Shown here piece by piece: positions 1 to 64,000 of a stretch of 64,000 bases of DNA. Position 1 is the first letter of the stretch. Every line of letters begins with the position of its first letter. The notes beneath the pieces were generated by a model. The model was not told where the DNA came from. It worked only from the letters and a program-made list of their open reading frames with translations, and did no database searches. The position numbers and the translations under genes are program-made. Source of the stretch: Acidobacteriaceae bacterium (GTDB taxonomy: Bacteria > Acidobacteriota > Terriglobia > Bryobacterales > Bryobacteraceae); NCBI GenBank assembly GCA_019233755.1, contig JAFAMD010000016.1:62001-126000 (forward strand), given 5' to 3'.

Positions 1-163
1 GAACACTGTGGAAGTGGTGCAGGCACAGCAGTCCGTCGCAGATGCGAATGAAAATTTCATTTCTGCGGAATATCAGTACAACATCGCCAAAGTCTCCCTC
101 GCACGTGCGTTAGGCGTCGCGGAAGAGAACATGAAGACCTACTTCAGCTACAAAAAACCGTGA
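1..163 (+). CDS. TolC-family outer-membrane efflux protein, C-terminal end (partial)
   Basis: The window opens inside a gene read from base 2, with a TGA stop at 161-163, so only about 53 C-terminal residues are visible. They read as an amphipathic helix with the pattern VEVVQAQQSVADANENF followed by YQYNIAKVSLARALG. This is the typical final coiled-coil and membrane-proximal segment of TolC/OEP proteins, trimeric outer-membrane channels that work with HlyD-type adaptors and RND or ABC pumps. No partner pump lies next to it here. A HlyD adaptor and ABC ATPase sit at 29-31 kb, but a functional link would be speculation. The family call rests on this short tail only. Confidence 0.8.
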   Translation, partial: NTVEVVQAQQSVADANENFISAEYQYNIAKVSLARALGVAEENMKTYFSYKKP

Positions 164-181
164 AAGGCTCGGCCGCCGGCC

Positions 182-1759
182 CTATTTTTCCAGATAGAAG
201 CTGCCTGCAAAGAGCGCATCGATGCCCGACGAATAGAAGCTGCGAACGGCGTCACGAGGCGTGCAGACCAGCGGATCGCCGAACAGGTTGAAGCTCGTGT
301 TGTAAAGCACAGGCAAGCCGGTCGAGGCGCCCGCGGCCGTCAGCAGCGAGTGGTAAAGCGGGTTGGCTTCTTGGCGCACGGTATGGACGCGAATCAGATC
401 GCGGCCGAGAAGCGCCGCGGAAAACGTTTCGCGATGGGCAGGCTTTACTCGCGCGACAGTCGCGAGATACCGCGCGCTGGGACCTGCCTCGAAGTACTCG
501 CTCGCCACTTCTTCAGGAACCGAAGCGGCAAACTTGCGAAAGCTCTCGCGATGCTTGATGTAGACGTTCAGATTCTCCGTAGAAAACGGGTTGAGCGGTG
601 AGGCGAGGATGCTGCGATTGCCAAGCGCGCGCGGGCCGAACTCCATGCGGCCTTGCATCCACGCGACGATTTTATTGTCATTCAAAGCGCGGATGGCCTG
701 GTCGATGAGCTCGCCCTCGGTCAGAAGAAAACGGAAGCGGAGCTTGCAGTTTTCCACGACTTTCTTGATCTCTTCCGCCGAATAGGCCGGCCCGAGACAC
801 AGAGTCTCGAAGGGAACGCGCGCTTTTTCGCGATAAAAGTTGTGCCAGGCATATAAAACCGCGCCCAGCGAGGTGCCCGCGTTGCCGGCTACGGGCTGGA
901 CGAAGACTTTCGTGAACCGCTGTTCCAGCGCACGGATGAGCAGCGCGTTCAGCGCCAGACCTCCGCCGATGGAGACACTCTCGGCCGATGCAAGGGTGGC
1001 GATCACCGTTTCCTCGATAGCCGCTTGCAGGCTGCTGGCGAGGTCGGCCTTTTCTTTTGGAGTGAGCGGCTCCTTCGAACGCAGACCGGTCTCTTCGTAG
1101 AATCGCGCGCTGAAACCGCCCTGCGTCAGATGATCCGCGTCGAAGTAACTGCGGTCCATCTTCGGCCAGGCAGGCTGGGCTCGGTGCAGAATCTTGCGAA
1201 AAGCTTCGAGACATGCCGGCTCGCCGGAAGCCGAGAGCCACTGGACTTTGTGTTCATCGGCGCGCGGCTCGAAGCCGAGCAGGTCTGTGACGCGATTGTA
1301 CAGGTCGCCAAGCGAATCGGGGAAGTACAGCTCGCGGACTGGGGTTAGCTCATTTCCTTGTGCACGGAACAGAACAGCCGAACGAAAATCGCCGGCGCGG
1401 TCGATGCTGAGCGCGGCGCCCTCCTGAAATCCGGAGAGGTAGTAAGCGGCAGCGGCATGCGCATGATGGTGCTCGACAACCACGATTTCGCTCTGAGAGA
1501 AGCGCGCGCGGAGAGCAAGTTGCGCCTGGCTCTCGGCGCCCGTGGCGAAGGGCCGGGCGACGGCCAGGCAACCAATCTCGTCGGCATCGATGCCCGCCAC
1601 CTGGAGTGCCAGATTGAAAGCTTCATCCGGAAAGGCGCCGGGGCGATCGGACCTCGAAACTTTCGCTTGTTCAATAGCGGCGGCGATGCGGCCGTCCTTG
1701 ATAACGCAAACAGACGGATCGCTCAGCAGGCCACCCAGCCCAACCAGAACTCGCGGCAT
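182..1759 (-). CDS. Carbamoyltransferase, NodU/CmcH/TobZ family
   Basis: A 525-residue enzyme expected to transfer a carbamoyl group from carbamoyl phosphate, via carbamoyl-adenylate, to a hydroxyl group of a sugar or secondary metabolite. The N-terminal Kae1/HSP70-like domain carries the iron-binding type motif HHHAHA at residues 97-102. The C-terminal YrdC-like part shows GRMEFGPRALGNRSI, the family signature, and NTSFNLFGDP near the end. The length is slightly below the usual 550-600. The ATG start lies 1 bp from the stop of gltX, so the gene is almost certainly cotranscribed with rsmA and gltX. The acceptor cannot be read from sequence; nearby glycosyltransferases make a cell-surface sugar plausible. 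Confidence 0.9.
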   Translation of the reverse strand: MPRVLVGLGGLLSDPSVCVIKDGRIAAAIEQAKVSRSDRPGAFPDEAFNLALQVAGIDADEIGCLAVARPFATGAESQAQLALRARFSQSEIVVVEHHHAHAAAAYYLSGFQEGAALSIDRAGDFRSAVLFRAQGNELTPVRELYFPDSLGDLYNRVTDLLGFEPRADEHKVQWLSASGEPACLEAFRKILHRAQPAWPKMDRSYFDADHLTQGGFSARFYEETGLRSKEPLTPKEKADLASSLQAAIEETVIATLASAESVSIGGGLALNALLIRALEQRFTKVFVQPVAGNAGTSLGAVLYAWHNFYREKARVPFETLCLGPAYSAEEIKKVVENCKLRFRFLLTEGELIDQAIRALNDNKIVAWMQGRMEFGPRALGNRSILASPLNPFSTENLNVYIKHRESFRKFAASVPEEVASEYFEAGPSARYLATVARVKPAHRETFSAALLGRDLIRVHTVRQEANPLYHSLLTAAGASTGLPVLYNTSFNLFGDPLVCTPRDAVRSFYSSGIDALFAGSFYLEK

Positions 1760-1760
1760 G

Positions 1761-3182
1761 TTAAACCTTTCTCAGTCTTTGGATGACGCGCTCGCGTCCG
1801 ATGCACGTGAAGACCGCAAAGGCGCTTGGACCAACCGGTTGGCCGGTCAGTGCGGCCCGGCTGGCATTGATCAGAACACCGGCTTTCACGCCGCGCTCGT
1901 CGGCCAGTTTGCGCAGATCCCTTTCGACGCTTGCTTCCGTGAACTCGGGGTTCGCAGCAATCCGTTCCGCGAGTTCGTGCAGCAGTTCGCGGGCGCCCGG
2001 CACATCGAGCTTTTCCTGGGCCTTCGGATCGATATCGAAATCGTCGCTGAAATAGGCGCGGCCTTTGGTGGAAAAATCGACCAGCGTGGAGAAGCGTGTG
2101 CGAATCGTATCCACGACGTGCTTGAAGAAGTCCTCATCCCGGTAAGGCTGAAGGCCGTTTTCAGCGAGCGATTGGCGCACGAGCGGGGCAAGCGCGGCTA
2201 CCCCGATGCTGCGGAGATGCTGGGAATTGAGCCAAAGCGCCTTAGGATCGATAGGGTCGCTGTCGCTGAAGTTCACCACCGCGTTGCTGCGATTGACGCC
2301 TTCAAAGCTGAAGGCACTCTCGAGCTCATACAGCGTCATCTGCTCGCGGTTGTCCTTGGGCGACCAGCCGAGCAGGCACAGGAAATTGATGTATCCCAGC
2401 GGCAGGAAACCATAGTCGCGATAGGTGGTCACGCTGACCACCGGGCCATGCCGGCGTTTTGACAACTTCGAGCCGTCGGGCGCGATGAGCAGCGGCAGGT
2501 GCGCGAAGCGGGGTATCGGCGCGCCCGCGGCCTGGAAGAGCAGAATATGCTTGAACGTATTCGAGAGGTGATCCTGCCCGCGAATGATATGCGTGATGCG
2601 CAGGTCGATGTCGTCCGCGCAGGAAGCGAGGTGGTACGTCGGCATCGTGTTACTGCGCAGCAAAGCGAAATCCTCGATGTCGGCGGTGAGCTTCGATTGC
2701 GCGCCGTAGACCTCGTCCTGAAACGCAACTTCGTAGCCCGGATCGCGGTCCACCCGAAACCGAATGACAAACGGCTCACCGGCAGCGGCGCGACGGTCAC
2801 TCTCTTCCCGCGAGAGGCCGCGCATTTCGGGGTTACACAACCACGGACCCTCGCCACGCGGCTTATCTTCCAAATCAGCCGAGGCAGGAGTGAAATCGCG
2901 ATAGGCTAGCCCCTTTGCGAGCAGATCGTAAGCCAGTTGGCGGTGCAGATCCAGCCGTTCGGACTGGCGGTAAAATTCGTCCCAGCCCAGGCCAAGCCAG
3001 TTCAAGCCGTCGTAAATCGATTGCAAGGAGGCGGAAGTGTTGCGATCGATATCGGTGTCATCGATGCGCAGCACCATTGTGCCGTGGTGCTTTCTCGTAT
3101 ATAGCCAGTTGAAAATAAAGGTGCGCGCGCTGCCGATGTGCAGATATCCGGTCGGCGATGGCGCAAAGCGAGCCCGAATCAT
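1761..3182 (-). CDS. gltX: Glutamate--tRNA ligase
   Basis: A 473-residue class I aminoacyl-tRNA synthetase that charges tRNA-Glu (or tRNA-Glx) with glutamate in the cytoplasm. The N-terminus has the class I signature FAPSPTGYLHIGSART (HIGH variant HIGS). The second ATP-binding motif, KLSKRRHG, lies near residue 240. A C-terminal helical anticodon-binding region of about 150 residues follows. The length is normal for bacterial GltX. The gene is the middle member of a minus-strand run: rsmA ends 34 bp upstream of its start, and the carbamoyltransferase begins 1 bp after its stop. Whether the enzyme is discriminating or non-discriminating cannot be told from sequence alone. Confidence 0.97.
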   Translation of the reverse strand: MIRARFAPSPTGYLHIGSARTFIFNWLYTRKHHGTMVLRIDDTDIDRNTSASLQSIYDGLNWLGLGWDEFYRQSERLDLHRQLAYDLLAKGLAYRDFTPASADLEDKPRGEGPWLCNPEMRGLSREESDRRAAAGEPFVIRFRVDRDPGYEVAFQDEVYGAQSKLTADIEDFALLRSNTMPTYHLASCADDIDLRITHIIRGQDHLSNTFKHILLFQAAGAPIPRFAHLPLLIAPDGSKLSKRRHGPVVSVTTYRDYGFLPLGYINFLCLLGWSPKDNREQMTLYELESAFSFEGVNRSNAVVNFSDSDPIDPKALWLNSQHLRSIGVAALAPLVRQSLAENGLQPYRDEDFFKHVVDTIRTRFSTLVDFSTKGRAYFSDDFDIDPKAQEKLDVPGARELLHELAERIAANPEFTEASVERDLRKLADERGVKAGVLINASRAALTGQPVGPSAFAVFTCIGRERVIQRLRKV

Positions 3183-3216
3183 GAAATTTCAGTGTACGAG
3201 AGCTAGGAAAAAAGCT

Positions 3217-3975
3217 CTATCCGCGAAGCTCGGGATTACCTGCCAGGCGCGTGTAGAGATCGACAAACTGATCGATGGATAGCTGCTCGGCGCGCAATCC
3301 GGCCTCGGGCAGTGTATCGGCGCGATCACCGTAATAGGGGCGCAAGTTATTGCGCAGGGTCTTGCGCTTTTGAGCGAAACAACGGCTGACCAGCCGCAGC
3401 AGGTCAGGCAGGTTCGGCGGCGCATGCACTTTACGTTCGAACCGCACGGCGCCCGAATCGACTTTAGGTGGCGGAATGAAGGCGCTTGGCGGCACCTTCG
3501 AGACCAGTTCCAGATTGCAAACGAGCTGAGTCGCCACGGTCAGATAGCCGTAGTCGCGCGTGCCGGGCTTCGCCAGCAGCCGCTCCGCGACTTCCCATTG
3601 CATCAGGAAGACCGCGACGCGAAAGCGGTCGTCGAGAGACAGAAATTTCTCGATGATGGGCGACGTAATGTAATACGGCAAATTGCCGGCAATGACCGCC
3701 GGGCCCCATTGCGCCAGATTTGTCTCCAGTACGTTGGCGGCGTGCACGTGAAGCTTTGGCTCGCCGTCGAATTTTCCGTTTAGGTAGGAAAACAGGGCGG
3801 AATCAAGCTCAATCGCGTGCAACTCATCCGTTCGCGGCAGAAGGTGCCTGGTTAGCGCGCCGCGGCCTGGACCAATTTCGATAACACGGTCTGCGTGCTC
3901 GCCGCAGGCCGCCACTGCGAGTCGCTCCAGAACCGCATCCCGCACAAGAAAGTGCTGTCCCAGTTTTCGCGGCAA
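3217..3975 (-). CDS. rsmA: 16S rRNA dimethyladenosine transferase (KsgA/RsmA)
   Basis: A 252-residue SAM-dependent methyltransferase that dimethylates two adjacent adenosines in helix 45 of 16S rRNA during 30S maturation. It starts with KLGQHFL, the KsgA N-terminal signature. It shows the SAM-binding loop EIGPGRG at residues 33-39 and the adenine-N6 catalytic motif NLPY at 98-101. The start is TTG at 3973-3975: an in-frame TGA lies two codons upstream, so no ATG alternative exists, and only a closely spaced GAGG precedes it. It heads the rsmA-gltX-carbamoyltransferase run and is divergent from the SDR gene at 4063. Confidence 0.96.
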   Translation of the reverse strand: MPRKLGQHFLVRDAVLERLAVAACGEHADRVIEIGPGRGALTRHLLPRTDELHAIELDSALFSYLNGKFDGEPKLHVHAANVLETNLAQWGPAVIAGNLPYYITSPIIEKFLSLDDRFRVAVFLMQWEVAERLLAKPGTRDYGYLTVATQLVCNLELVSKVPPSAFIPPPKVDSGAVRFERKVHAPPNLPDLLRLVSRCFAQKRKTLRNNLRPYYGDRADTLPEAGLRAEQLSIDQFVDLYTRLAGNPELRG

Positions 3976-4062
3976 ACCTCAGTGTAGAACGCGAACGGAT
4001 CACGGACCGGAGGCGAATTCTTTGCCAGTCACTCTTTCCCGATTTGATATATCTACTCTGCT

Positions 4063-4830
4063 ATGCGGCTCGAAGGAAAAACAGCTCTCATCACTGGCTC
4101 CGATCAGGGCATCGGACAAGGAATTGCGATCCGTTTCGCGCAAGAAGGGGCGAATGTCGTCGTGAACTATCGCCGGAACGAAAAAGGCGCGGAGGAGACA
4201 AAAACCCGGATCGAGCAACTCGGCCGGCACGCTGCCATCGTTCAGGCCGACGTGAGCCAGGTCGCCGAGACGCGGCGGTTGCTCCGGGACGGCATAAAGG
4301 CCCTTGGACCGGTGGATATTCTCGTGAACAACGCTGGCATGGAGATTAACGCGGACTTTGTCGATGTGACCGAGGAAGATTACCGGCGTGTGATCGATAC
4401 CAACATGACCAGCGCGTTCTTCCTGACACAGGAGTTTGCCCGGCACCGACGGGAGGAGAAGCGGCCCGGAAGAGTCATCAACATCAGTTCCGTGCACGAA
4501 GAGCTGCCATTCCCGCACTTCACCGCCTACGTCATGAGCAAGGCCGGCATGAAGCTGATGATGAGGAATCTTGCGATCGAGCTCGCGCCTCTGGGCATCA
4601 CGGTGAACAACATCGCACCGGGCGCGATTGAGACGCCCATCAACCGCAAATTGTTCGAAAATAAGGAACTGCTCGATGCGCTCATGGAAAACATTCCGCT
4701 CAAACGGATCGGAAAGCCGGAAGATGTGGCAGGAATAGCGGTGTTTCTCGCTTCGAGCGACGCCGATTACGTCACCGGCGCCTCCATCTTCGTCGATGGC
4801 GGCTTGCTCTGGAACTACAGCGAGCAGTAA
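4063..4830 (+). CDS. SDR-family oxidoreductase (glucose 1-dehydrogenase-like)
   Basis: A 255-residue classical short-chain dehydrogenase. The Rossmann glycine motif TGSDQGIG is at residues 11-18, NNAG at 89-92, the catalytic serine at about 142-143, and YVMSK gives Tyr156 and Lys160. The C-terminal GA-IETPINRK and GIAVFLASSDADYVTGASIFVDGG segments match glucose 1-dehydrogenase and 3-oxoacyl-ACP reductase relatives, so an NAD(P)H-dependent alcohol/ketone reaction is expected. The substrate is not determinable. The basic residues NYRRN after the second strand suggest NADP(H) preference (inference). Its last 16 bases overlap the 3' end of the convergent glycosyltransferase gene. It is divergent from rsmA across 87 bp. 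Confidence 0.9.
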   Translation: MRLEGKTALITGSDQGIGQGIAIRFAQEGANVVVNYRRNEKGAEETKTRIEQLGRHAAIVQADVSQVAETRRLLRDGIKALGPVDILVNNAGMEINADFVDVTEEDYRRVIDTNMTSAFFLTQEFARHRREEKRPGRVINISSVHEELPFPHFTAYVMSKAGMKLMMRNLAIELAPLGITVNNIAPGAIETPINRKLFENKELLDALMENIPLKRIGKPEDVAGIAVFLASSDADYVTGASIFVDGGLLWNYSEQ

Positions 4831-6452
4831 GGCGCAACGGGCTCCGGCGAGTACTCCGGATTACCGAATTCAAAGCCCCTGGCGGTTGAGAGCCCCCGCG
4901 AATAAAAGCGATAGTCAGGAAAAAGGAGACCGGCGTTTTCCTGCGCGAAGATCTGGTGTTCGTCCGCCGGGACAAGAGCATCCCAATCGAGATCAGAAAC
5001 CCCGCTCAGGAATGGGGTATAAAGGACTCTTTTCTTCTCCCGGAGCGCTTGCGCGCCCGCCCAAGCGCCGAGAAAGGCAAGCGAAGCTTCTTGCGGGATT
5101 CTCTGCGCCACGTCAACCAGGAACCTGGCGTTCACCACGCTGAGTTGTGTCGTGACGGCCGAAACGCAGCGCTGCTTCCAGATGTGCGTGAAATAACCCG
5201 GATCGGTCGCGGGCCGGCCCCGATGCGGGCATCCGCAGAACCCGCAGATCCCGAAGTACCGGCCTGCCTCGGTAATGACTCCCTGGCTGTTGCGAATGCG
5301 TCCGCCAATCATGACAGCATCGGGATAGAGCTGCCAGAGCGTTGCCACTTCCGAGATCCAATCCGACTCGTCCAGCTTCAGGTCTTCGCTGCGGAAGTGG
5401 AGAAACGCGTCCCGTCCGGCCGCCTCGCGGGCGACATCGAGGATGGAGCACGCGCTTTCTTTGGCTCTCTCAAGCGTTAGAAGAACAGTGTGGATCGGCA
5501 AGTCGCGCTTCTGCGCGCTCACAAAGTGCCAGTGCGCGCCGCCAGCGAGCAGGGGACTGTTGCGGATGCCAAAACTGGCGCCATCCGGCCGTGAATCCAA
5601 ATAGCGCTGCAGCACGGCCTTCTGCGACGCGTGGACGTACGGCTTAGAAGCCGCGTCATCGGCTGTCGACTCTGCGTGTACGCGCCAACTGTAAACGACC
5701 TCCGGGATATGCACCGCGCCGATGCCGGCAGCGAGAAAGCGTAGGAACAGATCCCAATCCGGACTCGCTTCCGCAGTGGAATCGGTATATGCACCGAGGG
5801 CTAAGGCCTTTTCGCGGTCGATGACACCCAGGTGCGCGATGTAGGCGGAATTCAAAAGCAGAACCGGATCCCAAGATGGTTTGAGGTACGGCTGGTAGAA
5901 GCGGTTGCGGCCGATGATCTTGTCTTCGTCGGTGTAGAGCAGCGGTGGATAACCCGCATTCACAATGCCCCACGTGACGACGCGCAGCGCATCCGGATAG
6001 AGCCAATCATCGCCATCGACCGGCAGAACATAACGTCCGCTGGCCTTCTCGAGGCACAGGCGGAGGCCTCGCGTGATGCCGACGTTTGTCTCGGTGCGGC
6101 AAAGTTTCACCCACCGATACCGGCTGAGTTCCTCGAGATACGCCAGCAACGGCCGGTTCGTGACGCCGTTCGCCAGGATGACCCACTCGCTGCCGTCGCC
6201 CTCATTCTGCGCGGCTAGGCTTTGGGCCAATTCCTTTAAATAGCCTGTCGGACTTCCGTTCCAGACAGGCGTCAGGATGGAAAGCAGGCCCGGTTCAACC
6301 GCCTGAGAGTAGAACCTGTGGCGGAATTGCAGCCGCTGCTCCCGCCAGCGCGCGTACTCTTGCACCTCCCGACTGGGGAAGAAAGTGTCCGCATGGCGTC
6401 GGAGTGTACCCTTCAATCTTCGAACTAGTTCTCGTTTTGTTCGCCGGATCAT
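4815..6452 (-). CDS. Glycosyltransferase family 2 protein, surface glycan type
   Basis: A 545-residue protein with one recognisable GT-A/GT2 domain: LLSILTPVWNGS at about residues 56-67, the nucleotide-sugar metal motif DGDDW at 146-150, and a YTDEDKI segment that resembles O-antigen and rhamnan glycosyltransferases. The N-terminal 50 residues are strongly basic, while the C-terminal half has no clear family. It probably transfers a sugar to a lipopolysaccharide or exopolysaccharide chain at the inner face of the membrane. The ATG at 6450-6452 is preceded by GGAG about 12 bases upstream. The gene is divergent from the double glycosyltransferase at 6483 across only 30 bp, and the two look like one functional pair. 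Confidence 0.88.
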   Translation of the reverse strand: MIRRTKRELVRRLKGTLRRHADTFFPSREVQEYARWREQRLQFRHRFYSQAVEPGLLSILTPVWNGSPTGYLKELAQSLAAQNEGDGSEWVILANGVTNRPLLAYLEELSRYRWVKLCRTETNVGITRGLRLCLEKASGRYVLPVDGDDWLYPDALRVVTWGIVNAGYPPLLYTDEDKIIGRNRFYQPYLKPSWDPVLLLNSAYIAHLGVIDREKALALGAYTDSTAEASPDWDLFLRFLAAGIGAVHIPEVVYSWRVHAESTADDAASKPYVHASQKAVLQRYLDSRPDGASFGIRNSPLLAGGAHWHFVSAQKRDLPIHTVLLTLERAKESACSILDVAREAAGRDAFLHFRSEDLKLDESDWISEVATLWQLYPDAVMIGGRIRNSQGVITEAGRYFGICGFCGCPHRGRPATDPGYFTHIWKQRCVSAVTTQLSVVNARFLVDVAQRIPQEASLAFLGAWAGAQALREKKRVLYTPFLSGVSDLDWDALVPADEHQIFAQENAGLLFPDYRFYSRGLSTARGFEFGNPEYSPEPVAPYCSL

Positions 6453-6482
6453 GCAGGCTTTGTACTCCTATCATGAGCCAGC

Positions 6483-8822
6483 GTGTTGCTATCGTCTAAA
6501 AAGAAAAAGATGAAGCAGCAGGACTCTCTCGAAGCGCAACTGGAAGCAGCGAATGACGCACTGCGCCAGCTTCGGGCGGAGATGCGTGTCGTGCAGCGGC
6601 AGCTTAGCCGGGCGCTCGACATGCTGGAGCGCCAGCAGGACCAGCTTGGGCAGCACGATACGTCACTCGCGCGGCTTGACCGCATCCAGATGGAGATGAT
6701 CACCAGCCGCGTCTGGCGCACGCTTCGCAGCGCCGGACAGGTGGTTTCGCGATTCATGCCCTCGCGCTCCGGCGAAGGCCCGATCGTGCGCGGGCGCGAC
6801 AACTCTTTTCTGGTCTGCGATGAGCCCAAGGCGGCTGATCAGAAGCCGCGCAGCGGCGTGATCACAGTTCGCGGCTGGTGCCTCGCCGAACACGGCGTGG
6901 ATGCCGTGCAAGTGGAGATTCCCGGGTTGCCGCCGCTTGAAACGAAGCCCTCCATTCCCCGCCCCGACGTCAAGAAACAGCATCCGGATCTGGACCCTAC
7001 GGGGCGTGCCGGCTTTGCTCTCGAGTTCGATTCAGCTCCGCTCCGCAACGGCCGCCATACCGTAGCCGTGCGCGTGATCTCGAGGGGTCAGGTGGTCGCC
7101 GATTTCAAGACTGCAATCAGCATCGATCACCAGAAGGGTTACTCCTCTGACTATGACCGCTGGATTCAGGAATTCGAGAAACCAGACGACGAGATCATTG
7201 AGCTCAAGCTGCTCAACCTTGCCTATCGTCCGCTGATCAGCATTGTCATGCCGGTGTTCAACACCAACCCGGCGGAGCTTACGGCAGCCATCGAATCGGT
7301 ACTGCAGCAGTCATACAGCAACTGGCAGCTCTGTATCGCGGATGACTGCTCCTCGGTGCCGGAAGTGCGCGAGATTCTGGAACGCTTTGCCGCGCACGAC
7401 GAGAGAATCAACGTCAGGTACCAACCGCAGCGGGGAGGCATTTCGCGCAACTGTAATGCGGCCTGGGAGAGCGCCACCGGAGACTTCGTCTGTTTCCTCG
7501 ATCATGACGATACACTCGCTCCCCACGCGCTTGCTTATGTCTGTGAAGCGCTGAACCGCGAAAGCGAAGCCGACCTGGTCTACAGCGACGAAGACAAAAT
7601 CGACCAGCGCGGGCGGCGATTCGAACCCTTTTTCAAGCCGGACTGGTCACCGGACTTGCTCCTCTCTGAGAATTACATCTGCCATTTGCTGGTGCTGCGG
7701 CGCGATCTTGCGGAGAGAGTGGGCCGGTTCAATCCCGAATGCGACGGCAGCCAGGATTACGACCTGATTCTGCGCGCGACCACGGAGGCCAACCGCATCG
7801 TTCACATCCCTAAGGTGCTATATCACTGGCGCGCGACAGTAGGGTCCACCGCGACTACCATCGAGAACAAGCAGTATGCGCTCGACGCCGCGCAAAGGGC
7901 GCTCGAAGCTCACTGCCGGCGCTCGGGCCAGCCGCTGACGGTAGAACCTGGCCGCGTAACCGGGCGCTGGCGGGTGCGCTATCCCATACCGGAAGGCGCT
8001 CGCGTCAGCATCATCATCGCTTCGGGCGGCAAGGTGGACGTGCTACGGACCAACCTCGAGACGCTGTTTGCCAAGACGACTTATCCGCACTACGAAGTCG
8101 TGGTGATCGATAACTCCAAACAAGGCGCCGCCATCGAACAGCTCGTGCTGGGCCTTCAGCCGCAGCACCCAAACCTGCGCTATATCGATTGGCGCAACAA
8201 GCCGTTCAACTATTCGGCGATCAACAACACCGCGGCCCGGCAATGCGATTCACCCGTGCTGTTGTTCCTCAATGACGACACTTCGGTGATCGAGCCGGGC
8301 TGGCTGGAAGCGATGGTGGAACTGGTGATGCGGCCCGAAGTAGGCGCGGTCGGCGCGAAACTGCTTTACCCGGATGGCCGCATCCAGCATGCCGGTGTCG
8401 CAATGGGCTTGTATGACAATTGCGGCCATGCGTTCAAGGGACTGGATGGCAGCCTAAGCCATTACTTCGATTTCCCTGACGTGATCCGCAATGTCAGCGC
8501 CATCACCGGCGCCTGTTTCATGGCGAAAGCCGACGTTTTCTGGCAAGTGGGCGGCTTTGATGAGACCGAGTTTGCTGTCGCGTTCAACGACATCGACCTC
8601 GCGCTCAAAATCGGCGACATCGGCTACCGTGTGCTTTATACGCCGCACGCTCTGCTCTACCACCATGAGGCCTTCTCCAAGACATCAAAGGACCTGGTGC
8701 CGCATCCGCTGGAAGTGGAGGGCATGCGGCTGAAATGGGAAAAGGTCATTACAGCCGACCCGTTCTACAGTCCGAATCTCACAAGAAACGACGAAGACTA
8801 CTCGCTGCGAACGCGCAGCTGA
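6483..8822 (+). CDS. Bifunctional glycosyltransferase with two GT2 domains and N-terminal coiled coil
   Basis: A 779-residue protein in four parts. Residues about 12-75 form a coiled coil rich in Glu, Gln and Leu. Residues 120-215 look like a beta-rich accessory domain. GT2 domain A (about 250-450) has SIVMPVFN and FLDHDDT. GT2 domain B (about 507-760) has VSIIIASGG, VVVIDNS and FLNDDTSVIEPGWL. Tandem-GT2 enzymes of this layout usually build alternating or branched O-antigen or capsule chains. The reading frame opens at GTG 6483. An in-frame ATG at 6510 (MKQQDSLEAQ) is an equally good start, because neither has a clear Shine-Dalgarno. It is probably coregulated with the divergent GT gene at 4815-6452. 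Confidence 0.9.
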   Translation: MLLSSKKKKMKQQDSLEAQLEAANDALRQLRAEMRVVQRQLSRALDMLERQQDQLGQHDTSLARLDRIQMEMITSRVWRTLRSAGQVVSRFMPSRSGEGPIVRGRDNSFLVCDEPKAADQKPRSGVITVRGWCLAEHGVDAVQVEIPGLPPLETKPSIPRPDVKKQHPDLDPTGRAGFALEFDSAPLRNGRHTVAVRVISRGQVVADFKTAISIDHQKGYSSDYDRWIQEFEKPDDEIIELKLLNLAYRPLISIVMPVFNTNPAELTAAIESVLQQSYSNWQLCIADDCSSVPEVREILERFAAHDERINVRYQPQRGGISRNCNAAWESATGDFVCFLDHDDTLAPHALAYVCEALNRESEADLVYSDEDKIDQRGRRFEPFFKPDWSPDLLLSENYICHLLVLRRDLAERVGRFNPECDGSQDYDLILRATTEANRIVHIPKVLYHWRATVGSTATTIENKQYALDAAQRALEAHCRRSGQPLTVEPGRVTGRWRVRYPIPEGARVSIIIASGGKVDVLRTNLETLFAKTTYPHYEVVVIDNSKQGAAIEQLVLGLQPQHPNLRYIDWRNKPFNYSAINNTAARQCDSPVLLFLNDDTSVIEPGWLEAMVELVMRPEVGAVGAKLLYPDGRIQHAGVAMGLYDNCGHAFKGLDGSLSHYFDFPDVIRNVSAITGACFMAKADVFWQVGGFDETEFAVAFNDIDLALKIGDIGYRVLYTPHALLYHHEAFSKTSKDLVPHPLEVEGMRLKWEKVITADPFYSPNLTRNDEDYSLRTRS

Positions 8823-8829
8823 TGTCGCG

Positions 8830-9240
8830 TTAACTCCGGCCGTCGAAGCTGTACCGGCCGGGACCTGCCAGAAAGAGGGTAAACGCCCAGCCGAAGTAGA
8901 TCCACGGCAGCTCGCCCTGGTGCGGCCCGAAGAACGCCATCTTGTGGACCAGTACGAACGCTACGCCCGTGTTGATCATGATGATCAAAGTTGCCCAGCG
9001 CGTAGCGAAGCCGATCATTACGAGAATCGAGCAAATACCATCCGACAAAAGCGCAAAGGCCAGGCTTGGCACCGAACCGATATGGAGCGGATTTGGGAAA
9101 TGAGCCGACATAGCACCGAATTCATGGATCTTCTCCCATCCGTGCCTCAGGAACAGCGCGAAGCCCAGCCAGACACGTAAGACAAGTAACGCGAAATCCG
9201 TGGCGGACGGCAGGAATCCCAGTCTCACAAAACTGTTCAT
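8830..9240 (-). CDS. DoxX-family integral membrane protein
   Basis: A 136-residue protein with four predicted transmembrane helices (about residues 15-32, 55-78, 80-98 and 113-130). It has the DoxX/SURF4-like pattern LRVWLGFALFLRHGWEKI near the N-terminus and IYFGWAFTLFLAGPGRYSFD at the C-terminus, as in the DoxD/DoxX quinol-oxidase-associated family. Members are linked to oxidative-stress handling or thiosulfate:quinone oxidoreduction, but most, including this one, have no assigned reaction. It converges on the double glycosyltransferase with 7 bp between stops and stands alone as a gene. Confidence 0.88.
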   Translation of the reverse strand: MNSFVRLGFLPSATDFALLVLRVWLGFALFLRHGWEKIHEFGAMSAHFPNPLHIGSVPSLAFALLSDGICSILVMIGFATRWATLIIMINTGVAFVLVHKMAFFGPHQGELPWIYFGWAFTLFLAGPGRYSFDGRS

Positions 9241-9326
9241 TGCTGCAATCTCGCACGCTGCCGGACGCAGGTCAACTGGCGCCCGCCGCGCTCTAGCTGA
9301 AATCGAGGAGTAGAAGAGGCACCCGG

Positions 9327-9998
9327 CTAAGGCCGGAAAACCATGGGGATGAACGAAATGCTGATATCGCGGGTGGTCGGCCGCGCGAGCCCCAGAACGC
9401 TCGGAAATTGCGGAAGGGCGATGTTGTTGTACTGCAGGCGTGAGACGTTGCCGACAAACGAACCGGTGTCGTCGTGGAACGCATAGTCGGTAATTCTTCC
9501 CTTTCCATCGAGGCTCAGGGTCAGGACCACGGAAGACCGCAGTTCGGTCGGCACCAGGTTCGCGTCCATGTGATCGGCGTAGATCACCGGCACCTCGTAT
9601 CCAACCTGCCGTGTTGTGGTGCTGATGGTGAATGCCAATGCGCCGAAAAGCAAAATGCTCGAGAGCACGCCGCCGGTTGCGGGAATAGTGAGGGGGCGCA
9701 TGATCTGGTTTAACCGGAACTTCCAGCTATTCCAGACCCGCAGCAACCGCGATCCGTTCGTTTCATAAAGCAACTTCCGTTCGCGCGATGCAACTACGCG
9801 CAAACGGGTCTGTAAGGACGTTGGGGGAAGTGGATCCGACAGGGCGTTGAGCGATGAGCGCACGGTGCGGAGCTGGTCGATTGAGCATTCGCAGGTCTCG
9901 CACTTACGCAAGTGCGCTTCGATTCTGGCTTGCTCGCGCGCGCGCAGCCTACCATCGACGTAATCTGTACTCTTGCGCTTAACACTCCAACAGGTCAT
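9327..9998 (-). CDS. Zinc-binding anti-sigma factor (ZAS type), single-pass membrane protein
   Basis: A 223-residue protein starting at ATG 9996-9998; the frame remains open upstream but this Met places the Cys-rich domain at the N-terminus. It shows the zinc anti-sigma pattern Cys3 ... His29-x3-Cys33-x2-Cys36 (HLRKCETC), with an additional Cys38. A transmembrane helix at roughly residues 98-115 (ILLFGALAFTIST) follows, then an outer domain of about 100 residues with a beta-rich, TonB-C-like feel (VVLTLSLDGKGRITDYAFHD). It presumably sequesters the ECF sigma factor encoded 66 bp upstream. The ZAS cysteines make a thiol/disulfide or metal switch possible, as in RsrA. This is inferred from the motif. 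Confidence 0.85.
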   Translation of the reverse strand: MTCWSVKRKSTDYVDGRLRAREQARIEAHLRKCETCECSIDQLRTVRSSLNALSDPLPPTSLQTRLRVVASRERKLLYETNGSRLLRVWNSWKFRLNQIMRPLTIPATGGVLSSILLFGALAFTISTTTRQVGYEVPVIYADHMDANLVPTELRSSVVLTLSLDGKGRITDYAFHDDTGSFVGNVSRLQYNNIALPQFPSVLGLARPTTRDISISFIPMVFRP

Positions 9999-10064
9999 AG
10001 GTTTCCATTCTTCGGAACTTCCTTCACTGCACCAGCGCCTGCCGAACCGGCGCTGCATCCGTCT

Positions 10065-10727
10065 CTAGGCCATAGCTTCGGCAAGGCCCGCGCCCGGTTG
10101 TTGCGTCAGTTCACGGCGCAGCGCTTCACGGCCGCGCAAGATCCTCGATTTCACAGTGCCTAGAGAGACCTGCAAAATCTCGGCGATTTCCTCATAGCTG
10201 AGGTTCTGGATGTCGCGTAGCACCACGGCGGTGCGAAACACCGGATTAATTCTCGTCAGCGCCCGCTCGATGAGCGTACGGTTTTCGTTATCCAGCGCCT
10301 GATCGAAGGGCGAGCGGCCCGGGTCCAGAGCATACTCAAGCGAATGACCTCGCTCCTCGTGGTCGCTTTCGAACGAAACCTCATGCCGGCAGTGCCGCAC
10401 GAACCAGCGCCGGTGATTATGCGCTTCGTTGATTGCGATCCGGTAGATCCAAGTGCGTAAGCTGCTCTGCCCGCGAAACGAATTTACCGCTCGAAACACC
10501 TTGAGGAAGACCTCCTGCACCACATCGCAGGCATCGGGCTGACTGCCCAGAAGGCGGTACACCAGACCGTACACCGGCTGCTCATACCGCGCGATCAACT
10601 CTTCGTATGCGTCCTCTATGCCTGCCCGGAGCCCTCGCAAAATGCGAGCATCTTCCTCGGAGACTCCAGTCTGGGCGCCCGCCAAAATAGAAAGGGCACC
10701 CGAATTCCCTAACAAGGGTTGCGCCAT
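10065..10727 (-). CDS. RNA polymerase ECF sigma factor (SigE/RpoE-like)
   Basis: A 220-residue sigma-70 family protein. Region 2 shows the core-binding and -10 recognition pattern YRLLGSQPDACDVVQEVFLKVF and FRGQSSLRTWIYRIAINEAHNHRR. After a linker with an acidic insert, region 4 has LRDIQNLSYEEIAEILQVSLGTVKSRI, the -35 helix-turn-helix. The N-terminal 25 residues are an extension. It lies between bshA (27 bp upstream) and the zinc anti-sigma factor (66 bp downstream), all on the minus strand, so the three are probably one transcript. Activity is likely controlled by the anti-sigma partner; the target promoter sequence is not visible here. Confidence 0.95.
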   Translation of the reverse strand: MAQPLLGNSGALSILAGAQTGVSEEDARILRGLRAGIEDAYEELIARYEQPVYGLVYRLLGSQPDACDVVQEVFLKVFRAVNSFRGQSSLRTWIYRIAINEAHNHRRWFVRHCRHEVSFESDHEERGHSLEYALDPGRSPFDQALDNENRTLIERALTRINPVFRTAVVLRDIQNLSYEEIAEILQVSLGTVKSRILRGREALRRELTQQPGAGLAEAMA

Positions 10728-10754
10728 CGCCAGAATTTTACCCCTACCGGCCTC

Positions 10755-11906
10755 TTACGTGCCAGCTATAAAATTAGACACCACGCTAGCGTTAGAAGTT
10801 CCGCTAGCCTCACACACCTCTTTATAGTAGGCCTCATATTGCGGAATAATGAGATCCGTGCAGAAACGGCTCAGGGCAGTATTGCGTGCGGCATCTGCCA
10901 TGCGCCGATGCAAAGCACTGTCTGTGAGTAGTTCTGCCAGCCGCCCCGCCTGCCCTTCCACATCTCCTACTTCTTCCATAAAGCCGTCCACCCCGTGAGT
11001 GATGAGGTCGGGAACACCGCCCGCGCGGGTGGCTACCGGAGGCACCCCGCACGCCATCGCCTCGAGTGCCGCCAGGCCGAATGCCTCCGTCTCGCTCGGC
11101 AAATGCAAAGCGTGCATACGCGGAATGAGCCGTTCGATGTGGTCCTGCTTCCCGAGGAACCGAACATGCGAATCGATGCCCAACTCGTATGCAAGATCTT
11201 CGGCGGGTCCGCGGTCCGGGCCATCGCCCGCCATTACCAGTTCCGCCTCCACTTCCCTGCGCACGATCGCAAATGCCCGGATGCAATCCGTCACCCGCTT
11301 TACCGGCCTGAAGTTGGAGATGTGCAGAATCCGCTTCGGCCCCCTCTGCCGTGCTTCTTCGTCCGGCTTGTAAAGCGAGCAGTTCACAAAATTGTGAATG
11401 ACTCTGATCGGCTCTTTGATTCCGAAGAAATCGACCGTGCGCTTCCGCATGAACTCGCTGATCGTGGTGACACCGTCGGAGCGCTCGATGGAGAATTTCG
11501 TGATGGGAAAGTAAGAACGGTCCGTGCCAACGAGCGTAATGTCGGTGCCATGCAGCGTGGTAATGAACGGCAGCCGGCGGTTCGTGATCATCTCCTGCGC
11601 GAGCAGCGCCGAAATCGAGTGCGGAATGGCATAATGCACGTGCAACAGATCCAGGTGGTGCCGTTCGGCTACCTCCGCCATACGCGAAGCAAGCGCCAGA
11701 CAATACGGCGGGTACTGAAAGAGCGGATAAGTGGACACCTCTACTTCGTGATAGAAGATGCCCGGGGTATCCGGATCCAGCCGGATCGGGTTCGCGTAGC
11801 TGATGAAATGGACCTCGTGGCCGCGATTGGCCAGTTCAAGGCCGAGTTCAGTTGCCACAATGCCGCTTCCACCGTAGGTGGGATAGCAGGTAATCCCGAT
11901 TCGCAT
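10755..11906 (-). CDS. bshA: N-acetyl-alpha-D-glucosaminyl L-malate synthase (bacillithiol biosynthesis)
   Basis: A 383-residue GT-B glycosyltransferase (GT4) strongly resembling BshA, which joins UDP-GlcNAc to L-malate in the first step of bacillithiol synthesis. Diagnostic segments are MRIGITCYPTYGGSGIVATE at the start, HVHYAIPHSISALLA, LHGTDITLVG, ISNFRPVKRV and LPSETEAFGLAALEAMACGVP. The start at ATG 11904-11906 is chosen because it gives the canonical N-terminus; a 20-residue upstream extension has no family match. bshB and bshC are not in the window. It is followed directly by an ECF sigma/anti-sigma pair, a setting that suggests thiol-redox control (inference). Confidence 0.92.
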   Translation of the reverse strand: MRIGITCYPTYGGSGIVATELGLELANRGHEVHFISYANPIRLDPDTPGIFYHEVEVSTYPLFQYPPYCLALASRMAEVAERHHLDLLHVHYAIPHSISALLAQEMITNRRLPFITTLHGTDITLVGTDRSYFPITKFSIERSDGVTTISEFMRKRTVDFFGIKEPIRVIHNFVNCSLYKPDEEARQRGPKRILHISNFRPVKRVTDCIRAFAIVRREVEAELVMAGDGPDRGPAEDLAYELGIDSHVRFLGKQDHIERLIPRMHALHLPSETEAFGLAALEAMACGVPPVATRAGGVPDLITHGVDGFMEEVGDVEGQAGRLAELLTDSALHRRMADAARNTALSRFCTDLIIPQYEAYYKEVCEASGTSNASVVSNFIAGT

Positions 11907-12065
11907 TGTCTTTAGTATCGGTCGGGACGGTTCAAGAAGCGCAAAACGCCAGCTATCCCCTGCCAAGGTGAGCGCGCATCCTGTCCTTTCGTGAGGGTCT
12001 ATTAAATGCCGTACAGATGGGCAACTTGCGTCTTCGCCCGGCCATCTCTACGGGCGGAGGCAGTC

Positions 12066-12482
12066 ATGAAACGCACTCTTCAAATCGCAGCGGTCAGCAT
12101 TCTCAGTTTTTCCACTTTAACCAGGGCCGCATCCGCGGCGGGTCCTGCCGCATACCCGGCTGTCGAAGGGGCCCGCGTCCAAACTGTGTCCTGGCATGAT
12201 GAGGGCGGCCCGCGCGACCGTGACCGCGCATATCGCGGTAACGGTTGGCAACGTGACGACGGCCGCTATTACGACGGCGACTATGCCGCGCCTTATCCCA
12301 ACGACGGCAATTACCGCGATAGCCATACCGGTCGCGATGTTGCAATCGTCGCGGGCAGCGCTGCCGCCGGAGCCCTCATCGGAGGCGCCGCCGGACACGG
12401 GCAGGGCGCCGTCATCGGCGGAATTATCGGCGGAATAACGGGCCTCATAGTGGACCAGACCGCCGAGCATCATAATCGCTAA
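12066..12482 (+). CDS. Secreted glycine-zipper protein
   Basis: A 138-residue protein. A strong GGAGG lies just upstream of ATG 12066, which is why the earlier in-frame start at 12006 is rejected. It begins with a Sec signal peptide (MKRTLQIAAVSILSFSTLTRAASA). A hydrophilic Asp/Tyr/Gly-rich stretch follows, and near residues 105-133 there is a glycine-zipper segment, AAAGALIGGAAGHGQGAVIG. Glycine-zipper lipoprotein-like proteins of the YMGG/OmpA-like group sit in the periplasm or outer membrane and often help envelope integrity. No specific role can be assigned. It is monocistronic between bshA (divergent) and the aldo/keto reductase. Confidence 0.8.
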   Translation: MKRTLQIAAVSILSFSTLTRAASAAGPAAYPAVEGARVQTVSWHDEGGPRDRDRAYRGNGWQRDDGRYYDGDYAAPYPNDGNYRDSHTGRDVAIVAGSAAAGALIGGAAGHGQGAVIGGIIGGITGLIVDQTAEHHNR

Positions 12483-12581
12483 GCAAGCCAGCCGGTCACA
12501 AAACTTTGCGTCGTCCCATACGAGCCCTATCCGGACTAGACAAGCGAACCCCCCAGCCGCGGTAACGCATCCAAGTTTTGT

Positions 12582-13607
12582 ATGGATTACAGGCAACTTG
12601 GCTACTCCGGCCTCAAGGTGTCGTCTCTCAGCTTTGGAGCCGGCACTTTTGGCGGCGGCAGCGAGTTCTTTCGCGCCTGGGGCGCAACAGACGTCGACGA
12701 AGCCAAACGGCTCGTCGACATCTGCCTCGACGCCGGAGTCAATTTGTTCGATACAGCGGATATTTATTCGAAGGGGCTTTCCGAGGAGATCCTGGGGAAA
12801 GCCATCGCCGGCAAGCGCGACAGACTCCTTATTTCCACCAAAGCGACCTTTCGCATGAGCGATGAACCAAACGATGTCGGCTCGTCACGCTATCACCTAG
12901 TCCGTTCCGTCGAAGGCAGTTTGCGCCGCCTGAACACCGATTGCGTCGACATCTACCACATGCATGCCTTCGACGCGACGACCCCGATCGAGGAAACGCT
13001 GGAAGTGCTCGACACGTTGGTGAAGAGCGGCAAGGTGCGTTACATCGCCTGCTCAAACTTTTCCGGTTGGCACCTGATGAAATCGCTTGCGCTGTCCGAG
13101 AAATACGGATGGACGCGGTACGTGGCGCACCAGGTCTACTATTCCTTGATAGGGCGCGATTATGAGTGGGAGTTGATGCCTTTGGCCTTGGATCAGAGGG
13201 TCTCTGCGCTGGTTTGGAGCCCGCTTGGCTGGGGCCGTCTGACGGGTAAAATTCGCCGTGGCCGCTCGCTTCCTGAAGTCAGCCGCCTGCACAAGACAGC
13301 CGAGTTGGGTCCGCCGGTTCCCGACGAATATGTTTACCAAGTCGTCGATGCGATCGACGAGATAGCAACGGAGACGGGCAAAAGCGTTCCTCAGATTGCG
13401 CTCAACTGGCTCCTCCAGAGACCCACCGTCTCCAGCGTCATCATCGGCGCTCGCAACGAAGACCAGCTAAGGCAGAATCTGGGTGCGGTCGGCTGGAACT
13501 TGAGTCCGGAACAGGTAAAGAAGCTTGATCAAGCCAGCGGAACCCCGCAGCCGTATCCATACTGGCATCAAGCCCAGTTCGCCGAACGCAATCCGCCGCC
13601 GGTTTAA
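12582..13607 (+). CDS. Aldo/keto reductase
   Basis: A 341-residue TIM-barrel NADPH-dependent oxidoreductase. The catalytic tetrad is visible: Asp57 and Tyr62 in LFDTADIYSKG, Lys87 in LLISTKATF, and His128 in VDIYHMHAFD. The C-terminal cofactor loop SSVIIGARNEDQLRQNLGAVGW is typical of the YajO/potassium-channel-beta-like group. It probably reduces aldehydes or ketones of sugars or small metabolites; the substrate is unknown. It stands alone, 99 bp after the glycine-zipper gene and 136 bp before ppx. A 3' remnant of another aldo/keto reductase lies at 54214-54357. Confidence 0.93.
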   Translation: MDYRQLGYSGLKVSSLSFGAGTFGGGSEFFRAWGATDVDEAKRLVDICLDAGVNLFDTADIYSKGLSEEILGKAIAGKRDRLLISTKATFRMSDEPNDVGSSRYHLVRSVEGSLRRLNTDCVDIYHMHAFDATTPIEETLEVLDTLVKSGKVRYIACSNFSGWHLMKSLALSEKYGWTRYVAHQVYYSLIGRDYEWELMPLALDQRVSALVWSPLGWGRLTGKIRRGRSLPEVSRLHKTAELGPPVPDEYVYQVVDAIDEIATETGKSVPQIALNWLLQRPTVSSVIIGARNEDQLRQNLGAVGWNLSPEQVKKLDQASGTPQPYPYWHQAQFAERNPPPV

Positions 13608-13685
13608 GCCGGGCATCGCTGCGCTTGAAGTATTCTTCCGTCGGCCGGATTACGAATGTTAAGGCTACCCGCGAATATTTCAGTT

Positions 13686-13719
13686 TTGACACAAACCCGA
13701 AAAATTCAACTGCTATAAA
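13686..13719 (+). promoter_or_regulatory. Probable promoter of the ppx/gppA gene
   Basis: A TTGACA box at 13686-13691 and an extended -10, TGCTATAAA (13711-13719), precede the ATG at 13744 in a notably AT-rich patch. The spacing of the two hexamers is 22 bases, too long for a classical pair, so the extended -10 (TGn before TATAAA) is the more credible element. Seen in sequence only. Confidence 0.45.
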
Positions 13720-13743
13720 AAATTTAACGGTTACAAAACGAAT

Positions 13744-15279
13744 ATGCCGCGTTACGCAGCCATAGACATAGGCAGCAACTCAGTACGAATGATGGCGGCG
13801 GATGTGAGCCACGGCGAGACTCGTATTCTCGCGCAGGACCGTCAGGTCACTCGCATCGGCGAGAGCGTTTTTCGCGAAGGAAGAATCAGCAAAGAGGCGC
13901 TGGATTTCTTGTGTGCGACGCTGGCGCGGATGTCTGCCGCTTACAGCCGCCTGGGTGTCGTGGGGGTGCGTGCTGTCGCCACCAGCGCAGTGCGGGACGC
14001 CAGCAACCAGCATGAGTTCCTTCAGCGCACCAGTACCGGCATCGGTACCAGCGTCGAGATTATTTCCGGCCCGGAGGAGGCCCGGCTCATTCACCTGGGC
14101 GTGGAGGCGCGCTGGCCGCGGCCCAAGGAACGCACGCTGATCATCGACGTCGGCGGCGGCAGCGCGGAACTGATCATCTCCCAGAATGGGCAACTGATTG
14201 ACGCCGTCTCGAAACCGCTCGGCGCGGTGCGCCTGAAGGAGGTCTTTCTACAGAGCGATCCCTCGTCGCCCGAAGAACTTCGGAGGATGGAGGCATATAT
14301 GGATGAAAAGCTGGCCGCCTTCGTCAACGAACATGGAGCCGAGAAGTTTGACCGCGCGATCGGCACCTCCGCAACCGCCGCCGCTGTCGTGTGCGCAATA
14401 AACCAGGTGCCCCGTCTGAAGCGCGACGAAGCAGACCGGCTGCGCGCAAGCACCGGACAAATCCGCGATCTCTACCTGGCGCTGGCGGGCAGCGATCTCG
14501 CCGGCAGGCGCAAGCTGACCGGTATCGGACCGAAGCGCGCAGAAATTGTCGTCCCGGGAGCGGCCGTTTTCCTTCGGGTACTGGAACTACTCGACCACCG
14601 CTCCTTGTATTACTGCACGGCGGGCGTCCGTGATGGCATCATCGCCGACCTCGCGGCGCGCGGCGTAGGCAGCGAGTTGTCACAGCTCTCGCGTGAACAG
14701 CGGTCGTTGGTGGAGGATATGGCGAAGCGCTACGGCGTGTCGATCAAACACGCCCGCCATGTTGCCTGGCTCTCTCACCAGTTGTTCGAAACATTGCATC
14801 CTGTTCACCAACTTGCCCCGGCGACGGGCAAGCTGCTGGAGGCCGCAGCTTATCTCCACGACATCGGTCATTTTGTCAGCGCCACAAGCCACCATAAGCA
14901 CTCGGCTTACCTAGTGGCCAACTCCGATATGCCGGGCTTCACCGATAAGGAGCGCCTGACCATTGCCGCGCTCTGCCGCTTTCATCGCAAATCGATGCCC
15001 CAGCCCCGGCACTCCGTATTCCAATCGCTTGATGCCGATTCAAAACGGCTCGTGACGGCGCTCACGCCAATGCTGCGGTTGGCCGACGCTCTCGATCGCG
15101 GACACGAGCAGAAGGTCAAGAACGTGAACAGCGTCATCCGCAACGGCAGTCTGAATCTGCTGCTCGAAGCCGACAGCGATGCGGACCTGGAGATCTGGAC
15201 CGCGAACGAAGCAGCAGCGGCGTTTCGAGAATGCTATGGCAAGACGCTCTCTCTCCAGCGTGCGAAACTGCCGCGTTAA
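13744..15279 (+). CDS. ppx: Ppx/GppA-family phosphatase with C-terminal HD domain
   Basis: A 511-residue protein of the exopolyphosphatase/pppGpp phosphatase family. The ASKHA-fold N-terminal part shows AAIDIGSNSVRMM, RAVATSAVRDA, ISGPEEARLIHLG and IIDVGGGSAELI, the phosphate-binding and catalytic signatures. From about residue 330 an HD-domain follows, with the His-Asp pair in YLHDIGH and downstream histidines SHHKHSAY. The full-length architecture matches E. coli PPX/GppA. It hydrolyses terminal phosphates of polyphosphate or converts pppGpp to ppGpp; which one cannot be settled from sequence. It appears to have its own promoter and converges on the gene at 15298. Confidence 0.93.
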   Translation: MPRYAAIDIGSNSVRMMAADVSHGETRILAQDRQVTRIGESVFREGRISKEALDFLCATLARMSAAYSRLGVVGVRAVATSAVRDASNQHEFLQRTSTGIGTSVEIISGPEEARLIHLGVEARWPRPKERTLIIDVGGGSAELIISQNGQLIDAVSKPLGAVRLKEVFLQSDPSSPEELRRMEAYMDEKLAAFVNEHGAEKFDRAIGTSATAAAVVCAINQVPRLKRDEADRLRASTGQIRDLYLALAGSDLAGRRKLTGIGPKRAEIVVPGAAVFLRVLELLDHRSLYYCTAGVRDGIIADLAARGVGSELSQLSREQRSLVEDMAKRYGVSIKHARHVAWLSHQLFETLHPVHQLAPATGKLLEAAAYLHDIGHFVSATSHHKHSAYLVANSDMPGFTDKERLTIAALCRFHRKSMPQPRHSVFQSLDADSKRLVTALTPMLRLADALDRGHEQKVKNVNSVIRNGSLNLLLEADSDADLEIWTANEAAAAFRECYGKTLSLQRAKLPR

Positions 15280-15297
15280 CGCGCTTAGCCCCAGAGC

Positions 15298-16299
15298 TTA
15301 GCCTTGGTACGCCAGTGTTTCAAGAAGCTGTAAGACTCGATGCCTGAAGAGTGCAGCGTAACTGCCCGATCCGCTGATGCGCAATCCCGCTGCATAAAGA
15401 GATCCCGCTGCCGGTGACAGCGCCGTCAGCGTTTGCGCATCGGCCGCCAGCGCGAGGTAATTCCCTCCGGCGCGATTGTGCAGACCCACTGCCCGGCACG
15501 GAACAATCAGGTCTGTATCGTGAAACAGTGTATCCCAGTCGTCGTTCGTGCTCATGGTGCAGACCAGGTCTGCATCCATTGCAGACCATGCGGCCTTGTA
15601 CCGCAGAAGGACTGGATGGGCACCTGAGTAGTTTTGCACGAACTCGACGATGCGCTTGTAGTTAGTTCGCCAGGTGGTCTGTATGAAGCCTCGGCCTCTG
15701 AATTTGAAGAAGTCGGCTTGCTGAATGAATCCTGAGTGATTGGGGTCCAGCGTCGTGGGAAAGAGACTCCCGGGATAGTCGGAGCCATTCCACATTTCGC
15801 ACAGGTCGGGAACCGCGCGAACCAGGTCTGCGCCGGCACGGCCGCTATGTGCCCGCCAGAAGTCGTCGTCGTTGAAAAAGAGCTCGCCGGCGCGCTTGTT
15901 GCCGCCGGCCGCGTTATAAGACTGTTTAACTGAGGGAATCGCACAGAAAGCGTAAGCCAGGCCCGGGTATTCCGCACGGCCGCAGAGTTCGCTCCGCGGC
16001 AGCAGGTCGCTGCCGGCCTCATTGATGAAGATGCTCATGAGCGCGCTGAACTGGAGCAGAGTAATGGAGGGCTGCTCGAACATGAGCGCAATACAGTTCC
16101 AGATCTGGACGAAGCGCGCTTTCACCTCGTCGTTCGAGCCCACTGCTTTCTCCTTCCAGCTTTGCCTCCCGGCGCAGTTGGCATTGAACCAGTCAATGAA
16201 GTGTTGGTGAACGATGCGATCGAAGAATCGGACGATCTCCATTCCGTCCGCGAACTGAACAGACGCGGCGGCCGTTACGACCGAAGGCGAAAGCGCCAT
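15298..16299 (-). CDS. Chitinase/lysozyme-fold (GH19-like) putative glycan hydrolase
   Basis: A 333-residue protein with the hallmark FRGRGFIQTTWRTNY at residues 200-214, matching the GRG-IQ-T-NY motif of GH19 chitinases and related lysozyme-fold muramidases. A glutamate in SIFINEAGSDL (Glu94) is a candidate catalytic acid. No signal peptide or membrane helix is obvious, so export, if any, would need another route such as lysis or a secretion system. The rest has no clear family. It may attack peptidoglycan or chitin-like glycans; activity is inferred from the fold motif only. It converges with ppx (18 bp gap), and padR ends upstream on the same strand. Confidence 0.6.
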   Translation of the reverse strand: MALSPSVVTAAASVQFADGMEIVRFFDRIVHQHFIDWFNANCAGRQSWKEKAVGSNDEVKARFVQIWNCIALMFEQPSITLLQFSALMSIFINEAGSDLLPRSELCGRAEYPGLAYAFCAIPSVKQSYNAAGGNKRAGELFFNDDDFWRAHSGRAGADLVRAVPDLCEMWNGSDYPGSLFPTTLDPNHSGFIQQADFFKFRGRGFIQTTWRTNYKRIVEFVQNYSGAHPVLLRYKAAWSAMDADLVCTMSTNDDWDTLFHDTDLIVPCRAVGLHNRAGGNYLALAADAQTLTALSPAAGSLYAAGLRISGSGSYAALFRHRVLQLLETLAYQG

Positions 16300-16369
16300 G
16301 AGGTGCCAGCGAGTGTAACAAACCTGCGCGCCGCAGCGCGCTCAATCGTGCCGCAGCCGGCCACGAAGC

Positions 16370-16702
16370 TTACGCAAACCTCAGGACTTTTTTTACTCCG
16401 CGCGCCACGGTTTTCCACGTGCTGCGGGCTTCTTCCAGCCGCTTCTCCCCGGCCGCGGTCAGGCTGTAAAAGCGCGCGCGCCGCCCGTTCTCTGTAATTT
16501 TCCAGGAACCGGCGATCAATTTCTCCTTCTCCATCCGGTGCAATGCCGGATACAGGGAACCCTCCTCGACCTGTAGCAGTCCCTCCGAAGCCGTCTGTAC
16601 ATGGACAGTTATGCCGAAGCCGTGGTTGGGGCCGTGCTCCAGTGTTTTCAGAATCAGTAGCTCCAGGCTGCCCTGCAAGCTGTTCTCCGGGCGTTTGGCC
16701 AT
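16370..16702 (-). CDS. PadR-family transcriptional regulator
   Basis: A 110-residue PadR-like winged-helix repressor, with LQGSLELLILKTLEHGPNHGFGI and EEGSLYPALHRMEKEKLI, the DNA-binding wing signature, and a short C-terminal dimerisation helix (AAGEKRLEEARSTW). In Acidobacteriota such short PadR proteins are commonly coupled to ADOP permeases, but no ADOP neighbours it here. A perfect inverted repeat sits 9-22 bp before the ATG and is a likely self-operator. It is divergent from the hsp20 gene across 182 bp, so it could also influence that gene (inference). Confidence 0.93.
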   Translation of the reverse strand: MAKRPENSLQGSLELLILKTLEHGPNHGFGITVHVQTASEGLLQVEEGSLYPALHRMEKEKLIAGSWKITENGRRARFYSLTAAGEKRLEEARSTWKTVARGVKKVLRFA

Positions 16703-16710
16703 TTCTTTTA

Positions 16711-16724
16711 CCTAGCCTTCTAGG
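16711..16724. promoter_or_regulatory. Palindromic putative PadR operator
   Basis: CCTAG-CCTT-CTAGG is a perfect inverted repeat with 5-bp arms. It lies 8 bp upstream of the padR start codon and overlaps the region where a ribosome or RNA polymerase would bind. The position suggests autorepression by PadR. Seen directly; the function is inferred. Confidence 0.5.
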
Positions 16725-16884
16725 GCAACGTCTGGGTTGAGTGTAGATCTGAACTCGCTCGCTGTCAACGGAAGTTTGAGGCATACGTACTTTAATCAGG
16801 CGCGGCGCGGCTTATCCAAATTCCGGGGTCTCTTAGTACGAACGCCCGCCCGGGTTTGAGCGTCACAGAGACGGAGGAAATTCT

Positions 16885-17571
16885 ATGGCGGACATTAACG
16901 TCAAGAACCAGTCTTCTACGCAGAATCAGGAAGGAAGCCGGTCGGCTCTCGAGCGATCGCAGCAGGGCGAAGGCGCACTGTCGCGTTCTCGCGGTTGGGA
17001 TCCCTTCGGATCCTTCTTCATGAACCCCGCCGAGTTCTTCTCGGCAAATCCCTTCACAATGATGCGCCGGATGAGCGAGGAAATGGACCGGACGTTCGGC
17101 CGCATGCTGAGCGAGGGAGGAGCAGGAACCCGCGGCAACTGGCTTCCCGCGATCGAGATATCGGAGCGGGAGGGCCAACTGCACGTGCACGCCGAACTCC
17201 CCGGCATTAAGCCCGAGGATGTCAAAGTGGAAATCGATAATGACCGGCTCGTCATACAGGGCGAGCGCCGGTCGCAACAGGAGTCTGGCACCGGCCAGGC
17301 GTACCGATCCGAACGCCGCTATGGCCAGTTTTACCGGGAGATCCTGCTTCCCGAAGGCGTCAATGCGGAGCAGGCCCGTGCGCAATTCCGCGACGGCATG
17401 CTGGAGATATCCATCCCTGTCCCGCAACAGGCTGGCCGGCGGCGCGAAATTCCCGTCAGCACCACCGGAACGGCTAGCGCCAGTGCCATAGGCACGGGAA
17501 CTACACAGAGCGCCGCGGCTGGAGCCGGCACAGGCTCCACGTCTGAAAAGACCGGCTCCTCGACCAAATAA
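16885..17571 (+). CDS. Hsp20/alpha-crystallin small heat-shock protein
   Basis: A 228-residue small heat-shock protein that would hold unfolding proteins in the cytoplasm. The alpha-crystallin domain spans about residues 88-190: WLPAIEISEREGQLHVHAELPG, VKVEIDNDRLVIQGERR, then the closing FRDGMLEISIPV strand. The N-terminal arm contains MRRMSEEMDRTFGRM, typical of the class. The C-terminal 45 residues are an unusual Gly/Thr/Ser/Ala-rich low-complexity tail, and the total length exceeds the usual 140-170. GGAGG precedes ATG 16885. A strong terminator follows the stop. Confidence 0.95.
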   Translation: MADINVKNQSSTQNQEGSRSALERSQQGEGALSRSRGWDPFGSFFMNPAEFFSANPFTMMRRMSEEMDRTFGRMLSEGGAGTRGNWLPAIEISEREGQLHVHAELPGIKPEDVKVEIDNDRLVIQGERRSQQESGTGQAYRSERRYGQFYREILLPEGVNAEQARAQFRDGMLEISIPVPQQAGRRREIPVSTTGTASASAIGTGTTQSAAAGAGTGSTSEKTGSSTK

Positions 17572-17594
17572 CGCGGCCCGACAAACGCAACACA

Positions 17595-17631
17595 GTTGCC
17601 TGCTTCCAGCCCGCCACCGGAAGCAGGCAAC
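17595..17631 (+). terminator. Rho-independent-like terminator after hsp20
   Basis: A 13-bp perfect stem (GTTGCCTGCTTCC pairs with GGAAGCAGGCAAC) closes an 11-base loop, followed by TTCAAATTT. It sits 24-60 bp after the hsp20 stop codon and before the GH97 gene, so it separates two transcription units. The T-tract is imperfect, but the stem is by far the strongest intergenic hairpin noticed in the window. Confidence 0.75.
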
Positions 17632-17660
17632 TTCAAATTTGTGAGCGATATAGTTGCAAG

Positions 17661-19661
17661 GTGCACTTTCGCCGCCCTTGCATTTTTTCCCCGCTTTTGT
17701 TTCTGTCCGCGGGCTTGTTCACTGCGGTTCTCTCCTTCGCTCAATCAAACACGCTTGTGAAATCGCCGGATGGACGGCTGGCCGTGACCTTTGAAACGGT
17801 CGACAAGAATCAGTCCGTGACGGTTGGGCAACTGGTCTACTCCGTCACCTTTAATGGCAAACCGCTGGTAGACCGTTCCGCGCTCTCGCTCGACTTGCAG
17901 GGGCAGCACCCGCTCGGTACCCGGGTTGAGATCGTAAATACCACCCCCTATCAGGCCGACGAAACGTACCGCCTCATTACCGGCAAAGCAAGCACCGTCC
18001 GTGATCATTACAACGCGCTGCGCGTTGATGCCGCCGAAAAGGATTACCCCGGGCGCAAGCTGACCATTGAAGCGCGCGCGTACGATGACGCAATCGCCTT
18101 CCGCTACGTCGTACCCCAACAAGGCCCGCTCGATGACTATCGCCTCAAGCAGGAAAAGACAGAATTCCGCATCAGCCGGGATGCGACTACTTATGCTCTC
18201 CTTCTGCCGCACTACCACACTATGTATGAAGCCGAATATGTCCGGCTGAAAATGAGCGCCTTCGGCGGAGGCAATGGTCTGTCACAGAAGCTTTTGGTCG
18301 GACTGCCGCTGCTCATGCAGGTACCCGGCGTAGGCTGGATGGCGATTACGGAAGCCGATCTCGAAGGCAATAGCTCCATGTATCTGGTGAATCCCGATAA
18401 AAGCTGGAGCCGCGGCTGGTTCGAATCGCAACTCGCGCCCGGCGCTGATCCCGAAGTGGTCGTCGAAGGCACCCTGCCACACCATTCCGCCTGGCGCGTT
18501 CTGCTGGTCGGCGACGAGCCCGGCCGGCTGGTCGAATCGAACGTGATCACCAGCCTGAACCCGCCTTGCGCAATCCAGGACACATCTTGGATTCATGCCG
18601 GTCTGAGTTCCTGGGATTGGTGGAGCGGCAGCGTGGGGCCGGATGGGAAGCCCGCGTTTACCACCGCAACGATGAAATACTACGTGGACTTCGCGGCCAA
18701 GTCCGGTTTCCCTTACATGCTCGTCGATGCCGGCTGGTCGGACATGAACGACATCACCAGGATGAACGGCAAAGTCGATATCCCTGAACTCGTCCGTTAC
18801 GCTGCAGCGAAGAACGTGAAAGTCTGGATCTGGATGCTCGCGAAAGCCGTCGACCAGCAAATGGACGAAGCCTTCCCGATGTTCGAAAAGTGGGGCGTGG
18901 CGGGGCTCAAGATCGATTTTGTCGAACATGACGATCAGCGCTGGATCGACTGGTATTACCGCGTCGCCCGAAAGGCCGCTGAGCACCATCTCATGCTCGA
19001 TTTCCACGGCGCGACAAAACCCTGGGGCATCAGCCGCACGTGGCCTAATGTGCTCGGTTATGAGGCCGTCCTGGGTATGGAGCAGTCGCGAGCCAACGGC
19101 CGTGACAATCCGGACCACCGTGTCACTCTCCCGTTCACGCGCATGCTGGCTGGCCGCATGGATTACACACCGGGCGGCTTCGACAACGTAACCGAAGCCG
19201 ACTTTGTCCCCCGCGAGCCGCACCCGATGGTGATGGGAACGCGCGCGGCTCAGCTGGCCATGTATGTGGTCTATGAAGCGGCCTTCCAAATGGTCTCCGA
19301 TACGCCGAAAGCCTACGAAGACCAGCCGGCGTTCGACTTCATCCGGCACGCTCCTGCCACCTGGGACGAAACGCACGTTTTGAATGGCGAACCCGGCGAG
19401 TACATTACCATGGCCCGGCGCTCAGGCGGCGATTGGTTCCTGGGCAGCATGACGAATTCGAGCGCGCGCGAGCTGGATGTCCCGCTTAGTTTTCTCGGTC
19501 CCGGCCGCTACACGGCCGAAATTTACGCCGACGCGTCCGATGCCGGGCAGTACCCCAAAAGCGTAAGTATTCAGAAGAAGACTGTCGACCGCGCCATGAA
19601 CTTGAAGGTACAACTCGCGTCAGGTGGCGGTTACGCCGTGCGCTTCCTGCCCCAAAAATAA
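17661..19661 (+). CDS. Glycoside hydrolase family 97 (alpha-glucosidase/alpha-galactosidase type)
   Basis: A 666-residue secreted protein starting at GTG 17661 with a signal peptide ending near LSFAQ. It shows the GH97 architecture: an N-terminal beta-sandwich (LVKSPDGRLAVTFETV ... YSVTFNGKPLV), a central TIM barrel (SSWDWWSGS, MLVDAGWSD, VKVWIWM, GLKIDFVEHDDQ, HLMLDFHGATKPWGISRTWPN) and a C-terminal beta domain. GH97 enzymes are calcium-dependent exo-alpha-glycosidases, inverting or retaining depending on one carboxylate; the mechanism was not assigned here. The beta-glucosidase gene begins 42 bp downstream, so the two probably form a periplasmic sugar-trimming operon. Confidence 0.93.
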   Translation: MHFRRPCIFSPLLFLSAGLFTAVLSFAQSNTLVKSPDGRLAVTFETVDKNQSVTVGQLVYSVTFNGKPLVDRSALSLDLQGQHPLGTRVEIVNTTPYQADETYRLITGKASTVRDHYNALRVDAAEKDYPGRKLTIEARAYDDAIAFRYVVPQQGPLDDYRLKQEKTEFRISRDATTYALLLPHYHTMYEAEYVRLKMSAFGGGNGLSQKLLVGLPLLMQVPGVGWMAITEADLEGNSSMYLVNPDKSWSRGWFESQLAPGADPEVVVEGTLPHHSAWRVLLVGDEPGRLVESNVITSLNPPCAIQDTSWIHAGLSSWDWWSGSVGPDGKPAFTTATMKYYVDFAAKSGFPYMLVDAGWSDMNDITRMNGKVDIPELVRYAAAKNVKVWIWMLAKAVDQQMDEAFPMFEKWGVAGLKIDFVEHDDQRWIDWYYRVARKAAEHHLMLDFHGATKPWGISRTWPNVLGYEAVLGMEQSRANGRDNPDHRVTLPFTRMLAGRMDYTPGGFDNVTEADFVPREPHPMVMGTRAAQLAMYVVYEAAFQMVSDTPKAYEDQPAFDFIRHAPATWDETHVLNGEPGEYITMARRSGGDWFLGSMTNSSARELDVPLSFLGPGRYTAEIYADASDAGQYPKSVSIQKKTVDRAMNLKVQLASGGGYAVRFLPQK

Positions 19662-19703
19662 GCAGCGCCCAACACGCAACGCGGGATACAGTAAGAAAAC
19701 ACA

Positions 19704-21176
19704 ATGGCCAACCATCTTTCGAGACGCCGTTTCGGAAAAGCAATTGGAACCGCCGCGCTTACTGGCTCGGCAATCCCCACACTCGGACCCTTTGCCGCCG
19801 GCGCGCACGCACAGGGCTCGCCTCGAAATGACTTTTATGCTTTCCCGAACGATTTCCGCTGGGGCTGCGCCACGGCCGCGTACCAGGTTGAGGGCGGGGC
19901 CAACGAAGGTGGCAGAGGCAAATCCATTTGGGACACGTTCTCCCATACCCCCGGCAAGGTGTACCAGAACCAGAACGGTGACATGGCCAATGATGACTAT
20001 CACCGCTACAAGGAGGACATCCAGCTCCTTAAAGATCTCGGCTGCAAGATCTATCGTTTCTCCATCTCCTGGCCTCGCATCTTCCCGGATGGCACCGGCA
20101 AGCCGAACGACGAAGGTATCGCGTTTTATGAGCGCGTAGTGGATGCGGTCCTGGCGGCCGGCATCGATCCCTTCGCCACGCTGTTTCATTGGGATCTCCC
20201 GCAAGCGCTCCAGGACAAATTCGGCGGTTGGCAGTCACGCAAGACCGCGGAGGCCTTCGCAGAATACGCCGGTTACGTAGCGTCCCGCCTGTCGGACAAG
20301 GTCCAGCACTTCTTCACCGTGAACGAGTTTTCGTCGTTCATCGATCTTGGTTACCGCGACGGCCAGTTTGCGCCCGGCTTAAAGCTCCCACCGAAAGAAC
20401 TGAACCAGGCGCGTCACAACGCCGTCCTGGCCCATGGTCTGGCTGTCCAGGCGATCCGCGCCAAGGCGCGCGCTGGGACAAAAGTCGGCCTGGCGGAAAA
20501 CTTTGCCTGCGCCACGCCCGTCTACAATTCCGAAGCGCACATAAAGGCCAGCGCACAGGCCATGCGTATTCTGAACGCGTATTACCTCACGGTAATCATG
20601 GAAGGCAAGTACCCGGAGGAATATCTCCGGCACGCGGGAGCCGACGCGCCGAAGTTCAACGAAAAAGAGCTCAAGATCATCAGCAGTCCGCTCGATCTCA
20701 TCGGCGCTAACATTTACAACCCGACCTTCATCCGCGCGGATGATTCACCGCAGGGCTTTGCCATTGTACAGCCGCCGAATTCTTATCCGCACATGGCATC
20801 GCCCTGGCTCTATATCGGCCCAGAAGGCCTTTACTGGGGACCACGTCATCTGGCGGAAATCTGGAACGTCAAGGACATCTATATCACTGAGAACGGCTGC
20901 TCCGCGTCGGACGTCCTGACGCCCGACGGCCACGTCTATGACACCGACCGCGTCATGTTCCTGCGCAATTACCTCATCAACCTTCATCGCGCCGCCTCCG
21001 AAGGTTATCCGGTGCATGGCTACTTCCTGTGGAGTCTGATGGATAATTTCGAGTGGGCCGACGGTTACAGCAAGCGCTTCGGCATCTACTACGTGGACTA
21101 CAAGACCCAAAAGCGTTATCCCAAACTCAGTGCCCATTTCTACAAGGAAGTCATCGCCAGGAATTCCGTCGTCTAG
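19704..21176 (+). CDS. Beta-glucosidase, glycoside hydrolase family 1, Tat-exported
   Basis: A 490-residue retaining GH1 enzyme that should release terminal beta-linked glucose or related sugars. The acid/base glutamate is in TVNE (Glu208), and the nucleophile is in ITENG (Glu396). FRWGCATAAYQVEGG near residue 51 and the aglycone-site segments SLMDNFEWADGYSKRFGIYYVD also fit. The N-terminus carries a twin-arginine signal (SRRRFGKAIG, followed by a hydrophobic stretch and AHA-QG cleavage site), so it is folded before export to the periplasm. It follows the GH97 gene by 42 bp and precedes an MDR reductase by 74 bp. Confidence 0.95.
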   Translation: MANHLSRRRFGKAIGTAALTGSAIPTLGPFAAGAHAQGSPRNDFYAFPNDFRWGCATAAYQVEGGANEGGRGKSIWDTFSHTPGKVYQNQNGDMANDDYHRYKEDIQLLKDLGCKIYRFSISWPRIFPDGTGKPNDEGIAFYERVVDAVLAAGIDPFATLFHWDLPQALQDKFGGWQSRKTAEAFAEYAGYVASRLSDKVQHFFTVNEFSSFIDLGYRDGQFAPGLKLPPKELNQARHNAVLAHGLAVQAIRAKARAGTKVGLAENFACATPVYNSEAHIKASAQAMRILNAYYLTVIMEGKYPEEYLRHAGADAPKFNEKELKIISSPLDLIGANIYNPTFIRADDSPQGFAIVQPPNSYPHMASPWLYIGPEGLYWGPRHLAEIWNVKDIYITENGCSASDVLTPDGHVYDTDRVMFLRNYLINLHRAASEGYPVHGYFLWSLMDNFEWADGYSKRFGIYYVDYKTQKRYPKLSAHFYKEVIARNSVV

Positions 21177-21250
21177 TGAGCCCTCGGTCGTCTAGGTCCG
21201 GCGTCGCGCATAAGGGGAAGCATAAAATCGACTGAAGAAGGACACCGCTA

Positions 21251-22216
21251 ATGAACGCGGCCGTGCTCCACACAATTGGGAAGCCGCCCCGGTTTGAGCA
21301 GTTTCCCGAACCTTCTCCGCTCGAAGGCGAAGTCGTTGTCCATGTCCGTGCCGCCGCCCTGAAACCGGTCGATAGAGCGATGGCCAATGGCTCGCATTAC
21401 GCCAGCTTCCGCGAACTGCCGGTTGTTTGCGGTCTGGACGGGGCTGGCTATCTCGAAGACGGCACGCGGGTGCTGTTCGCCGGACCGCGGCGGCCATACG
21501 GCTCTATGGCCCAGCGTACCGTCGTTTCGCGATCAAGGTGCTTCGCAATTCCTGACGACGTGGATGACGAGACAGCGGCGGCTTTGTTTAACCCGGGCAT
21601 GTCTGCCTGGCTCTCATTGGCCTGGCGCGCCCAACTCGCCCCGGGCGAGACCGTCCTCATCCTGGGTGCGACCGGCATCACCGGCAGGCTTGCTATTCAA
21701 ATAGCCAGACTCCTGGGCGCGGGACGGGTTATTGGCGCCGGGCGGAACGTACACACGCTGAGCGCGCTCCGCAGCCTCGGCGCTGACGCGACCATCCGCC
21801 TCGATCAATCTGAACAGGACCTGGCCGAAGCGTTCGCCCGCGAAGCCGGGAGTGCCGGATACAACGTAATCATTGACTATCTGTGGGGGCCTCCAACCGA
21901 AGTCCTGCTCGCCTCCTTGACACGTACCGCCTTGACCCCGGCGTCCCACAGGATACGGCTCGTCCAGGCGGGTGAGAGTGCCGGACCGACAATCTCGCTG
22001 CCCGCGGCGGTGCTCCGCAGCTCACAGTTGGAAATCCTCGGAGCAGGGAGCGGCAACATGCCCGCTCCGGAGGTGTTGGCGAATACCCTCCAGGAGCTTC
22101 TGGCCCGTGCCGCCAGCGGCGAACTCAGAATCGACACCGAGCGGGTGGCGCTCGTCGAGATCGAATCGGCCTGGGCGCGTGACCAAAGCGGCCGAAGACT
22201 GCTCGTCATTCCTTGA
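21251..22216 (+). CDS. Zinc-independent MDR alcohol dehydrogenase / quinone oxidoreductase-like protein
   Basis: A 321-residue medium-chain dehydrogenase/reductase. The N-terminal GroES-like fold shows FPEPSPLEGEVVVHVRAAALKPVDR. The NADP(H)-binding Rossmann motif is VLILGATGITGRLAIQIARLLGA. The structural and catalytic zinc cysteines of classical alcohol dehydrogenases are absent, which places it in the quinone-oxidoreductase branch. It probably reduces small electrophilic carbonyls or quinones. It is followed 31 bp later by the glycosyltransferase gene at 22248 and may be transcribed with the GH genes upstream. Confidence 0.88.
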   Translation: MNAAVLHTIGKPPRFEQFPEPSPLEGEVVVHVRAAALKPVDRAMANGSHYASFRELPVVCGLDGAGYLEDGTRVLFAGPRRPYGSMAQRTVVSRSRCFAIPDDVDDETAAALFNPGMSAWLSLAWRAQLAPGETVLILGATGITGRLAIQIARLLGAGRVIGAGRNVHTLSALRSLGADATIRLDQSEQDLAEAFAREAGSAGYNVIIDYLWGPPTEVLLASLTRTALTPASHRIRLVQAGESAGPTISLPAAVLRSSQLEILGAGSGNMPAPEVLANTLQELLARAASGELRIDTERVALVEIESAWARDQSGRRLLVIP

Positions 22217-22247
22217 TCGGCCTCACCGATGCCGTATCGTGGAAACA

Positions 22248-23261
22248 ATGGCATCTGTTTCGGCCATCATTCCGACCTGGAATCGCGCGGATCTGCTCGA
22301 ATCAATCCTCACCAATCTCGCGGCGCAGACGCGTCCGCCGGAACAGGTGATCGTTGTCGATAACGGCAGCACCGACGACAGCCCGCTCGTCGTACGCCGG
22401 CACGGCGCTGACCTGGTTGCCTTTCCTGAAAATCGCGGCTTCGCCACCGCCGTGAACCAAGGTATCCGCCGCGCCAAGTCGGACTGGGTCCTCATCCTCA
22501 ACAATGACGTCGTCATGGAGCCTGATTGGCTTGCCCGGCTTCTCGCGACGGCCCGGGAAACCGGCGCGCAGTTTGCAGCCGGCAAGCTTTTGCAGATGCG
22601 CGACAACCGGCGCATTGACGGAAGCTGGGATCTCGTTTCGCGCGCCGCTTACGCCTGGCGCTGCGGTTACGGCCGGCCCGACGGCGCTGTCTGGTCGGTT
22701 CGCCGTAAGATCAGCTTCGCTCCCATGACCGCCGCACTGTTCCGGCGCGAGATTTTCGAGCGCATCGGGTATCTGGAAACGCGTTTCGAATCGTACTACG
22801 AAGACGTCGATTTCGGTGTGCGCTGCGCGCTCGCCGGCATTGAAGGCGTGTATGAGCCGGCCGCCGTCGCAATCCACATGGATAAGGGCAGCCTGGGCAA
22901 GCGAGCCGCCCGCGTCTATTACCTGAGCACGCGCAACCAGCTTCTGGTGCTCGCCAAGCACTATCCGGCACGCACTCTGCGGCGTTTCGCCTGGCCCATT
23001 CTGGTGGGGCAACTGCTTTCGGTCTTCGCGGCCACGCGCCAGGGGCACCCGCTTGCCGCGCTGCGAGGGAAATGGGACGCGCTGCGCCGCTGGTCCGAAT
23101 TCCGCGGAGAAGCGGTAACTGGAGGGAACTTCGAGGAGGCCACCAGGGTCGTCGAGGCCACCTTTTCCCGTAGCGAATCAGAAATTCGCGAGATACAGCA
23201 GCAGATCGGGTTCGACATCTACTGGCGCCTGTACTTCAGCCTAGTCAGGTCCGCCTCGTGA
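22248..23261 (+). CDS. Glycosyltransferase family 2 (rhamnosyltransferase-like)
   Basis: A 337-residue GT2 enzyme. The chosen start is ATG 22248, giving MASVSAIIPTWNRADLLESI; the frame is open further upstream, but that part overlaps the MDR gene and has no family similarity. Motifs are VVDNGSTDDSP at 36-46, the metal-binding LILNNDV at 82-88 and YYEDVDFGVRC. The C-terminal part contains a long basic and hydrophobic region (LAKHYPARTLRRFAWPILVGQLLSVFA), consistent with membrane attachment. The stop overlaps the start of the next glycosyltransferase (GTGA), so the two are translationally coupled. Confidence 0.93.
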   Translation: MASVSAIIPTWNRADLLESILTNLAAQTRPPEQVIVVDNGSTDDSPLVVRRHGADLVAFPENRGFATAVNQGIRRAKSDWVLILNNDVVMEPDWLARLLATARETGAQFAAGKLLQMRDNRRIDGSWDLVSRAAYAWRCGYGRPDGAVWSVRRKISFAPMTAALFRREIFERIGYLETRFESYYEDVDFGVRCALAGIEGVYEPAAVAIHMDKGSLGKRAARVYYLSTRNQLLVLAKHYPARTLRRFAWPILVGQLLSVFAATRQGHPLAALRGKWDALRRWSEFRGEAVTGGNFEEATRVVEATFSRSESEIREIQQQIGFDIYWRLYFSLVRSAS

Positions 23262-24328
23262 TCATGTCCGGCAGTTCCGCCCGCCCAGGCCTTGTAGGCG
23301 TGACGATCGTTACCTTCAATAGCGCCCGCTATATTGCCCGCTGTCTCGACTACGCTCTCGCGCAGGACTATCCACATCTGCAGATCGTCGTAGTGGATAA
23401 TGCCTCGACCGACGGCACGCCGGAGATTCTCCACAGGTTCGAGGGCCGCGTGAGCGTCATCTATAACCGTGAAAACCTGGGCTTCGCCGGTGGCCAGAAC
23501 CAGGCGATCGCGGCCGTTCCGGATGCCGAATTTATCCTGACGCTCAATCCGGACCTTCGCCTCACGCCGTCGTTCGTGACGAACCTTGTCGCAGCAGCCG
23601 AAGCCGATCCCTCCGCCGGCAGCATCTGCGGAAAGCTTCTGGCCATGTCGCCCGATTTCGAAATCCCCTCTGCCAAAGTGTTCGATTCTACCGGAATCTA
23701 CATGACACCCAATCTGCGGCATCTCGATCGAGGCAGCCGGATTCCTGACCAGGGCCAGTATGACCGGTTCGAATACGTCTTTGGCGGCACCGGCGCGGCC
23801 TGCCTCTATCGCCGCAAAATGATCGAAGACATCTCCGTTGCGGGTGAATTCTTCGATTCCGACTTCTTCGCCTATCGCGAGGATGCCGATGTCGCCTGGC
23901 GAGCCCAATTGCTTGGCTGGAAATGTCTCTACACCCCGCTAGCGCTCGGTTACCACGTTCGCAGCGTAGTGCCTGAGAACCGCAGTTCCCTGCCCGCCGT
24001 AATCAACATGCACTCGGTCAAGAACCGCTGGCTGCTGCGCATCAAGAACATGACGGGAGACCTTTACCGCCGCTACTGGCGGGCTATTACCGTCCGCGAT
24101 GCTATTGTGATCGGAGGCTGCTTGCTCCGCGAATTCACGTCGCTACGCGCCTTTCTGATCGTTTTCAAGTGCTGGAACCGTACTTGGGCCAAGCGCCGCG
24201 AAATTATGCAACGCCGCCGCGCAACAGATGTTTATATTGCCAGTTGGTTTTCATTTGAACCCGTCAGCTATGCCGCCGAAAACAGCGCAGCGATTTCTAT
24301 GCAACGGGAGAATCCCGCTACGCCCTAG
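23258..24328 (+). CDS. Glycosyltransferase family 2 protein
   Basis: A 356-residue GT2 enzyme with VGVTIVTFNSARYI at the start, VVVDNASTDGTPEI, FILTLNPDLRL as the nucleotide-sugar motif, and FFAYREDADVAWRAQLLGW, a pattern shared with WcaA/rhamnosyltransferases. The start is GTG 23258, overlapping the previous stop by 4 bases; ATG 23264 two codons later is also possible. The C-terminus is basic and amphipathic. It is the second of three consecutive glycosyltransferases and probably helps assemble the same cell-surface polysaccharide. Confidence 0.93.
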   Translation: MIMSGSSARPGLVGVTIVTFNSARYIARCLDYALAQDYPHLQIVVVDNASTDGTPEILHRFEGRVSVIYNRENLGFAGGQNQAIAAVPDAEFILTLNPDLRLTPSFVTNLVAAAEADPSAGSICGKLLAMSPDFEIPSAKVFDSTGIYMTPNLRHLDRGSRIPDQGQYDRFEYVFGGTGAACLYRRKMIEDISVAGEFFDSDFFAYREDADVAWRAQLLGWKCLYTPLALGYHVRSVVPENRSSLPAVINMHSVKNRWLLRIKNMTGDLYRRYWRAITVRDAIVIGGCLLREFTSLRAFLIVFKCWNRTWAKRREIMQRRRATDVYIASWFSFEPVSYAAENSAAISMQRENPATP

Positions 24329-24356
24329 CCGCTTTCTGTCTGGGACGTCCTGATCC

Positions 24357-25448
24357 ATGCGTATTGCGTTGCTCGGTACTCGCGGCATCCCCGCAAACTA
24401 CGGTGGATTCGAGACCTTCGCGGAAGAACTTTCGGTACGGCTCGTCGAGCGCGGGCATGAAGTAACCGTCTACTGCCGGCAGCCGCATCCGCAGCCGGAA
24501 TACCGCGGCGTTCGTTTGCGCTATCTGCCTACACTCCGCCACAAATATTTCGATACGGTGGCACACACCGGACTGTCCACCGTGGACCTCCTCTTCCGGC
24601 GCTTCGACGTGGTGCTCTATTGCAATGCCGCCAATGCCGTCTTTACTCTCTGGCCACGCCTCGCGGGCATGCCCACCGCGCTGAATGTCGATGGACTCGA
24701 GTACCGCCGAAAGAAGTGGAATCAGATCGCAAAGCTGTGGTACGTCGTCTCGGAATGGTTGGCTACTTTCTATCCTTCGGCCGTAGTAACAGATGCCGCC
24801 ACCATCCGCGAATACTATCTGCAGCGCTTTGGCAAGGAATCGACCTTCATTCCTTACGGCGCGGAGGTGGGCAAGCTTCCCGGCACGGAACATGTCCGTG
24901 CGCTCGGCCTCGAGCCCGGGAAATACGTCCTTTACGTCAGCCGCATGGAGCCGGAAAATAATGCGCTGCTGGTCCGGCAGGCATTCGAGCAGGTCCGTAC
25001 GGACTACAAACTCGCTCTCATCGGCGACGCACCGTACGCTGCCGATTACATCCGCCAGGTGAAAGAGACGCGCGATCCGCGCATTATCATCCCGGGCGCG
25101 ATCTACGGTGAGGGCTACCATCAGCTCCAGTCCCACTCGGCCGTGTATGTGCAGGCTACGGAAGTCGGCGGCACGCATCCGGCACTGCTCGAAGCCATGG
25201 GACGCGGGGCGCTGGTGCTCTATCTGGAAACCCCGGAGGGAGCCGAAACCGCAGCCGATGCCGCCGTCCCGTTCCAGCCGGACGTGGAAGATCTCGCTCG
25301 CAAGTTGCAATGGGCGGTGGATCAGCCCGCTGAAGAGCGCACCATCTGGAGCCGGCGCGCCATCGAGCGAATTGAAAAGCTTTACAGTTGGAAAGTAGTC
25401 ACAGACGCCTACGAATCGCTTTTCAACGAGTTGGCAACATCGAAATGA
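24357..25448 (+). CDS. GT-B glycosyltransferase with DUF1972 N-terminal domain (family 4-like)
   Basis: A 363-residue glycosyltransferase. The DUF1972-type N-terminus reads MRIALLGTRGIPANYGGFET, and the segment GMPTALNVDGLEYRRKKW is typical of rhamnosyl- or fucosyltransferases that follow priming of an O-antigen or exopolysaccharide unit. The C-terminal GT-B half has YVLYVSRMEPENNALL and the donor-binding E-x7-E-like region VQATEVGGTHPALLEAMGRG. The stop overlaps the alanine racemase start (ATGA). It is the third member of the exopolysaccharide gene block. Confidence 0.92.
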   Translation: MRIALLGTRGIPANYGGFETFAEELSVRLVERGHEVTVYCRQPHPQPEYRGVRLRYLPTLRHKYFDTVAHTGLSTVDLLFRRFDVVLYCNAANAVFTLWPRLAGMPTALNVDGLEYRRKKWNQIAKLWYVVSEWLATFYPSAVVTDAATIREYYLQRFGKESTFIPYGAEVGKLPGTEHVRALGLEPGKYVLYVSRMEPENNALLVRQAFEQVRTDYKLALIGDAPYAADYIRQVKETRDPRIIIPGAIYGEGYHQLQSHSAVYVQATEVGGTHPALLEAMGRGALVLYLETPEGAETAADAAVPFQPDVEDLARKLQWAVDQPAEERTIWSRRAIERIEKLYSWKVVTDAYESLFNELATSK

Positions 25449-26647
25449 ACGAATCGTCCATAGTCGCTCCGGCCGTTGCTGCCGCGCAAGAAATTCCGGC
25501 GGCAGAGCCTGTCCGTCCCAGAGCTTTGCCATACCGCTCCTGGGTCGAGGTTTCGCGCGGGCAGATCGCCGCCAATTTCCGCGCGATCCGGAACGCGGTA
25601 GGGCCCGGCGTGGAAGTAATGCCGGTGGTCAAGGCCGACGCTTATCGCCACGGCGCGATCGAAGTCTCGCGCACACTTGAGGAACAGGGCGCGCGCTGGC
25701 TGGCCGTCAGCAACACGGAAGAAGGCATCGCGCTGCGCGATGCCGGGGTCGGCACACGCATCCTCGTTATGGCCGACTTTCTGCCGTTCACCCGTGAGGC
25801 GATGCTGGCGTACAATCTCACGCCCGTCATACATTCTCTCGAGGACCTGGCGGAACTCAACCGTCTGGCTGCGGTCCGCGAGGAGAAAGTTCGCTGCCAT
25901 CTCAAGATCGATACCGGGATGGGCCGCCTGGGTGTGCGCGCAGACGCCGCTACCATCGGTGAGGCTATCCTCACAGCGGCCAATGTTGAGGTGGAAGGGC
26001 TCATGACCCACTTCGCCTCCGCCGGAAACTACCAGTCGAGCCAGACAGAAGAGCAGATCTCCGTTTTCCAGCGGGTCGCGGCTGGTTTGCAGGCTGCTGG
26101 CCTCCGTCCCTCGCTCCTGCATTTGTCGAGCACCATCCCGATCGCGTACGCCCGCAGGAAGGCGTGGCAAGGCATGGTGCGTCCCGGGCATGCGATTTAC
26201 GGCTATGTGTCGCCGGCACGCGGCCATGCGCCGGCCGGAATTCTACAGGTGAAACCCGCGCTTACCTGGCGCGCCTCCGTGCTTTCGGTAAAAGAAGTAC
26301 CTGCGGGCTCGCTGATTGGTTACGGCGGCATGTTCCGTGCGAACCGCCCTATGCGCCTGGCCGTGCTGGCCGCCGGCTACGCTGACGGAATCCCGCATAG
26401 GCTGTCGAATCGCGGCAGCGTCATCGTGAACAGCAAAATCGCGCCAATAGTGGGCGCCGTGTCAATGGATCTGACCACCATCGACGTGACGCAAGCCCCT
26501 GAACTCAGGGTCGGAGATGCCGTCACGCTGCTCGGCTCCGAGGGCGACGTCAGCATCGACGCCCAGCAGATCGCCAAATTGGCCGGTACGATCTCGTACA
26601 GCGTGCTATGCGGCATCCACGCGCGCGTCAAGCGGATTTACATCTGA
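25445..26647 (+). CDS. alr: Alanine racemase
   Basis: A 400-residue PLP enzyme converting L- and D-alanine for peptidoglycan synthesis. The PLP lysine lies in VMPVVKADAYRHGA (Lys63), and the second catalytic tyrosine region is YGGMFRANRPMRLAVLAAGYADG. HLKIDTGMGRLGV and GAVSMDLTTIDVT are further family signatures. An N-terminal extension of about 28 residues (Ala/Glu/Pro-rich) precedes the usual start of the domain. ATG 25445 overlaps the stop of the glycosyltransferase before it, so alr is coupled to the exopolysaccharide block, an unusual location for a cell-wall enzyme. Confidence 0.95.
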   Translation: MNESSIVAPAVAAAQEIPAAEPVRPRALPYRSWVEVSRGQIAANFRAIRNAVGPGVEVMPVVKADAYRHGAIEVSRTLEEQGARWLAVSNTEEGIALRDAGVGTRILVMADFLPFTREAMLAYNLTPVIHSLEDLAELNRLAAVREEKVRCHLKIDTGMGRLGVRADAATIGEAILTAANVEVEGLMTHFASAGNYQSSQTEEQISVFQRVAAGLQAAGLRPSLLHLSSTIPIAYARRKAWQGMVRPGHAIYGYVSPARGHAPAGILQVKPALTWRASVLSVKEVPAGSLIGYGGMFRANRPMRLAVLAAGYADGIPHRLSNRGSVIVNSKIAPIVGAVSMDLTTIDVTQAPELRVGDAVTLLGSEGDVSIDAQQIAKLAGTISYSVLCGIHARVKRIYI

Positions 26648-26767
26648 CCGGTAAAGGCGTTCGGCGGTGTAAAGCCGTTTCCCACTTTCGGACACGACTC
26701 CGCAGCAGGCGTTTATAAACCAAGGCGATGGCATGGAAGCCGCCGTGCTCAATGCTACCCGCCAGCA

Positions 26768-29218
26768 ATGCACTCGTTTTTTCAGGACCTCAAGTACGCC
26801 GTCCGTACCCTGCTGAAGCGCCCTTTGTTTACCAGTGTCGCTCTCACATCGCTGGCCCTTGGAATCGCCGTAAACGCCACGGTGTTCTCCTGGGTGGACC
26901 GAATTTTGCTGAGGCCCCTGCCCGGCGTTATAAACGCCGGCGAAATTGTAGCCCTCAAGACAGTTGCTCCCAATGGCGACCTGCTCGATTCCTCGTACCT
27001 TGACTTCAAGGACTTCCAGAAACAGGCGACAACTCTCTCCGCCGTCATTGCTTTTAAACAGCGGCCCTTGTACCTGGGCGATGTCGCGACCGGCGAGCGG
27101 GTCTGGTCCGAGATGGTCAGCGGCAATTTCTTCGACGTTTTGGGTGTAAGGCCCATTCGCGGACGAACTTTCTCCGCAGAAGAGCAGAACAGCCGGCCGG
27201 GCTCGCCCGCGACCGCTGTCCTTAGCGAAACGCTGTGGCGGGGGTATTTCCGCTCCGATCCCGATATTCTCGGCCGAAAGATCGAACTCAACCGGCACCC
27301 GTTCACCGTTATCGGAATCGTGCCGTCCGCCTTTCAGGGCACGGTGAACGGTCTGCGATTCGATCTCTGGGTCCCGCTGACGATGGTCTCGGAGCTCACC
27401 GGTTCCTTTTATTGGCCGGATGACCGCAACGCCCGGCCGCTTGACCTGATGGCCCGGCTGAAACCGAATACAAGTCTGAAGCAGGCCCAGGCAGAGGTAC
27501 AGACCATCGCAAGCCGGCTGGCACTCGAGTATCCGGATACAAACCGCTACCTGAGCGCGGCCGTGATGCCAATTGCCGACTCACCAGCCGGCGCACAGCG
27601 AATCTTGGGCAGGCTGCTGAAGGTGCTGCTCGTGATCGCGGCTGCAGTGCTCCTGATTGTATGCGCCAACCTCGGCAACCTGCTGCTCGTGCGTGCCACG
27701 ATGCGGACGAAAGAGTTCGGCATCCGTGCCAGCCTGGGTGCGAGCCCGCGGCGCATAGCGCAACAGTTGTTTACTGAGACGCTGGTGCTTGCCGTTGGGG
27801 GGACCGCGCTCGGCCTGCTGGCATCTGCCTGGATGGTACACGCGGTCGAATTCTTTGTCCCGCCTACTGATCTGCCGCTGGCGAATCTTGCCCACGGCTT
27901 TCACGGTCTGGACCTGCTGTTCACCTGCGCGCTCGGCTTTTTGGCGGCGATCTTCTGCGGCATTGCACCGGCGCTGCAGCTTTTCCGGCATGGCATTCAG
28001 GAGGCCTTGCGGGAGGGTGGCCGGTTTTCCTCGCCGGCGGCACGCTCGCGAATCCTTCGAAGCGGGCTGGTGGTTTTCGAGCTTTCGCTGGCACTCTTCG
28101 CTCTCATCGGAAGCGGCCTCTTCATTCGCAGCTTCCAGAACGCCAGGAATGCTTACCCCGGGTTCGAGCCGGAGGGCGTGTTGCTGGCCGGAATTGATCT
28201 CTCGCAGGCCCATTTGTCGAAGCCACAGCGCGTCACCTTCTTTCAGCGTCTTCGCGACCAGCTCACGTCGCTGCCCGGGGCGCGCAGCGCCAGCTTGTCT
28301 GAACACGTGCCGTTAGGCTTCGACAACGGCGCCTGGGAGGAGATCAGAATAGAAGGGTATATTCCGAAAGCCGGCGAAAACATGAAGCTTTGGCGCGACA
28401 TTGTTTCACCCGGCTATTTCGCCACACTGAAGATACCGCTGGCGGCCGGCAGAGATTTCAATGAGCGTGATTCTTCCGCCTCGCAGCCCGTCGCCATCGT
28501 GAATGAGACGTTCGTGAAGCGATTTCTGCCCGAACCTCCCGCACTCGGACGCAAATTTCTGCTGTGGGACAGAGAGTTTACGATCATTGGCGTGGCCAGG
28601 GACATCAAGTACCAACGGCTCAACGAAGGGCCCATGCCCTACTTCTACCTCCCTTTGGCCCAAGCCTACTCATCCGATATGGGGATTGCTGTTGAAGTGC
28701 GCACGGCGTCCAGACCGGATACGTTCGCTGAGGTCCTTCGCTCCCGCATACGATCGGCGGATCCGAACGTCTTGATCAGCGTGACAATACCCTTCGCCAG
28801 CTTTATGAGCGCGTCCTATTTTGCCCAAAGGGTCGGGGCCCATCTGCTGACCGTCTTGGGCGTGATCTCGTTGCTGCTTGCGATTCTCGGGTTATACGGC
28901 GTGATGGCGTACTCCACTACCCAGCGCACCGGTGAAATCGGCATTCGCATGGCTCTTGGCGCGCAGCCGGCGCAGGTTCTGCAACTGGTTATGCGGGAAG
29001 GGATGGGGCTGTGCTTGATCGGGATCGCCCTCGGGCTCATCCCCTCCCTCGTTCTGGCCCGGCTTGCCGCGAGCGCGCTGTACGGCGTAGGAAACCACGA
29101 TGGTTGGATCTATTTTGCGGGTGCCTTGATTTTGAGCGCGGCCGCCCTGCTCGCGACCTGGCTGCCGGCTCGCCGCGCTGCGCATATTGAGCCGACAAAG
29201 GCGCTGCACTGGGAGTGA
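26768..29218 (+). CDS. ADOP: acidobacterial duplicated MacB/FtsX-type permease
   Basis: An 816-residue membrane protein with two consecutive MacB_PCD/FtsX units. The N-terminal helix contains LTSLALGIAVNATVFSWVDRILLRPLPG and is followed by a large periplasmic domain (ILGRKIELNRHPFTVIGIVP). A first FtsX block holds LLIVCANLGNLLLVRA-TMRTKEFGIRASLGASPRR. The second unit ends with LGLYGVMAYSTTQRTGEIGIRMALGAQP and LLATWLPARRAAHIEPTKALHWE. About eight transmembrane helices are expected. It has no ATPase domain of its own. The HlyD adaptor and MacB-like ATPase genes follow on the same strand, suggesting a mechanotransmission-type ABC system; the substrate is unknown. Confidence 0.93.
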   Translation: MHSFFQDLKYAVRTLLKRPLFTSVALTSLALGIAVNATVFSWVDRILLRPLPGVINAGEIVALKTVAPNGDLLDSSYLDFKDFQKQATTLSAVIAFKQRPLYLGDVATGERVWSEMVSGNFFDVLGVRPIRGRTFSAEEQNSRPGSPATAVLSETLWRGYFRSDPDILGRKIELNRHPFTVIGIVPSAFQGTVNGLRFDLWVPLTMVSELTGSFYWPDDRNARPLDLMARLKPNTSLKQAQAEVQTIASRLALEYPDTNRYLSAAVMPIADSPAGAQRILGRLLKVLLVIAAAVLLIVCANLGNLLLVRATMRTKEFGIRASLGASPRRIAQQLFTETLVLAVGGTALGLLASAWMVHAVEFFVPPTDLPLANLAHGFHGLDLLFTCALGFLAAIFCGIAPALQLFRHGIQEALREGGRFSSPAARSRILRSGLVVFELSLALFALIGSGLFIRSFQNARNAYPGFEPEGVLLAGIDLSQAHLSKPQRVTFFQRLRDQLTSLPGARSASLSEHVPLGFDNGAWEEIRIEGYIPKAGENMKLWRDIVSPGYFATLKIPLAAGRDFNERDSSASQPVAIVNETFVKRFLPEPPALGRKFLLWDREFTIIGVARDIKYQRLNEGPMPYFYLPLAQAYSSDMGIAVEVRTASRPDTFAEVLRSRIRSADPNVLISVTIPFASFMSASYFAQRVGAHLLTVLGVISLLLAILGLYGVMAYSTTQRTGEIGIRMALGAQPAQVLQLVMREGMGLCLIGIALGLIPSLVLARLAASALYGVGNHDGWIYFAGALILSAAALLATWLPARRAAHIEPTKALHWE

Positions 29219-29381
29219 GTACCTGAATCTGTCTCGTTCGGGCCGGATCCCAACGAATGCCCAGCCAAATCGTCTAGTTTCATAAGGCTACAGCGCGTGT
29301 TACAGTCGGAGAGAAAAACCCTCCGAAAACCGGAACATCTACTACCTCGTTTTCGTCTGCCAGTGGGCGGGAGATCTCTGT

Positions 29382-30806
29382 TTGAAGAAAAAGTGGAAAT
29401 TACTGCTTTTGCTCGGCCTGCTGGTGGTCATAGGGGGCGCGGTGTTTGCCAGCATTACGATCAGCGAGCGGGGTGTGGTCGTGGTGCAGACCAGCAAGGT
29501 CAGCCGCATGGACCTGGCGTCCGTGGTGACGGCTTCGGGCGAGGTGAAACCGCGTAATTACATCAACATTGGAGCCAGCACGCCCGGCCCGGCGCCGATC
29601 ACGGCCATCTACGTAAAGGAAGGCGATCACGTCAAAAAAGGCCAGACCCTGGCGAGGCTTGCCGACGTCCAGCCTTCGGCTGATCTGAAGGCGCAGCAGG
29701 CCGCGCTCAATTCGGCTCTGGCGGATTCCGCCGCGAGCGAAGCCGCCGAAAAATCGGCCGACGACAATATCGCGGTCGCGCAAGCCCAGGTAGATCACGA
29801 CCGTGCCGACCTTGAACAGAAGACAGCCGATCTGAAACGCAACCAGGAGCTCTTCAACAGTAAGCTCATCGCTACGCAGGATTTCGAACTGAAGAAGGCC
29901 GGCTATGATCTGGCGGTAGCCACGCTTCAGCAGTCGACGCGGAAGGTGCAGCAGGCACAGGCACAGAAGGCCGAGGCCGCGGCTCAACTCGCTTCGGCCC
30001 AACGCAAAGTAGCACAGGCGCAGGCCATGGTGGCACGCTCTACCGATGTACTGGCCCAATACGATGCCGCAGCACCGATTGACGGAGTCATTACCAACCT
30101 GCCGGTTCGTGCCGGCGAAACGGTCGTCCCCGGCATCCAGAATTCGGCGGCGTCAACCATCATGACCATCGCCGACATGTCCATCATCACGGCCGAGGTG
30201 AACGTCGATGAGACGGATATTGTCAGCGTCAAGCTCGATCAGCCTGCGGACGTAACCATCGACGCGATCCCGAACCGGGTCTTCAAAGGCCGGGTAATCG
30301 AAATCGGCGATACCGCGATTGTTCGTTCCACCGGACTGGCGGCTTCGCAGAGCCAGACCTCCAGCCAGGAAGCCAAAGATTTCAAAGTGAAGATCGCGCT
30401 GGATATCAGCGAAGATCTCGTGCGCCCGGGTCTCTCCTGCACCGCAAAGATCACCACCGCGACGCGTTCCCACGTGCTCTCGATTCCTATTCAGGCCCTG
30501 ACGATCCGCACGAAGGCGCAACTGGCGCCGCCCAAGTCCGGCGAGCGCGTTCAGCAGCTTGACCCCGCGGCGCAAAAGGCTGCCAATGAGGAACTGCAGG
30601 GCGTTTTCGTGGTAAGCAACGGCAAAGCCCAGTTTCGCCAGGTTCAGACCGGTATCAGCGGCGCTACCGATATCGAGGTCTCGAGCGGGCTGAAGGACGG
30701 GGACCAGATCGTCACGGGCAGCTATCAGGTCATTCGCACAATCCGCAATGACGCTAAGGTGAAAATAGACAATAAGCCGCCGGCCGTGGGGCCGATAGCC
30801 AGCTAA
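29382..30806 (+). CDS. HlyD/MacA-type periplasmic adaptor of an ABC efflux system
   Basis: A 474-residue adaptor. The start is TTG 29382 (LKKKWKLLLLLGLLVVIGGAVF), giving an N-terminal signal anchor. The lipoyl half-motifs are GASTPGPAPITAIYVKEGDHVKKGQTLARL and APIDGVITNLPVRAGETVVPG. The long alpha-helical hairpin (about residues 105-225) has heptad-like Ala/Gln-rich stretches that would contact TolC. The C-terminal beta-barrel and membrane-proximal domains follow. It lies between an ADOP permease (163 bp upstream) and a MacB-type ATPase (21 bp downstream), so it probably bridges them to an outer-membrane TolC. Confidence 0.93.
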   Translation: MKKKWKLLLLLGLLVVIGGAVFASITISERGVVVVQTSKVSRMDLASVVTASGEVKPRNYINIGASTPGPAPITAIYVKEGDHVKKGQTLARLADVQPSADLKAQQAALNSALADSAASEAAEKSADDNIAVAQAQVDHDRADLEQKTADLKRNQELFNSKLIATQDFELKKAGYDLAVATLQQSTRKVQQAQAQKAEAAAQLASAQRKVAQAQAMVARSTDVLAQYDAAAPIDGVITNLPVRAGETVVPGIQNSAASTIMTIADMSIITAEVNVDETDIVSVKLDQPADVTIDAIPNRVFKGRVIEIGDTAIVRSTGLAASQSQTSSQEAKDFKVKIALDISEDLVRPGLSCTAKITTATRSHVLSIPIQALTIRTKAQLAPPKSGERVQQLDPAAQKAANEELQGVFVVSNGKAQFRQVQTGISGATDIEVSSGLKDGDQIVTGSYQVIRTIRNDAKVKIDNKPPAVGPIAS

Positions 30807-30827
30807 ATTGTCCTGCCTGGAAACATA

Positions 30828-31601
30828 ATGCCAGCCTTGGAAGCCGTTCAGGAACTCAGCCCGAAAGAACTCGAAGAACGCGGTGAGCGGTTGCGGAACG
30901 ACGGTATTGTCATTCGCACCTACGATCTTTGGAAAACCTACATTATGGGCGACCAGGAGATTCACGCTGTATCCGGTGTCGATATCGAAATCCGGCGCGG
31001 CGAGTACGTCGCGATTATGGGTCCGTCCGGCTCCGGCAAATCGACCCTGATGAACCTCATCGGCTGCCTCGACACGCCCACCAAGGGCTTGTATTATCTC
31101 AACGGCAAGCTCGCCAGCGACATGGAAGATGACGAACTGGCGCGCATCCGGAACAAGGAAATAGGCTTCGTTTTCCAGACCTTCAATCTGCTGGCCCGGG
31201 CAAGTGCGCTACATAACGTTGAACTACCTTTGATCTACGCCGGCGTCCCCTCTCAGGAGCGGGCTGAACGAGCCCGCACAGCACTCCGCTCGGTCGATCT
31301 CGAACCGCGGATGCACCACAAACCGAATGAACTCTCCGGCGGCCAGCGGCAACGTGTGGCCATTGCACGGGCACTGGTAAACCGGCCCTCCATTCTGCTG
31401 GCAGATGAACCAACTGGTGCCCTCGACACCGCGACAGGCAAAGAGATCATGGCTCTGTTTGAGCGCCTACACAGCGATGGCAATACTATCGTGTTGGTTA
31501 CGCATGAGCCGGATATCGCTCTGTACGCACATCGTGTCATTCACATCCGCGACGGCAAGGTCGAACTGGATGAGGAGACGCCGCGCCCCGAGCGAAAGTA
31601 G
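30828..31601 (+). CDS. ABC transporter ATP-binding protein (MacB/LolD type)
   Basis: A 257-residue stand-alone ATPase. Walker A is GPSGSGKS (65-72), the Q-loop is VFQTFNLL, the signature motif is LSGGQ (169-173), Walker B is LLADEP (190-195), and the switch His is in LVTHEPD. The motif pattern and length match the nucleotide-binding domains that power MacB, LolCDE and FtsEX-like permeases. A 28-residue N-terminal extension ([18 protein letters not shown]) is acidic and helical. It is the third gene in the ADOP-HlyD-ATPase set. No canonical MacB permease follows, so the ADOP is the likely partner (inference). Confidence 0.95.
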
Positions 31602-31706
31602 CAAAATTCACATCGTCGCAGGCCGAAATTCATATTTCTTATCTCGAAATTGCATCGCATTAGGGAATGTGATGGTATCTTAAACCTGAGATTCCTATTA
31701 ATCGTG

Positions 31707-31732
31707 ATGAACTTCAAATCTTGGAAGTTCAT
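31707..31732. repeat. Inverted repeat in the response-regulator leader (copy A)
   Basis: ATGAACTTC and GAAGTTCAT form perfect 9-bp arms around an 8-base centre, 47-73 bp before the start codon at 31780. It is either an operator or an RNA hairpin. A second hairpin lies 14 bases downstream. Confidence 0.6.
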
Positions 31733-31746
31733 TGGCTTACGCTGGC

Positions 31747-31765
31747 AATCCACGTGGGGTGGATT
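31747..31765. repeat. Inverted repeat in the response-regulator leader (copy B)
   Basis: AATCCAC and GTGGATT form perfect 7-bp arms around a 5-base loop, ending 14 bp before the ATG at 31780. Together with the hairpin at 31707-31732 it gives the leader two stacked stem-loops. One near the ribosome site could restrict translation (inference). Confidence 0.55.
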
Positions 31766-31779
31766 ACCTTCCAATTTCG

Positions 31780-32250
31780 ATGATGTCACCAGCTTCAGAG
31801 GCCGATACAACAGTCAGCCAGGCCGCGCAGTTCCGCATTCTAATGGCGGAAGACAATGCTATTAATCAGCGCGTCGGCAAACTCATCTTGCAGCGCGCCG
31901 GCTTCGAAATTGATCTTGTCAGCGACGGAAGCGAAGCAGTCGAGGCGCACCGCACCAACCCTTACGATCTGATCCTGATGGACTGCCAGATGCCAACGAT
32001 GGACGGGTTCGAAGCAAGCCGCCTGATCCGCGATCTGGAGCAAAAGCAGCCCGTCATTGTTGCGGTTACAGCAAACGCGCTCGTGGGTGAGCGCGAGCGC
32101 TGTTTGAATGCCGGAATGGACGACTACCTCTCGAAGCCCTTTCAGGCGGAGCAACTGGTTGCGGTTGTCAAGAGATGGCTCGGTTTCCGGCGCGATAATG
32201 ACGGCTTACGGACGCCAGAAGAGCAACAGTCCGAACAAAAGCAGCCATAA
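31780..32250 (+). CDS. Single-domain response regulator (receiver domain)
   Basis: A 156-residue CheY/REC-type protein. Acidic pocket residues Glu24-Asp25 are in LMAEDNAINQ, the phospho-acceptor Asp68 is in LILMDCQMPTMDGFEA, Thr97 is in VAVTANAL, and Lys119 is in YLSKPF. The domain pattern matches receivers of hybrid-kinase phosphorelays rather than DNA-binding regulators, and there is no output domain. ATG 31780 is preferred over the earlier TTG 31732, because the latter lies inside a leader hairpin. The last 45 bases overlap the 3' end of the convergent oxidase gene, encoding a Gln/Glu-rich tail. No kinase is adjacent. Confidence 0.9.
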   Translation: MMSPASEADTTVSQAAQFRILMAEDNAINQRVGKLILQRAGFEIDLVSDGSEAVEAHRTNPYDLILMDCQMPTMDGFEASRLIRDLEQKQPVIVAVTANALVGERERCLNAGMDDYLSKPFQAEQLVAVVKRWLGFRRDNDGLRTPEEQQSEQKQP

Positions 32251-32799
32251 GAAATCGAGGTAGTGCCAAAAGGCCCCCACTCCCTTTGCGACGGCTTTCG
32301 TCTTCATCTGGTACTTTGGGCCGCCCGCCGGCTCGCGCGTACGAATCAGCAGATAGGCCAACCCGGCGAGCCCCAGCAGAATATGCAAACCATGCAGCCC
32401 GGTGAACAGGAAGATAAACCACGAGTGCGGATTGTATGCCAGCACAACCCCGGAGCGCAGGATCTGTATCCACGCCGCGATCTGCCCCAACAGGAAAAGC
32501 ACCCCAAGGCCGGTCGTCCAGGTCGCCAGGCGAAAGAACCCGGCCTGATCGTTGCGCGCTAGTCTGCGACGCGCGGTTTCGAAGGTCACGCTGCTGGCGA
32601 ACAGCAGAGTTGTCGTACCCCACAGGACCGCGGGAACGTGAATATGCCCCCAAAACCGGTTGTATTCCGAGCGGACGACAAACACGGCGATCATCGCGCC
32701 AAACGTCATCGTGACTGTTGCCAGAACAACGATGACGGTAATCAATGAGAGGGAGTTCAGGTCGCGTTCTTGGGCGACCGTGTCAGTTGCCGAATGCAC
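32206..32799 (-). CDS. Cytochrome c oxidase subunit III-like protein (heme-copper oxidase)
   Basis: A 197-residue integral membrane protein of the CtaE/CyoC family with five predicted helices. Family features are SEYNRFWGHIHVPAVLWGTTTLLFASSVTFETARR, the helix FLFTGLHGLHILLGL with its His residues, and the C-terminal GAFWHYLDFLWLLLFGLLLF. It would stabilise subunit I of a terminal oxidase. Subunits I, II and IV are not adjacent, so the gene is an orphan in this window. Its 3' end overlaps the response-regulator gene by 45 bases; its start is divergent from the gene at 32875. Confidence 0.9.
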   Translation of the reverse strand: MHSATDTVAQERDLNSLSLITVIVVLATVTMTFGAMIAVFVVRSEYNRFWGHIHVPAVLWGTTTLLFASSVTFETARRRLARNDQAGFFRLATWTTGLGVLFLLGQIAAWIQILRSGVVLAYNPHSWFIFLFTGLHGLHILLGLAGLAYLLIRTREPAGGPKYQMKTKAVAKGVGAFWHYLDFLWLLLFGLLLFWRP

Positions 32800-32874
32800 T
32801 TCAGTTACTATGATGCCTCTCCGGCCTGCTGCCGTATCCCATCGAACGCGGTTTCTGCTGTAGATTAAGGAGAT

Positions 32875-34296
32875 ATGCGCGCGCTCGCTTCTCGTGCGGT
32901 TCTGTATTTTATCGTTCTTTCATGCGGCATTTCGGCGTTTTCGAAGGCCGGCCCAGCCACCGACAGCCGGTTGCACGGCGGCTTCCGCAACGCAACGCAG
33001 GCGGGCTGGATTTTCGTACATCTCGAAGGCACTCCCTCCGCTATCGGTTTTCAGCACGGTTACCTTTTGACGCCTGAGATCGAAGACGCTAAGGCTGCCA
33101 TCGAGTTGAGCCTTACGCATGAGGTAAAGCACAACTGGGCAGACCTGCGCGTGGCCGCCGAGAAGGTGCTTTGGCCCGGCGTGCCGCAGGAATACCGGGA
33201 AGAGTTGCAAGGGATCGCAGACGGCCTCAAAGCACGTGGCTCGAAGCTGGACGTCACGGATTTGCTCGTCATGAACGCCTCCCTCGAGCTGCCGTACTAC
33301 TATGACGCGCTGGAGCGGCGTCAGGGCAAGCCGGGCGATGTCAAAATCGGCGAACACTGCAGCGCCTTTGTCGCCACGGGCAGCTATACCAAAGACGGAC
33401 GAATTGTCATCGGCCACAACATCTGGACAGATTATGTGACCGGAAGCCGCTGGAATATGGTGTTCGACATCGTGCCCGCTTCCGGGCGCCGCTTTCTCAT
33501 GGACGGTGTACCCGGACTGATCCACAGTGGGGATGATTTCGGCATGAACGATGCTGGCATTTTGATCACCGAGACAACTATTTCCAATTTCCACGGATTC
33601 AAGGAGCAAGCCACTCCGGAATTTGTCCGCGCGCGGAAGGCGATGCAATATGCGGAGTCGATAGACGATTTCGCACGCATCATGGAGCAAGGCAATAACG
33701 GCGGCTATGCGAATTCGTGGCTGGTGGGCGATCGCAAAACGAACGAGATTGCGCGCCTGGAACTGGGGTTGAAGTTCGTCACTCTGGAGCGTACCAGCGA
33801 CGGCTATTTCGTCGGTTCGAACTTTCCCGTCAATCCGCAGCTGCGGGCTGCTGAGACAGATTATCCGAATGATCCGAATTTCGGAGATGAAACCCGGCAC
33901 CGCCGCTGGGAACAACTGATGGCGGAGAACAAGGGCCGCATCGATGTGGAAGCGGGGAAGAAATTCGAGACGGATCACTACGATGTGGTTACCAAGGAGT
34001 TCGATCCAAGCGAACGGACGCTGTGCGGGCACATCGACCGTTCGAGCCGTGGGATGAAAGGCTGGCAGGATCCATACGCACCGGCAGGCACAACGCAGGC
34101 AAAAGTGACCGACAGTGCGATGGCGGAAAAGATGTCTTTTGCGGCCGGAATGGGCCATCCCTGCGGACTGGAATTTCACGCCAAGCAACATCTCGCTGCG
34201 CATCCGGCATTTGCGTGGCAAGCGAGCGAACTCCAGGATCTCAAAGCCAACTCATGGATCGTTGTCGCGGCGCAATCAGGGCCGGAAAGCAAGTGA
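32875..34296 (+). CDS. Secreted Ntn-hydrolase, phospholipase B / C45-peptidase-like
   Basis: A 473-residue protein with an N-terminal signal peptide (ALASRAVLYFIVLSCGISAFSKA). GEHCSAFVATGSYTKDGRIVIGHNIW places Cys162 as the likely N-terminal-nucleophile residue, as in the C45 acyltransferase/amidase and phospholipase B-like (PLBD) families. These enzymes mature by self-cleavage just before that Cys and hydrolyse amide or ester bonds of acylated substrates. AAGGAG precedes ATG 32875. It is followed 125 bp later by ACP and adenylation genes, suggesting acyl or aminoacyl chemistry at the cell surface. The exact substrate is not determinable. Confidence 0.75.
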   Translation: MRALASRAVLYFIVLSCGISAFSKAGPATDSRLHGGFRNATQAGWIFVHLEGTPSAIGFQHGYLLTPEIEDAKAAIELSLTHEVKHNWADLRVAAEKVLWPGVPQEYREELQGIADGLKARGSKLDVTDLLVMNASLELPYYYDALERRQGKPGDVKIGEHCSAFVATGSYTKDGRIVIGHNIWTDYVTGSRWNMVFDIVPASGRRFLMDGVPGLIHSGDDFGMNDAGILITETTISNFHGFKEQATPEFVRARKAMQYAESIDDFARIMEQGNNGGYANSWLVGDRKTNEIARLELGLKFVTLERTSDGYFVGSNFPVNPQLRAAETDYPNDPNFGDETRHRRWEQLMAENKGRIDVEAGKKFETDHYDVVTKEFDPSERTLCGHIDRSSRGMKGWQDPYAPAGTTQAKVTDSAMAEKMSFAAGMGHPCGLEFHAKQHLAAHPAFAWQASELQDLKANSWIVVAAQSGPESK

Positions 34297-34421
34297 GAAT
34301 CGAGCGGCGCGCGCGCCACTCCGTTTCAGGCGCATTCTGCCCATAGCCATCTCGCGTGTAACTCAACGCTCCCTGGCAAAGTCCATTTTTCGCTGCAGTC
34401 TTATTGGAGAAACATACAAAG

Positions 34422-34667
34422 ATGGTAGAAACAGTTGACGTCGAAGCGGATGTGCGCAGAATCGTTTCCGGAATCAGCGGTATACCGGAGGACTCGGATG
34501 CGCAAGCGGATCTGTACCTGGATCTTGGAGTCGCATCCGTACACGCGCTGCAGCTTTTGACGGAACTGGAAGAGCACTTTGAAATCCAGATACCGGACGA
34601 CGACTTCGTGGAAGCGACATCGATTGCCAGGCTCACCCAGTTAGTCGGACGTCTCACGAAAGCCTAG
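34422..34667 (+). CDS. Acyl carrier protein
   Basis: An 81-residue carrier protein starting at ATG 34422, with GGAGA 11 bases upstream. The phosphopantetheine attachment serine is Ser39 in LDLGVASVHALQLLTELEEHF. The preceding Asp of the usual DSL is replaced by Ala. The helix pattern (I-PDDDFVEATSIARLTQLV) is normal for type II ACP/PCP proteins. The next gene, an adenylating enzyme, begins 2 bp after the stop, so this carrier is most likely loaded by it with an amino or fatty acid. It is not the housekeeping fatty-acid AcpP by context. Confidence 0.9.
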   Translation: MVETVDVEADVRRIVSGISGIPEDSDAQADLYLDLGVASVHALQLLTELEEHFEIQIPDDDFVEATSIARLTQLVGRLTKA

Positions 34668-34669
34668 CT

Positions 34670-36283
34670 GTGGTTGATCGTACGAATGGAAAATCCCTTC
34701 GCTCGGGATTCTTGCGCCATGCATCGCTGCGGCCCGATGCACCCGCTGTAGTCGTGCGTGGCGCGACGCGATCCTACGGCGAATTACAGGACACCGCAAG
34801 CCGCTGGGCAAACGCGATTCTGGGCGCATCAGCGCGACCGCCGGAACGCATGGGCGTGTTCGCTTACCGCAGCGACGTCGCGTATGCCGGGACATTGGCG
34901 GCACTGTTCGCAGGCGCAGCGTTTGTCCCGCTGAACCCAACGTTCCCGCCCGACAAAACGCGCGCGATGATTGCGCAGGCCGATCTTGACGCGATCATCA
35001 TCGACAGGAGCTGCGCGGCGCACATTACGAACGTGCTCGCGGGAATGAGTGTGCCGCTGCTGCTCACTCCCGAATTGGAATCGCCCCGTTTTGAGGCGGT
35101 GGATATTCCGGTGCTTGATGCGGCGGAACTGAAGCGCACGGCAGCCCAGGGCAACATGCCGCCGCTCACGGGCGAGGACGTCGCATACCTTCTTTTCACG
35201 TCGGGAAGCACGGGCGCACCCAAAGGAGTGCCTGTGACCAACGCGAACGCGGTCTACTTCATGGAAGTGATGTCGGAGCGTTACGGCATCACGGAGAACG
35301 ATCGCTTCTCCCAAACTTTCGATCAGACCTTCGATCTCTCGGTCTTCGATCTGTTCATGGCCTGGAGCAACGGAGCCTGCGTACACTCGATGTCGACCAT
35401 CGAGCTGCTGGCGCCGACAAAGTTCATCAACAGGAACGAGCTCACAGTCTGGTTTTCCGTGCCCTCGCTGCCGGCGCAAATGATACGGCGCAACACACTG
35501 ACACTCGCGAGCATGCCGAGCCTGCGCTGGAGCCTGTTCTGCGGCGAGCCGTTGCCGGTCCGTACCGCACAGCTCTGGCAGGCAGCGGCGCCGAACTCGA
35601 TTGTCGAGAACCAGTACGGGCCAACCGAGTTGACGATCGCATGCTTCGTGCACCGCTGGGATCCGGAGAAATCGCCCGCGATCTGCCAGAACGATGTGGT
35701 TCCGATCGGCCGTCCCTATCCGGGATTAGCCGCGCTGCTCGTCGATGAGAATCTCAAGCCGGTGCCGCACGGGGAGCCCGGTGAACTGTGCGTAACCGGC
35801 CCGCAGACGAGCCCGGGCTATTGGCGCGATCCGGTGAAGACAGTTGAGCGCTTTGTGCAACTTCCCGTGTCGGAACATGAGACGCGGCGCTTCTATCGCA
35901 CAGGCGATCGCGTTGTACGGCTCGACACCGGGGAATATATTTTTCTCGGGCGGGCCGATTATCAGATCAAAGTACTCGGACACCGTGTGGAATTGGGCGA
36001 AGTGGAAGCGGCGCTGCGCTATGACACAGTAGTCGAGCACGCGGTGGCTCTCGGCTGGCCGCTGAATCAACTCAGCGCAGAAGCAGTGATTGCCTTCGTG
36101 TCCGGCACCTCGCTCGATGAGCAGAAATTACTCGAGCGCGCAAGAGAGGTGCTGCCGCCCTACGCAGTTCCGCAAAAACTGTTTCTCGTGGACCACATGC
36201 CCTTGAACGCAAACGGCAAAGTAGACCGGCGCGCCTTGCAGCAACAGGCGGCAGACTTCAAACTGGAAGCGGTAAAGCGATAA
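34670..36283 (+). CDS. Stand-alone adenylation enzyme (AMP-dependent synthetase, DltA-like)
   Basis: A 537-residue ANL enzyme starting at GTG 34670. The core motifs are LLFTSGSTGAPKGVP (174-188), the acyl-pocket loop TFDLSVFDLF (220-229), QYGPTELT, YRTGDRV and GRADYQIKVLGHRVELGEVEAA, with the terminal catalytic lysine in NANGKVDRR. The pattern is closest to amino-acid adenylation domains of NRPS and D-alanine-carrier ligases. It would form an acyl-AMP and load the ACP encoded 2 bp upstream. The specificity residues were not compared against a code. It converges end to end with the acyltransferase gene at 36284. Confidence 0.93.
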   Translation: MVDRTNGKSLRSGFLRHASLRPDAPAVVVRGATRSYGELQDTASRWANAILGASARPPERMGVFAYRSDVAYAGTLAALFAGAAFVPLNPTFPPDKTRAMIAQADLDAIIIDRSCAAHITNVLAGMSVPLLLTPELESPRFEAVDIPVLDAAELKRTAAQGNMPPLTGEDVAYLLFTSGSTGAPKGVPVTNANAVYFMEVMSERYGITENDRFSQTFDQTFDLSVFDLFMAWSNGACVHSMSTIELLAPTKFINRNELTVWFSVPSLPAQMIRRNTLTLASMPSLRWSLFCGEPLPVRTAQLWQAAAPNSIVENQYGPTELTIACFVHRWDPEKSPAICQNDVVPIGRPYPGLAALLVDENLKPVPHGEPGELCVTGPQTSPGYWRDPVKTVERFVQLPVSEHETRRFYRTGDRVVRLDTGEYIFLGRADYQIKVLGHRVELGEVEAALRYDTVVEHAVALGWPLNQLSAEAVIAFVSGTSLDEQKLLERAREVLPPYAVPQKLFLVDHMPLNANGKVDRRALQQQAADFKLEAVKR

Positions 36284-37006
36284 CTAAACAGCCACTACGG
36301 CGGGTGCCTTGGGCTGTAGGCTCATTACCTTGCGAGCCGGATTTCCGGCGACAACGGTATTGGCAGGCACGTCGCTCATCACATAGGCACCGCTGCCGAC
36401 TACGCTGTTTTCGCCGATGGTCACGCCCGGAAAAATAACGGCGCCGCTACCGATCCAGACGTTATCCCCGATTTTGACCGGCCGAACGTCTTCGACATTG
36501 GCGGGCGCGCCCGCCCGGCGGAGATCCGGATCAAGCGGGTGGCCAGGGGAATCGAAGATGGTTACGAAGGGCGCGAGGCGGCAATGGTTGCCAATAGAGA
36601 TCTCTTTGCCGATGGTGAATATGCAGCCGTGACCGATGCCCGAGTTGTTGCCCACCCGAAGGGTAGGATTCGGACTGTAGCGGACCGCAAACGAAAAGTT
36701 GCACTTGCCATCGACGATCACGTTGTCGCCGAGAACAATGTCGCCTTTGCCCTGCACCCAGTGAATAAAGACACCGGTATGCAGGTTACGCCCATAACTC
36801 CGGCAGTAAGCCTTAAACAGCGGCTCGCAAACAAAGACCCGATAAAGCGTGTACCAGAGCTGCCGGACGCCAATGAAGACCAGGAGCACCGGCCGAGCGA
36901 TCACCCGCGGTGCAGGAACGCTGAAGTTCAGCACCGCGCGGCGAAAGCGGCGAACGGTCACTGCTAACCAATGGTCCGATGTAGCGAATGAACGGTACAG
37001 CGACAT
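36284..37006 (-). CDS. Left-handed beta-helix (hexapeptide repeat) acyltransferase
   Basis: A 240-residue acyltransferase with a basic hydrophobic N-terminal segment (about residues 30-60), followed by hexapeptide repeats such as IVLGDNVIVDGKCNF, LRVGNNSGIGHGCIF, ISIGNHCRLAPFVTIFDSPGHPLD and VKIGDNVWIGSGAVIFPGVTIGENSVVGSGAYV. The terminal VAGNPARKV is typical of WbbJ/maltose O-acetyltransferase-like enzymes. It probably acetylates or acylates a surface sugar. The stop abuts that of the adenylation gene (adjacent bases). It lies downstream of atpC by 88 bp on the same strand and could receive read-through. Confidence 0.9.
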   Translation of the reverse strand: MSLYRSFATSDHWLAVTVRRFRRAVLNFSVPAPRVIARPVLLVFIGVRQLWYTLYRVFVCEPLFKAYCRSYGRNLHTGVFIHWVQGKGDIVLGDNVIVDGKCNFSFAVRYSPNPTLRVGNNSGIGHGCIFTIGKEISIGNHCRLAPFVTIFDSPGHPLDPDLRRAGAPANVEDVRPVKIGDNVWIGSGAVIFPGVTIGENSVVGSGAYVMSDVPANTVVAGNPARKVMSLQPKAPAVVAV

Positions 37007-37094
37007 AGAGACTGTTCTTCCCTATTGTTGCAGCGAATGCAACTACGGTTACAGGCAGATTTGCCGCCGCTTCGCGAACAGGAGGCCAGTTCCG

Positions 37095-37520
37095 TTAAGA
37101 GGAAGCGGTTTCGCCTGACGAGCGCGCGGCAGCATCGAGGCGCGCCTGCGCTTTCGCGATGGCGTGGTTGGCGGCTTCCGAAGCGGGCGCGTCCTGCGCG
37201 GATCTCAGAGCATCGTGAGCTTCGTCGAGTTCACGCCGCGCGGCGGCAACGTCGATATCGTAACTGAACTCAGCGTGATCCGCGAGCACGCGAACGTGAT
37301 TCTCGAACACTTCGACAAAGCCGCCGTCTATGGCAAGGAACTGCTGGCGGTCGTAACGGGTGTAGCTGAGAACACCCGGGCCGAGCGCGCTTAGCAGGGG
37401 AGCGTGCCCCGCCAGGATGCCAAGCTGGCCGTTTCTGCCGGGCAATTCGGCCTGCAGCACCTGCTCATCGATGAACAGGCGCTCAGGCGTGGCGACTTCA
37501 AGCTGAAAGGTATCTGGCAT
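37095..37520 (-). CDS. atpC: ATP synthase epsilon subunit
   Basis: A 141-residue F1 epsilon subunit. The N-terminal beta-barrel reads FQLEVATPERLFIDEQVLQAELPGRNGQLGILAGHAPLLSAL, and a C-terminal helical hairpin (AAARRELDEAHDALRSAQ...) can block rotation. The last gene of the operon: atpD ends 15 bp upstream. Confidence 0.96.
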   Translation of the reverse strand: MPDTFQLEVATPERLFIDEQVLQAELPGRNGQLGILAGHAPLLSALGPGVLSYTRYDRQQFLAIDGGFVEVFENHVRVLADHAEFSYDIDVAAARRELDEAHDALRSAQDAPASEAANHAIAKAQARLDAAARSSGETASS

Positions 37521-37535
37521 ATTGCGACACGCTTA

Positions 37536-39871
<2,336 letters not shown>

Positions 39872-39902
39872 GGACTAAACGTGATCCGCTGGAGGGCGCC
39901 GG

Positions 39903-41537
39903 CTAGACGCTCAGGGTCGTGTTCTGCTTCTCCGTGGAGGCTTGCGCAGGAACTCCGTTGCTCGCGGGCGAGCCGGTGCGTCCCTCGGACGACTGCGGTT
40001 TTGTCCCGGCGGGACGCGCAGCGGAGGCCGGCTGGAAGAGTTTCGAGAACTCAATCAACGCGTTCTTGAGTCCGCCCCGGATATCGTCATTGAGCTCTTT
40101 CTTTTCGCGGATCGCCTTCAGGAGGTCTGACTTGCGGCCGTCGAGAAAGCTGTAAAGTTCGACCTCAAAGCGGCGAATCTGATCGACCGGAAGATCATCG
40201 AGAAAGCCATTGGCGCCGGCGAACAGGATGGCGACCTGTTTTTCGACCGGAATCGGCGAATAGGGCGGCTGCTTCAAAACTTCCACCCAACGTTTCCCGC
40301 GGTTGAGCTGGTCCTGGGACGCCTTGTCCAGGTCGGAGCCGAACTGGGCGAAGGCTTCGAGGTTCCGGTACTGGGCCAGTTCGAGACGCAGGCTGCCGGC
40401 CACGGAGCGCATGGCTTTGATCTGGGCGCTGCCGCCGACGCGGCTGACCGAGAGGCCGACGTTGATGGCCGGGCGGATGTTCGAGTTGAAGAGGTCGGTT
40501 TCGAGGTAGATCTGGCCGTCGGTGATGGAAATGACGTTGGTCGGGATGTAGGCGGAGACGTCGCCAGCCTGCGTTTCAATAATGGGCAGCGCGGTGAGCG
40601 AACCGCCGCCATTGGCATCGTTGAGCTTGGCAGCACGCTCCAGCAGGCGGCTGTGGAGGTAGAACACGTCACCGGGATAGGCTTCGCGTCCGGGCGGGCG
40701 GCGGAGAAGCAGCGAGATTTCGCGATACGCGGCAGCGTGCTTCGAAAGATCATCGTAGATGCAGAGGGCGTGGCGCTTGGAGTCGCGGAAGTACTCGCCG
40801 ATGGCGCATCCGGCGTAGGGCGCGATGTACTGCATTGGCGCCGGGTCGGAAGCCGTAGCGGCGACCACGACGGTGTAGTCCATGGCCCCGTGTTCTTCGA
40901 GGATGCGGACAACCTGTGCGACGGTGGAGCGCTTCTGGCCGATGGCGACATAGATGCACACCATGTCCTGGCCCTTTTGATTGATGATGGTGTCGAGCGC
41001 GACAGTGGTTTTGCCGGTCTGGCGGTCACCGATGAGAAGCTCGCGCTGGCCGCGGCCGATGGGCACCATGGCATCGATGGCTTTGATGCCGGTCTGGACC
41101 GGCTCTTTGACGGGCCGGCGGTCTACGACGCCGGGCGCGAGGCGTTCGAGCGAGTTGAAGCCGGTGGTATCGATATCACCTTTGCCGTCGATTGGATGAC
41201 CGAGCGCGTTGACGACGCGACCGACCATGGCTTCACCGACCGGGATGGACATAATGCGTCCGGTGCGGCGGACCTGATCGCCTTCCTTGACGTTGCTGTA
41301 GTCGCCGAGCAGCACCGCGCCCACCTGGTCTTCCTCGAGGTTGAGGGCGATGCCGACCGTTTCCCCGCCGAAATCGACGAGTTCGCCGGCCATGACATTC
41401 TGCAGCCCGTAGAGACGAGCGATACCATCGCCTACGCTGATGATAGAGCCGGTCTCGGATACGTTCGCGACTGCGTCGAAGTTTTCGATCTCGGAGAGCA
41501 GCACTCGCGAGATTTCATCTGCTCTGATTTGAGCCAT
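39903..41537 (-). CDS. atpA: ATP synthase alpha subunit
   Basis: A 544-residue regulatory/structural F1 subunit with P-loop [36 protein letters not shown] and [23 protein letters not shown]. The C-terminal 40 residues form an extra Ala/Ser/Pro-rich tail ([17 protein letters not shown]...) beyond the usual end near residue 505. It starts 16 bp downstream of atpH's stop. Confidence 0.98.
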
Positions 41538-41553
41538 ACGTTCTTAATCCTTA

Positions 41554-42105
41554 TTAAACACGCGAGAACAGCCGCTGGCGCATGCTCTCGAGCTTGCCTC
41601 GGAGGGTAGCATCGTACTCCATGGAGGCGACGCGCGCACGGACGCCCGCGATCAATGACGGATCGACTTCATAATGCGCCCGAACGTACTTTCCGGTTTT
41701 CGCACCGAGTGCGCGCTCGATATCCTGGCGCTGTTCTCGAGTAAGTTCCTTCGCAGACGCGATTTCGGCGGGGATCCAGCCGGTCCGCTCGTCGGCAATC
41801 AATTGAAAGTGCTTGTGCATAGCCTCGAGATCGCGAGACCTGCGGTGCGAGATGACAACCAGCAGAAAATTCCTGATCAGGCGATGGAGGCCTAACTCGT
41901 CGACCAAACGGGCGATCACCGCTTCCTTGCGGGGCTTGGTTACAGCCGGCGAAAGAAGGACGATCTGCAGATCTTTCGAACCGGAGATGAGCTCCGATGC
42001 CGCCTTGAGCTGGGCGGTTGCGTCCGTTGGCGAAAGGCCGGAATTGGGAGCAAACACGGCATCCGCGAGGGCGTTGGCGTAGTGGGAAGCGAGGGCACCC
42101 GGCAT
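41554..42105 (-). CDS. atpH: ATP synthase delta subunit
   Basis: A 183-residue peripheral-stalk protein linking the b dimer to the top of F1. Recognisable parts are ASHYANALADAVF at the start, FLLVVISHRRSRDLEAMHKHFQLIADE in the middle and the C-terminal VDPSLIAGVRARVASMEYDATLRGKLESMRQRL. The start codon follows the atpF stop without any gap. Confidence 0.95.
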   Translation of the reverse strand: MPGALASHYANALADAVFAPNSGLSPTDATAQLKAASELISGSKDLQIVLLSPAVTKPRKEAVIARLVDELGLHRLIRNFLLVVISHRRSRDLEAMHKHFQLIADERTGWIPAEIASAKELTREQRQDIERALGAKTGKYVRAHYEVDPSLIAGVRARVASMEYDATLRGKLESMRQRLFSRV

Positions 42106-42723
42106 TTAATTATTCCCTCGCTCGACCAAGTGCACAAAATCCTGGATGAATTCCTCCGGCTCACCGCCAGGAAACGCATCCCAGAGCCGGCGCTCCGCCA
42201 CACTGAGGGCGAGCTGGGCCGCATGACGGCGGACCTGGTTGGCGCCCTGCTGGCGCAGCGCGTCGATCTCATTCAGCACATTGCGGTGGATGTGATCCAC
42301 CTCTTCCTGCGCTTCCTGTCTGAACCTCGCGTGGTCGCGATCAAGCTCTCGCTGGGCTTCCTCGCGTAAGCGGCGGACCTCTTCGGCAAGCGTAGCCATT
42401 TTGCGATCGATCTCAGAATAGCGGTAATCCGCTTCGAGCTTAAGGCCGGTCGCGTCTTCAATCGCTTTTCGAATATCCGCCGAACGTGCATTGAAGAAGC
42501 TGGGCGAATAGCGGGCTATGGCGTAGCCGAGCAGGATGGCAAAGATGCCAAAGTTGATGATCTTGTACTTGCCCACCCGATCCATAGCGGCGGTTTCCTG
42601 GGGCGAGGGCTCCTGCGCACGCAAGTGGACGGCGCCTGCAAACAGGAATAAAGCGGTAAAGAGGCACAAGGGAGCGAGGCCGCGACGGACTGCCCGAAAG
42701 AATGGGGCGCTTTGGCGCATCAT
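42106..42723 (-). CDS. atpF: ATP synthase b subunit with N-terminal signal-like extension
   Basis: A 205-residue peripheral-stalk subunit. The usual single membrane helix is YKIINFGIFAILLGYAIARY (about residues 52-71). It is followed by a long charged coiled coil (DRKMATLAEEVRRLREEAQRE... up to HIHRNVLNEIDALRQQG). Unusually, an extra hydrophobic leader (LAPLCLFTALFLFAGAVHLRA, residues 16-36) precedes it, resembling a cleavable signal peptide ending at A-QEPSP. Two tandem ATGs exist; the first is at 42721-42723. It overlaps atpF' by 4 bases and abuts atpH. Confidence 0.93.
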   Translation of the reverse strand: MMRQSAPFFRAVRRGLAPLCLFTALFLFAGAVHLRAQEPSPQETAAMDRVGKYKIINFGIFAILLGYAIARYSPSFFNARSADIRKAIEDATGLKLEADYRYSEIDRKMATLAEEVRRLREEAQRELDRDHARFRQEAQEEVDHIHRNVLNEIDALRQQGANQVRRHAAQLALSVAERRLWDAFPGGEPEEFIQDFVHLVERGNN

Positions 42724-43169
42724 GCCGCTCTCCGTGCGAGGAGGGTGTTGACGATCTTACTACTAAGGGCTTCTACCCGGGCATCGAGCTCGGACTGAGC
42801 GCGTTCGACTTCCTTTGCAATCTGCCCGCGGGCGTCCTGGATCTCGGCGTCGGCTTGGGCTCGGGCTTTGGCGACAGCCTCGGCCTGCTCCTCAGACCAG
42901 CGCCGACGGAGGGCTTCGTGCTCGGCGTGGATCTGGGCGCGAGCGATCTGCAGAGCGCGTTCAAATTCAGCGTTCTTTTTCTCGGCTTCCTCGAAGGCAC
43001 GCCGGGCGAGTTCACGCACTCCTTCGGTCTGACGGCGACGCTCTTCGAGCACGCGGGCGAGCGGCTTAAAGAAGACGTATTTCAGATAAAACGTCAGAAA
43101 AAGGAAGAAAACGGCGGTGGGCACTGCTTCAAGCAGCAGGTCAGCGAGGGCCTTTAGCGTTGCATCCAT
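42720..43169 (-). CDS. ATP synthase b' subunit
   Basis: A 149-residue second b-type stalk subunit: one N-terminal membrane helix (AVPTAVFFLFLTFYLKYVFF) and a long Glu/Ala/Arg-rich coiled coil (RVLEERRRQTEGVRELARRAFEEAEKKNAEF). Having both b and b' is typical of phototrophs and several other phyla. First gene of the atp operon in this window. Confidence 0.93.
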   Translation of the reverse strand: MDATLKALADLLLEAVPTAVFFLFLTFYLKYVFFKPLARVLEERRRQTEGVRELARRAFEEAEKKNAEFERALQIARAQIHAEHEALRRRWSEEQAEAVAKARAQADAEIQDARGQIAKEVERAQSELDARVEALSSKIVNTLLARRAA

Positions 43170-43498
43170 GCAGAGCTGATATAGGGAAGGAATCGCGCAG
43201 CTCGGGGCTCAGAAAACAAGCGCACTACGACCGTGTAACGAACGTCCCTAAAGGATTACGCTAGCATAGCGGATTTCTAGGGGTCAACGAACCGGCTGGA
43301 GAAAGATTAAGCCAGTAGATTCAGCTCACGCGATAAACATCTCTATATGTAGCACACGCGCCGCGCCGTTTTCCTCCCAGGGTAAGTCCTGGTTTTCCCC
43401 AAAGCGCTAAATCCGTGTACACTAGGGAGCAGGTAAACCATTTGACTTCTTTTGTCTCTGAACCCCTGGCGCGGGTCAGCGCCATCCGCTAGTCCGGC
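43170..43498. other. Intergenic region between the divergent atp operon and infC
   Basis: A 329-bp non-coding stretch separating two divergent genes, so it must carry both promoters. A minus-strand promoter candidate is listed separately. For infC, a TGTACACTAG patch near 43416-43425 and TTGACT at 43442-43447 were seen, but no convincing spaced pair. Short inverted repeat CGCTA-GCA-TAGCG lies at 43260-43272. No open frame looks coding. Confidence 0.6.
43258..43287 (-). promoter_or_regulatory. Candidate promoter of the atp operon
   Basis: On the minus strand TTGACC (43282-43287) precedes TAGCGT (43258-43263) with an 18-base spacer, 89 bp before the atpF' start. The -35 is good, while the -10 matches only half of the consensus, so this is a suggestion. 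Confidence 0.3.
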
Positions 43499-44116
43499 AT
43501 GTATCCACCAAGAAACTTCCCGCCTCGCCGGCCTAGAATCCGAGAGAACGTTAACGAAGCGATCCGAGCACGCGAGGTGCGTGCTGTCTTTCCGGACGGA
43601 TCCGTAGAGATCATGCCCACGCCTGCGGCCGTCCGCAAGGCGCAAGACATGGGACTCGACCTGATTCTGATCGCGCCCACTGCAGAGCCACCCGTGGCAA
43701 AGGCCATGGACTACGGCCAATGGCAGTATGAGCAGAAAAAAAAGCAGCATGATGCCAAGAAAAAGCAGCATGTCATCCAGGTAAAAGAACTAAAATTCCG
43801 TCCCAATACGGATGACCACGACTACGAATTCAAGAAAAATCACGCCATCCGGTTCCTCAAAGAGGGAAACCGCGTCAAAGCCGTAGTGCAGTTCCGAGGA
43901 CGTGAAATTGCGCACGTCGATCTTGGCAAGAAGCTGCTAATGCGCTTTGCAGAGGACCTGAACGGGGTCGGTGCGGTGGAGGGGCAGCCACGCCTTGAAG
44001 GCCGCAACGCACACGTGATCATCAGCCCTGTCAAGGCGACCGCCAGCTCGAAAGAAAAGCAAAAAGAACAGGGCCAGGGCCCGGCACAAGCGGCGGCGAA
44101 CCCAAATCCGGCTTAG
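43499..44116 (+). CDS. infC: Translation initiation factor IF-3
   Basis: A 205-residue factor that binds 30S subunits and checks start-codon pairing. The N-domain has RPRIRENVNEAIRAREVRAVFPDG and PPVAKAMDYGQWQYEQKKK. The C-domain has VKELKFRPNTDDHDYEFKKNHAIRFLKEGNRVKAVVQFRGREI. It ends with a 30-residue Gln/Lys/Ala-rich tail. The start is ATG 43499: an in-frame TAG two codons upstream excludes an extension, so the AUU-type start known for infC in enterobacteria is not used. The usual partners rpmI and rplT do not follow. Its stop codon overlaps the stop of the convergent hypothetical gene. Confidence 0.97.
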   Translation: MYPPRNFPPRRPRIRENVNEAIRAREVRAVFPDGSVEIMPTPAAVRKAQDMGLDLILIAPTAEPPVAKAMDYGQWQYEQKKKQHDAKKKQHVIQVKELKFRPNTDDHDYEFKKNHAIRFLKEGNRVKAVVQFRGREIAHVDLGKKLLMRFAEDLNGVGAVEGQPRLEGRNAHVIISPVKATASSKEKQKEQGQGPAQAAANPNPA

Positions 44117-44862
44117 GAGCCCGCGGCGGGCTGAATACCTGCCCAACTGCCGCCTGAAAGGCGGCTGCAGCCAGGATTGGCTGCCCCACTCCCAAAATAT
44201 TCTTCCTCGAATTTTGGGTAAGTTGAAAATTCGAACCCATTCGGAACGGGCTGCACGGGCGTGCTCTGCTTGATCTTTGCGCTTTCGTCCGCAGCGATGC
44301 GCGCAAGCCGATCCCGCTGGAGCTCGCGCAGCATGGCGGTATCCTTTTCGCGCTGCCGGCGGAGCCGGTTTTCCTGGATGCTCAGATTGTTGAGCTGACG
44401 TCGGTAACCGAGGAAGACGTGTGCGTCAATTAGCGACCGGCGCACGGCCTGATCCTCTTCAGCCGGGAATTGTTCCACGGCTTCGATGCGGCCGATGGCA
44501 TAAATGCCAGCTTCGAGGGCCGGAATACGAAGAAGCCGCCATTCGGTGTCCGCGAGGGATTGGACCAGACGGCGCTCCTGATCGGTTTGCGGCTGCCATT
44601 CGGCGGCGAAGGCGGCGATCAGAGCGGAATAGGCCGCGACATCATCATCGGGCAGCAGGACCGTTTGACCAGTTAAGCCGGTTTTGACTGCGGTCAGCGA
44701 AGATTTGGCTTTGCCGGCTTCGGTCTTGGGGCCGGAGGACAGTTGTGCGTTGGCGCGATTTGCCTGTAGCTGGGCCTCGGATACTGAGGGCTGCGTTTCA
44801 GCCCTGCGGGCGAGCTTTTTTTCGCGGCGTTCCTGGGCTCTGCGGATTTGGCGGGCAGTCAT
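44113..44862 (-). CDS. Hypothetical protein of the acidobacterial ANRANAQLSSGPKT family
   Basis: A 249-residue soluble protein beginning MTARQIRRAQERREKKLARR at ATG 44860-44862, with GGAG 6 bases upstream. Residues about 35-75 hold the family core (ANRANAQLSSGPKT, then GKAKSSLTAVKTGLTGQTVLLP). This is a recurring motif of unknown function in Acidobacteriota and Planctomycetota. The middle (about 80-200) is helical and charged. The C-terminal end (GSGAANPGCSRLSGGSWAG) is encoded by a dispersed palindromic repeat, so the original protein probably ended elsewhere. No function known; DNA association has been suggested by its basic start only (inference). Confidence 0.8.
   Translation of the reverse strand: MTARQIRRAQERREKKLARRAETQPSVSEAQLQANRANAQLSSGPKTEAGKAKSSLTAVKTGLTGQTVLLPDDDVAAYSALIAAFAAEWQPQTDQERRLVQSLADTEWRLLRIPALEAGIYAIGRIEAVEQFPAEEDQAVRRSLIDAHVFLGYRRQLNNLSIQENRLRRQREKDTAMLRELQRDRLARIAADESAKIKQSTPVQPVPNGFEFSTYPKFEEEYFGSGAANPGCSRLSGGSWAGIQPAAGS
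44157..44189. repeat. Dispersed palindromic repeat, copy 1
   Basis: A 33-base element from AAAGGCGGCTG to GGCTGCCCCAC. Its centre GCAGCCA-GGAT-TGGCTGC (44167-44184) is a perfect 7-bp hairpin. A near-identical 30-base copy lacking CAG lies at 50947-50976 in the same orientation. Here it falls inside the 3' end of a coding sequence. Confidence 0.7.
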
Positions 44863-45023
44863 GGGCGGCTCCAAAAATGGATTGGCCCGCAGCAGGTGGA
44901 TGCCCGCTGCGGGCCTGACTGACGCTAGCACATGAACGGAAATATACGAACTTCGCTGCTATGAGAGATAGCGGTTAAGTTGCAGATTCGCGGAAAGAAA
45001 CAAATTTTCGGGATGCTTGTCAC

Positions 45024-45051
45024 CGGCTCATCACACACAACCCTGGGCATA
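45024..45051. repeat. Left imperfect direct repeat flanking the accessory islet
   Basis: CGGCTCATCAC-x4-AACCCTGG, extended by GCATA, matches 20 of 23 bases in the core with 47210-47236. The two copies bracket about 2.2 kb that carries the nucleotidyltransferase pair and resolvase debris. Confidence 0.55.
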
Positions 45052-45061
45052 ACTGGCGTGG

Positions 45062-45154
45062 ATGTCGAACGAGCTTGACCGCTTGAGAGACCGGCTTATG
45101 GCCATGGCTGTCGTCGCCATGGAAAAGGCGGACGCCGGACTTGAAATCCTTTAA
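45062..45154 (+). CDS. Possible 30-residue peptide, uncertain
   Basis: An ATG-to-TAA frame reading MSNELDRLRDRL then MAMAVVAMEKADAGLEIL. It is amphipathic and begins right after the left direct repeat, but no ribosome site is visible and nothing is recognised. It could be the front end of a deleted gene rather than a functional peptide. Confidence 0.2.
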   Translation: MSNELDRLRDRLMAMAVVAMEKADAGLEIL

Positions 45155-45212
45155 TCAGCTGGGCTTCGAAGCATTGCCCCCGGTCCCGCCACTATGCTAA
45201 AAACAGGACACT

Positions 45213-45428
45213 ATGGAGGCCATACCCATCACAGCACGCAAGTACACCAACTTCGATGACATCAAGGCGGACGAATACCGCTATTGGCAAAGTCGCCCTG
45301 TGCATGAGCGGATGGATGCGATAGAGGAACTGGTTCAAACTGCCTATGCGCTCAAGGGGTGGGAGATCGAACCTGATGTACCAAGACTACAAAGACCTTT
45401 TGTCCGCCTTCCAGTCCCATGGCGTTAG
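45213..45428 (+). CDS. Small protein paired with a nucleotidyltransferase (putative antitoxin-like)
   Basis: A 71-residue soluble protein with a helix-rich core, ARKYTNFDDIKADEYRYWQS, then RMDAIEELVQTAYALKGW and a basic proline-containing tail. It overlaps the following nucleotidyltransferase gene by 53 bases in another frame, a coupling typical of two-gene toxin-antitoxin modules. I know this small protein as a recurrent upstream companion of such nucleotidyltransferases in diverse bacteria, but no biochemical role is established that I can cite. Antitoxin function is inference from gene order. Confidence 0.65.
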   Translation: MEAIPITARKYTNFDDIKADEYRYWQSRPVHERMDAIEELVQTAYALKGWEIEPDVPRLQRPFVRLPVPWR

Positions 45429-45858
45429 ATACCTCGTCGTGGGAGGCTTCGCGGTTGGCTTTCACGCGCAACCGCGCTTTACCAACGATCTGGACCTTTT
45501 CATACAGGCCGACCCTGCAAACGCACAAGCGGCGTACGCCGCGCTTGCCGAGTTTGGCGCTCCGCTGCAAGAAATCCGCCCGGAGGACTTCACCGACCGC
45601 AGCAGCTTTTTCCGTTTTGGCCGTGAGCCGCATGGCTTCGATATTCTTCCGTCCATTCCCGGCGTCGACTTTGAAGCTGCATGGCAACGGCGGGTTGAAG
45701 GGGTGATCGACCCCGCGACGGGCTTCAAGGCGTTTTTTATTTCGCGCGAAGACCTCATTGCTTCGAAACTCGCGTCGGGACGCAAGCGCGACCTTATGGA
45801 CGTTGAAGACATTCAAGAGGCCGCTGAGAGCCAGCACTCAAAGCCTGCAAAAAAATAG
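45376..45858 (+). CDS. Nucleotidyltransferase-fold protein (AbiEii/DUF6036-like)
   Basis: A 160-residue protein with the polymerase-beta-like nucleotidyltransferase signature: the glycine motif YLVVGGFAVGFHAQPRFT is followed by the metal-binding NDLDLFI, where the two aspartates are separated by one residue. The C-terminal ISREDLIASKLASGRKRDLMDVEDI is shared with AbiEii toxins and related NTases that modify tRNA or proteins. ATG 45376 gives the family start MYQDYKDLLSAF; the earlier frame start has no similarity. It overlaps the 71-residue gene. A toxin or abortive-infection role is plausible, not shown. Confidence 0.8.
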   Translation: MYQDYKDLLSAFQSHGVRYLVVGGFAVGFHAQPRFTNDLDLFIQADPANAQAAYAALAEFGAPLQEIRPEDFTDRSSFFRFGREPHGFDILPSIPGVDFEAAWQRRVEGVIDPATGFKAFFISREDLIASKLASGRKRDLMDVEDIQEAAESQHSKPAKK

Positions 45859-46048
45859 CCGCCCGAGGGTGCACCCGGAAGCGGCCCTAATCAGTGAACA
45901 CGCAACCGGCTTTACTCAAGCGTGGGCGAGAACATCGAAGACACTATTAGCTAAAGGTAATAAACAATAACGTTCATGTCCCGAACCAGCAGCAAGTTTT
46001 GGAATAGCTGAAAAACTGCTATCTACGCTGCGCACCGTTCCCACTTGG

Positions 46049-46648
46049 TTGTTCCTCGGCCTTGCCGCCGCGTGCGCTGTCGTTCTTTTCTCTCCTGAGT
46101 TCGCGTCCATACACTTAACCGATTTAAGAAAGCAGTGGGGTGCGTACATCGCCTTATTCGGGATAGTGGCTTCGTCGCTCGGTGTTTTCCGTATCGCAGA
46201 AGTGTCATTCAAGGCCGCGCTGGGTTCTTTAAGGAGAAAACAAAGCCGACGAGTTTTAAAGTTTTGGCTGGGGCCGTCTCAAACCAGGCTGTGGGGTGCC
46301 ACACAACAGGTCGATGGGCGATTTGTTTCTCAAGTCTCAGTCTCACTGGATGTTCTCAATACCTCTCATCTGCCTATCTGCATCGCCCGCGTCGAAATCG
46401 CTAAGCCGAAATGTCCGGATGTAATTAGTTCGAGCTTTTTCTTTCCGAGCCATGATTACCACACCGCCGACTACGAGACGATTGATGCGTACGAAACTGC
46501 TACAGCTCAAATCCACATTACGGCCAATGGGCTGTTATCACATTCTGAAGCCCCTATTCCTGTCAACATCGCCGTATTTGACCATCAAGGAACGCGGTAC
46601 CTGATTAAGGGCGTCGTTTGCGGTCCAATTCCTAAGCCAGCAGCCTGA
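46049..46648 (+). CDS. Hypothetical membrane protein without a standard start codon
   Basis: A 199-residue frame with at least two N-terminal hydrophobic helices (WLFLGLAAACAVVLF and YIALFGIVASSLGVF), then a soluble C-terminal region of beta-like strands. The given start is TTG 46049, inside the first helix. Coding-like sequence continues upstream (AEKLLSTLRTVPT) to a TAA at 45968-45970 with no ATG, GTG or TTG. An ATA at 46004 sits where related membrane proteins would have their Met, suggesting a mutated start or a rare initiation codon. The function is unknown; it lies within the accessory islet. Confidence 0.55.
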   Translation: MFLGLAAACAVVLFSPEFASIHLTDLRKQWGAYIALFGIVASSLGVFRIAEVSFKAALGSLRRKQSRRVLKFWLGPSQTRLWGATQQVDGRFVSQVSVSLDVLNTSHLPICIARVEIAKPKCPDVISSSFFFPSHDYHTADYETIDAYETATAQIHITANGLLSHSEAPIPVNIAVFDHQGTRYLIKGVVCGPIPKPAA

Positions 46649-46670
46649 CCTCGTGTGACCACATTTAAGC

Positions 46671-46894
46671 ATGATTACCTGTAAAGTGCATCTGAGTGGC
46701 GCTGGTTATCTTCATGACGCAACACTCCCGCCGTGCCGCGCGTCGGCGAGTCCATCTGGTTCAGCGATGATGAGAGAGAAACACACGGGATTGCGTACAA
46801 GGTGGAAAACGTCATGTACGCGTATCACGGCGGCGAGGTTCAATTCTTTGTAAAGCGCGAACCGACACTGTTTTTCAAGCAGTGGGGCGACTGA
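46671..46894 (+). pseudogene. Frameshifted small conserved-type protein
   Basis: Two adjacent frames join into one plausible protein of about 74 residues. MITCKVHLSGAGYLHDATLP comes from ATG 46671. VPRVGESIWFSDDERETHGI continues from GTG 46733 and ends ...REPTLFFKQWGD at the TGA 46892-46894. The shift falls in a C-rich run near 46726-46733 and needs one inserted base to repair, so a single-base deletion or a sequencing error is likely. No family name can be given. Confidence 0.55.
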
Positions 46895-46995
46895 CCTTAT
46901 CTGCGTTTCAGAAAGAGTAAGTTTCGGGATGATTTTTTTTAAGGCCCATAAACAAAGGGTTTACCAGTCCCGAAAGTCTGTCCCAAAATGATGCA

Positions 46996-47190
46996 ATGAA
47001 AACTCACGGCGCTCAGGAAAGCGGGGTGCAGAACGAGTTGATCGCCTGGAAGCTGGACCGGCCAGCCGCAGCTCGCGCGGCCTGATCACCATGCCGGACG
47101 ACTTATGCGATCGAGGCGTCAAATTCCGATCGTTGACGGAAGCGAGCGGCAGTTAGAGGCCGACAGGCCGCGCCATGTGGCAAATGCCTA
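46996..47190 (+). pseudogene. Serine recombinase (resolvase/invertase) remnant
   Basis: The segment decodes in two frames into a resolvase core. LIAWKLDR (47038-47061) is followed after a frameshift by SRSSRGLITMPDDLCDRG, VKFRSLTEA, a TAG at 47153-47155, and PTGRAMWQM (47161-47187). The order matches WKLDRLGRS ... RGVxFxSLTE ... TPTGRAM of serine recombinases. The catalytic serine region and the DNA-binding part are absent. It is a dead fragment at the right edge of the islet and indicates past mobile DNA. Confidence 0.8.
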
Positions 47191-47209
47191 ATAAGCGGCT
47201 CTTCACACC

Positions 47210-47236
47210 CGGCTCATCACCACCAACCCTGGCATA
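47210..47236. repeat. Right imperfect direct repeat flanking the accessory islet
   Basis: CGGCTCATCACCACCAACCC followed by TGGCATA, 20 of 23 core bases identical to 45024-45046. It lies between the resolvase remnant and the SDR gene start. Confidence 0.55.
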
Positions 47237-47261
47237 TAGATAGAAGGTAGAGCGAAGGCGA

Positions 47262-48011
47262 ATGAATCGAGTTGCGCTGGTGACGGGCGCTGGGAGCGGA
47301 ATTGGGCGGGCCGTGAGCCTGGCTTTGCACGCGTCCGGATGGGATGTAGTGATGGCCGGCAGAACAGGGTCGAGGTTGAATGAGACGGCGGCGATGGCGA
47401 AGGCGACCGGTTCGAGAACGGTTGTGGTGCCCACCGACGTCAGCGAACCCGAAGCGGTGGCGGCGCTGTTTGGCAAGATCCGCGAGGAGTTTGGGCGGCT
47501 GGATCTGCTGTTCAATAATGCCGGTGTCAACGCACCGGCTGTTCCGATTGAGGAACTGAGCTACGAACACTGGCGTGAAGTCATAGCGGTGAATCTGACG
47601 GGAGCCTTCCTGTGTGCGCAGGAGGCGATCCGACTGATGAAGACACAGCAGCCCAGAGGCGGGCGAATCATCAACAACGGCTCTATTTCGGCGCACGCGC
47701 CACGACCAAACTCCGCGCCTTATACAGCCACCAAGCACGCGATTACCGGTCTCACGAAGAGCCTCTCGCTTGATGGAAGGCCCTTTGATATCGCCTGCGG
47801 GCAGATCGATATCGGGAATGCCTCGACCGAGATGACAGAGGCGATGACAGCCGGAGTACTACAGGCGAACGGCAGCAGAGCGGTAGAGCCACGCATGGAC
47901 GTGCAGCATGTGGCCCAGGCAGTGCTGTATATGGCCGGGCTTCCGCTAGATGCGAATGTGCAATTCCTTACTGTTATGGCGACCAAGATGCCGTATGTGG
48001 GGCGTGGATGA
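47262..48011 (+). CDS. SDR-family oxidoreductase
   Basis: A 249-residue classical short-chain dehydrogenase with TGAGSGIG at 8-15, NNAG at 85-88, Ser141, and YTATK giving Tyr154 and Lys158. The C-terminal half departs from fatty-acid reductases ([19 protein letters not shown], then [17 protein letters not shown]), resembling SDRs of unknown substrate found widely in soil bacteria. Cofactor preference is probably NADP(H), given GRTGSR after the second strand. It is followed by an ADOP permease gene 137 bp later. Confidence 0.92.
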
Positions 48012-48148
48012 GAAGCGCCGGGATCCGATTCAGGACGCGGCTGTCCCATAAACGCGACACCGCTGGACGGGGAGGCGTCAAAGGCCGGCAGAAATACGTA
48101 GAATTCGATTTGGCAAACCAATTGCGCAATGCTCTCCGGGAGAATCTC

Positions 48149-50563
48149 ATGAGCGATCTCATGCGGGATGTTCGCTATACAGCGCGGGTATTGTTGAGGA
48201 CTCCGGCGGCGACGGCCATTGCCGTTCTTGCGCTCGCGCTGGGCATCGGCGTAAACGCATCCTCCTTTATCAGCACGAGCGCGTTGATTCTTCACCCGCT
48301 GCCTTATCCGCGGCTGGATCGCATTGTGACCGTTTGGGGAACGCTGCCGAAGCTGCAGACGGAGCGAAGTCCGCTGGCGCCGGCGGATTTCATCGACCTC
48401 AAGAATGAGAGCCACTCGTTCGAGCAACTCGCAGCTTACCGTGAATGGAATGCGGCGCTGACCGGGACAGGCGATCCCGAATGGGTGCAAGCGACGGTGG
48501 TGACGCCGGGCTTCTTCCGCGTGCTTGGCACGGGCGCCCGGCTGGGACGCACCTTCGCGGGGGATGAGAGCGACGCATCCCCGGCGAGAGTGGCAGTGGT
48601 GAGCCAGGGATTCTGGAAGACGCATCTGGCGGGATCGGCGGATGCGGTGGGCAAAGCGATTTCGCTCGACGGGAAGAGTTACACCGTGATCGGCGTAATG
48701 CCTGCCGAATTCAACTATCCGCTCCAAAACGAGATCTGGGCGCCGCTTACGCTGGACGCAGCCGAGCAGCACCAGCGCGCGGTGCATAACCTGATGGTAC
48801 TGGGCCTTCTGAAGCCAGGCGTAAGCGCGACCGAAGCCAGCAGGGAAGCCGCGGCGATTGCTGCACGGCTAGCGCAGCGGTATCCGTCGACGAACGAAGC
48901 TCGCAGTATAGTGGCAGCTCAGCTTCGCGAATCGAGCGACCAGGTGACGAACCATTTCCTCCTCACGCTGATGGGCGCGACCTTTTTCGTGCTGCTGCTC
49001 GCGTGTGCAAATGTCGCAAACCTGCAACTGGCACGCGCTGCGAACCGGCAGAAAGAAATAGCGGTGCGGGCAGCGCTCGGGGCAAGCCGGGCCCGGATCG
49101 CGCGGCAGTTAGTCATAGAAAGCCTGCTGATCGCGCTCGCCGCGGGCGGAATCGGGCTTCTTCTCGCGAGCTGGACAAGCGACGCGCAGCGGCCGTATAT
49201 CTCGCCCGGAGCATTGAGGGTTGTGCCGGGACTCGCGAATATGCACGTGGATTCGACCGTGGTGATGCTGACTTTTGCGGTGTCCATCGCGGCAGCGTTG
49301 CTGTGCAGCCTGCCGGCCATTTTCCAGCTTGTGATGCGGCGGATGCGGGCGGATCTGCGCGATGCTCTGCAGGAACGCGGCGGCAGCCAGGGAGCGCTTC
49401 CGGGCCAGAATCGTTTGCGGTCGGTGCTGGTTGTGTTCGAACTCGCCATGGCGTTAGTGATGCTGGTGGGAGCGGGCCTGATGGTGAACACATTCCAGCG
49501 CCTGCTCGACCGTTATCAGGGATTTGACCCGAAGAATCTGCTGACGATGCAGGTGTCACTGCCGGCGACTGCGTACCCAGGCGGAGCGCAGATAACGTCG
49601 TTTTACGACCGGGTGCTGCAGGCGCTCAAGACTGTTCCGGGCGTGAGAGCAGGAGCGGTTTCCTCGAGCGCCGGACCTGCGGAGCGGCTCGTGATTGAAG
49701 GACGGCCAGAGCCCCGGGCCGGTGAGCCGAGGCCTTACGTCAAGGCCGTGAGCGGCGAGTTTCTGGAAGCCATGCGCATCCCGCTGCTAAGCGGGCGCTT
49801 TCTTTCGGACAGGGATCGAGCGACTACACCGGGCGTCGTGGTGGTGAGTGAAAGCATTGCCCGCCATTACTGGCCGAATGCCAGCCCGGTAGGCAGGCGC
49901 ATTCAGCTCAATGGGCAATCGGGATGGCTGACAGTTGTCGGTGTGTGCCGGGATGTCATCGATGACTGGTTCAGCGGGCAACCGTCTCCGGCGGCGTATG
50001 TTCCCTACACGCAACATCCCAGCGCTTCCGGAGTGATCCTCCTCCGCACAGCGGGCGACCCGATGCAGGCGGCGCCGGCAGCGCGCGCAGAGATCCGCAG
50101 CGTCAACAAAGATTTGCCGGTTTACGACGTCGAGACGATGGAAAAGGCGATGGCCGACGAGCGCGGAGGAGTTCACGCCGCAGCTTCCACAATGACGGGA
50201 TACGCGATTATCGCTTTGCTTCTGGCGACTACCGGCATTTATGGAGTGCTCTCCTATTTCGTGGCAGCGCGGACGCATGATATCGGCGTGCACATGGCGC
50301 TAGGCGCAAACCGAGTGGACATTCTCAAAATGACGATGCGGAGAGCCGCCGTATTGACTGCGGCGGGCCTTCTCATCGGGATACCGCTCGCGGTATTGCT
50401 CACACGCGTGATGGCGAGCGCGCTTTACGGAGTAGTGCATCTGGAGCCGATGACGTTCGGCCTGTTCGCCGGCGTTCTTGCGCTTTCGGCGCTGCTGGCC
50501 AGCTATCTCCCGTCGCGGCGCGCGACACGCATCGATCCAATGAAGGCTTTGCGGAGCGAATAG
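48149..50563 (+). CDS. ADOP: acidobacterial duplicated MacB/FtsX-type permease
   Basis: An 804-residue double permease. The start is ATG 48149 (MSDLMRDVRYTARVLLRTPA), preceded by GGGAG. The frame is open 47 codons further upstream without family similarity and would overlap the SDR stop. Typical elements are LALALGIGVNASSFI, ILHPLPYPRLDRIVTVWG, VVTPGFFRVLGTGARLGRTF, LLLACANVANLQLARAANRQKEIAVRAALGASRARI, and near the C-terminus GIYGVLSYFVAARTHDIGVHMALGANR and SYLPSRRATRIDPMKALRSE. No ATPase, adaptor or PadR gene is adjacent, so any energy source must come from elsewhere. The function is unknown. Confidence 0.93.
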   Translation: MSDLMRDVRYTARVLLRTPAATAIAVLALALGIGVNASSFISTSALILHPLPYPRLDRIVTVWGTLPKLQTERSPLAPADFIDLKNESHSFEQLAAYREWNAALTGTGDPEWVQATVVTPGFFRVLGTGARLGRTFAGDESDASPARVAVVSQGFWKTHLAGSADAVGKAISLDGKSYTVIGVMPAEFNYPLQNEIWAPLTLDAAEQHQRAVHNLMVLGLLKPGVSATEASREAAAIAARLAQRYPSTNEARSIVAAQLRESSDQVTNHFLLTLMGATFFVLLLACANVANLQLARAANRQKEIAVRAALGASRARIARQLVIESLLIALAAGGIGLLLASWTSDAQRPYISPGALRVVPGLANMHVDSTVVMLTFAVSIAAALLCSLPAIFQLVMRRMRADLRDALQERGGSQGALPGQNRLRSVLVVFELAMALVMLVGAGLMVNTFQRLLDRYQGFDPKNLLTMQVSLPATAYPGGAQITSFYDRVLQALKTVPGVRAGAVSSSAGPAERLVIEGRPEPRAGEPRPYVKAVSGEFLEAMRIPLLSGRFLSDRDRATTPGVVVVSESIARHYWPNASPVGRRIQLNGQSGWLTVVGVCRDVIDDWFSGQPSPAAYVPYTQHPSASGVILLRTAGDPMQAAPAARAEIRSVNKDLPVYDVETMEKAMADERGGVHAAASTMTGYAIIALLLATTGIYGVLSYFVAARTHDIGVHMALGANRVDILKMTMRRAAVLTAAGLLIGIPLAVLLTRVMASALYGVVHLEPMTFGLFAGVLALSALLASYLPSRRATRIDPMKALRSE

Positions 50564-50626
50564 TCTGCGTACAAACAGCAAGCCGTGGCTAGAGTTGGCT
50601 GGCTCTCAAGACGCAGGATTATATGT

Positions 50627-50842
50627 ATGAAGAAGACTCTAGATATTGACGACGAGCTCTTCAAACAGGCTAAATTGGCATGCGGTGCGGCTACCGATAC
50701 CGAGATTGTTCGTTTGGGTCTCGAGGCACTGGTGCGCCGCGCCGCTTACGAGCGCCTTCGAACTCTCCGTGGAACTGAGCCTCACGCACGAGAGGTTTGC
50801 AGGCGTCGCAAAAAGGCGTCTGCTAAACGCAAGATCGGCTGA
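50627..50842 (+). CDS. VapB-like type II antitoxin, orphan
   Basis: A 71-residue protein starting at ATG 50627. MKKTLDIDDELFKQAKLACG then ATDTEIVRLGLEALVRRAAYERLRTLRGTEP is the ribbon-helix-helix DNA-binding pattern of the VapB (DUF2191-like) family. The C-terminal basic tail CRRRKKASAKRKIG replaces the usual toxin-wrapping segment or is a variant of it. The next gene should be the VapC PIN ribonuclease; instead only MVLV followed by a TAG remains. The protein therefore looks like an antitoxin left without its toxin. Confidence 0.75.
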   Translation: MKKTLDIDDELFKQAKLACGAATDTEIVRLGLEALVRRAAYERLRTLRGTEPHAREVCRRRKKASAKRKIG

Positions 50843-50859
50843 TGGTTTTGGTCGTGTAG
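50842..50859 (+). pseudogene. vapC start remnant
   Basis: ATG 50842 overlaps the antitoxin stop (TGATG), exactly as in vapBC operons. It reads M-V-L-V, the standard PIN-domain opening before the first catalytic Asp, and then hits V-TAG. No PIN-domain sequence follows before the dispersed repeat at 50947. Only a few codons survive, so this call rests on position and the MVLV match. Confidence 0.4.
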
Positions 50860-50946
50860 AGAGCGAACTCTCGTCTAGTGCGGCTGGGACTACCTTGAGC
50901 GCCGTGGCTTGAACCGAATGCGCGCTCCTCGACAGATGCGGTCTGT

Positions 50947-50976
50947 AAAGGCGGCTGCCAGGATTGGCTGCCCCAC
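50947..50976. repeat. Dispersed palindromic repeat, copy 2
   Basis: A 30-base copy of the element at 44157-44189, identical apart from a missing CAG that shortens the hairpin stem. It lies in the debris after the lost vapC gene and before the gene at 51032. Confidence 0.7.
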
Positions 50977-51031
50977 AACGAGATGCTAAGCATGAGCTGG
51001 TTCAAGCTGCCAACCACCGTTCCGGGCTAGA

Positions 51032-51802
51032 ATGGCGCAAGTGCTACGCGTACGGCTGTTGCATTGGAAAGCCGCGGAGGCTGCGGTAACCAGAGATGTC
51101 CTGCTCCGGGCGGGATTCCGGGTGGAGTATGACGAGACGTTCCAATCGGCGCTGATGCGGAAGTGGCGCGAGGATCCACCAGCGGCGTTTGTGATCGATC
51201 TTTCGCGGCTGCCGTCGCAAGGGCGCGAGATCGCGATTGCGCTGCGGCAATCGCCAAAGACCCGACAGGTCCCCATCGTCTTCTGCAATGGCGCGCCCGA
51301 GAAAGTGAAGCTGATCCGTGAAGTTCTTCCCGATGCGACTTACTGTGCGGGCGAGGAGTTAGTCAAGACCGTGAAGCATGTACGGCCTGTGCAGTCGCCG
51401 GTCAGGCCGTTGGATATGATGGACCGCTACGGATCGCGGACGACCGCCCAGAAGCTTGGCATCACAGAGGGAAGTACGGTTGCTGTTATCGATCCGCCAG
51501 GCAACGTAAGTACCATGCTCGGCGTGCTGCCGCGCCGGGTCGAGTTTGTTGAGCAATGCGGGGCCGTGACGCTGTGCTTTGTTAATTCCCCGGATGGTCT
51601 GCGGGCCGATCTGTCTCGCGTGCGCAGCCTGGCAGCGAGGACGAAACTTTGGATTTTGTGGCGGAAGAAGAGCGCTCCCGGTCATGAGGGAGTAACGGAA
51701 CAGCTAGTCCGGGAAACAGGGATCGGTTTAGGGCTGGTGGATTACAAGATCTGTTCGATTGACAAAACCTGGAGCGCGATGCTGTTCGCACGAAAGAAGT
51801 GA
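51032..51802 (+). CDS. Receiver-like domain fused to a DUF3052-type domain
   Basis: A 256-residue protein. The N-terminal half (1-125) has a response-regulator-like alpha/beta layout (LRVRLLHWKAAEAAVTRDVLLRAGFRVEYDE ... PPAAFVIDLSRLPSQGREIAIALRQ), with an Asp in FVIDLSRLP at the phospho-acceptor position. The C-terminal half matches DUF3052: KLGITEGSTVAVIDPPGNV, then KLWILWRKKSAPGHEGVTEQ and KICSIDKTWSAMLFARKK. The DUF3052 family has no known reaction. The next gene begins 3 bp after the stop, so the two are cotranscribed. Confidence 0.8.
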   Translation: MAQVLRVRLLHWKAAEAAVTRDVLLRAGFRVEYDETFQSALMRKWREDPPAAFVIDLSRLPSQGREIAIALRQSPKTRQVPIVFCNGAPEKVKLIREVLPDATYCAGEELVKTVKHVRPVQSPVRPLDMMDRYGSRTTAQKLGITEGSTVAVIDPPGNVSTMLGVLPRRVEFVEQCGAVTLCFVNSPDGLRADLSRVRSLAARTKLWILWRKKSAPGHEGVTEQLVRETGIGLGLVDYKICSIDKTWSAMLFARKK

Positions 51803-51805
51803 GAT

Positions 51806-52339
51806 ATGGAAGAACGAGCCGACGAGTTACAGCAGGCGTTTTTGACGTTTTCGCGCGAGAAGTTGAAAGACGAGTACTGGCCGAGGATCTGCGCGTGCAT
51901 TGAGTCGCTCACGGAAGAGCAGATCTGGTGGCGTCCGAACGAGACGAGCAACAGCATCGGAAATCTGCTGCTGCACTTGAACGGGAACATGCGGCAGTGG
52001 ATTGTGGCGCCTCTGGGCGGCGTGGCAAACACGCGGAATCGGGATGCCGAGTTCGCGGAACGGCGGCACCTTGACACGGCCACACTACGGAGCGCGCTGG
52101 ACGAAACACTCGAGGAGTTCGATCGCATTCTGGCTCGATTGACGGCAGCGGACCTGCTCAAGACCTATACCATCCAGCGATACGAAGGCATTACTGCTCT
52201 TGCAGCGATCTATCACGTGGTGGAGCATTTTGGCATGCACACAGGCCAGATCCTCTACATCACGAAGGCCATGACGGGAAACGACCTGGGATTCTACCGG
52301 CAGTTAAGCGGTTGGGGACCGGTGGCGTCCAGCCACTAA
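51806..52339 (+). CDS. DinB-like (DUF1572) four-helix-bundle protein
   Basis: A 177-residue protein of the DinB/YfiT superfamily: IESLTEEQIWWRPNETSNSIGNLLLHLNGNMRQWI in the first half and YHVVEHFGMHTGQILYITKAM in the second. The three histidines that would bind a metal are His in LLLHLNG, YHVVEH and FGMHTGQ. Relatives include bacillithiol-dependent S-transferases (BstA) and other metal-dependent thiol transferases. Since a BshA homologue is present in the window, bacillithiol use is conceivable (inference). It converges with the gene at 52336 by 4 overlapping bases. Confidence 0.85.
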   Translation: MEERADELQQAFLTFSREKLKDEYWPRICACIESLTEEQIWWRPNETSNSIGNLLLHLNGNMRQWIVAPLGGVANTRNRDAEFAERRHLDTATLRSALDETLEEFDRILARLTAADLLKTYTIQRYEGITALAAIYHVVEHFGMHTGQILYITKAMTGNDLGFYRQLSGWGPVASSH

Positions 52340-53007
52340 ATTCTCTGCGCTATTCTCTGCGCGCGGCGGTACCTGATGAAAAGCATTGCCGCGAAGCCGG
52401 CGGCAAGGAGGACGAAGTAGCCGCCAGGCTCAGCGGCCGAACTCGCGGCAGAGGCGACAACACTGATGTCGTCCAAACCGAGGTATGCCGGATTTTGCAG
52501 GAAGCCGAATTCCAGCACGGTTGACGAAGACGAAGCAGTTAGCCCGTTGAACGTATATTTGACGAAATTGTCGAGTTCGGGAACCGGGTTCTGGACGGAG
52601 CCGGGAATGACGGAACCGTTCCAGGAAGCCTGGAACACACTGGGGGCGTTATCTCCATCGCTGGACGGGTTATCCAGATAGTAAGTAAGTGAGTAAGTCC
52701 GTCCCGGTGTGGTCGCGAGGGCCTGGGACAGATAGCCGTAAGTGGTGGGATCGCCCGGTGTGCCGATGGGGCCTAGCTGCGCTCCAAAGTTGCCGCTGTT
52801 TGCAAAATTCGGGGCAACTGACGCGGCGGGAGCGACGAAGTTATATCCCAAGCTTCCGGACTCTGTCCAGGACGTGAAATCACCGGTTTCGAATCCGCAG
52901 TTTGCGACTAAGTTACCGGAAATGGCACCGCAAACGCTTGGACTCGCGGTTGCAAGGGCGGGGAGAAACACTGCTGAAAGCACAGCAAAATGTAATTTCT
53001 TCAACAC
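52336..53007 (-). CDS. PEP-CTERM-like sorted surface protein
   Basis: A 223-residue exported protein starting at GTG 53005-53007. A signal peptide (FAVLSAVFLPALATA) is followed by a beta-sandwich-type domain with NLVANCGFETGDFTSWTESG, a pattern shared with PEP-CTERM carbohydrate-binding-like proteins. The C-terminus is AEPGGYFVLLAAGFAAMLFI then RYRRAQR, a degenerate PEP motif plus transmembrane helix and basic tail for exosortase/archaeosortase sorting. No exosortase gene is in the window. An 18-bp palindrome covers the start codon. It is convergent with the DinB gene. Confidence 0.8.
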   Translation of the reverse strand: MLKKLHFAVLSAVFLPALATASPSVCGAISGNLVANCGFETGDFTSWTESGSLGYNFVAPAASVAPNFANSGNFGAQLGPIGTPGDPTTYGYLSQALATTPGRTYSLTYYLDNPSSDGDNAPSVFQASWNGSVIPGSVQNPVPELDNFVKYTFNGLTASSSSTVLEFGFLQNPAYLGLDDISVVASAASSAAEPGGYFVLLAAGFAAMLFIRYRRAQRIAQRI

Positions 53008-53016
53008 TTGTTGAAG
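52999..53016. promoter_or_regulatory. Palindrome overlapping the PEP-CTERM gene start
   Basis: CTTCAACACTTGTTGAAG is a perfect 8-bp-arm inverted repeat with a 2-base centre. It includes the GTG start codon (53005-53007) and the bases just upstream, next to a GGAG ribosome site. It could be an operator or an mRNA hairpin hiding the start. Its function is inferred from position. Confidence 0.5.
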
Positions 53017-53177
53017 GCTCCTTTCGAAACGTACCTCACGGTTTTACATAAGCTGTGCTGGGTTTTTCAACGGTTCTATAAGTAATGAGCGTTCTAACGG
53101 GATGTGGCAAGTCGTTCGAGTTCCGCGTGGCGCATGCGAGCGAGAGCTCTCAGCAGCAAAGAAGCCCGAGCGCGAGC

Positions 53178-54134
53178 TCAAGTTTCGGCATAGTAGCGGT
53201 CCGTCGCCTGAACGATCAATCCCTTCTCCTTGGTCTTTAATTGAAGCTTACGAAACCCCGAGGATGTGACCGGCTGGTCAGAGACGAAACCGAGGCTGTA
53301 CTGGCTGCGCAGCTCCTCCTGGATGGCGTCGTAGATCTGGCTGATGCTGCGAGTTTTCGACACCTCGAAGTAGCCGCCGCCAGTTTCGCCGGCGAGATGC
53401 TTCAGGACACCTTTGCCGCTGGGCCCGAGTGAGAGATGGCCGCCGTAGTAGGACTCGTCGGAGAACAGGATGCAGTAGACGAGGGTATCGGCGCGCTGTG
53501 CGGCTTCGATGGCATCCGTGAGGGTAACGGTACTGCCGAAGTCGACACCATCTGTGAGGACGATGAAGGCTTTGCGGCCCTGTACGCTGCGCATAACCTT
53601 GATAGAAGCGGTGCGAACGGCATCGTAGAGCAGCGTGCCGCTGCCGTTGCGGGCCTGCTCGGCAGTCGGCGAATCAATCAGGGAAAGCGTATCCTGCAGA
53701 TCTTTGTGCGAGGCGGTAAGGCCCTGGCGGATGACGACCGCCTGATCGAATTGAACGATGACACCCTTGTCTTTGTCTTCACGCAGGACCTGGTCGAGAA
53801 ACCGGTTGCTGGCGCCGCGCTCGTCTTCGAGGACCTTGGTCTGGCTGAGACTGCTGTCAACGAGCAGGCCGATGGTAAGCGGGAGATCAGATTCCTGGGA
53901 GAAGTAGCGGATGATTTGCGGCTTGCCGTTCTCGAGCAGGGTGAAATCGGTCTTGCCCAGATTGCGAATGATCTGGCCGCCTTTGTCACGCACGGTAGCG
54001 AAGACGTTGACAACTTTGACCTCGGCAGAAAATGTAGGTTGATCCTGCCCGTGCAGCACACGCGCGCTCAGTACGGCGCAGGCAGTTGAGGCGAGCCACT
54101 GACGGCGTGTGAGGGGATGGGGAAGGCTGCACAT
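53178..54134 (-). CDS. VWFA-related Acidobacteria domain protein, exported
   Basis: A 318-residue protein from ATG 54132-54134 (a GTG 17 codons upstream is possible). The N-terminus carries a signal with TRRQWLASTACAVLSARVLHG, which looks twin-arginine-like or Sec. The first domain includes VFATVRDKGGQIIRNLGKTDFTLLENGKPQ, then a von Willebrand A fold: MIDAS start LLVDSSLSQ, and FIVLTDGVDFGS. The C-terminal segment is RSQYSLGFV. This corresponds to the acidobacterial VWFA-related family found in very many copies per genome. Binding partners are unknown. Confidence 0.9.
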   Translation of the reverse strand: MCSLPHPLTRRQWLASTACAVLSARVLHGQDQPTFSAEVKVVNVFATVRDKGGQIIRNLGKTDFTLLENGKPQIIRYFSQESDLPLTIGLLVDSSLSQTKVLEDERGASNRFLDQVLREDKDKGVIVQFDQAVVIRQGLTASHKDLQDTLSLIDSPTAEQARNGSGTLLYDAVRTASIKVMRSVQGRKAFIVLTDGVDFGSTVTLTDAIEAAQRADTLVYCILFSDESYYGGHLSLGPSGKGVLKHLAGETGGGYFEVSKTRSISQIYDAIQEELRSQYSLGFVSDQPVTSSGFRKLQLKTKEKGLIVQATDRYYAET

Positions 54135-54213
54135 CTTTAGATAGACGGACGAACGGCCCGGGTCCGGTACTGCAACAATCGACACGGGCCAGGTGTTTCT
54201 ACTGGGGGTCCAG

Positions 54214-54357
54214 GTGGTGGCTGCTTCTCAACAAGACCGGCAGAAGGCGGTGCGGTATGTGTTTCGGGTTGCGAGCGTGGATGCGGTAACGATCGGTTAC
54301 AAAAACACGGCTGAGATTGATGAGGCGATAGAGAACATCAATCTGGCGCTGGCGTAA
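54214..54357 (+). pseudogene. 3' remnant of an aldo/keto reductase-like gene
   Basis: A 47-codon frame ending in TAA 54355-54357 reads VVAASQQDRQKAVRYVF and then TIGYKNTAEIDEAIENINLALA. This resembles the last 45 residues of aldo/keto reductases, where a cofactor loop and helix close the barrel. No start or upstream domain exists; the frame runs back into the divergent VWFA leader. It appears to be a fossil of a deleted gene. Confidence 0.5.
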
Positions 54358-54442
54358 TGGCAGGCCAACTTGCCTCTTGAAGCGGGGCAAACCTTCGGCT
54401 AACATCGGGTGACCTCTTTGGGCAGAAGGAGAGCGAACCGTG

Positions 54443-55537
54443 ATGTTACTGCGAGTCTTACGTGCCACCGCCTTGGCTGTGCCTTTTCTTGCAATGGCGG
54501 AACTGAGTGTCAGCGCCCAGACATCCACTGCTTCGGGCGAAGCTGTACTTCCATTGAGCATCCGCAGCTCCGATCGTGCGGCTGCCTCAAGTTATTCCGA
54601 TTTGCGAGTCCGTGTATTCCCCAGGCTGAATGACGACGGGACGGTTCGACAATCGTCAACATTGACGTTAGGCGATTCGGGGAGCCGGCCCTTCCTCACA
54701 GAAGGCGCAGAAGCAAATACCCAGCCGGAAACACTCCCGGACAGTTCGGTACGGTCAGTACCCGGCGTGCCGCCACCCGGTTTTTACCCGGCGGACGTCG
54801 CCTATCACGGTGGCGCCCTTTTGAAATCAGTGCAATCAAATAACGTCTATGTCAGCCGTCCGTCGACGGAATGGGGCGATCCGGCAAAGTTCCTGGCGGA
54901 TCTCGGAAAGAGCACGTTTGTTCATACGATTGATCAGTACGTGCACGAGACTTCGGCGAATCGATATACCGTCGGCATCGGAGCTACGATTCTGTATCCG
55001 ATTTTCGGTGTCCTGGGAAATAACGATCTTCTCCAGATTGTTCACTCCGCCGCCTCATTCTTTGGCAGCGGCTACGGACACATCTACCACGTCTTTCTTC
55101 CCAAGGGCGTCGACTTTTGCGACGAGCCGAGCGGGCAGTGTTATTCGCCGGATAACCCGTCCACATTCGTCTTTTGCGCTTTTCATGGAAGCGTCCAGTT
55201 CAGCGATATTGGCCATGTCATTTTTAGCCTGGAACCGTACCAGAACGTTCTCGGCTGTTCGACCCAGCAGCCAAGTCCGAATGGGGCGCTCATAGATTCA
55301 ACAGATAATGTGCTGTCCCACGAGTTGTTCGAGGCGATCAGTGACCCTGATCCTGGGAGTGGCTGGTATGCACAAAATTCGCTGGGCACGTTCGGCCAGG
55401 AGATCGGCGACCTGTGCCCTGGCATCTCTCTGACTGGTCCGTTTTTCAAGAACCCTGTCAGCAGGCTGAACGGCCATCTTTATGAGATTCAATTGGAATA
55501 CTCGAACACCTACCATGCGTGTGCGAATGTTCCGTAG
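54443..55537 (+). CDS. Secreted EXORDIUM/PHI-1-like protein with HEL-x-E motif
   Basis: A 364-residue protein with a signal peptide (LLRVLRATALAVPFLAMAELSVSA); AGAAGGAGAG precedes the start (GTG 54440 or ATG 54443). The core shows YHVFLPKGVDFC, then CAFHGS, and DNVLSHELFEAISDPDPGSGWY with EIGDLCPG, a pattern of the plant EXORDIUM/phosphate-induced-1 family and its bacterial relatives. His-Glu-Leu-x-Glu followed by Asp could form a metal site, so a metallohydrolase role is conceivable, but no activity is established. The gene converges on the fused permease-phosphatase gene. Confidence 0.7.
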   Translation: MLLRVLRATALAVPFLAMAELSVSAQTSTASGEAVLPLSIRSSDRAAASSYSDLRVRVFPRLNDDGTVRQSSTLTLGDSGSRPFLTEGAEANTQPETLPDSSVRSVPGVPPPGFYPADVAYHGGALLKSVQSNNVYVSRPSTEWGDPAKFLADLGKSTFVHTIDQYVHETSANRYTVGIGATILYPIFGVLGNNDLLQIVHSAASFFGSGYGHIYHVFLPKGVDFCDEPSGQCYSPDNPSTFVFCAFHGSVQFSDIGHVIFSLEPYQNVLGCSTQQPSPNGALIDSTDNVLSHELFEAISDPDPGSGWYAQNSLGTFGQEIGDLCPGISLTGPFFKNPVSRLNGHLYEIQLEYSNTYHACANVP

Positions 55538-55544
55538 CTAATCG

Positions 55545-58500
55545 CTATACGACTCTCATCAAGATAAAAGTCAGGTCATCGAACTGCGGAGCATCGGCCA
55601 TCCAAACCTTGAGCTCCTGGAGAATCTGCGACGCCATTTCGTTGATGGGGAGATGAGCGGTGCGGCGGAGAACGTCTTTCAGGCGGTCTTCGCCGAACTC
55701 TTCCTCGTCCGGGTTGTGCGCTTCCGTCACTCCGTCGCTGAACGCAATCATGACATCACCTGATTTGAGCTCGACGGACGCCTCTTCGTAGCTGGATTGG
55801 GCGAACATCCCGATGATGGTGCCGCCGGCGGCAAGCTCTTCAATGGGCGCGGCGGAGGCAACGAAAGGGACAGGCGAGTGAGTTTCTGCCGCGCGAAGGA
55901 GTAGCGGCGGGTTGTGTCCGGCGTTGACGTAGCGGAGGCGCCGTTGCTCTTCGTCGATTTGACCATAGAAAAACGTTGCGTAGCTGCTGGTGCCGGTTGA
56001 CCGGTGCAGGAGTCGGTTCATTTTGCTCGCGAGCTCGGCGAGGGAACCACCGTTGGTGTCGGCGAGGCTGCGGAGCGAAGCCTGGACGACCGACATGATG
56101 AGAGCCGCGGCAATGCCCTTCCCCGCTACGTCGGCAAGAGCGATGCCGATCTGCCGATTGCCGAGATCCAGGAAGTCATAGTAGTCGCCGCCGACCCCGC
56201 GAGCCGGGAGGCACATGCCGGCGAGCTGAATGCTAGCGGTTTCGGGAAATTTCTCGGGGAACAGGCGCTTCTGCACTTCGGCGGCGAGGAGGAGTTCGCG
56301 GCGAAGGCGCTCCTGTTCAACGATGCGATCAGTGAGGCGGCTGTTTTCGAGCATAAGCGCCAGTTGTGCAGCGGCGGTACGGACCGCGCGGCACTCCTCG
56401 GCGCTGTAGGCGGAGCGGGCGTTTGGCTCTCCCAACAGAAGAATGCCGATCATCTCGGTTTTCGAGAGTACAGGAACGGCAAGGCGCGCGTTGAGGGCGG
56501 CGAGGGTATCGAGTTCGGAAACGTGCTCCGGCGCAAACTCGGCGGCCCAGTTTCGGATACCGGTGAGTTCGCAGGCGGAGACCGGCAGGGCAGACGAGTA
56601 ATTGCGAAGCCGGTTCAGCAGAAGCGCGTTGGCGGGCAGGATTGCTTCGCGAGGACTTGTTTGCGCGGCGGCCGCGCTGAGCCGGAATGGCTGATCCGGC
56701 AATTTACGAGTGAAAAGGTAAGCTGCGCAAGCTTGCACTCGTTCGCGCAGGACCTGGAGGGCGGCTTCGATCGCCTGGGGAAAGGACTCGGCGCGGCGGC
56801 TCGTCTCAGAGATCGCCGCGAGAAGTTCGCCTGCCGGGTTGGGCGCTTCGGGCGCATGACGAATCACTTCGGAGATGCGTTCAGTCAGGAGCCGGTAATT
56901 AAAACGCACCCGGTTCAAATGCAGATCGCTGCGGACAGCGACCATCGGAGAGAGCGTGCCTGCGCGCCAGGCGGGAAACCAGCAGGCGAGCAAAGTGCAG
57001 GCGGCGACTAGAACAATTGCGCCGAAGAACGGAAAAGGGCCGGAGAAGTGGACGTGCAGGTCACTGGTGGCGAGCAGGCGCGCGCACCCCAGCACGATAA
57101 CGAGGCCAAGGCCGATGCCGATGGCAGCCATCCTGATACCGTCGCCGATGACGAGGCGCCACAGATCGCGGGGCGCGGCACCCATTGCCATGCGGGTCCC
57201 CATTTCGGTGATGCGCTGCCTAACTGAGTAGGCGATGACGCCGTAGAGGCCGAGAAGAGCGAGCAGCAGCGCCGATGCAGCGAAGAAGGCAATCATGAGC
57301 GATTGCAAGCGCTGGCGCGAGAGCGAGTTCCGGATGAGTTCGGGCATCGTCGAGACATCGAAGATAGGCTGATCAGGATCGATGCTTTGCACGGCGCGGC
57401 GGAGCTCGTCTGTCAGAGCGGCTTTCGGCAGCGGCGAGCGCACGGCCCAGGTCATGTCCGAAGGCGTTACGGCACGGTATGAGAGATAGAACTCGGGGCG
57501 CACCTCGCGATAGAGGCCGGCGTTGCGGGTATCGCCAACGATGCCGACGATCTGAAACCGTTTGTCCCAGGAAAGAATCCGGACATAGGCGCCGAGCGGG
57601 TTGCTATTCGGCCAATACAGCTTTGCGAGAGTCTGGTTAATGACCATCGGGACGACATCGCCGATTTTGTCTGCCTCAGTGAGGAAACGGCCGGCAAGCA
57701 GCGGAATGCGCATGCTCTGAAAGTAATCGGGACTGATAAAACGTTGCTCGATGGATTCGGTCTCGAGCCAGTTCTTCGGAACGGGCCGGCCCTCCACGCG
57801 CATAACGGTGTTATTACCCCATCCCGTGAGCGGCATGAGATCGGTAAACCCTGCGTTTTCTACACCTGGGAGGCGACGGATGGTTTCGATGAGGCGGGTT
57901 TCGTAGGCAGCCTTTTCGTCCTGTGTTTTGTACTTCAGCTCCGGCGCGTAGACATGCATAACGAGGAGGTTTGCGGTATCGAAACCGGGATGAATGCGGT
58001 AGAGGCCGCGCAGGTGCTGCGCAATGAGTCCGCCGACGACCAGCAGGGCAAACGCGAGAGCCACTTCGGCAACGACAAAGAAGCGCAACAGGCTGCGGCT
58101 GCGCGCGCCGGCGGACGCACGGGTGCCTTCGCTTAGGGCCTCGTTTGGAGCAACGCGGTGTGCCTGCCAGAGAGGGAAGAAGCTGAAGAAGAAAGCGCAT
58201 CCTACGGCGAGCGTGAGAGCGAAGCCGAGCACCTGCCAGTTGAAGGCAATTTGATCGGAGCGCGGAATTTCGTCAGCCGCTAGAGAAACAGCGATGCGCA
58301 CCAGGATGTAGCTGAGCAGCGAGCCCAAGACTGTGCCGGCAAGCGAAACGATAAGGCCTTCAGCGAAGTACTGGACTCCCAACTGCCAGCCGGTAGCACC
58401 GAGAGCGACGCGGACTGCTGTGTCCCGGGCCCGCGCGACAGAACGGGCCAACAGGACGCTCGCTACGTTCGCGCAGGTGATCACGAACAAAGCAATCGCT

Positions 58501-59342
58501 GCAATAAATAAGAGGATCAGGCTCGGGCGGATGCCTTCGACCGCGAATTCGAGGACCGGAATGAGATACTCGAAGTCCGGCTCTGCGTCAGCGGGGTGCT
58601 GGCGCCGCAGGCCGGCGAGGATGCGATCGAAATCCTGACTCGCCTGCCCAGGCGTGCCGCCGACCGGGAGCTTAACCACGCAACGCAGATAGTGATACGA
58701 CCGATACTGCTTTTGATTGGAATCGGGGTTCAGCGGAATCCATACGTCGTTCTTGTCCTCATATATGGGGTAGCGAAACCAGCCGGGCATCACACCAACG
58801 ATGGTGTAGCGGGTGCCGTCGATAGTGACCGGTTTGCCGAGGATAGCGGGATCGGAGCCGAAGCGGCGCCATAATGCGCTCGAAATAACCGCCGCATAGG
58901 GCCCATTCGGTTCCTTCCTGTCTTCCTCAAGCTTGTCTTGCTCAAACCAGCGGCCCATAACGGGTGAGACGCCGAATGAATTAACCAATGCGGCGGACAC
59001 CTGCGTGCCGACGACGTGCACGGGTTGTCGATTGAACGTGACGTTGATGCTGCCGGTGGAGCTACAGCCATAGGCCTCGACACTTCGAAGCTGAGCAGCA
59101 TAATCGAGGTAATCGGAGTAAGAGGTTACCGTCCACCAGTTCGGATGCGCACGCCACGCGCCGAACACGCTGTAATAACGCTCCGGATTGGCGTACGGCA
59201 GCGGGTTCAACAACACCGCGTGAATGAGCGAATAGATGGCGGTGGTGGAACCTATGCCAATTGCAAGGGCGGCGACGGCGAGAAGAGCAACGGCCCGCGC
59301 GCTCTTCCATGCCCGCCAGCCATGCAGAACGGAAGCAAGCAT
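55545..59342 (-). CDS. ADOP permease fused to GAF-like region and SpoIIE/PP2C phosphatase
   Basis: A 1265-residue protein. Residues 1-810 are a full ADOP: first FtsX helix and LGIGSTTAIYSLIHAVLLNPLPY-type start (28-50), ILGKPVTIDGTRYTIVGVMPG (167-187), helices at 275-345 and 370-395, a second unit with LGAYVRILSWDKRFQIVGIVGD, and terminal helices at 685-705, 740-755 and 772-788 ending in SPMVAVRSD (798-806). Residues about 830-1000 look GAF-like (LAALNARLAVPVLSKTEMIGILLLGEP). Residues 1010-1265 are a SpoIIE-type PP2C domain: LLAAEVQKRLFPE, GGDYYDF (Asp1053), LADVAGKG (Asp1071), FSDGVTEA (Asp1203) and DDLT (Asp1255-1256). All metal-binding aspartates are kept, so the phosphatase is probably active. 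It likely combines periplasmic sensing with cytoplasmic dephosphorylation. Confidence 0.93.
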   Translation of the reverse strand: MLASVLHGWRAWKSARAVALLAVAALAIGIGSTTAIYSLIHAVLLNPLPYANPERYYSVFGAWRAHPNWWTVTSYSDYLDYAAQLRSVEAYGCSSTGSINVTFNRQPVHVVGTQVSAALVNSFGVSPVMGRWFEQDKLEEDRKEPNGPYAAVISSALWRRFGSDPAILGKPVTIDGTRYTIVGVMPGWFRYPIYEDKNDVWIPLNPDSNQKQYRSYHYLRCVVKLPVGGTPGQASQDFDRILAGLRRQHPADAEPDFEYLIPVLEFAVEGIRPSLILLFIAAIALFVITCANVASVLLARSVARARDTAVRVALGATGWQLGVQYFAEGLIVSLAGTVLGSLLSYILVRIAVSLAADEIPRSDQIAFNWQVLGFALTLAVGCAFFFSFFPLWQAHRVAPNEALSEGTRASAGARSRSLLRFFVVAEVALAFALLVVGGLIAQHLRGLYRIHPGFDTANLLVMHVYAPELKYKTQDEKAAYETRLIETIRRLPGVENAGFTDLMPLTGWGNNTVMRVEGRPVPKNWLETESIEQRFISPDYFQSMRIPLLAGRFLTEADKIGDVVPMVINQTLAKLYWPNSNPLGAYVRILSWDKRFQIVGIVGDTRNAGLYREVRPEFYLSYRAVTPSDMTWAVRSPLPKAALTDELRRAVQSIDPDQPIFDVSTMPELIRNSLSRQRLQSLMIAFFAASALLLALLGLYGVIAYSVRQRITEMGTRMAMGAAPRDLWRLVIGDGIRMAAIGIGLGLVIVLGCARLLATSDLHVHFSGPFPFFGAIVLVAACTLLACWFPAWRAGTLSPMVAVRSDLHLNRVRFNYRLLTERISEVIRHAPEAPNPAGELLAAISETSRRAESFPQAIEAALQVLRERVQACAAYLFTRKLPDQPFRLSAAAAQTSPREAILPANALLLNRLRNYSSALPVSACELTGIRNWAAEFAPEHVSELDTLAALNARLAVPVLSKTEMIGILLLGEPNARSAYSAEECRAVRTAAAQLALMLENSRLTDRIVEQERLRRELLLAAEVQKRLFPEKFPETASIQLAGMCLPARGVGGDYYDFLDLGNRQIGIALADVAGKGIAAALIMSVVQASLRSLADTNGGSLAELASKMNRLLHRSTGTSSYATFFYGQIDEEQRRLRYVNAGHNPPLLLRAAETHSPVPFVASAAPIEELAAGGTIIGMFAQSSYEEASVELKSGDVMIAFSDGVTEAHNPDEEEFGEDRLKDVLRRTAHLPINEMASQILQELKVWMADAPQFDDLTFILMRVV

Positions 59343-59380
59343 CCCTGAAGGTAGATCATACAGGGTTTGCCGCCCCCGGA

Positions 59381-61816
59381 CTATTCATAATGAAGGGCCT
59401 GCATCGGCGGAATGCGCGCCGCACGGATCGCCGGAACGATGCAGGCCAACAAAGCACAGGCGGCGAACAACAAGGTGGAAGTGGCCAGGGTTAGCGGATC
59501 GCTCGGGCTGGTTTTGGCCAGAACGGCCCGGACCACGAAATGGCTCAGCCAGGCGCCGCCAAGGCCAAGGACGAGACCGGGCAAGAGAAGGCAGAGTCCG
59601 CGGACCGTGACCCGACGAAGGATGTCATTTGCAGTAGCCCCGAGGGTCATTCGGATGCCGAACTCCTGCGTGCGGCTTCCGGCAACGTAGCTGATGACGC
59701 CGTAAATGCCGACGACGGACAGAACAACCGCCAGGACAGCGAAGCCGATCATCCAGATCACCATGAGCCTATTGGCCGCCATTTGCTCCGCGATCAGCGT
59801 ATCGAGCGAACTAATACGCGAGAACGCAAGATCCCGATCGAGACCCTCGACGGCAGCCAACATGGCTTGAGCAGCCGAAGCGTCAGCGCTGCTGCGGGAA
59901 CGAAGCAGCAAGTGCATCTCGCGGCTGGGAAATTGGCGGTAGGAAGCGAGCAGCATCGGTCGAGGGCGCTCACCTGGTTCGAATTGCGAGGCATCCTCGA
60001 CGAGGCCAACAATGCGAATGGACTGGCCGCTATCGCCCATTATTTGAATCGTATGGCCGAGGGGATCGCGACCGGACAAGTAGCGGTCTGCAAAGGTGCG
60101 ATTGATGATGCCCACAGGGCTTTGACCTGCATCATCCCGTGAATCAATGCCCCGGCCGCGCAGCAAGCGCAGGCGAAGCACCTGAAGATAGTCTGGCGAG
60201 ACGGGGTTGAAGAGGGTGGACGGGATCGCGTCAGGCCGCGCCGCAATCCCGTCGAGTTCGAACCGGACAGCTTTGGTCCATCCACCAAAGGGCGGGAATT
60301 CCGAGATGGCGGCAGATTCGGCTTGCTGAATGCTTTGTGCTCGCGACAGCAGTTCGTTGAAAAACTGCCGGATTCTGTCGTCGTTCGGATATTGCTTTTG
60401 AGGCAGAGAGAGTCGGCCCAAAAAGACGTGGTGAGGGTCAAAGCCGAGGCTCACCGAGTAAATAGCGAGTAAGTCGCGGCACAGAAGACCGGAGATGACG
60501 AAGACCGTCAATGTCATGGCTATCTCGCCTATGACCAGCAGATCGCGCCAAAGGCCGAGGCGCAGCGTACCAGAGGAGCCTCGCGATATCTCTTTCAGCA
60601 CTTCATGAACGTCGAGGGTGCTGAGCCGCAGAGCCGGACTCACACTGAAGAGGATGCCCGCCAAAAGTGCGATTCCCAGGGCGTAACCGAGAACAGGATA
60701 GTTGAGCCCGACGCGGCCGTAATTCGGTAAGTACTGCGCCAGACTTTCGGGAAGGCGGCTTCCGATTCCGCTGGTCATCCCAGCGGCTACCAGCAAGGAG
60801 ACCGCTCCACCGGCAAGGAAGAGGAGAATGCCCTCTGTTACTAACTGCCGGGCAAGGCGCCAGCGGCCGACGCCCAGGGCGAGCCGCACGGCGATTTCGC
60901 GGCGGCGGTTGATGGATCGCGCAAGGACAAGATTCGCGACGTTCGTGCAGGCGATCAGCAGAAGGCAGGCCACCACCCACAACAACACCCGGATGCCGTT
61001 CTCCCCGCTCTGACGCGCAACGGCTTCGGCATACGGAAGAACGCGAAAGCCGAGGTTGTTGTGAGTCGCCGGAAAACGGCGCTCGAGGCCGCGAGCAAGG
61101 CGGTCGAGGGTCGCCCTGGCCTGAGCGATCGTGACGCCAGGACTGACGCGGGCGAAGATGGCAATGCTGCGGTCTGCGCGGTTAAAACGTTCGCGCGGTC
61201 CGAGGACCAGCGGCACCCAGACGTTCATCGCACCCATGAGGGGAACGTGAAACCGCGGGGGCATGATGCCGATGACCCGGTAATCCGTGCCTTCGAGCCG
61301 AATATTTTTGCCGATGATGTTAGGGTCGGCCGCATAGCGGCGCTGCCACAGGCCATTGCTGATCACAACTACCTGCGCCTGGCTCTTGCTTGTTTCCTCG
61401 GGAAGAAAGCTGCGGCCTTCGGCCGGCTTGACGCCAAAGAGCGGGAAGAAATCGGACGAAACACGGGCACCCTGCACGCGTTCGGGCTCGAGACCCGCTC
61501 CGCTGAGATTAAAGCCCTCCAGGTCGAACCCCGCAACAGACTGGAACGTGTTATGGGTTGCTTCGCGGAATTCGGTGTAATCGGCCGGAGAGAGATCTTC
61601 AACCGAGCGTTGCAGCCGCTGCTCAAAGCGAATCAGAGCGATTTGTTCAGAGTGCGCGAACGGTGAGGGAGTCAGGAGGAAAGCGTAGGCGAAGCTGAAG
61701 ACCCCGACATTGCAACCGATGCCGAGCGCGAGAGTAATGACGGCCGTGAGAGTGAAGCCGGGATTCCTGCGAAAGAGGTGGAGCGCGTAGCGAATATCCT
61801 GGCCCAGACTCTGCAT
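59381..61816 (-). CDS. ADOP: acidobacterial duplicated MacB/FtsX-type permease
   Basis: An 811-residue double permease starting at ATG 61814-61816. The N-terminus reads LGQDIRYALHLFRRNPGFTLTAVITLALGIGCNVGVFSFAYAFLL. The first permease core has LLLIACTNVANLVLARSINRRREIAVRLALGVGRWRLARQLV. The second unit has VVGIYGVISYVAGSRTQEFGIRMTLGATANDILRRV and the closing AIRAARIPPMQALHYE. It ends 38 bp before the start of the ADOP-phosphatase fusion, so the two permeases probably form one operon and may act as a heteromeric pair. No ATPase gene is adjacent. Confidence 0.93.
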   Translation of the reverse strand: MQSLGQDIRYALHLFRRNPGFTLTAVITLALGIGCNVGVFSFAYAFLLTPSPFAHSEQIALIRFEQRLQRSVEDLSPADYTEFREATHNTFQSVAGFDLEGFNLSGAGLEPERVQGARVSSDFFPLFGVKPAEGRSFLPEETSKSQAQVVVISNGLWQRRYAADPNIIGKNIRLEGTDYRVIGIMPPRFHVPLMGAMNVWVPLVLGPRERFNRADRSIAIFARVSPGVTIAQARATLDRLARGLERRFPATHNNLGFRVLPYAEAVARQSGENGIRVLLWVVACLLLIACTNVANLVLARSINRRREIAVRLALGVGRWRLARQLVTEGILLFLAGGAVSLLVAAGMTSGIGSRLPESLAQYLPNYGRVGLNYPVLGYALGIALLAGILFSVSPALRLSTLDVHEVLKEISRGSSGTLRLGLWRDLLVIGEIAMTLTVFVISGLLCRDLLAIYSVSLGFDPHHVFLGRLSLPQKQYPNDDRIRQFFNELLSRAQSIQQAESAAISEFPPFGGWTKAVRFELDGIAARPDAIPSTLFNPVSPDYLQVLRLRLLRGRGIDSRDDAGQSPVGIINRTFADRYLSGRDPLGHTIQIMGDSGQSIRIVGLVEDASQFEPGERPRPMLLASYRQFPSREMHLLLRSRSSADASAAQAMLAAVEGLDRDLAFSRISSLDTLIAEQMAANRLMVIWMIGFAVLAVVLSVVGIYGVISYVAGSRTQEFGIRMTLGATANDILRRVTVRGLCLLLPGLVLGLGGAWLSHFVVRAVLAKTSPSDPLTLATSTLLFAACALLACIVPAIRAARIPPMQALHYE

Positions 61817-61889
61817 ACCGGCCGACTAATTTAGTTTACTACATAGGGGCTGATATATCGGTAAGATGGCTAAGCGGGTTACAAAAGCG

Positions 61890-62423
61890 CTAATCCGAAT
61901 AGAAAAGGTATTTGCGCCATTGATCGTCGCTGCGACCGAGAAGGCGCATGAGGTGCCGGCTGGTATGCAGGCTGAAGGGGCGGGGCGGGCGAAGCAGTTT
62001 CATTCCGGCTTCTTCAGGCGTTCGGCTGCCCTTTCTGTTATTGCAGGGATGGCAGCAGGCGACAAGGTTTTCCCAGGTAGTCTCGCCGGCGCGGGAACGG
62101 GGGATTACATGATCGAGCGTCATCTCGCCCGAAGGCAGCGTCTTGTGGCAGTACTGGCAGGTGTAGCGGTCGCGCATCAGGATGTTCTTGCGCGAGAGGG
62201 CACGGGTCTGATGCGGGATGCGCCGGTATTCGAGCAGGCGAATCACCGAAGGCACTTTTAGCGAGAGCCTGGCGGAATGAACATGAGACGGCGCCAATTC
62301 TTCGGCGGACGCCACGCCTTTCAGAATCAACACCAGCGCCCGCCTTGCCGCGCAGATGTTGATGGGCTCGTAGCTGGCATTCAGCACGAGGACAGGTCTA
62401 TGAAGTCGATCCAGACTGGGCAT
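61890..62423 (-). CDS. HNH endonuclease
   Basis: A 177-residue protein starting at ATG 62421-62423, with GGAG 8 bases upstream; an earlier ATG (62453) is possible. The N-terminal region, [20 protein letters not shown], precedes the HNH fold: [47 protein letters not shown]. It shows two CxxC zinc pairs and the His-Asn-His-type catalytic loop around TLDHV. The family is widespread as a stand-alone nuclease with no fixed biological role. The next gene downstream on the same strand would be an ADOP gene, separated by 73 bp. Confidence 0.92.
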
Positions 62424-62483
62424 CAAACACGCTCCACTTACCTTGGCCCGCATACAGCTTTCGAGCCTGAAATCTAAAACTCG

Positions 62484-63335
62484 CTACTCGGGCGCCGTTC
62501 CGGCCGGGGCGCGCTGCGCCGCCACATGCCGGGATAAAGCCAAACCTGGCCGGGATAAAGCCAAACCTGGCCGGTGAAAAGCAAAATCTGAACCCAGAGA
62601 GCGACGGTCCACCCGCGCCAGAGTCAGGGCCGATACACGTGCGGCGCCCGCCTTCTTCAATGCGGCGGAAGCCGCGCGCAGCGTCGCGCCCGTAGTGAAA
62701 ACGTCGTCTATCAGCAAAATCCGCTTGCCGGCTAACTGGCCGGGGCGCTTAACCTGGAACGAGCCCCGCAGGTTTTCGCGCCGTTCGGTCTCACTGAGGC
62801 CAGCCTGCGACTTTGTGTGGCGCGCGCGGCGGAGGTTCGCAGAAAGCGGCATCCTCAAGCGCCGGGCAACGGGCCGCGCGAGCAATTCCGCCTGATTAAA
62901 GCCGCGCTCCCATTGCTTGCGCCAGTGCATCGGCATGGCGAGCACCAGGTCGAACTTCTCATCGAGCGGCAGCGCTTGTATCAGCAAGCGGCTCAAGGGC
63001 AGCGCCAGGCTCTCAATTTTTCCGTATTTAAAAAGATGAATTAATTTCTGGAGGGTACCTTCAAAGCTGCCGAAAGAGTAACAGGCGTCAAAGTTCGCCA
63101 TACTCTCGCGGCAGACCGTACAAAGGTCGTGCTCATCCAGTGGATAGGCATCCACAAAGGGCGTTCGGCAGGCTCTGCAGAAGAACTCTGCCTCCAGAAG
63201 TTTGGGAAGAGAAAGACAGGCAGGACAGACGGGAATTCGGGATATACCAACGAGAGGCTGCTCGCAGAGGCGGCAGTCGTCAGGGAAAACCGTGTTGAAA
63301 AAAGAGCGTGAGAGAGTTGCAGCGCCTTTTAGCAG
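62484..63335 (-). CDS. comF: ComF-family phosphoribosyltransferase with double zinc ribbon, non-AUG start
   Basis: A protein of about 283 residues. The C-terminal phosphoribosyltransferase domain has the PRPP loop LLIDDVFTTGATLRAASAAL and the acceptor region HWRKQWERGFNQAELLARPVARRL. A GTG at 63153-63155 looks like a start, but the same frame continues upstream as FFNTVFPDDCRLCEQPLVGI and then CPAC and CRAC, giving the N-terminal zinc ribbons typical of ComF. No ATG, GTG or TTG exists before the TAG at 63405-63407. CTG 63333-63335 (then LKGAATLSRSFF) is the best start candidate. The C-terminus contains a 21-bp tandem repeat. ComF assists DNA uptake in competent bacteria. Confidence 0.85.
   Translation of the reverse strand: MLKGAATLSRSFFNTVFPDDCRLCEQPLVGISRIPVCPACLSLPKLLEAEFFCRACRTPFVDAYPLDEHDLCTVCRESMANFDACYSFGSFEGTLQKLIHLFKYGKIESLALPLSRLLIQALPLDEKFDLVLAMPMHWRKQWERGFNQAELLARPVARRLRMPLSANLRRARHTKSQAGLSETERRENLRGSFQVKRPGQLAGKRILLIDDVFTTGATLRAASAALKKAGAARVSALTLARVDRRSLGSDFAFHRPGLALSRPGLALSRHVAAQRAPAGTAPE
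62529..62591. repeat. 21-bp in-frame tandem repeat in comF
   Basis: Two perfect 21-bp units (62529-62549 and 62550-62570) are followed by a diverged third (62571-62591). They encode the heptapeptide RPGLALS twice plus a degenerate copy at the protein C-terminus. This looks like recent slippage expansion outside the catalytic domain. Confidence 0.8.
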
Positions 63336-63561
63336 CGCCTGCGGCCATCGGCTCGGATTGGTTATGCCAGTGCGAGTCGTGAGACTATGGAAGGCACACC
63401 CCCACTAAGGAATTAGTATATATCAAACAATTCTAGGAATAGTGGGAAGCAGCGGGGAATATTGCTGAAAAACGACAGAGCCGGTCAAGTCAATAAGTTG
63501 TAACAATAACGGCAGACCGGCCGAATCCGAAATCATCCGGTACACCGGGAGGCAATTCCTC

Positions 63562-64000
63562 ATGACTAACTTCAGGGTCCTTTTCATTGAGCGCGAACCA
63601 GAGGCAGCCGAGCGAATTTCCGCGCTACTAAGTCGCGCGAACCACACCGTATTCGCCACCAGCAGCCTCCAAGAGGCTTTTGAGGCATTGGGGCTCGAAA
63701 AGTTTGACGCGGTGCTGCTGGGAGCATCCGTTCCGTTGCCGGAGCGAGAGAGTTTTGCCACCGGATTGCGGCACCTGGAGCGGCGCCAGGCGGTGAATAG
63801 GCGGACGCCGGCTCTTCTTCTTTCTCCGCATATAACAGCGGACCAGGGTTGGGCTCCCGGTCTTGAGTCGAACATTGACGGTTATCTCGCAGAACGATTT
63901 GAGCCGGACACTCTGGCCGCTGCGATTCAGAACCTTTCGCGAGCCAACGCGGCTCCGCCAGACGGCGACGAGCAGCAGCCTGTCTTTGTACCGGAAGAGT
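63562..64000 (+). CDS. Receiver-like response-regulator protein, partial, acceptor Asp absent
   Basis: The first 146 residues of a gene running off the window, starting at ATG 63562 after a clear GGGAGG. It has a CheY-like layout: FRVLFIEREPEAAERISALLSRA, then SSLQEAFEALGLEKFDAVLLGASVPLP. The acidic pocket residues are replaced (Glu-Arg-Glu instead of Asp-Asp), and the expected phospho-acceptor Asp after FDAVLL is Gly. So it is probably not phosphorylated in the normal way and may be a pseudo-receiver. Residues after 110 (DGYLAERFEPDTLAAAIQNL) retain the fifth helix pattern. The output domain is beyond the window. Confidence 0.8.
   Translation, partial: MTNFRVLFIEREPEAAERISALLSRANHTVFATSSLQEAFEALGLEKFDAVLLGASVPLPERESFATGLRHLERRQAVNRRTPALLLSPHITADQGWAPGLESNIDGYLAERFEPDTLAAAIQNLSRANAAPPDGDEQQPVFVPEE

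Follow-up and report, generated by a model that had tools for sequence, protein, structure and literature searches.

Domain organization of the fusion gene

The window, a 64,000 nt stretch of DNA from a soil acidobacterium (Acidobacteriaceae), carries on its minus strand an open reading frame at 59342-55545 that opens with ATG and translates through 1265 codons with zero internal stops. The frame had been called exactly at 55545-59342 in an earlier note made from the DNA alone, to which the strand is now added. The putative protein of 1265 amino acids consists of an ADOP permease, a GAF domain, a coiled-coil helix and a SpoIIE-type PP2C phosphatase, in that order.

The permease part comprises residues 1-806 (56925..59342, minus strand). 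Residues 5-806 match the NCBIfam ADOP model TIGR03434 with 750.8 bits over profile positions 5-803 of 803, where the curated cut-off is 622.3 bits. The permease is internally duplicated: Pfam finds MacB_PCD and FtsX in two stretches each, the full duplicated layout previously described for it. Hydropathy analysis places eight membrane segments near residues 18-36, 275-293, 326-348, 365-389, 422-440, 681-699, 739-757 and 770-788, and the two large domains at residues about 45-274 and 441-680 are predicted to be periplasmic. Standard FtsX/MacB topology has a cytoplasmic N-terminus. As the last of the eight segments ends near residue 788, the GAF-PP2C part is expected to be in the cytoplasm, the location that had also been proposed for the C-terminus.

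The likeness of the permease half to MacB is by sequence; that to other permeases was seen in an AlphaFold model of a full-length homologue of 1199 amino acids, L092 (mean pLDDT 80.9, pTM 0.58), in which the placement of permease relative to phosphatase is unreliable and was not interpreted. In structure searches the permease half of this model matches Escherichia coli YbbP (9ge6) with a Z of 24.2 over 661 residues and an rmsd of 9.5, and BceB (8s5g) with a Z of 20.7. A cytoplasmic FtsX motif, which resembles the nucleotide-binding-domain (NBD) docking loop of MacB, has residues R710, E713, G715, R717 and G721 invariant in an alignment of 22 fusions, that is, the protein at 55545-59342 and 21 full-length homologues.

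The tail that follows the eighth membrane segment and the GAF domain together form residues 807-980 (56403..56924, minus strand), with the GAF domain at about 836-980. In a scan of the whole protein the GAF domain falls just under the Pfam cut-offs; when residues 835-1045 are scanned alone, scores of 29.1 for GAF_3 (cut-off 27) and 26.1 for GAF (cut-off 22.4) are obtained, and GAF_3 (PF13492) is matched by all 13 family members scanned. What had been termed a GAF-like region can be assigned to the GAF family. A profile of the region also matches GAF sensors of histidine kinases of solved structure, the best being 8w26 (E 1e-4). The assignment rests on these sequence profiles, the structure-search lists having been filled by PP2C matches. 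An AlphaFold2 model of the GAF-PP2C fragment, which starts at residue 803 and was made with 30 rows, has a mean pLDDT of 90.8, and about 90 in the GAF region.

In the same model one helix of 47 residues, 981-1027 (179-225 of the fragment; 56262..56402, minus strand), spans the gap between GAF and PP2C. It terminates in a conserved EVQKRL(L/F)P motif, of which E1022, V1023, Q1024, R1026 and L1027 are invariant in the 22 aligned proteins. A GAF domain joined to a PP2C domain through a long helix is the layout of the RsbU/RsbZ type.

Residues 1028-1265 (55548..56261, minus strand) constitute the phosphatase. The similarity to SpoIIE is clear (PF07228, 165.2 bits, residues 1063-1264), which removes the objection that such similarity might be absent. 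The metal-coordinating residues D1053, D1071, D1203 and D1255, all four listed in the earlier note, are present and are invariant in the 22 aligned proteins. The predicted fold has its best match in the PP2C domain of SiaA (6k4e, Z 27.7), followed by the RsbU domain of Rv1364c (3ke6, Z 26.6). The protein is nevertheless not SiaA, as it scores 41 bits against a cut-off of 700 in the SiaA equivalog model NF038263. Judged from its residues, the fused phosphatase is apparently intact. SpoIIE-type PP2Cs of known substrate mostly act on STAS proteins.

Distribution and conservation of the fusion

The genomes of the organism's order were surveyed with the GAF-linker region as query, and the DNA was then read. 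The fusion was found in 27 of 257 genomes and in 12 genera, with two copies in three genomes; contig ends truncate some of the copies, and one has decayed. Fusions are sporadic, being present in about 10% of the genomes of the order. The full-length homologues (n = 21) have 36-53% identity to the protein at 55545-59342. Junction spacing and catalytic residues are conserved across the separately assembled genomes of the 12 genera. An assembly join near residue 810, raised earlier as an objection, is ruled out by the occurrence of the same fusion in 27 genomes, and since the same join recurs in so many relatives, the gene product is probably a genuine protein that signals from membrane to cytoplasm and not an accident of assembly.

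A relative from the same genus (L039) has 70% protein identity; against it, the joined open reading frame has a dN/dS of about 0.10 (1081 codons compared), a rough ratio as dS is near saturation. By part, the values are 0.10 for the ADOP, 0.17 for the GAF domain and 0.10 for the linker helix, the GAF domain being the least conserved. These substitution patterns indicate that the fusion protein is under purifying selection in both joined halves.

All but one of the fused ADOPs fall, in a tree of 105 ADOPs, into a single clade that has full local support; the clade also includes the ADOP of a split copy (L115), and the exception is L097. The fused phosphatases also form one clade in a tree of 89 PP2Cs (SH-aLRT 96), and here both L097 and L115 are inside; the other two unfused rows of this clade are fragments at contig ends, namely L108 and L106, the latter from the assembly that also yielded L074. 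The trees by themselves suggest an independent re-fusion in L097. This is not claimed, because in an AU test with a reduced ADOP set a single clade that includes L097 is not rejected (p 0.71). A single old fusion is the simplest reading of the trees, with later losses and a secondary split at least once.

The split is found at L060/L115, where an in-frame TGA follows the permease and is itself followed by six codons and an in-frame ATG. As this relative keeps the two halves as separate genes, covalent joining is inessential. Another copy, in strain KBS 96, is decayed: it is missing query residues 484-791 and has a frameshift in the PP2C. The named fusion records include L082, labelled Vicinamibacteria, and L101, labelled gp6 and frameshifted. 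L082 is placed within the fused clade, adjoining Bryobacterales copies, which may reflect transfer or misbinning.

Unfused ADOP-phosphatase gene pairs

The sister clade of the fused PP2Cs consists of separate GAF-PP2C proteins of 540-600 amino acids, mostly from Pyrinomonadaceae. Seven of its eight genes in the tree (L103, L105, L107, L109, L110, L122 and L132, the exception being L118) have an ADOP gene as their immediate same-strand neighbour, 6 to about 270 nt away. Because the list of eight had been ranked partly on ADOP similarity, adjacency was rechecked in a second sample, for which the phosphatase was the sole criterion, with the L109 phosphatase as query against 396 genomes across the phylum and 20 loci fetched. 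Both clear stand-alone members in this sample (L194 and L195) adjoin a same-strand ADOP, L195 with an 8-nt overlap.

A second class of PP2Cs in the sample, of 830-930 amino acids, has a PDZ domain in the one member scanned, and in none of its 17 loci was an ADOP found in the stretch read. An ADOP is likewise absent from the stretch read around L193, a protein of 558 amino acids with part of the N-terminus of the 830-930 amino acid class. For adjacency in two of two against none of 17 the Fisher test gives a probability of about 0.006, in a small sample whose two classes were separated after the loci had been read. Occurrence of two units fused in one order and as adjacent genes in others is a classic sign of functional linkage, which the gene arrangement suggests for ADOPs and this phosphatase clade.

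Three Acidiferrales-type loci (L114, L116 and L117) with SpoIIE genes among ADOPs were not counted as the same system, their phosphatases being of a distant clade; that of L114 has a receiver domain.

Genome context and candidate partners

A gene for an ordinary ADOP permease of 811 amino acids (59381..61816, minus strand; TIGR03434, 796.7 bits) is situated upstream of the fusion on the same strand, with a gap of 38 nt, and is a probable operon partner. A comparison of neighbours showed that this gene is not conserved across fusion loci. More generally, no conserved gene neighbourhood was detected around 31 fusion loci and the locus at 55545-59342; it follows that neither a STAS nor a kinase gene is conserved beside the fusions. 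No ATPase was found among the genes scanned around the fusion frame or as a conserved neighbour, nor was a histidine kinase found among the adjacent genes scanned; an ATPase might act in trans.

The organism's own genome encodes 36 ADOPs over the TIGR03434 cut-off. None of the others has an open frame longer than 979 amino acids, or a phosphatase. There are also 20 SpoIIE domains in this genome. STAS proteins with a D-S-[ST]-G motif, the candidate substrates, are encoded on contigs C8, C45, C9 and C4, and of the RsbW-type kinase genes two adjoin STAS genes, those on C8 and C45. A partner-switching target would therefore be available in trans. The 20 SpoIIE domains would converge on few STAS proteins.

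The one ADOP-phosphatase adjacency in the same genome (L159, on C9) was set aside, as its PP2C is of another class, with a glyoxalase domain, and a single case is not far from chance expectation where ADOPs number 36 and SpoIIE domains 20.

Proposed mechanism and alternatives

A transmembrane sensor is the reading favoured here, and it is moderately probable: the permease would control the phosphatase through the GAF domain and the coiled-coil linker, and the phosphatase would act on STAS anti-anti-sigma factors encoded elsewhere. A sensor of this kind had been proposed in the earlier note, and the proposal is supported in part. A transmembrane sensor whose phosphatase is cytoplasmic agrees with the architecture, the topology, the intact active site and the evolutionary conservation. 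The sporadic fusions, the decayed KBS 96 copy, the L115/L060 split and the unconserved neighbours are points against it.

We infer the signal, the direction of control and the substrate of the fusion protein as follows. The ADOP half would reside in the inner membrane, with its two large MacB-type domains projecting into the periplasm, where binding of a ligand or a mechanical movement might shift the membrane helices. The movement would be relayed from the cytoplasmic tail to the GAF domain, the 47-residue helix and the PP2C domain. The phosphatase of RsbU is dimerised and thereby activated by its coiled-coil linker, and the same is predicted for further PPM phosphatases, including GAF-linked ones (PMC12143880). 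By homology, the PP2C domain would be switched through ordering and dimerisation of the helical linkers. As the ADOP chain is already duplicated and pseudo-dimeric, dimerisation of the phosphatase would require two complete permeases to stand next to each other. The active phosphatase would strip phosphate from a serine of STAS anti-anti-sigma proteins encoded elsewhere, and the dephosphorylated STAS proteins would then bind RsbW-type kinases, with release of a sigma factor or other target. The likely role of the fusion protein is that of a membrane stress sensor.

Control might also run in the reverse direction. The GAF-PP2C part would then sense a cytoplasmic small molecule and dephosphorylate the permease, its ATPase or a partner, and the ADOP would move a substrate or, with an ATPase in trans, do mechanical work. 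The known substrates of SpoIIE-type PP2Cs, mostly STAS proteins, and the lack of an ATPase among the scanned neighbours of the fusion frame, or of any conserved neighbour, make this arrangement rather unlikely, even though the GAF domain might have a cytoplasmic ligand and the invariant MacB-like docking motif of the 22 fusions leaves the permease with a potential ATPase-binding surface. Also in its favour, control in Bce modules is bidirectional (PMC10314905).

That the permease is a mere membrane anchor, with regulation by a GAF ligand alone, would agree with the halves being separate genes in L115 and in Pyrinomonadaceae and with the direct regulation of such phosphatases by GAF domains (PMC12143880). 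It is improbable, in that a whole permease of 800 residues, with both periplasmic domains, is maintained at a dN/dS of about 0.10, far beyond the needs of an anchor, and that the separate-gene relatives still adjoin ADOPs. A fusion by accident or artefact with no coupled function, to which the sporadic distribution, the decayed KBS 96 copy and the split L115 might point, is very improbable, given 12 genera in separate assemblies with conserved junction spacing and catalytic residues and a dN/dS of about 0.1 in both joined halves against the same-genus relative, and its artefact version is already refuted by recurrence.

Relation to known systems

SiaA of Pseudomonas aeruginosa lies in the membrane, senses through a periplasmic part and has its PP2C domain in the cytoplasm, where it dephosphorylates a STAS protein. 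The fusion protein resembles it in the phosphatase, for which SiaA is the best fold match (6k4e), and differs in the sensor, which in SiaA is not a permease, and in the score of 41 bits against 700. The permeases of E. coli YbbAP and MacB are paired with an ATPase, present as a subunit or a domain. The fold of the permease half is like theirs, by the structure match to YbbP and by sequence to MacB, but these systems carry no signalling domain.

RsbU, RsbP and RsbZ of the general stress response share with the fusion protein a sensor, a coiled-coil linker and a PP2C/SpoIIE domain, and RsbZ has a GAF domain before the linker (PMC12143880). They differ in that this source mentions no permease among the sensors, the terms transporter, permease and membrane being absent from it.

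In BceAB-BceS, a permease of the FtsX/MacB superfamily controls a histidine kinase (PMC10314905; PMC7828314), and BceS in turn throttles the transporter (PMC10314905). The mechanism favoured above combines such permease control with the linker switch of RsbU. This system, which senses antimicrobial peptides in Bacillus, has in common with the fusion protein a type VII ABC permease, a large extracytoplasmic domain and a cytoplasmic signalling enzyme (PMC10314905). BceS, however, is a histidine kinase on a separate chain and the BceA ATPases drive the cycle, whereas the fusion has a predicted Ser/Thr phosphatase on the same chain. The FtsX-superfamily permease with its extracytoplasmic domain is thus present at the locus, and kinase and ATPase partners of the Bce type were not found among the neighbours scanned.

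It had been claimed that signalling by the MacB/FtsX fold was itself new. BceAB-BceS contradicts this in its general form; the part that appears to stand is that a SpoIIE phosphatase is joined covalently to such a permease. No description of an ADOP-SpoIIE fusion was found in the literature searched, which is incomplete in coverage, with few subscription papers. The covalent fusion and the wider ADOP-phosphatase gene partnership appear to be undescribed so far.

The arrangement would represent a transmembrane SpoIIE-type phosphatase with an apparently orphan permease as its sensor, both ingredients of which were already known. A permease would join PAS, GAF, HAMP and receiver domains as a sensor attachable to SpoIIE phosphatases. 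At least some members of the expanded ADOP family, 36 strong in this genome, appear to be wired to partner-switching signalling. More tentatively, the family, with dozens of members per genome, may include one- or two-gene receptors in several Acidobacteriota classes, in which a type VII ABC-like permease without an ATPase would read periplasmic events and these would be converted directly into Ser/Thr dephosphorylation of partner-switching proteins. The fused phosphatase makes ADOP function directly testable by a simple enzyme readout.

Ordinary acidobacterial ADOPs have the same duplicated permease, and differ from the fused ones in having no phosphatase, as seen in the organism's own genome, and in their position outside the fused clade. 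Most fused ADOPs, and likewise the split copy L115, have a GCCxxT-like motif in their second periplasmic domain, whereas no other ADOP in the comparison has it. The subclade of the 55545-59342 fusion carries GWGNNT at this place, a difference that may mark different ligands.

Split and decayed copies of the fusion gene

At one locus, L060 (positions 9120-12794; the same region as L115), the ADOP and GAF-PP2C halves are interrupted. Between them is an in-frame TGA, followed by six codons and then an in-frame ATG, with GGGAG immediately 5′ of this ATG. The interruption represents either a natural split gene or a nonsense mutation. A decayed fusion gene is present in strain KBS 96 (L112, positions 10001-12893); it is missing the segment corresponding to query residues 484-791, and its PP2C region is frameshifted.

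In most fused ADOPs (L081, L095, L077, L086 and most others), the second periplasmic domain displays a GCCxxT-like motif with vicinal cysteines, a Cys-Cys pair that is a possible metal or redox site. The motif is absent from the window fusion protein. Among the unfused ADOPs compared it was not found, the sole exception being the split L115.

Neighboring genes and other SpoIIE loci

Besides the fusion, the 64 kb window carries three more ADOP permeases (59381-61816, 48008-50563 and 26768-29218), and the genome total over the family cut-off is 36. Two other genes are on the minus strand. One (52336-53007) encodes a 223-amino-acid secreted protein whose hydrophobic and Arg-rich C-terminus looks, by eye, like a PEP-CTERM-type sorting signal. 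The other (53178-54185) encodes a 335-amino-acid protein that carries the Tat-like signal TRRQW and weakly matches von Willebrand factor A.

On contig C9 of the window's own genome (L159, positions 3408-7699), a gene for a SpoIIE phosphatase with a glyoxalase domain shares its strand with an ordinary ADOP gene and overlaps the start of the latter. The Acidiferrales-type contigs L114, L116 and L117 also have SpoIIE genes located among ADOP genes; these belong to a different clade, and that of L114 has a receiver domain.

Follow-up and report, generated by a model that had tools for sequence, protein, structure and literature searches.

The window, by which we mean the whole stretch of 64,000 nucleotides that was analysed, harbours two neighbouring genes of the ADOP permease family on its reverse strand, one of which is fused to a phosphatase gene. 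The genes at this locus are the following.

54440-55537, forward strand: protein of 365 aa, convergent with the fusion gene and ending 7 bp from it (ORF call)
55545-59342, reverse strand: fusion gene, 1265 aa, ADOP permease, GAF domain and SpoIIE/RsbU-type (PPM) phosphatase (ORF call, profile matches)
59343-59380, reverse strand: intergenic gap of 38 bp, without terminator-like site (ORF coordinates and terminator scan)
59381-61816, reverse strand: stand-alone ADOP, 811 aa, neighbour of the fusion (TIGR03434, 796.7 bits)
61890-62453, reverse strand: HNH-family (HNH-nuclease) gene, upstream and in the same direction (family match, context only)
62484-63155, reverse strand: ComF/phosphoribosyltransferase-like gene, first of the same-strand run (family match, context only)

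The ORF coordinates agree exactly with the preliminary description of this DNA, in which the 811-residue ADOP ends 38 bp before the fusion gene on the same strand. Because no terminator-like site lies within this gap, co-transcription of the two genes is plausible. The same-strand run comprises four genes (ComF, HNH, ADOP and fusion, with gaps of 30, 73 and 38 bp), so the two permeases are not set apart by their close spacing. It had also been described that neither permease gene adjoins an ABC ATPase or HlyD gene, and this was borne out, as the flanks consist of the 365-aa ORF on one side and the HNH and ComF genes on the other. The convergent 365-aa ORF had no match among Pfam-type and curated family profiles. 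An acidobacterial VWA-domain protein (TIGR03436, 217 bits) is encoded at 53178-54185 on the reverse strand. The reported lack of a PadR gene by the pair was correct as well, whereas all seven small ORFs tested directly upstream of ADOPs elsewhere in the window's genome encode PadR regulators (L159, L160, L165, L167, L174, L177 and L181). The ADOP at 26.8 kb, which had been contrasted with the pair as having ATPase, HlyD and PadR genes beside it, is indeed accompanied by an HlyD gene (29382-30806) and an ATPase gene (30828-31601), but a PadR gene was not seen there; the gaps of 120 bp and 163 bp on its two sides leave no room for one.

Both proteins score above the curated TIGR03434 cut-off of 622.3 bits, the fusion with 750.8 bits, and both contain an internal duplication of two MacB_PCD and two FtsX stretches. 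The parts of the fusion protein are encoded as follows.

56925-59342, reverse strand: ADOP half, residues 5-806, eight predicted TM helices and two MacB-like periplasmic domains (TIGR03434, AF2 model)
56403-56840, reverse strand: GAF domain, residues about 835-980, with approximate limits (profile search, model fold)
56262-56402, reverse strand: long linker helix, residues 981-1027, leading from GAF domain to phosphatase (predicted single helix)
55548-56207, reverse strand: PPM phosphatase domain, residues about 1030-1265 (PF07228, metal-site aspartates, structure match)

The AF2 model of residues 1-830, built on a 16-row alignment (pLDDT 82.6), shows two equivalent halves, which together contribute eight TM helices and two MacB-like domains on the periplasmic side. 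When searched against the PDB with Foldseek, it matched E. coli YbbP first, with MacB, LolCE and BceAB among the further matches, and MacB is also the best sequence match of the ADOP half in the PDB. Both ADOP halves keep most of the coupling-loop motif of MacB (E/D-x-x-x-R-x-A-L-G-A). With eight TM helices, both termini should lie on one side of the membrane, and most lysines and arginines of the short loops, as well as the K/R-bearing tail after TM8, are on the N-terminal side. The even helix number and this charge distribution together predict that the phosphatase end of the fusion sits in the cytosol, behind a predicted cytosolic linker between the ADOP half and the GAF domain.

Pfam GAF models remain below their cut-off in the window protein and exceed it in the separate homologues at L083, L084 and L157. 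A profile of the region between permease and phosphatase matches many solved GAF domains and the modelled region adopts an alpha/beta fold; profile search and model together settled the assignment. A second model, of residues 690-1265 (27-row alignment, mean pLDDT 84.6), contains the GAF fold, one helix (model residues 292-338) and the PPM fold, mostly at about 90 or more, and its TM and junction part is poor (about 45-77). The linker helix is predicted to be continuous and is conserved. The best PDB match of this C-terminal model was the PP2C domain of SiaA (Z 27.6, rmsd 2.5, 242 aligned), followed by Rv1364c and RssB; the Foldseek and VIA rows for this model are dominated by the phosphatase and say little on the GAF part. 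A PHROGs search found nothing. PF07228 (SpoIIE) matches residues 1063-1264 with 165.2 bits (cut-off 25). D1053, D1071, D1203 and D1255/D1256 are invariant in all 27 aligned rows and align to SpoIIE and RssB phosphatases in a profile alignment; we take these residues to be metal ligands. Judged from the alignment, the catalytic residues are intact and the domain is a putative PPM phosphatase.

The fusion, or a split or fragmentary copy of it, was found in 10 of the 17 genomes of the genus, the window's own included (G000, G001, G006, G008, G010, G011, G012, G014, G015 and G016), and G015 and G016 carry two copies each. Two further genera of the family are added by G030 and by a degenerate copy in G024, among 60 genomes. 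When 399 genomes of the class were searched, eight genes in seven genomes matched across the junction, one of them in another family (G072), and partial matches were obtained in G102, G010 and G024. Named database matches include MAGs of Bryobacterales/Bryobacteraceae, Solibacteraceae and Acidobacteriaceae. The phosphatase is the most conserved domain, with 63-74% identity to the window protein in nine relatives. The corresponding values are 36-48% for the ADOP half (eight relatives aligned), 33-44% for the GAF domain (nine relatives aligned) and 49-82% for residues 1001-1045 (nine relatives, the fusions and the split one). The periplasmic domains are kept in all intact fusions. The retention of the fusion across many relatives suggests a role as a monitor of the cell envelope.

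The genome G011, an assembly of 60 contigs, has this gene split by a TGA codon in frame where permease and phosphatase meet, which leaves an ADOP of 797 aa. The GAF-phosphatase ORF (420 aa) restarts 18 bp after the stop, with GGGAG just before its ATG, giving a natural two-protein version of the system (L041:9121-12795(-), the same locus as L082:3946-7620(+)). The permease and phosphatase parts thus look separable in G011, yet staying together. The copy in G024 (L044:7198-10210(+)) lacks residues about 484-791, and with them the greater part of the second ADOP half, and its phosphatase is frameshifted. It is apparently degenerate, so the system would be dispensable in that genome.

ADOP and GAF-SpoIIE are also encoded by separate neighbouring genes, 127 bp apart at L083 and 6 bp apart at L084. 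The latter, a Pyrinomonadaceae contig (L084:2-7174(+)), carries two consecutive ADOPs, followed by the separate GAF-SpoIIE gene and a third ADOP, and the first two ADOPs are sister copies in the ADOP tree. Among the best 80 named loci, three non-fused ones have a same-strand ADOP close by (L083, L084 and L113), and at L113 the ADOP lies behind a gene of PadR size. We considered a general association of ADOP and SpoIIE genes, but this was not supported: among the matches listed for 10 contiguous class genomes, none of 55 SpoIIE domains lay within 2 kb of an ADOP, and one SpoIIE-ADOP pair, in G117, lay within 5 kb. Stand-alone GAF-SpoIIE proteins with other N-termini exist. Clusters of two or three adjacent SpoIIE-phosphatase genes were seen at loci of Calditrichota, Ignavibacteriota and Bacteroidota (L121, L127, L135, L140, L142, L144, L151 and L152).

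The preliminary description contrasted the window pair, without a neighbouring ATPase, with the 26.8-kb ADOP, and proposed that the two permeases could form a sensor complex rather than a transporter. To our knowledge no role is known for ADOPs, which reach dozens of copies in some Acidobacteriota genomes; in the window's genome, 36 places exceed the cut-off. This genome has 53 ABC_tran matches (E <= 1e-10), and only one of the 36 ADOPs, the 26.8-kb gene of the window, has such a match within 3 kb (three within 5 kb, on either strand). With 35 of 36 ADOPs lacking an ATPase within 3 kb, a missing neighbour ATPase is the rule for ADOPs and no peculiarity of the window pair. The word orphan in the definition of the family presumably refers to the lack of an adjacent ATPase gene, and the window pair, with no ATPase or HlyD gene adjacent, is orphan in this sense. 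The name itself, acidobacterial duplicated orphan permease (as given in an excerpt of PMC11573002), records the usual absence of an ATPase neighbour. Tandem ADOPs are common too: the 36 ADOPs of the window's genome include three pairs that lie on one strand within 1.5 kb, and 10 class genomes (at least 148 ADOP matches listed) contain seven or more same-strand pairs whose matches are 22-256 bp apart.

A second, different pairing of phosphatase and ADOP occurs in the window's own genome at L045:7409-11700(-), where a SpoIIE protein with a glyoxalase/VOC domain (590 aa) overlaps the start of an ADOP gene. In the draft genomes several ADOP genes appear broken into two frames (L037:6364-7511(-), L033:4778-8637(+) and L183:3345-5850(-)), and these are either pseudogenes or assembly errors.

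A neighbourhood comparison across relatives showed that the two-ADOP arrangement is not kept. Nineteen distinct fusion loci have a visible upstream gene (the window, L031, L033, L034, L035, L036, L037, L038=L076, L039, L040, L041=L082, L043, L044, L074, L075, L078, L079, L154 and L155; L032, L077, L081 and L156 are cut by contig ends and were left out). An ADOP lies directly upstream in two of them, the window and L037, and the one at L037, 57 bp away, spans two frames and is truncated by the contig edge. This frequency is close to the tandem background of the window's genome. At L043 and L044 an ADOP is found farther upstream on the same strand. Apart from the window's genome, 59 relatives were searched for an orthologue of the 811-aa ADOP, and a single one (60% identity) was found, in G010, where it is not adjacent to the fusion; the other matches in the same 60-genome search have 36-37% identity. 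G010 also carries the fusion most similar to that of the window (L043, 70% in the ADOP half). A C-terminal piece of the orthologue (55%) lies 3.3 kb upstream of that fusion at the contig end, with DUF2961, luciferase-like (opposite strand) and HAD genes in between, and contig C437 probably carries the N-terminal piece (60%).

The same-strand neighbours of the fusion that were tested in relatives are unrelated (GyrA, DUF2071, amidohydrolase, GCV_T-like, ADH, AP-endonuclease-like and hybrid kinase), and no neighbour family recurred in three or more of 14 fusion regions. In the ADOP tree, the 811-aa protein falls outside the clade of fused ADOP halves; it did not arise by recent duplication of the permease part of the fusion. 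Moreover, family matches and the AF2 model indicate that the two halves of a MacB-like dimer are already united in a single ADOP, and the permease is thus complete without a second one. Given the few upstream ADOPs, the separated orthologue in G010 and the tandem background of the genome, we rejected a conserved two-permease unit. The 811-aa ADOP is, on this comparative evidence, probably not a conserved partner of the fusion and looks like a chance neighbour.

The history of the fusion was studied with trees of both parts. In the ADOP tree, 15 fused halves and the split one of G011 form a single clade (SH-aLRT 100), separate from 38 stand-alone ADOPs (33 from the window's genome, window included, and five from other loci). 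The ADOP halves of L154 (G146) and L155 (G072) are placed outside this main clade. The L154 phosphatase is inside the main fusion clade of the phosphatase tree, which would mean that its permease half was swapped. Repeated independent fusion was considered as well. In AU tests on a reduced ADOP set (41 of 59 rows, LG+F+G4), a single origin was not rejected (p 0.16 for L154 and 0.51 for L155). The phosphatase data (60 of 107 rows) gave p 0.106 for the main clade without L154/L156 and 0.38 for all fusions together. Since these tests do not reject one origin, we do not claim that the fusion arose more than once.

The real find at this locus is the conserved permease-phosphatase fusion; the missing ATPase and the tandem are ordinary for ADOPs. 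We consider it moderately probable that the fusion is a one-protein membrane signalling device, in which a permease-type receptor controls a PPM phosphatase from the membrane and the neighbouring ADOP is incidental. The ADOP half, with its two MacB-like periplasmic domains and eight TM helices, would serve as a permease-fold membrane input, and its last TM helix would lead into the cytosolic GAF domain, a long dimerisation helix and the PPM serine/threonine phosphatase. A periplasmic or membrane event, either a ligand or a state of the envelope, might change the conformation of the permease, and this change may reach the phosphatase by way of the GAF domain and the helix, with the GAF domain acting as relay or second input. 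The phosphatase could in turn remove phosphate from a protein encoded at another locus, for which an anti-sigma-factor antagonist (STAS protein) is the likeliest candidate. STAS and HATPase_c_2 genes occur together at two places in the window's genome (C8 and C45). Contig C27, to which the window belongs, has no match to STAS or HATPase_c_2; no partner-switching gene stands beside the fusion, and as no STAS gene adjoins it, the STAS target is a guess.

According to an excerpt of PMC12143880, RsbU-type phosphatases have exchangeable N-terminal sensors that act via a dimeric helical linker. This mechanism fits the layout of the fusion, in which the ADOP half would be an input of this kind. We infer the signal, the direction of control, dimerisation and the substrate, as well as a sensing rather than a transporting role for the permease half. 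The earlier proposal of a two-permease sensor thus holds in part. A sensor fits the fusion protein itself, with its conserved fusion, intact phosphatase, conserved GAF domain and linker helix and cytosolic C-terminus; the two-permease unit does not stand, and a two-permease sensor is unlikely. It is possible, although we say so tentatively, that ADOPs as a family are ATP-independent membrane receptors with a MacB fold, of which the ADOP-PPM fusion would be a receptor with a built-in output enzyme.

Alternatively, the ADOP half could be a working type VII ABC permease that shares an ATPase in trans, while the phosphatase reports on or adjusts the flux as BceAB does towards BceS. The retained coupling-loop motifs would leave room for such docking, and any of the 53 ABC_tran matches could supply the partner. 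The 26.8-kb ADOP does sit with HlyD and ATPase genes, and in Bce modules an FtsX-type permease steers a signalling enzyme (excerpts of PMC10314905 and PMC7828314). However, nearly all ADOPs of the genome stand apart from ATPase genes, and no relative of the window's ATPase was found beside the fusion in the regions examined; at L040 one lies 6.6 kb away. We regard a transporter with a flux reporter as rather unlikely. Distinctly unlikely in our view is that the ADOP half is a mere membrane anchor which clusters the phosphatase while the GAF domain reads a cytosolic signal. GAF domains are known inputs of PPM phosphatases (PMC12143880, in the excerpt), the ADOP half is far less conserved than the phosphatase, and two ADOP halves lie outside the main clade (L154 and L155). 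On the other hand, a full two-domain permease with eight TM helices is an expensive anchor, its periplasmic domains persist throughout the intact fusions, and the stand-alone GAF-SpoIIE proteins have other N-termini.

A heteromeric sensor formed by the co-expressed 811-aa ADOP and the fusion is very unlikely. The shared strand, the short gap without terminator and the ADOP upstream at L037 are consistent with it, as is L084, where two ADOPs precede the separate GAF-SpoIIE gene and a third follows. Against it speak the rarity of a direct upstream ADOP, the orthologue found in a single relative and separated there from the fusion by three genes, and the fact that tandem ADOPs are common anyway. 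That two genes were joined by an annotation or assembly error is next to impossible. The window's genome is a draft of 71 contigs, but the same junction is present in independently assembled genomes of several genera, which contradicts an artefact.

We found no paper in which a permease of the ADOP or MacB type is joined to a PPM phosphatase; this search covered open-licence PMC only and is weak evidence of absence. The conserved covalent link to a readable enzyme makes it directly testable whether the permease is a receptor or a transporter, as mutations in the permease half, or candidate ligands added to it, can be judged by their effect on phosphatase output. If ADOPs were receptors, permease-phosphatases would be a new class of transmembrane signalling protein.

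Compared with known systems, the fusion resembles ADOP permeases (TIGR03434) in that both window proteins pass the family cut-off, have two MacB_PCD and FtsX units per chain and lack a neighbouring ATPase; it differs by the added C-terminal GAF-PPM phosphatase of about 460 aa. With MacB, YbbP and LolCDE, all type VII ABC permeases, it shares the fold of the ADOP half, whereas it has no ATPase domain or gene and carries an additional cytosolic enzyme; neither an ATPase domain or gene nor an HlyD adaptor, as expected of a MacAB-type pump, is present in the fusion or adjoining it. As in BceAB-BceS, an ABC permease and a signalling enzyme would act together in the membrane (PMC10314905 and PMC7828314, excerpts). 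Bce, however, has an ATPase and a separate histidine kinase, while the fusion has a covalent phosphatase and no linked ATPase, and no Bce-type ATPase or histidine kinase genes are adjacent to it. The layout of a partner-switching operon (RsbV/RsbW/sigma) was also not seen, as STAS and anti-sigma kinase genes do not lie beside the phosphatase. The phosphatase end is most like RsbU, RsbP, RsbZ and SiaA-type phosphatases, with which it shares the PPM fold, the metal-site residues and a predicted helical linker from a putative N-terminal sensor; the PP2C of SiaA is its best structural match, and RsbZ also uses GAF domains (excerpt of PMC12143880). In contrast to these proteins, whose inputs are PAS, GAF, HAMP or receiver domains alone, the N-terminal input of the fusion is a complete type VII permease fold, which would thereby be added to the exchangeable inputs of PPM phosphatases.
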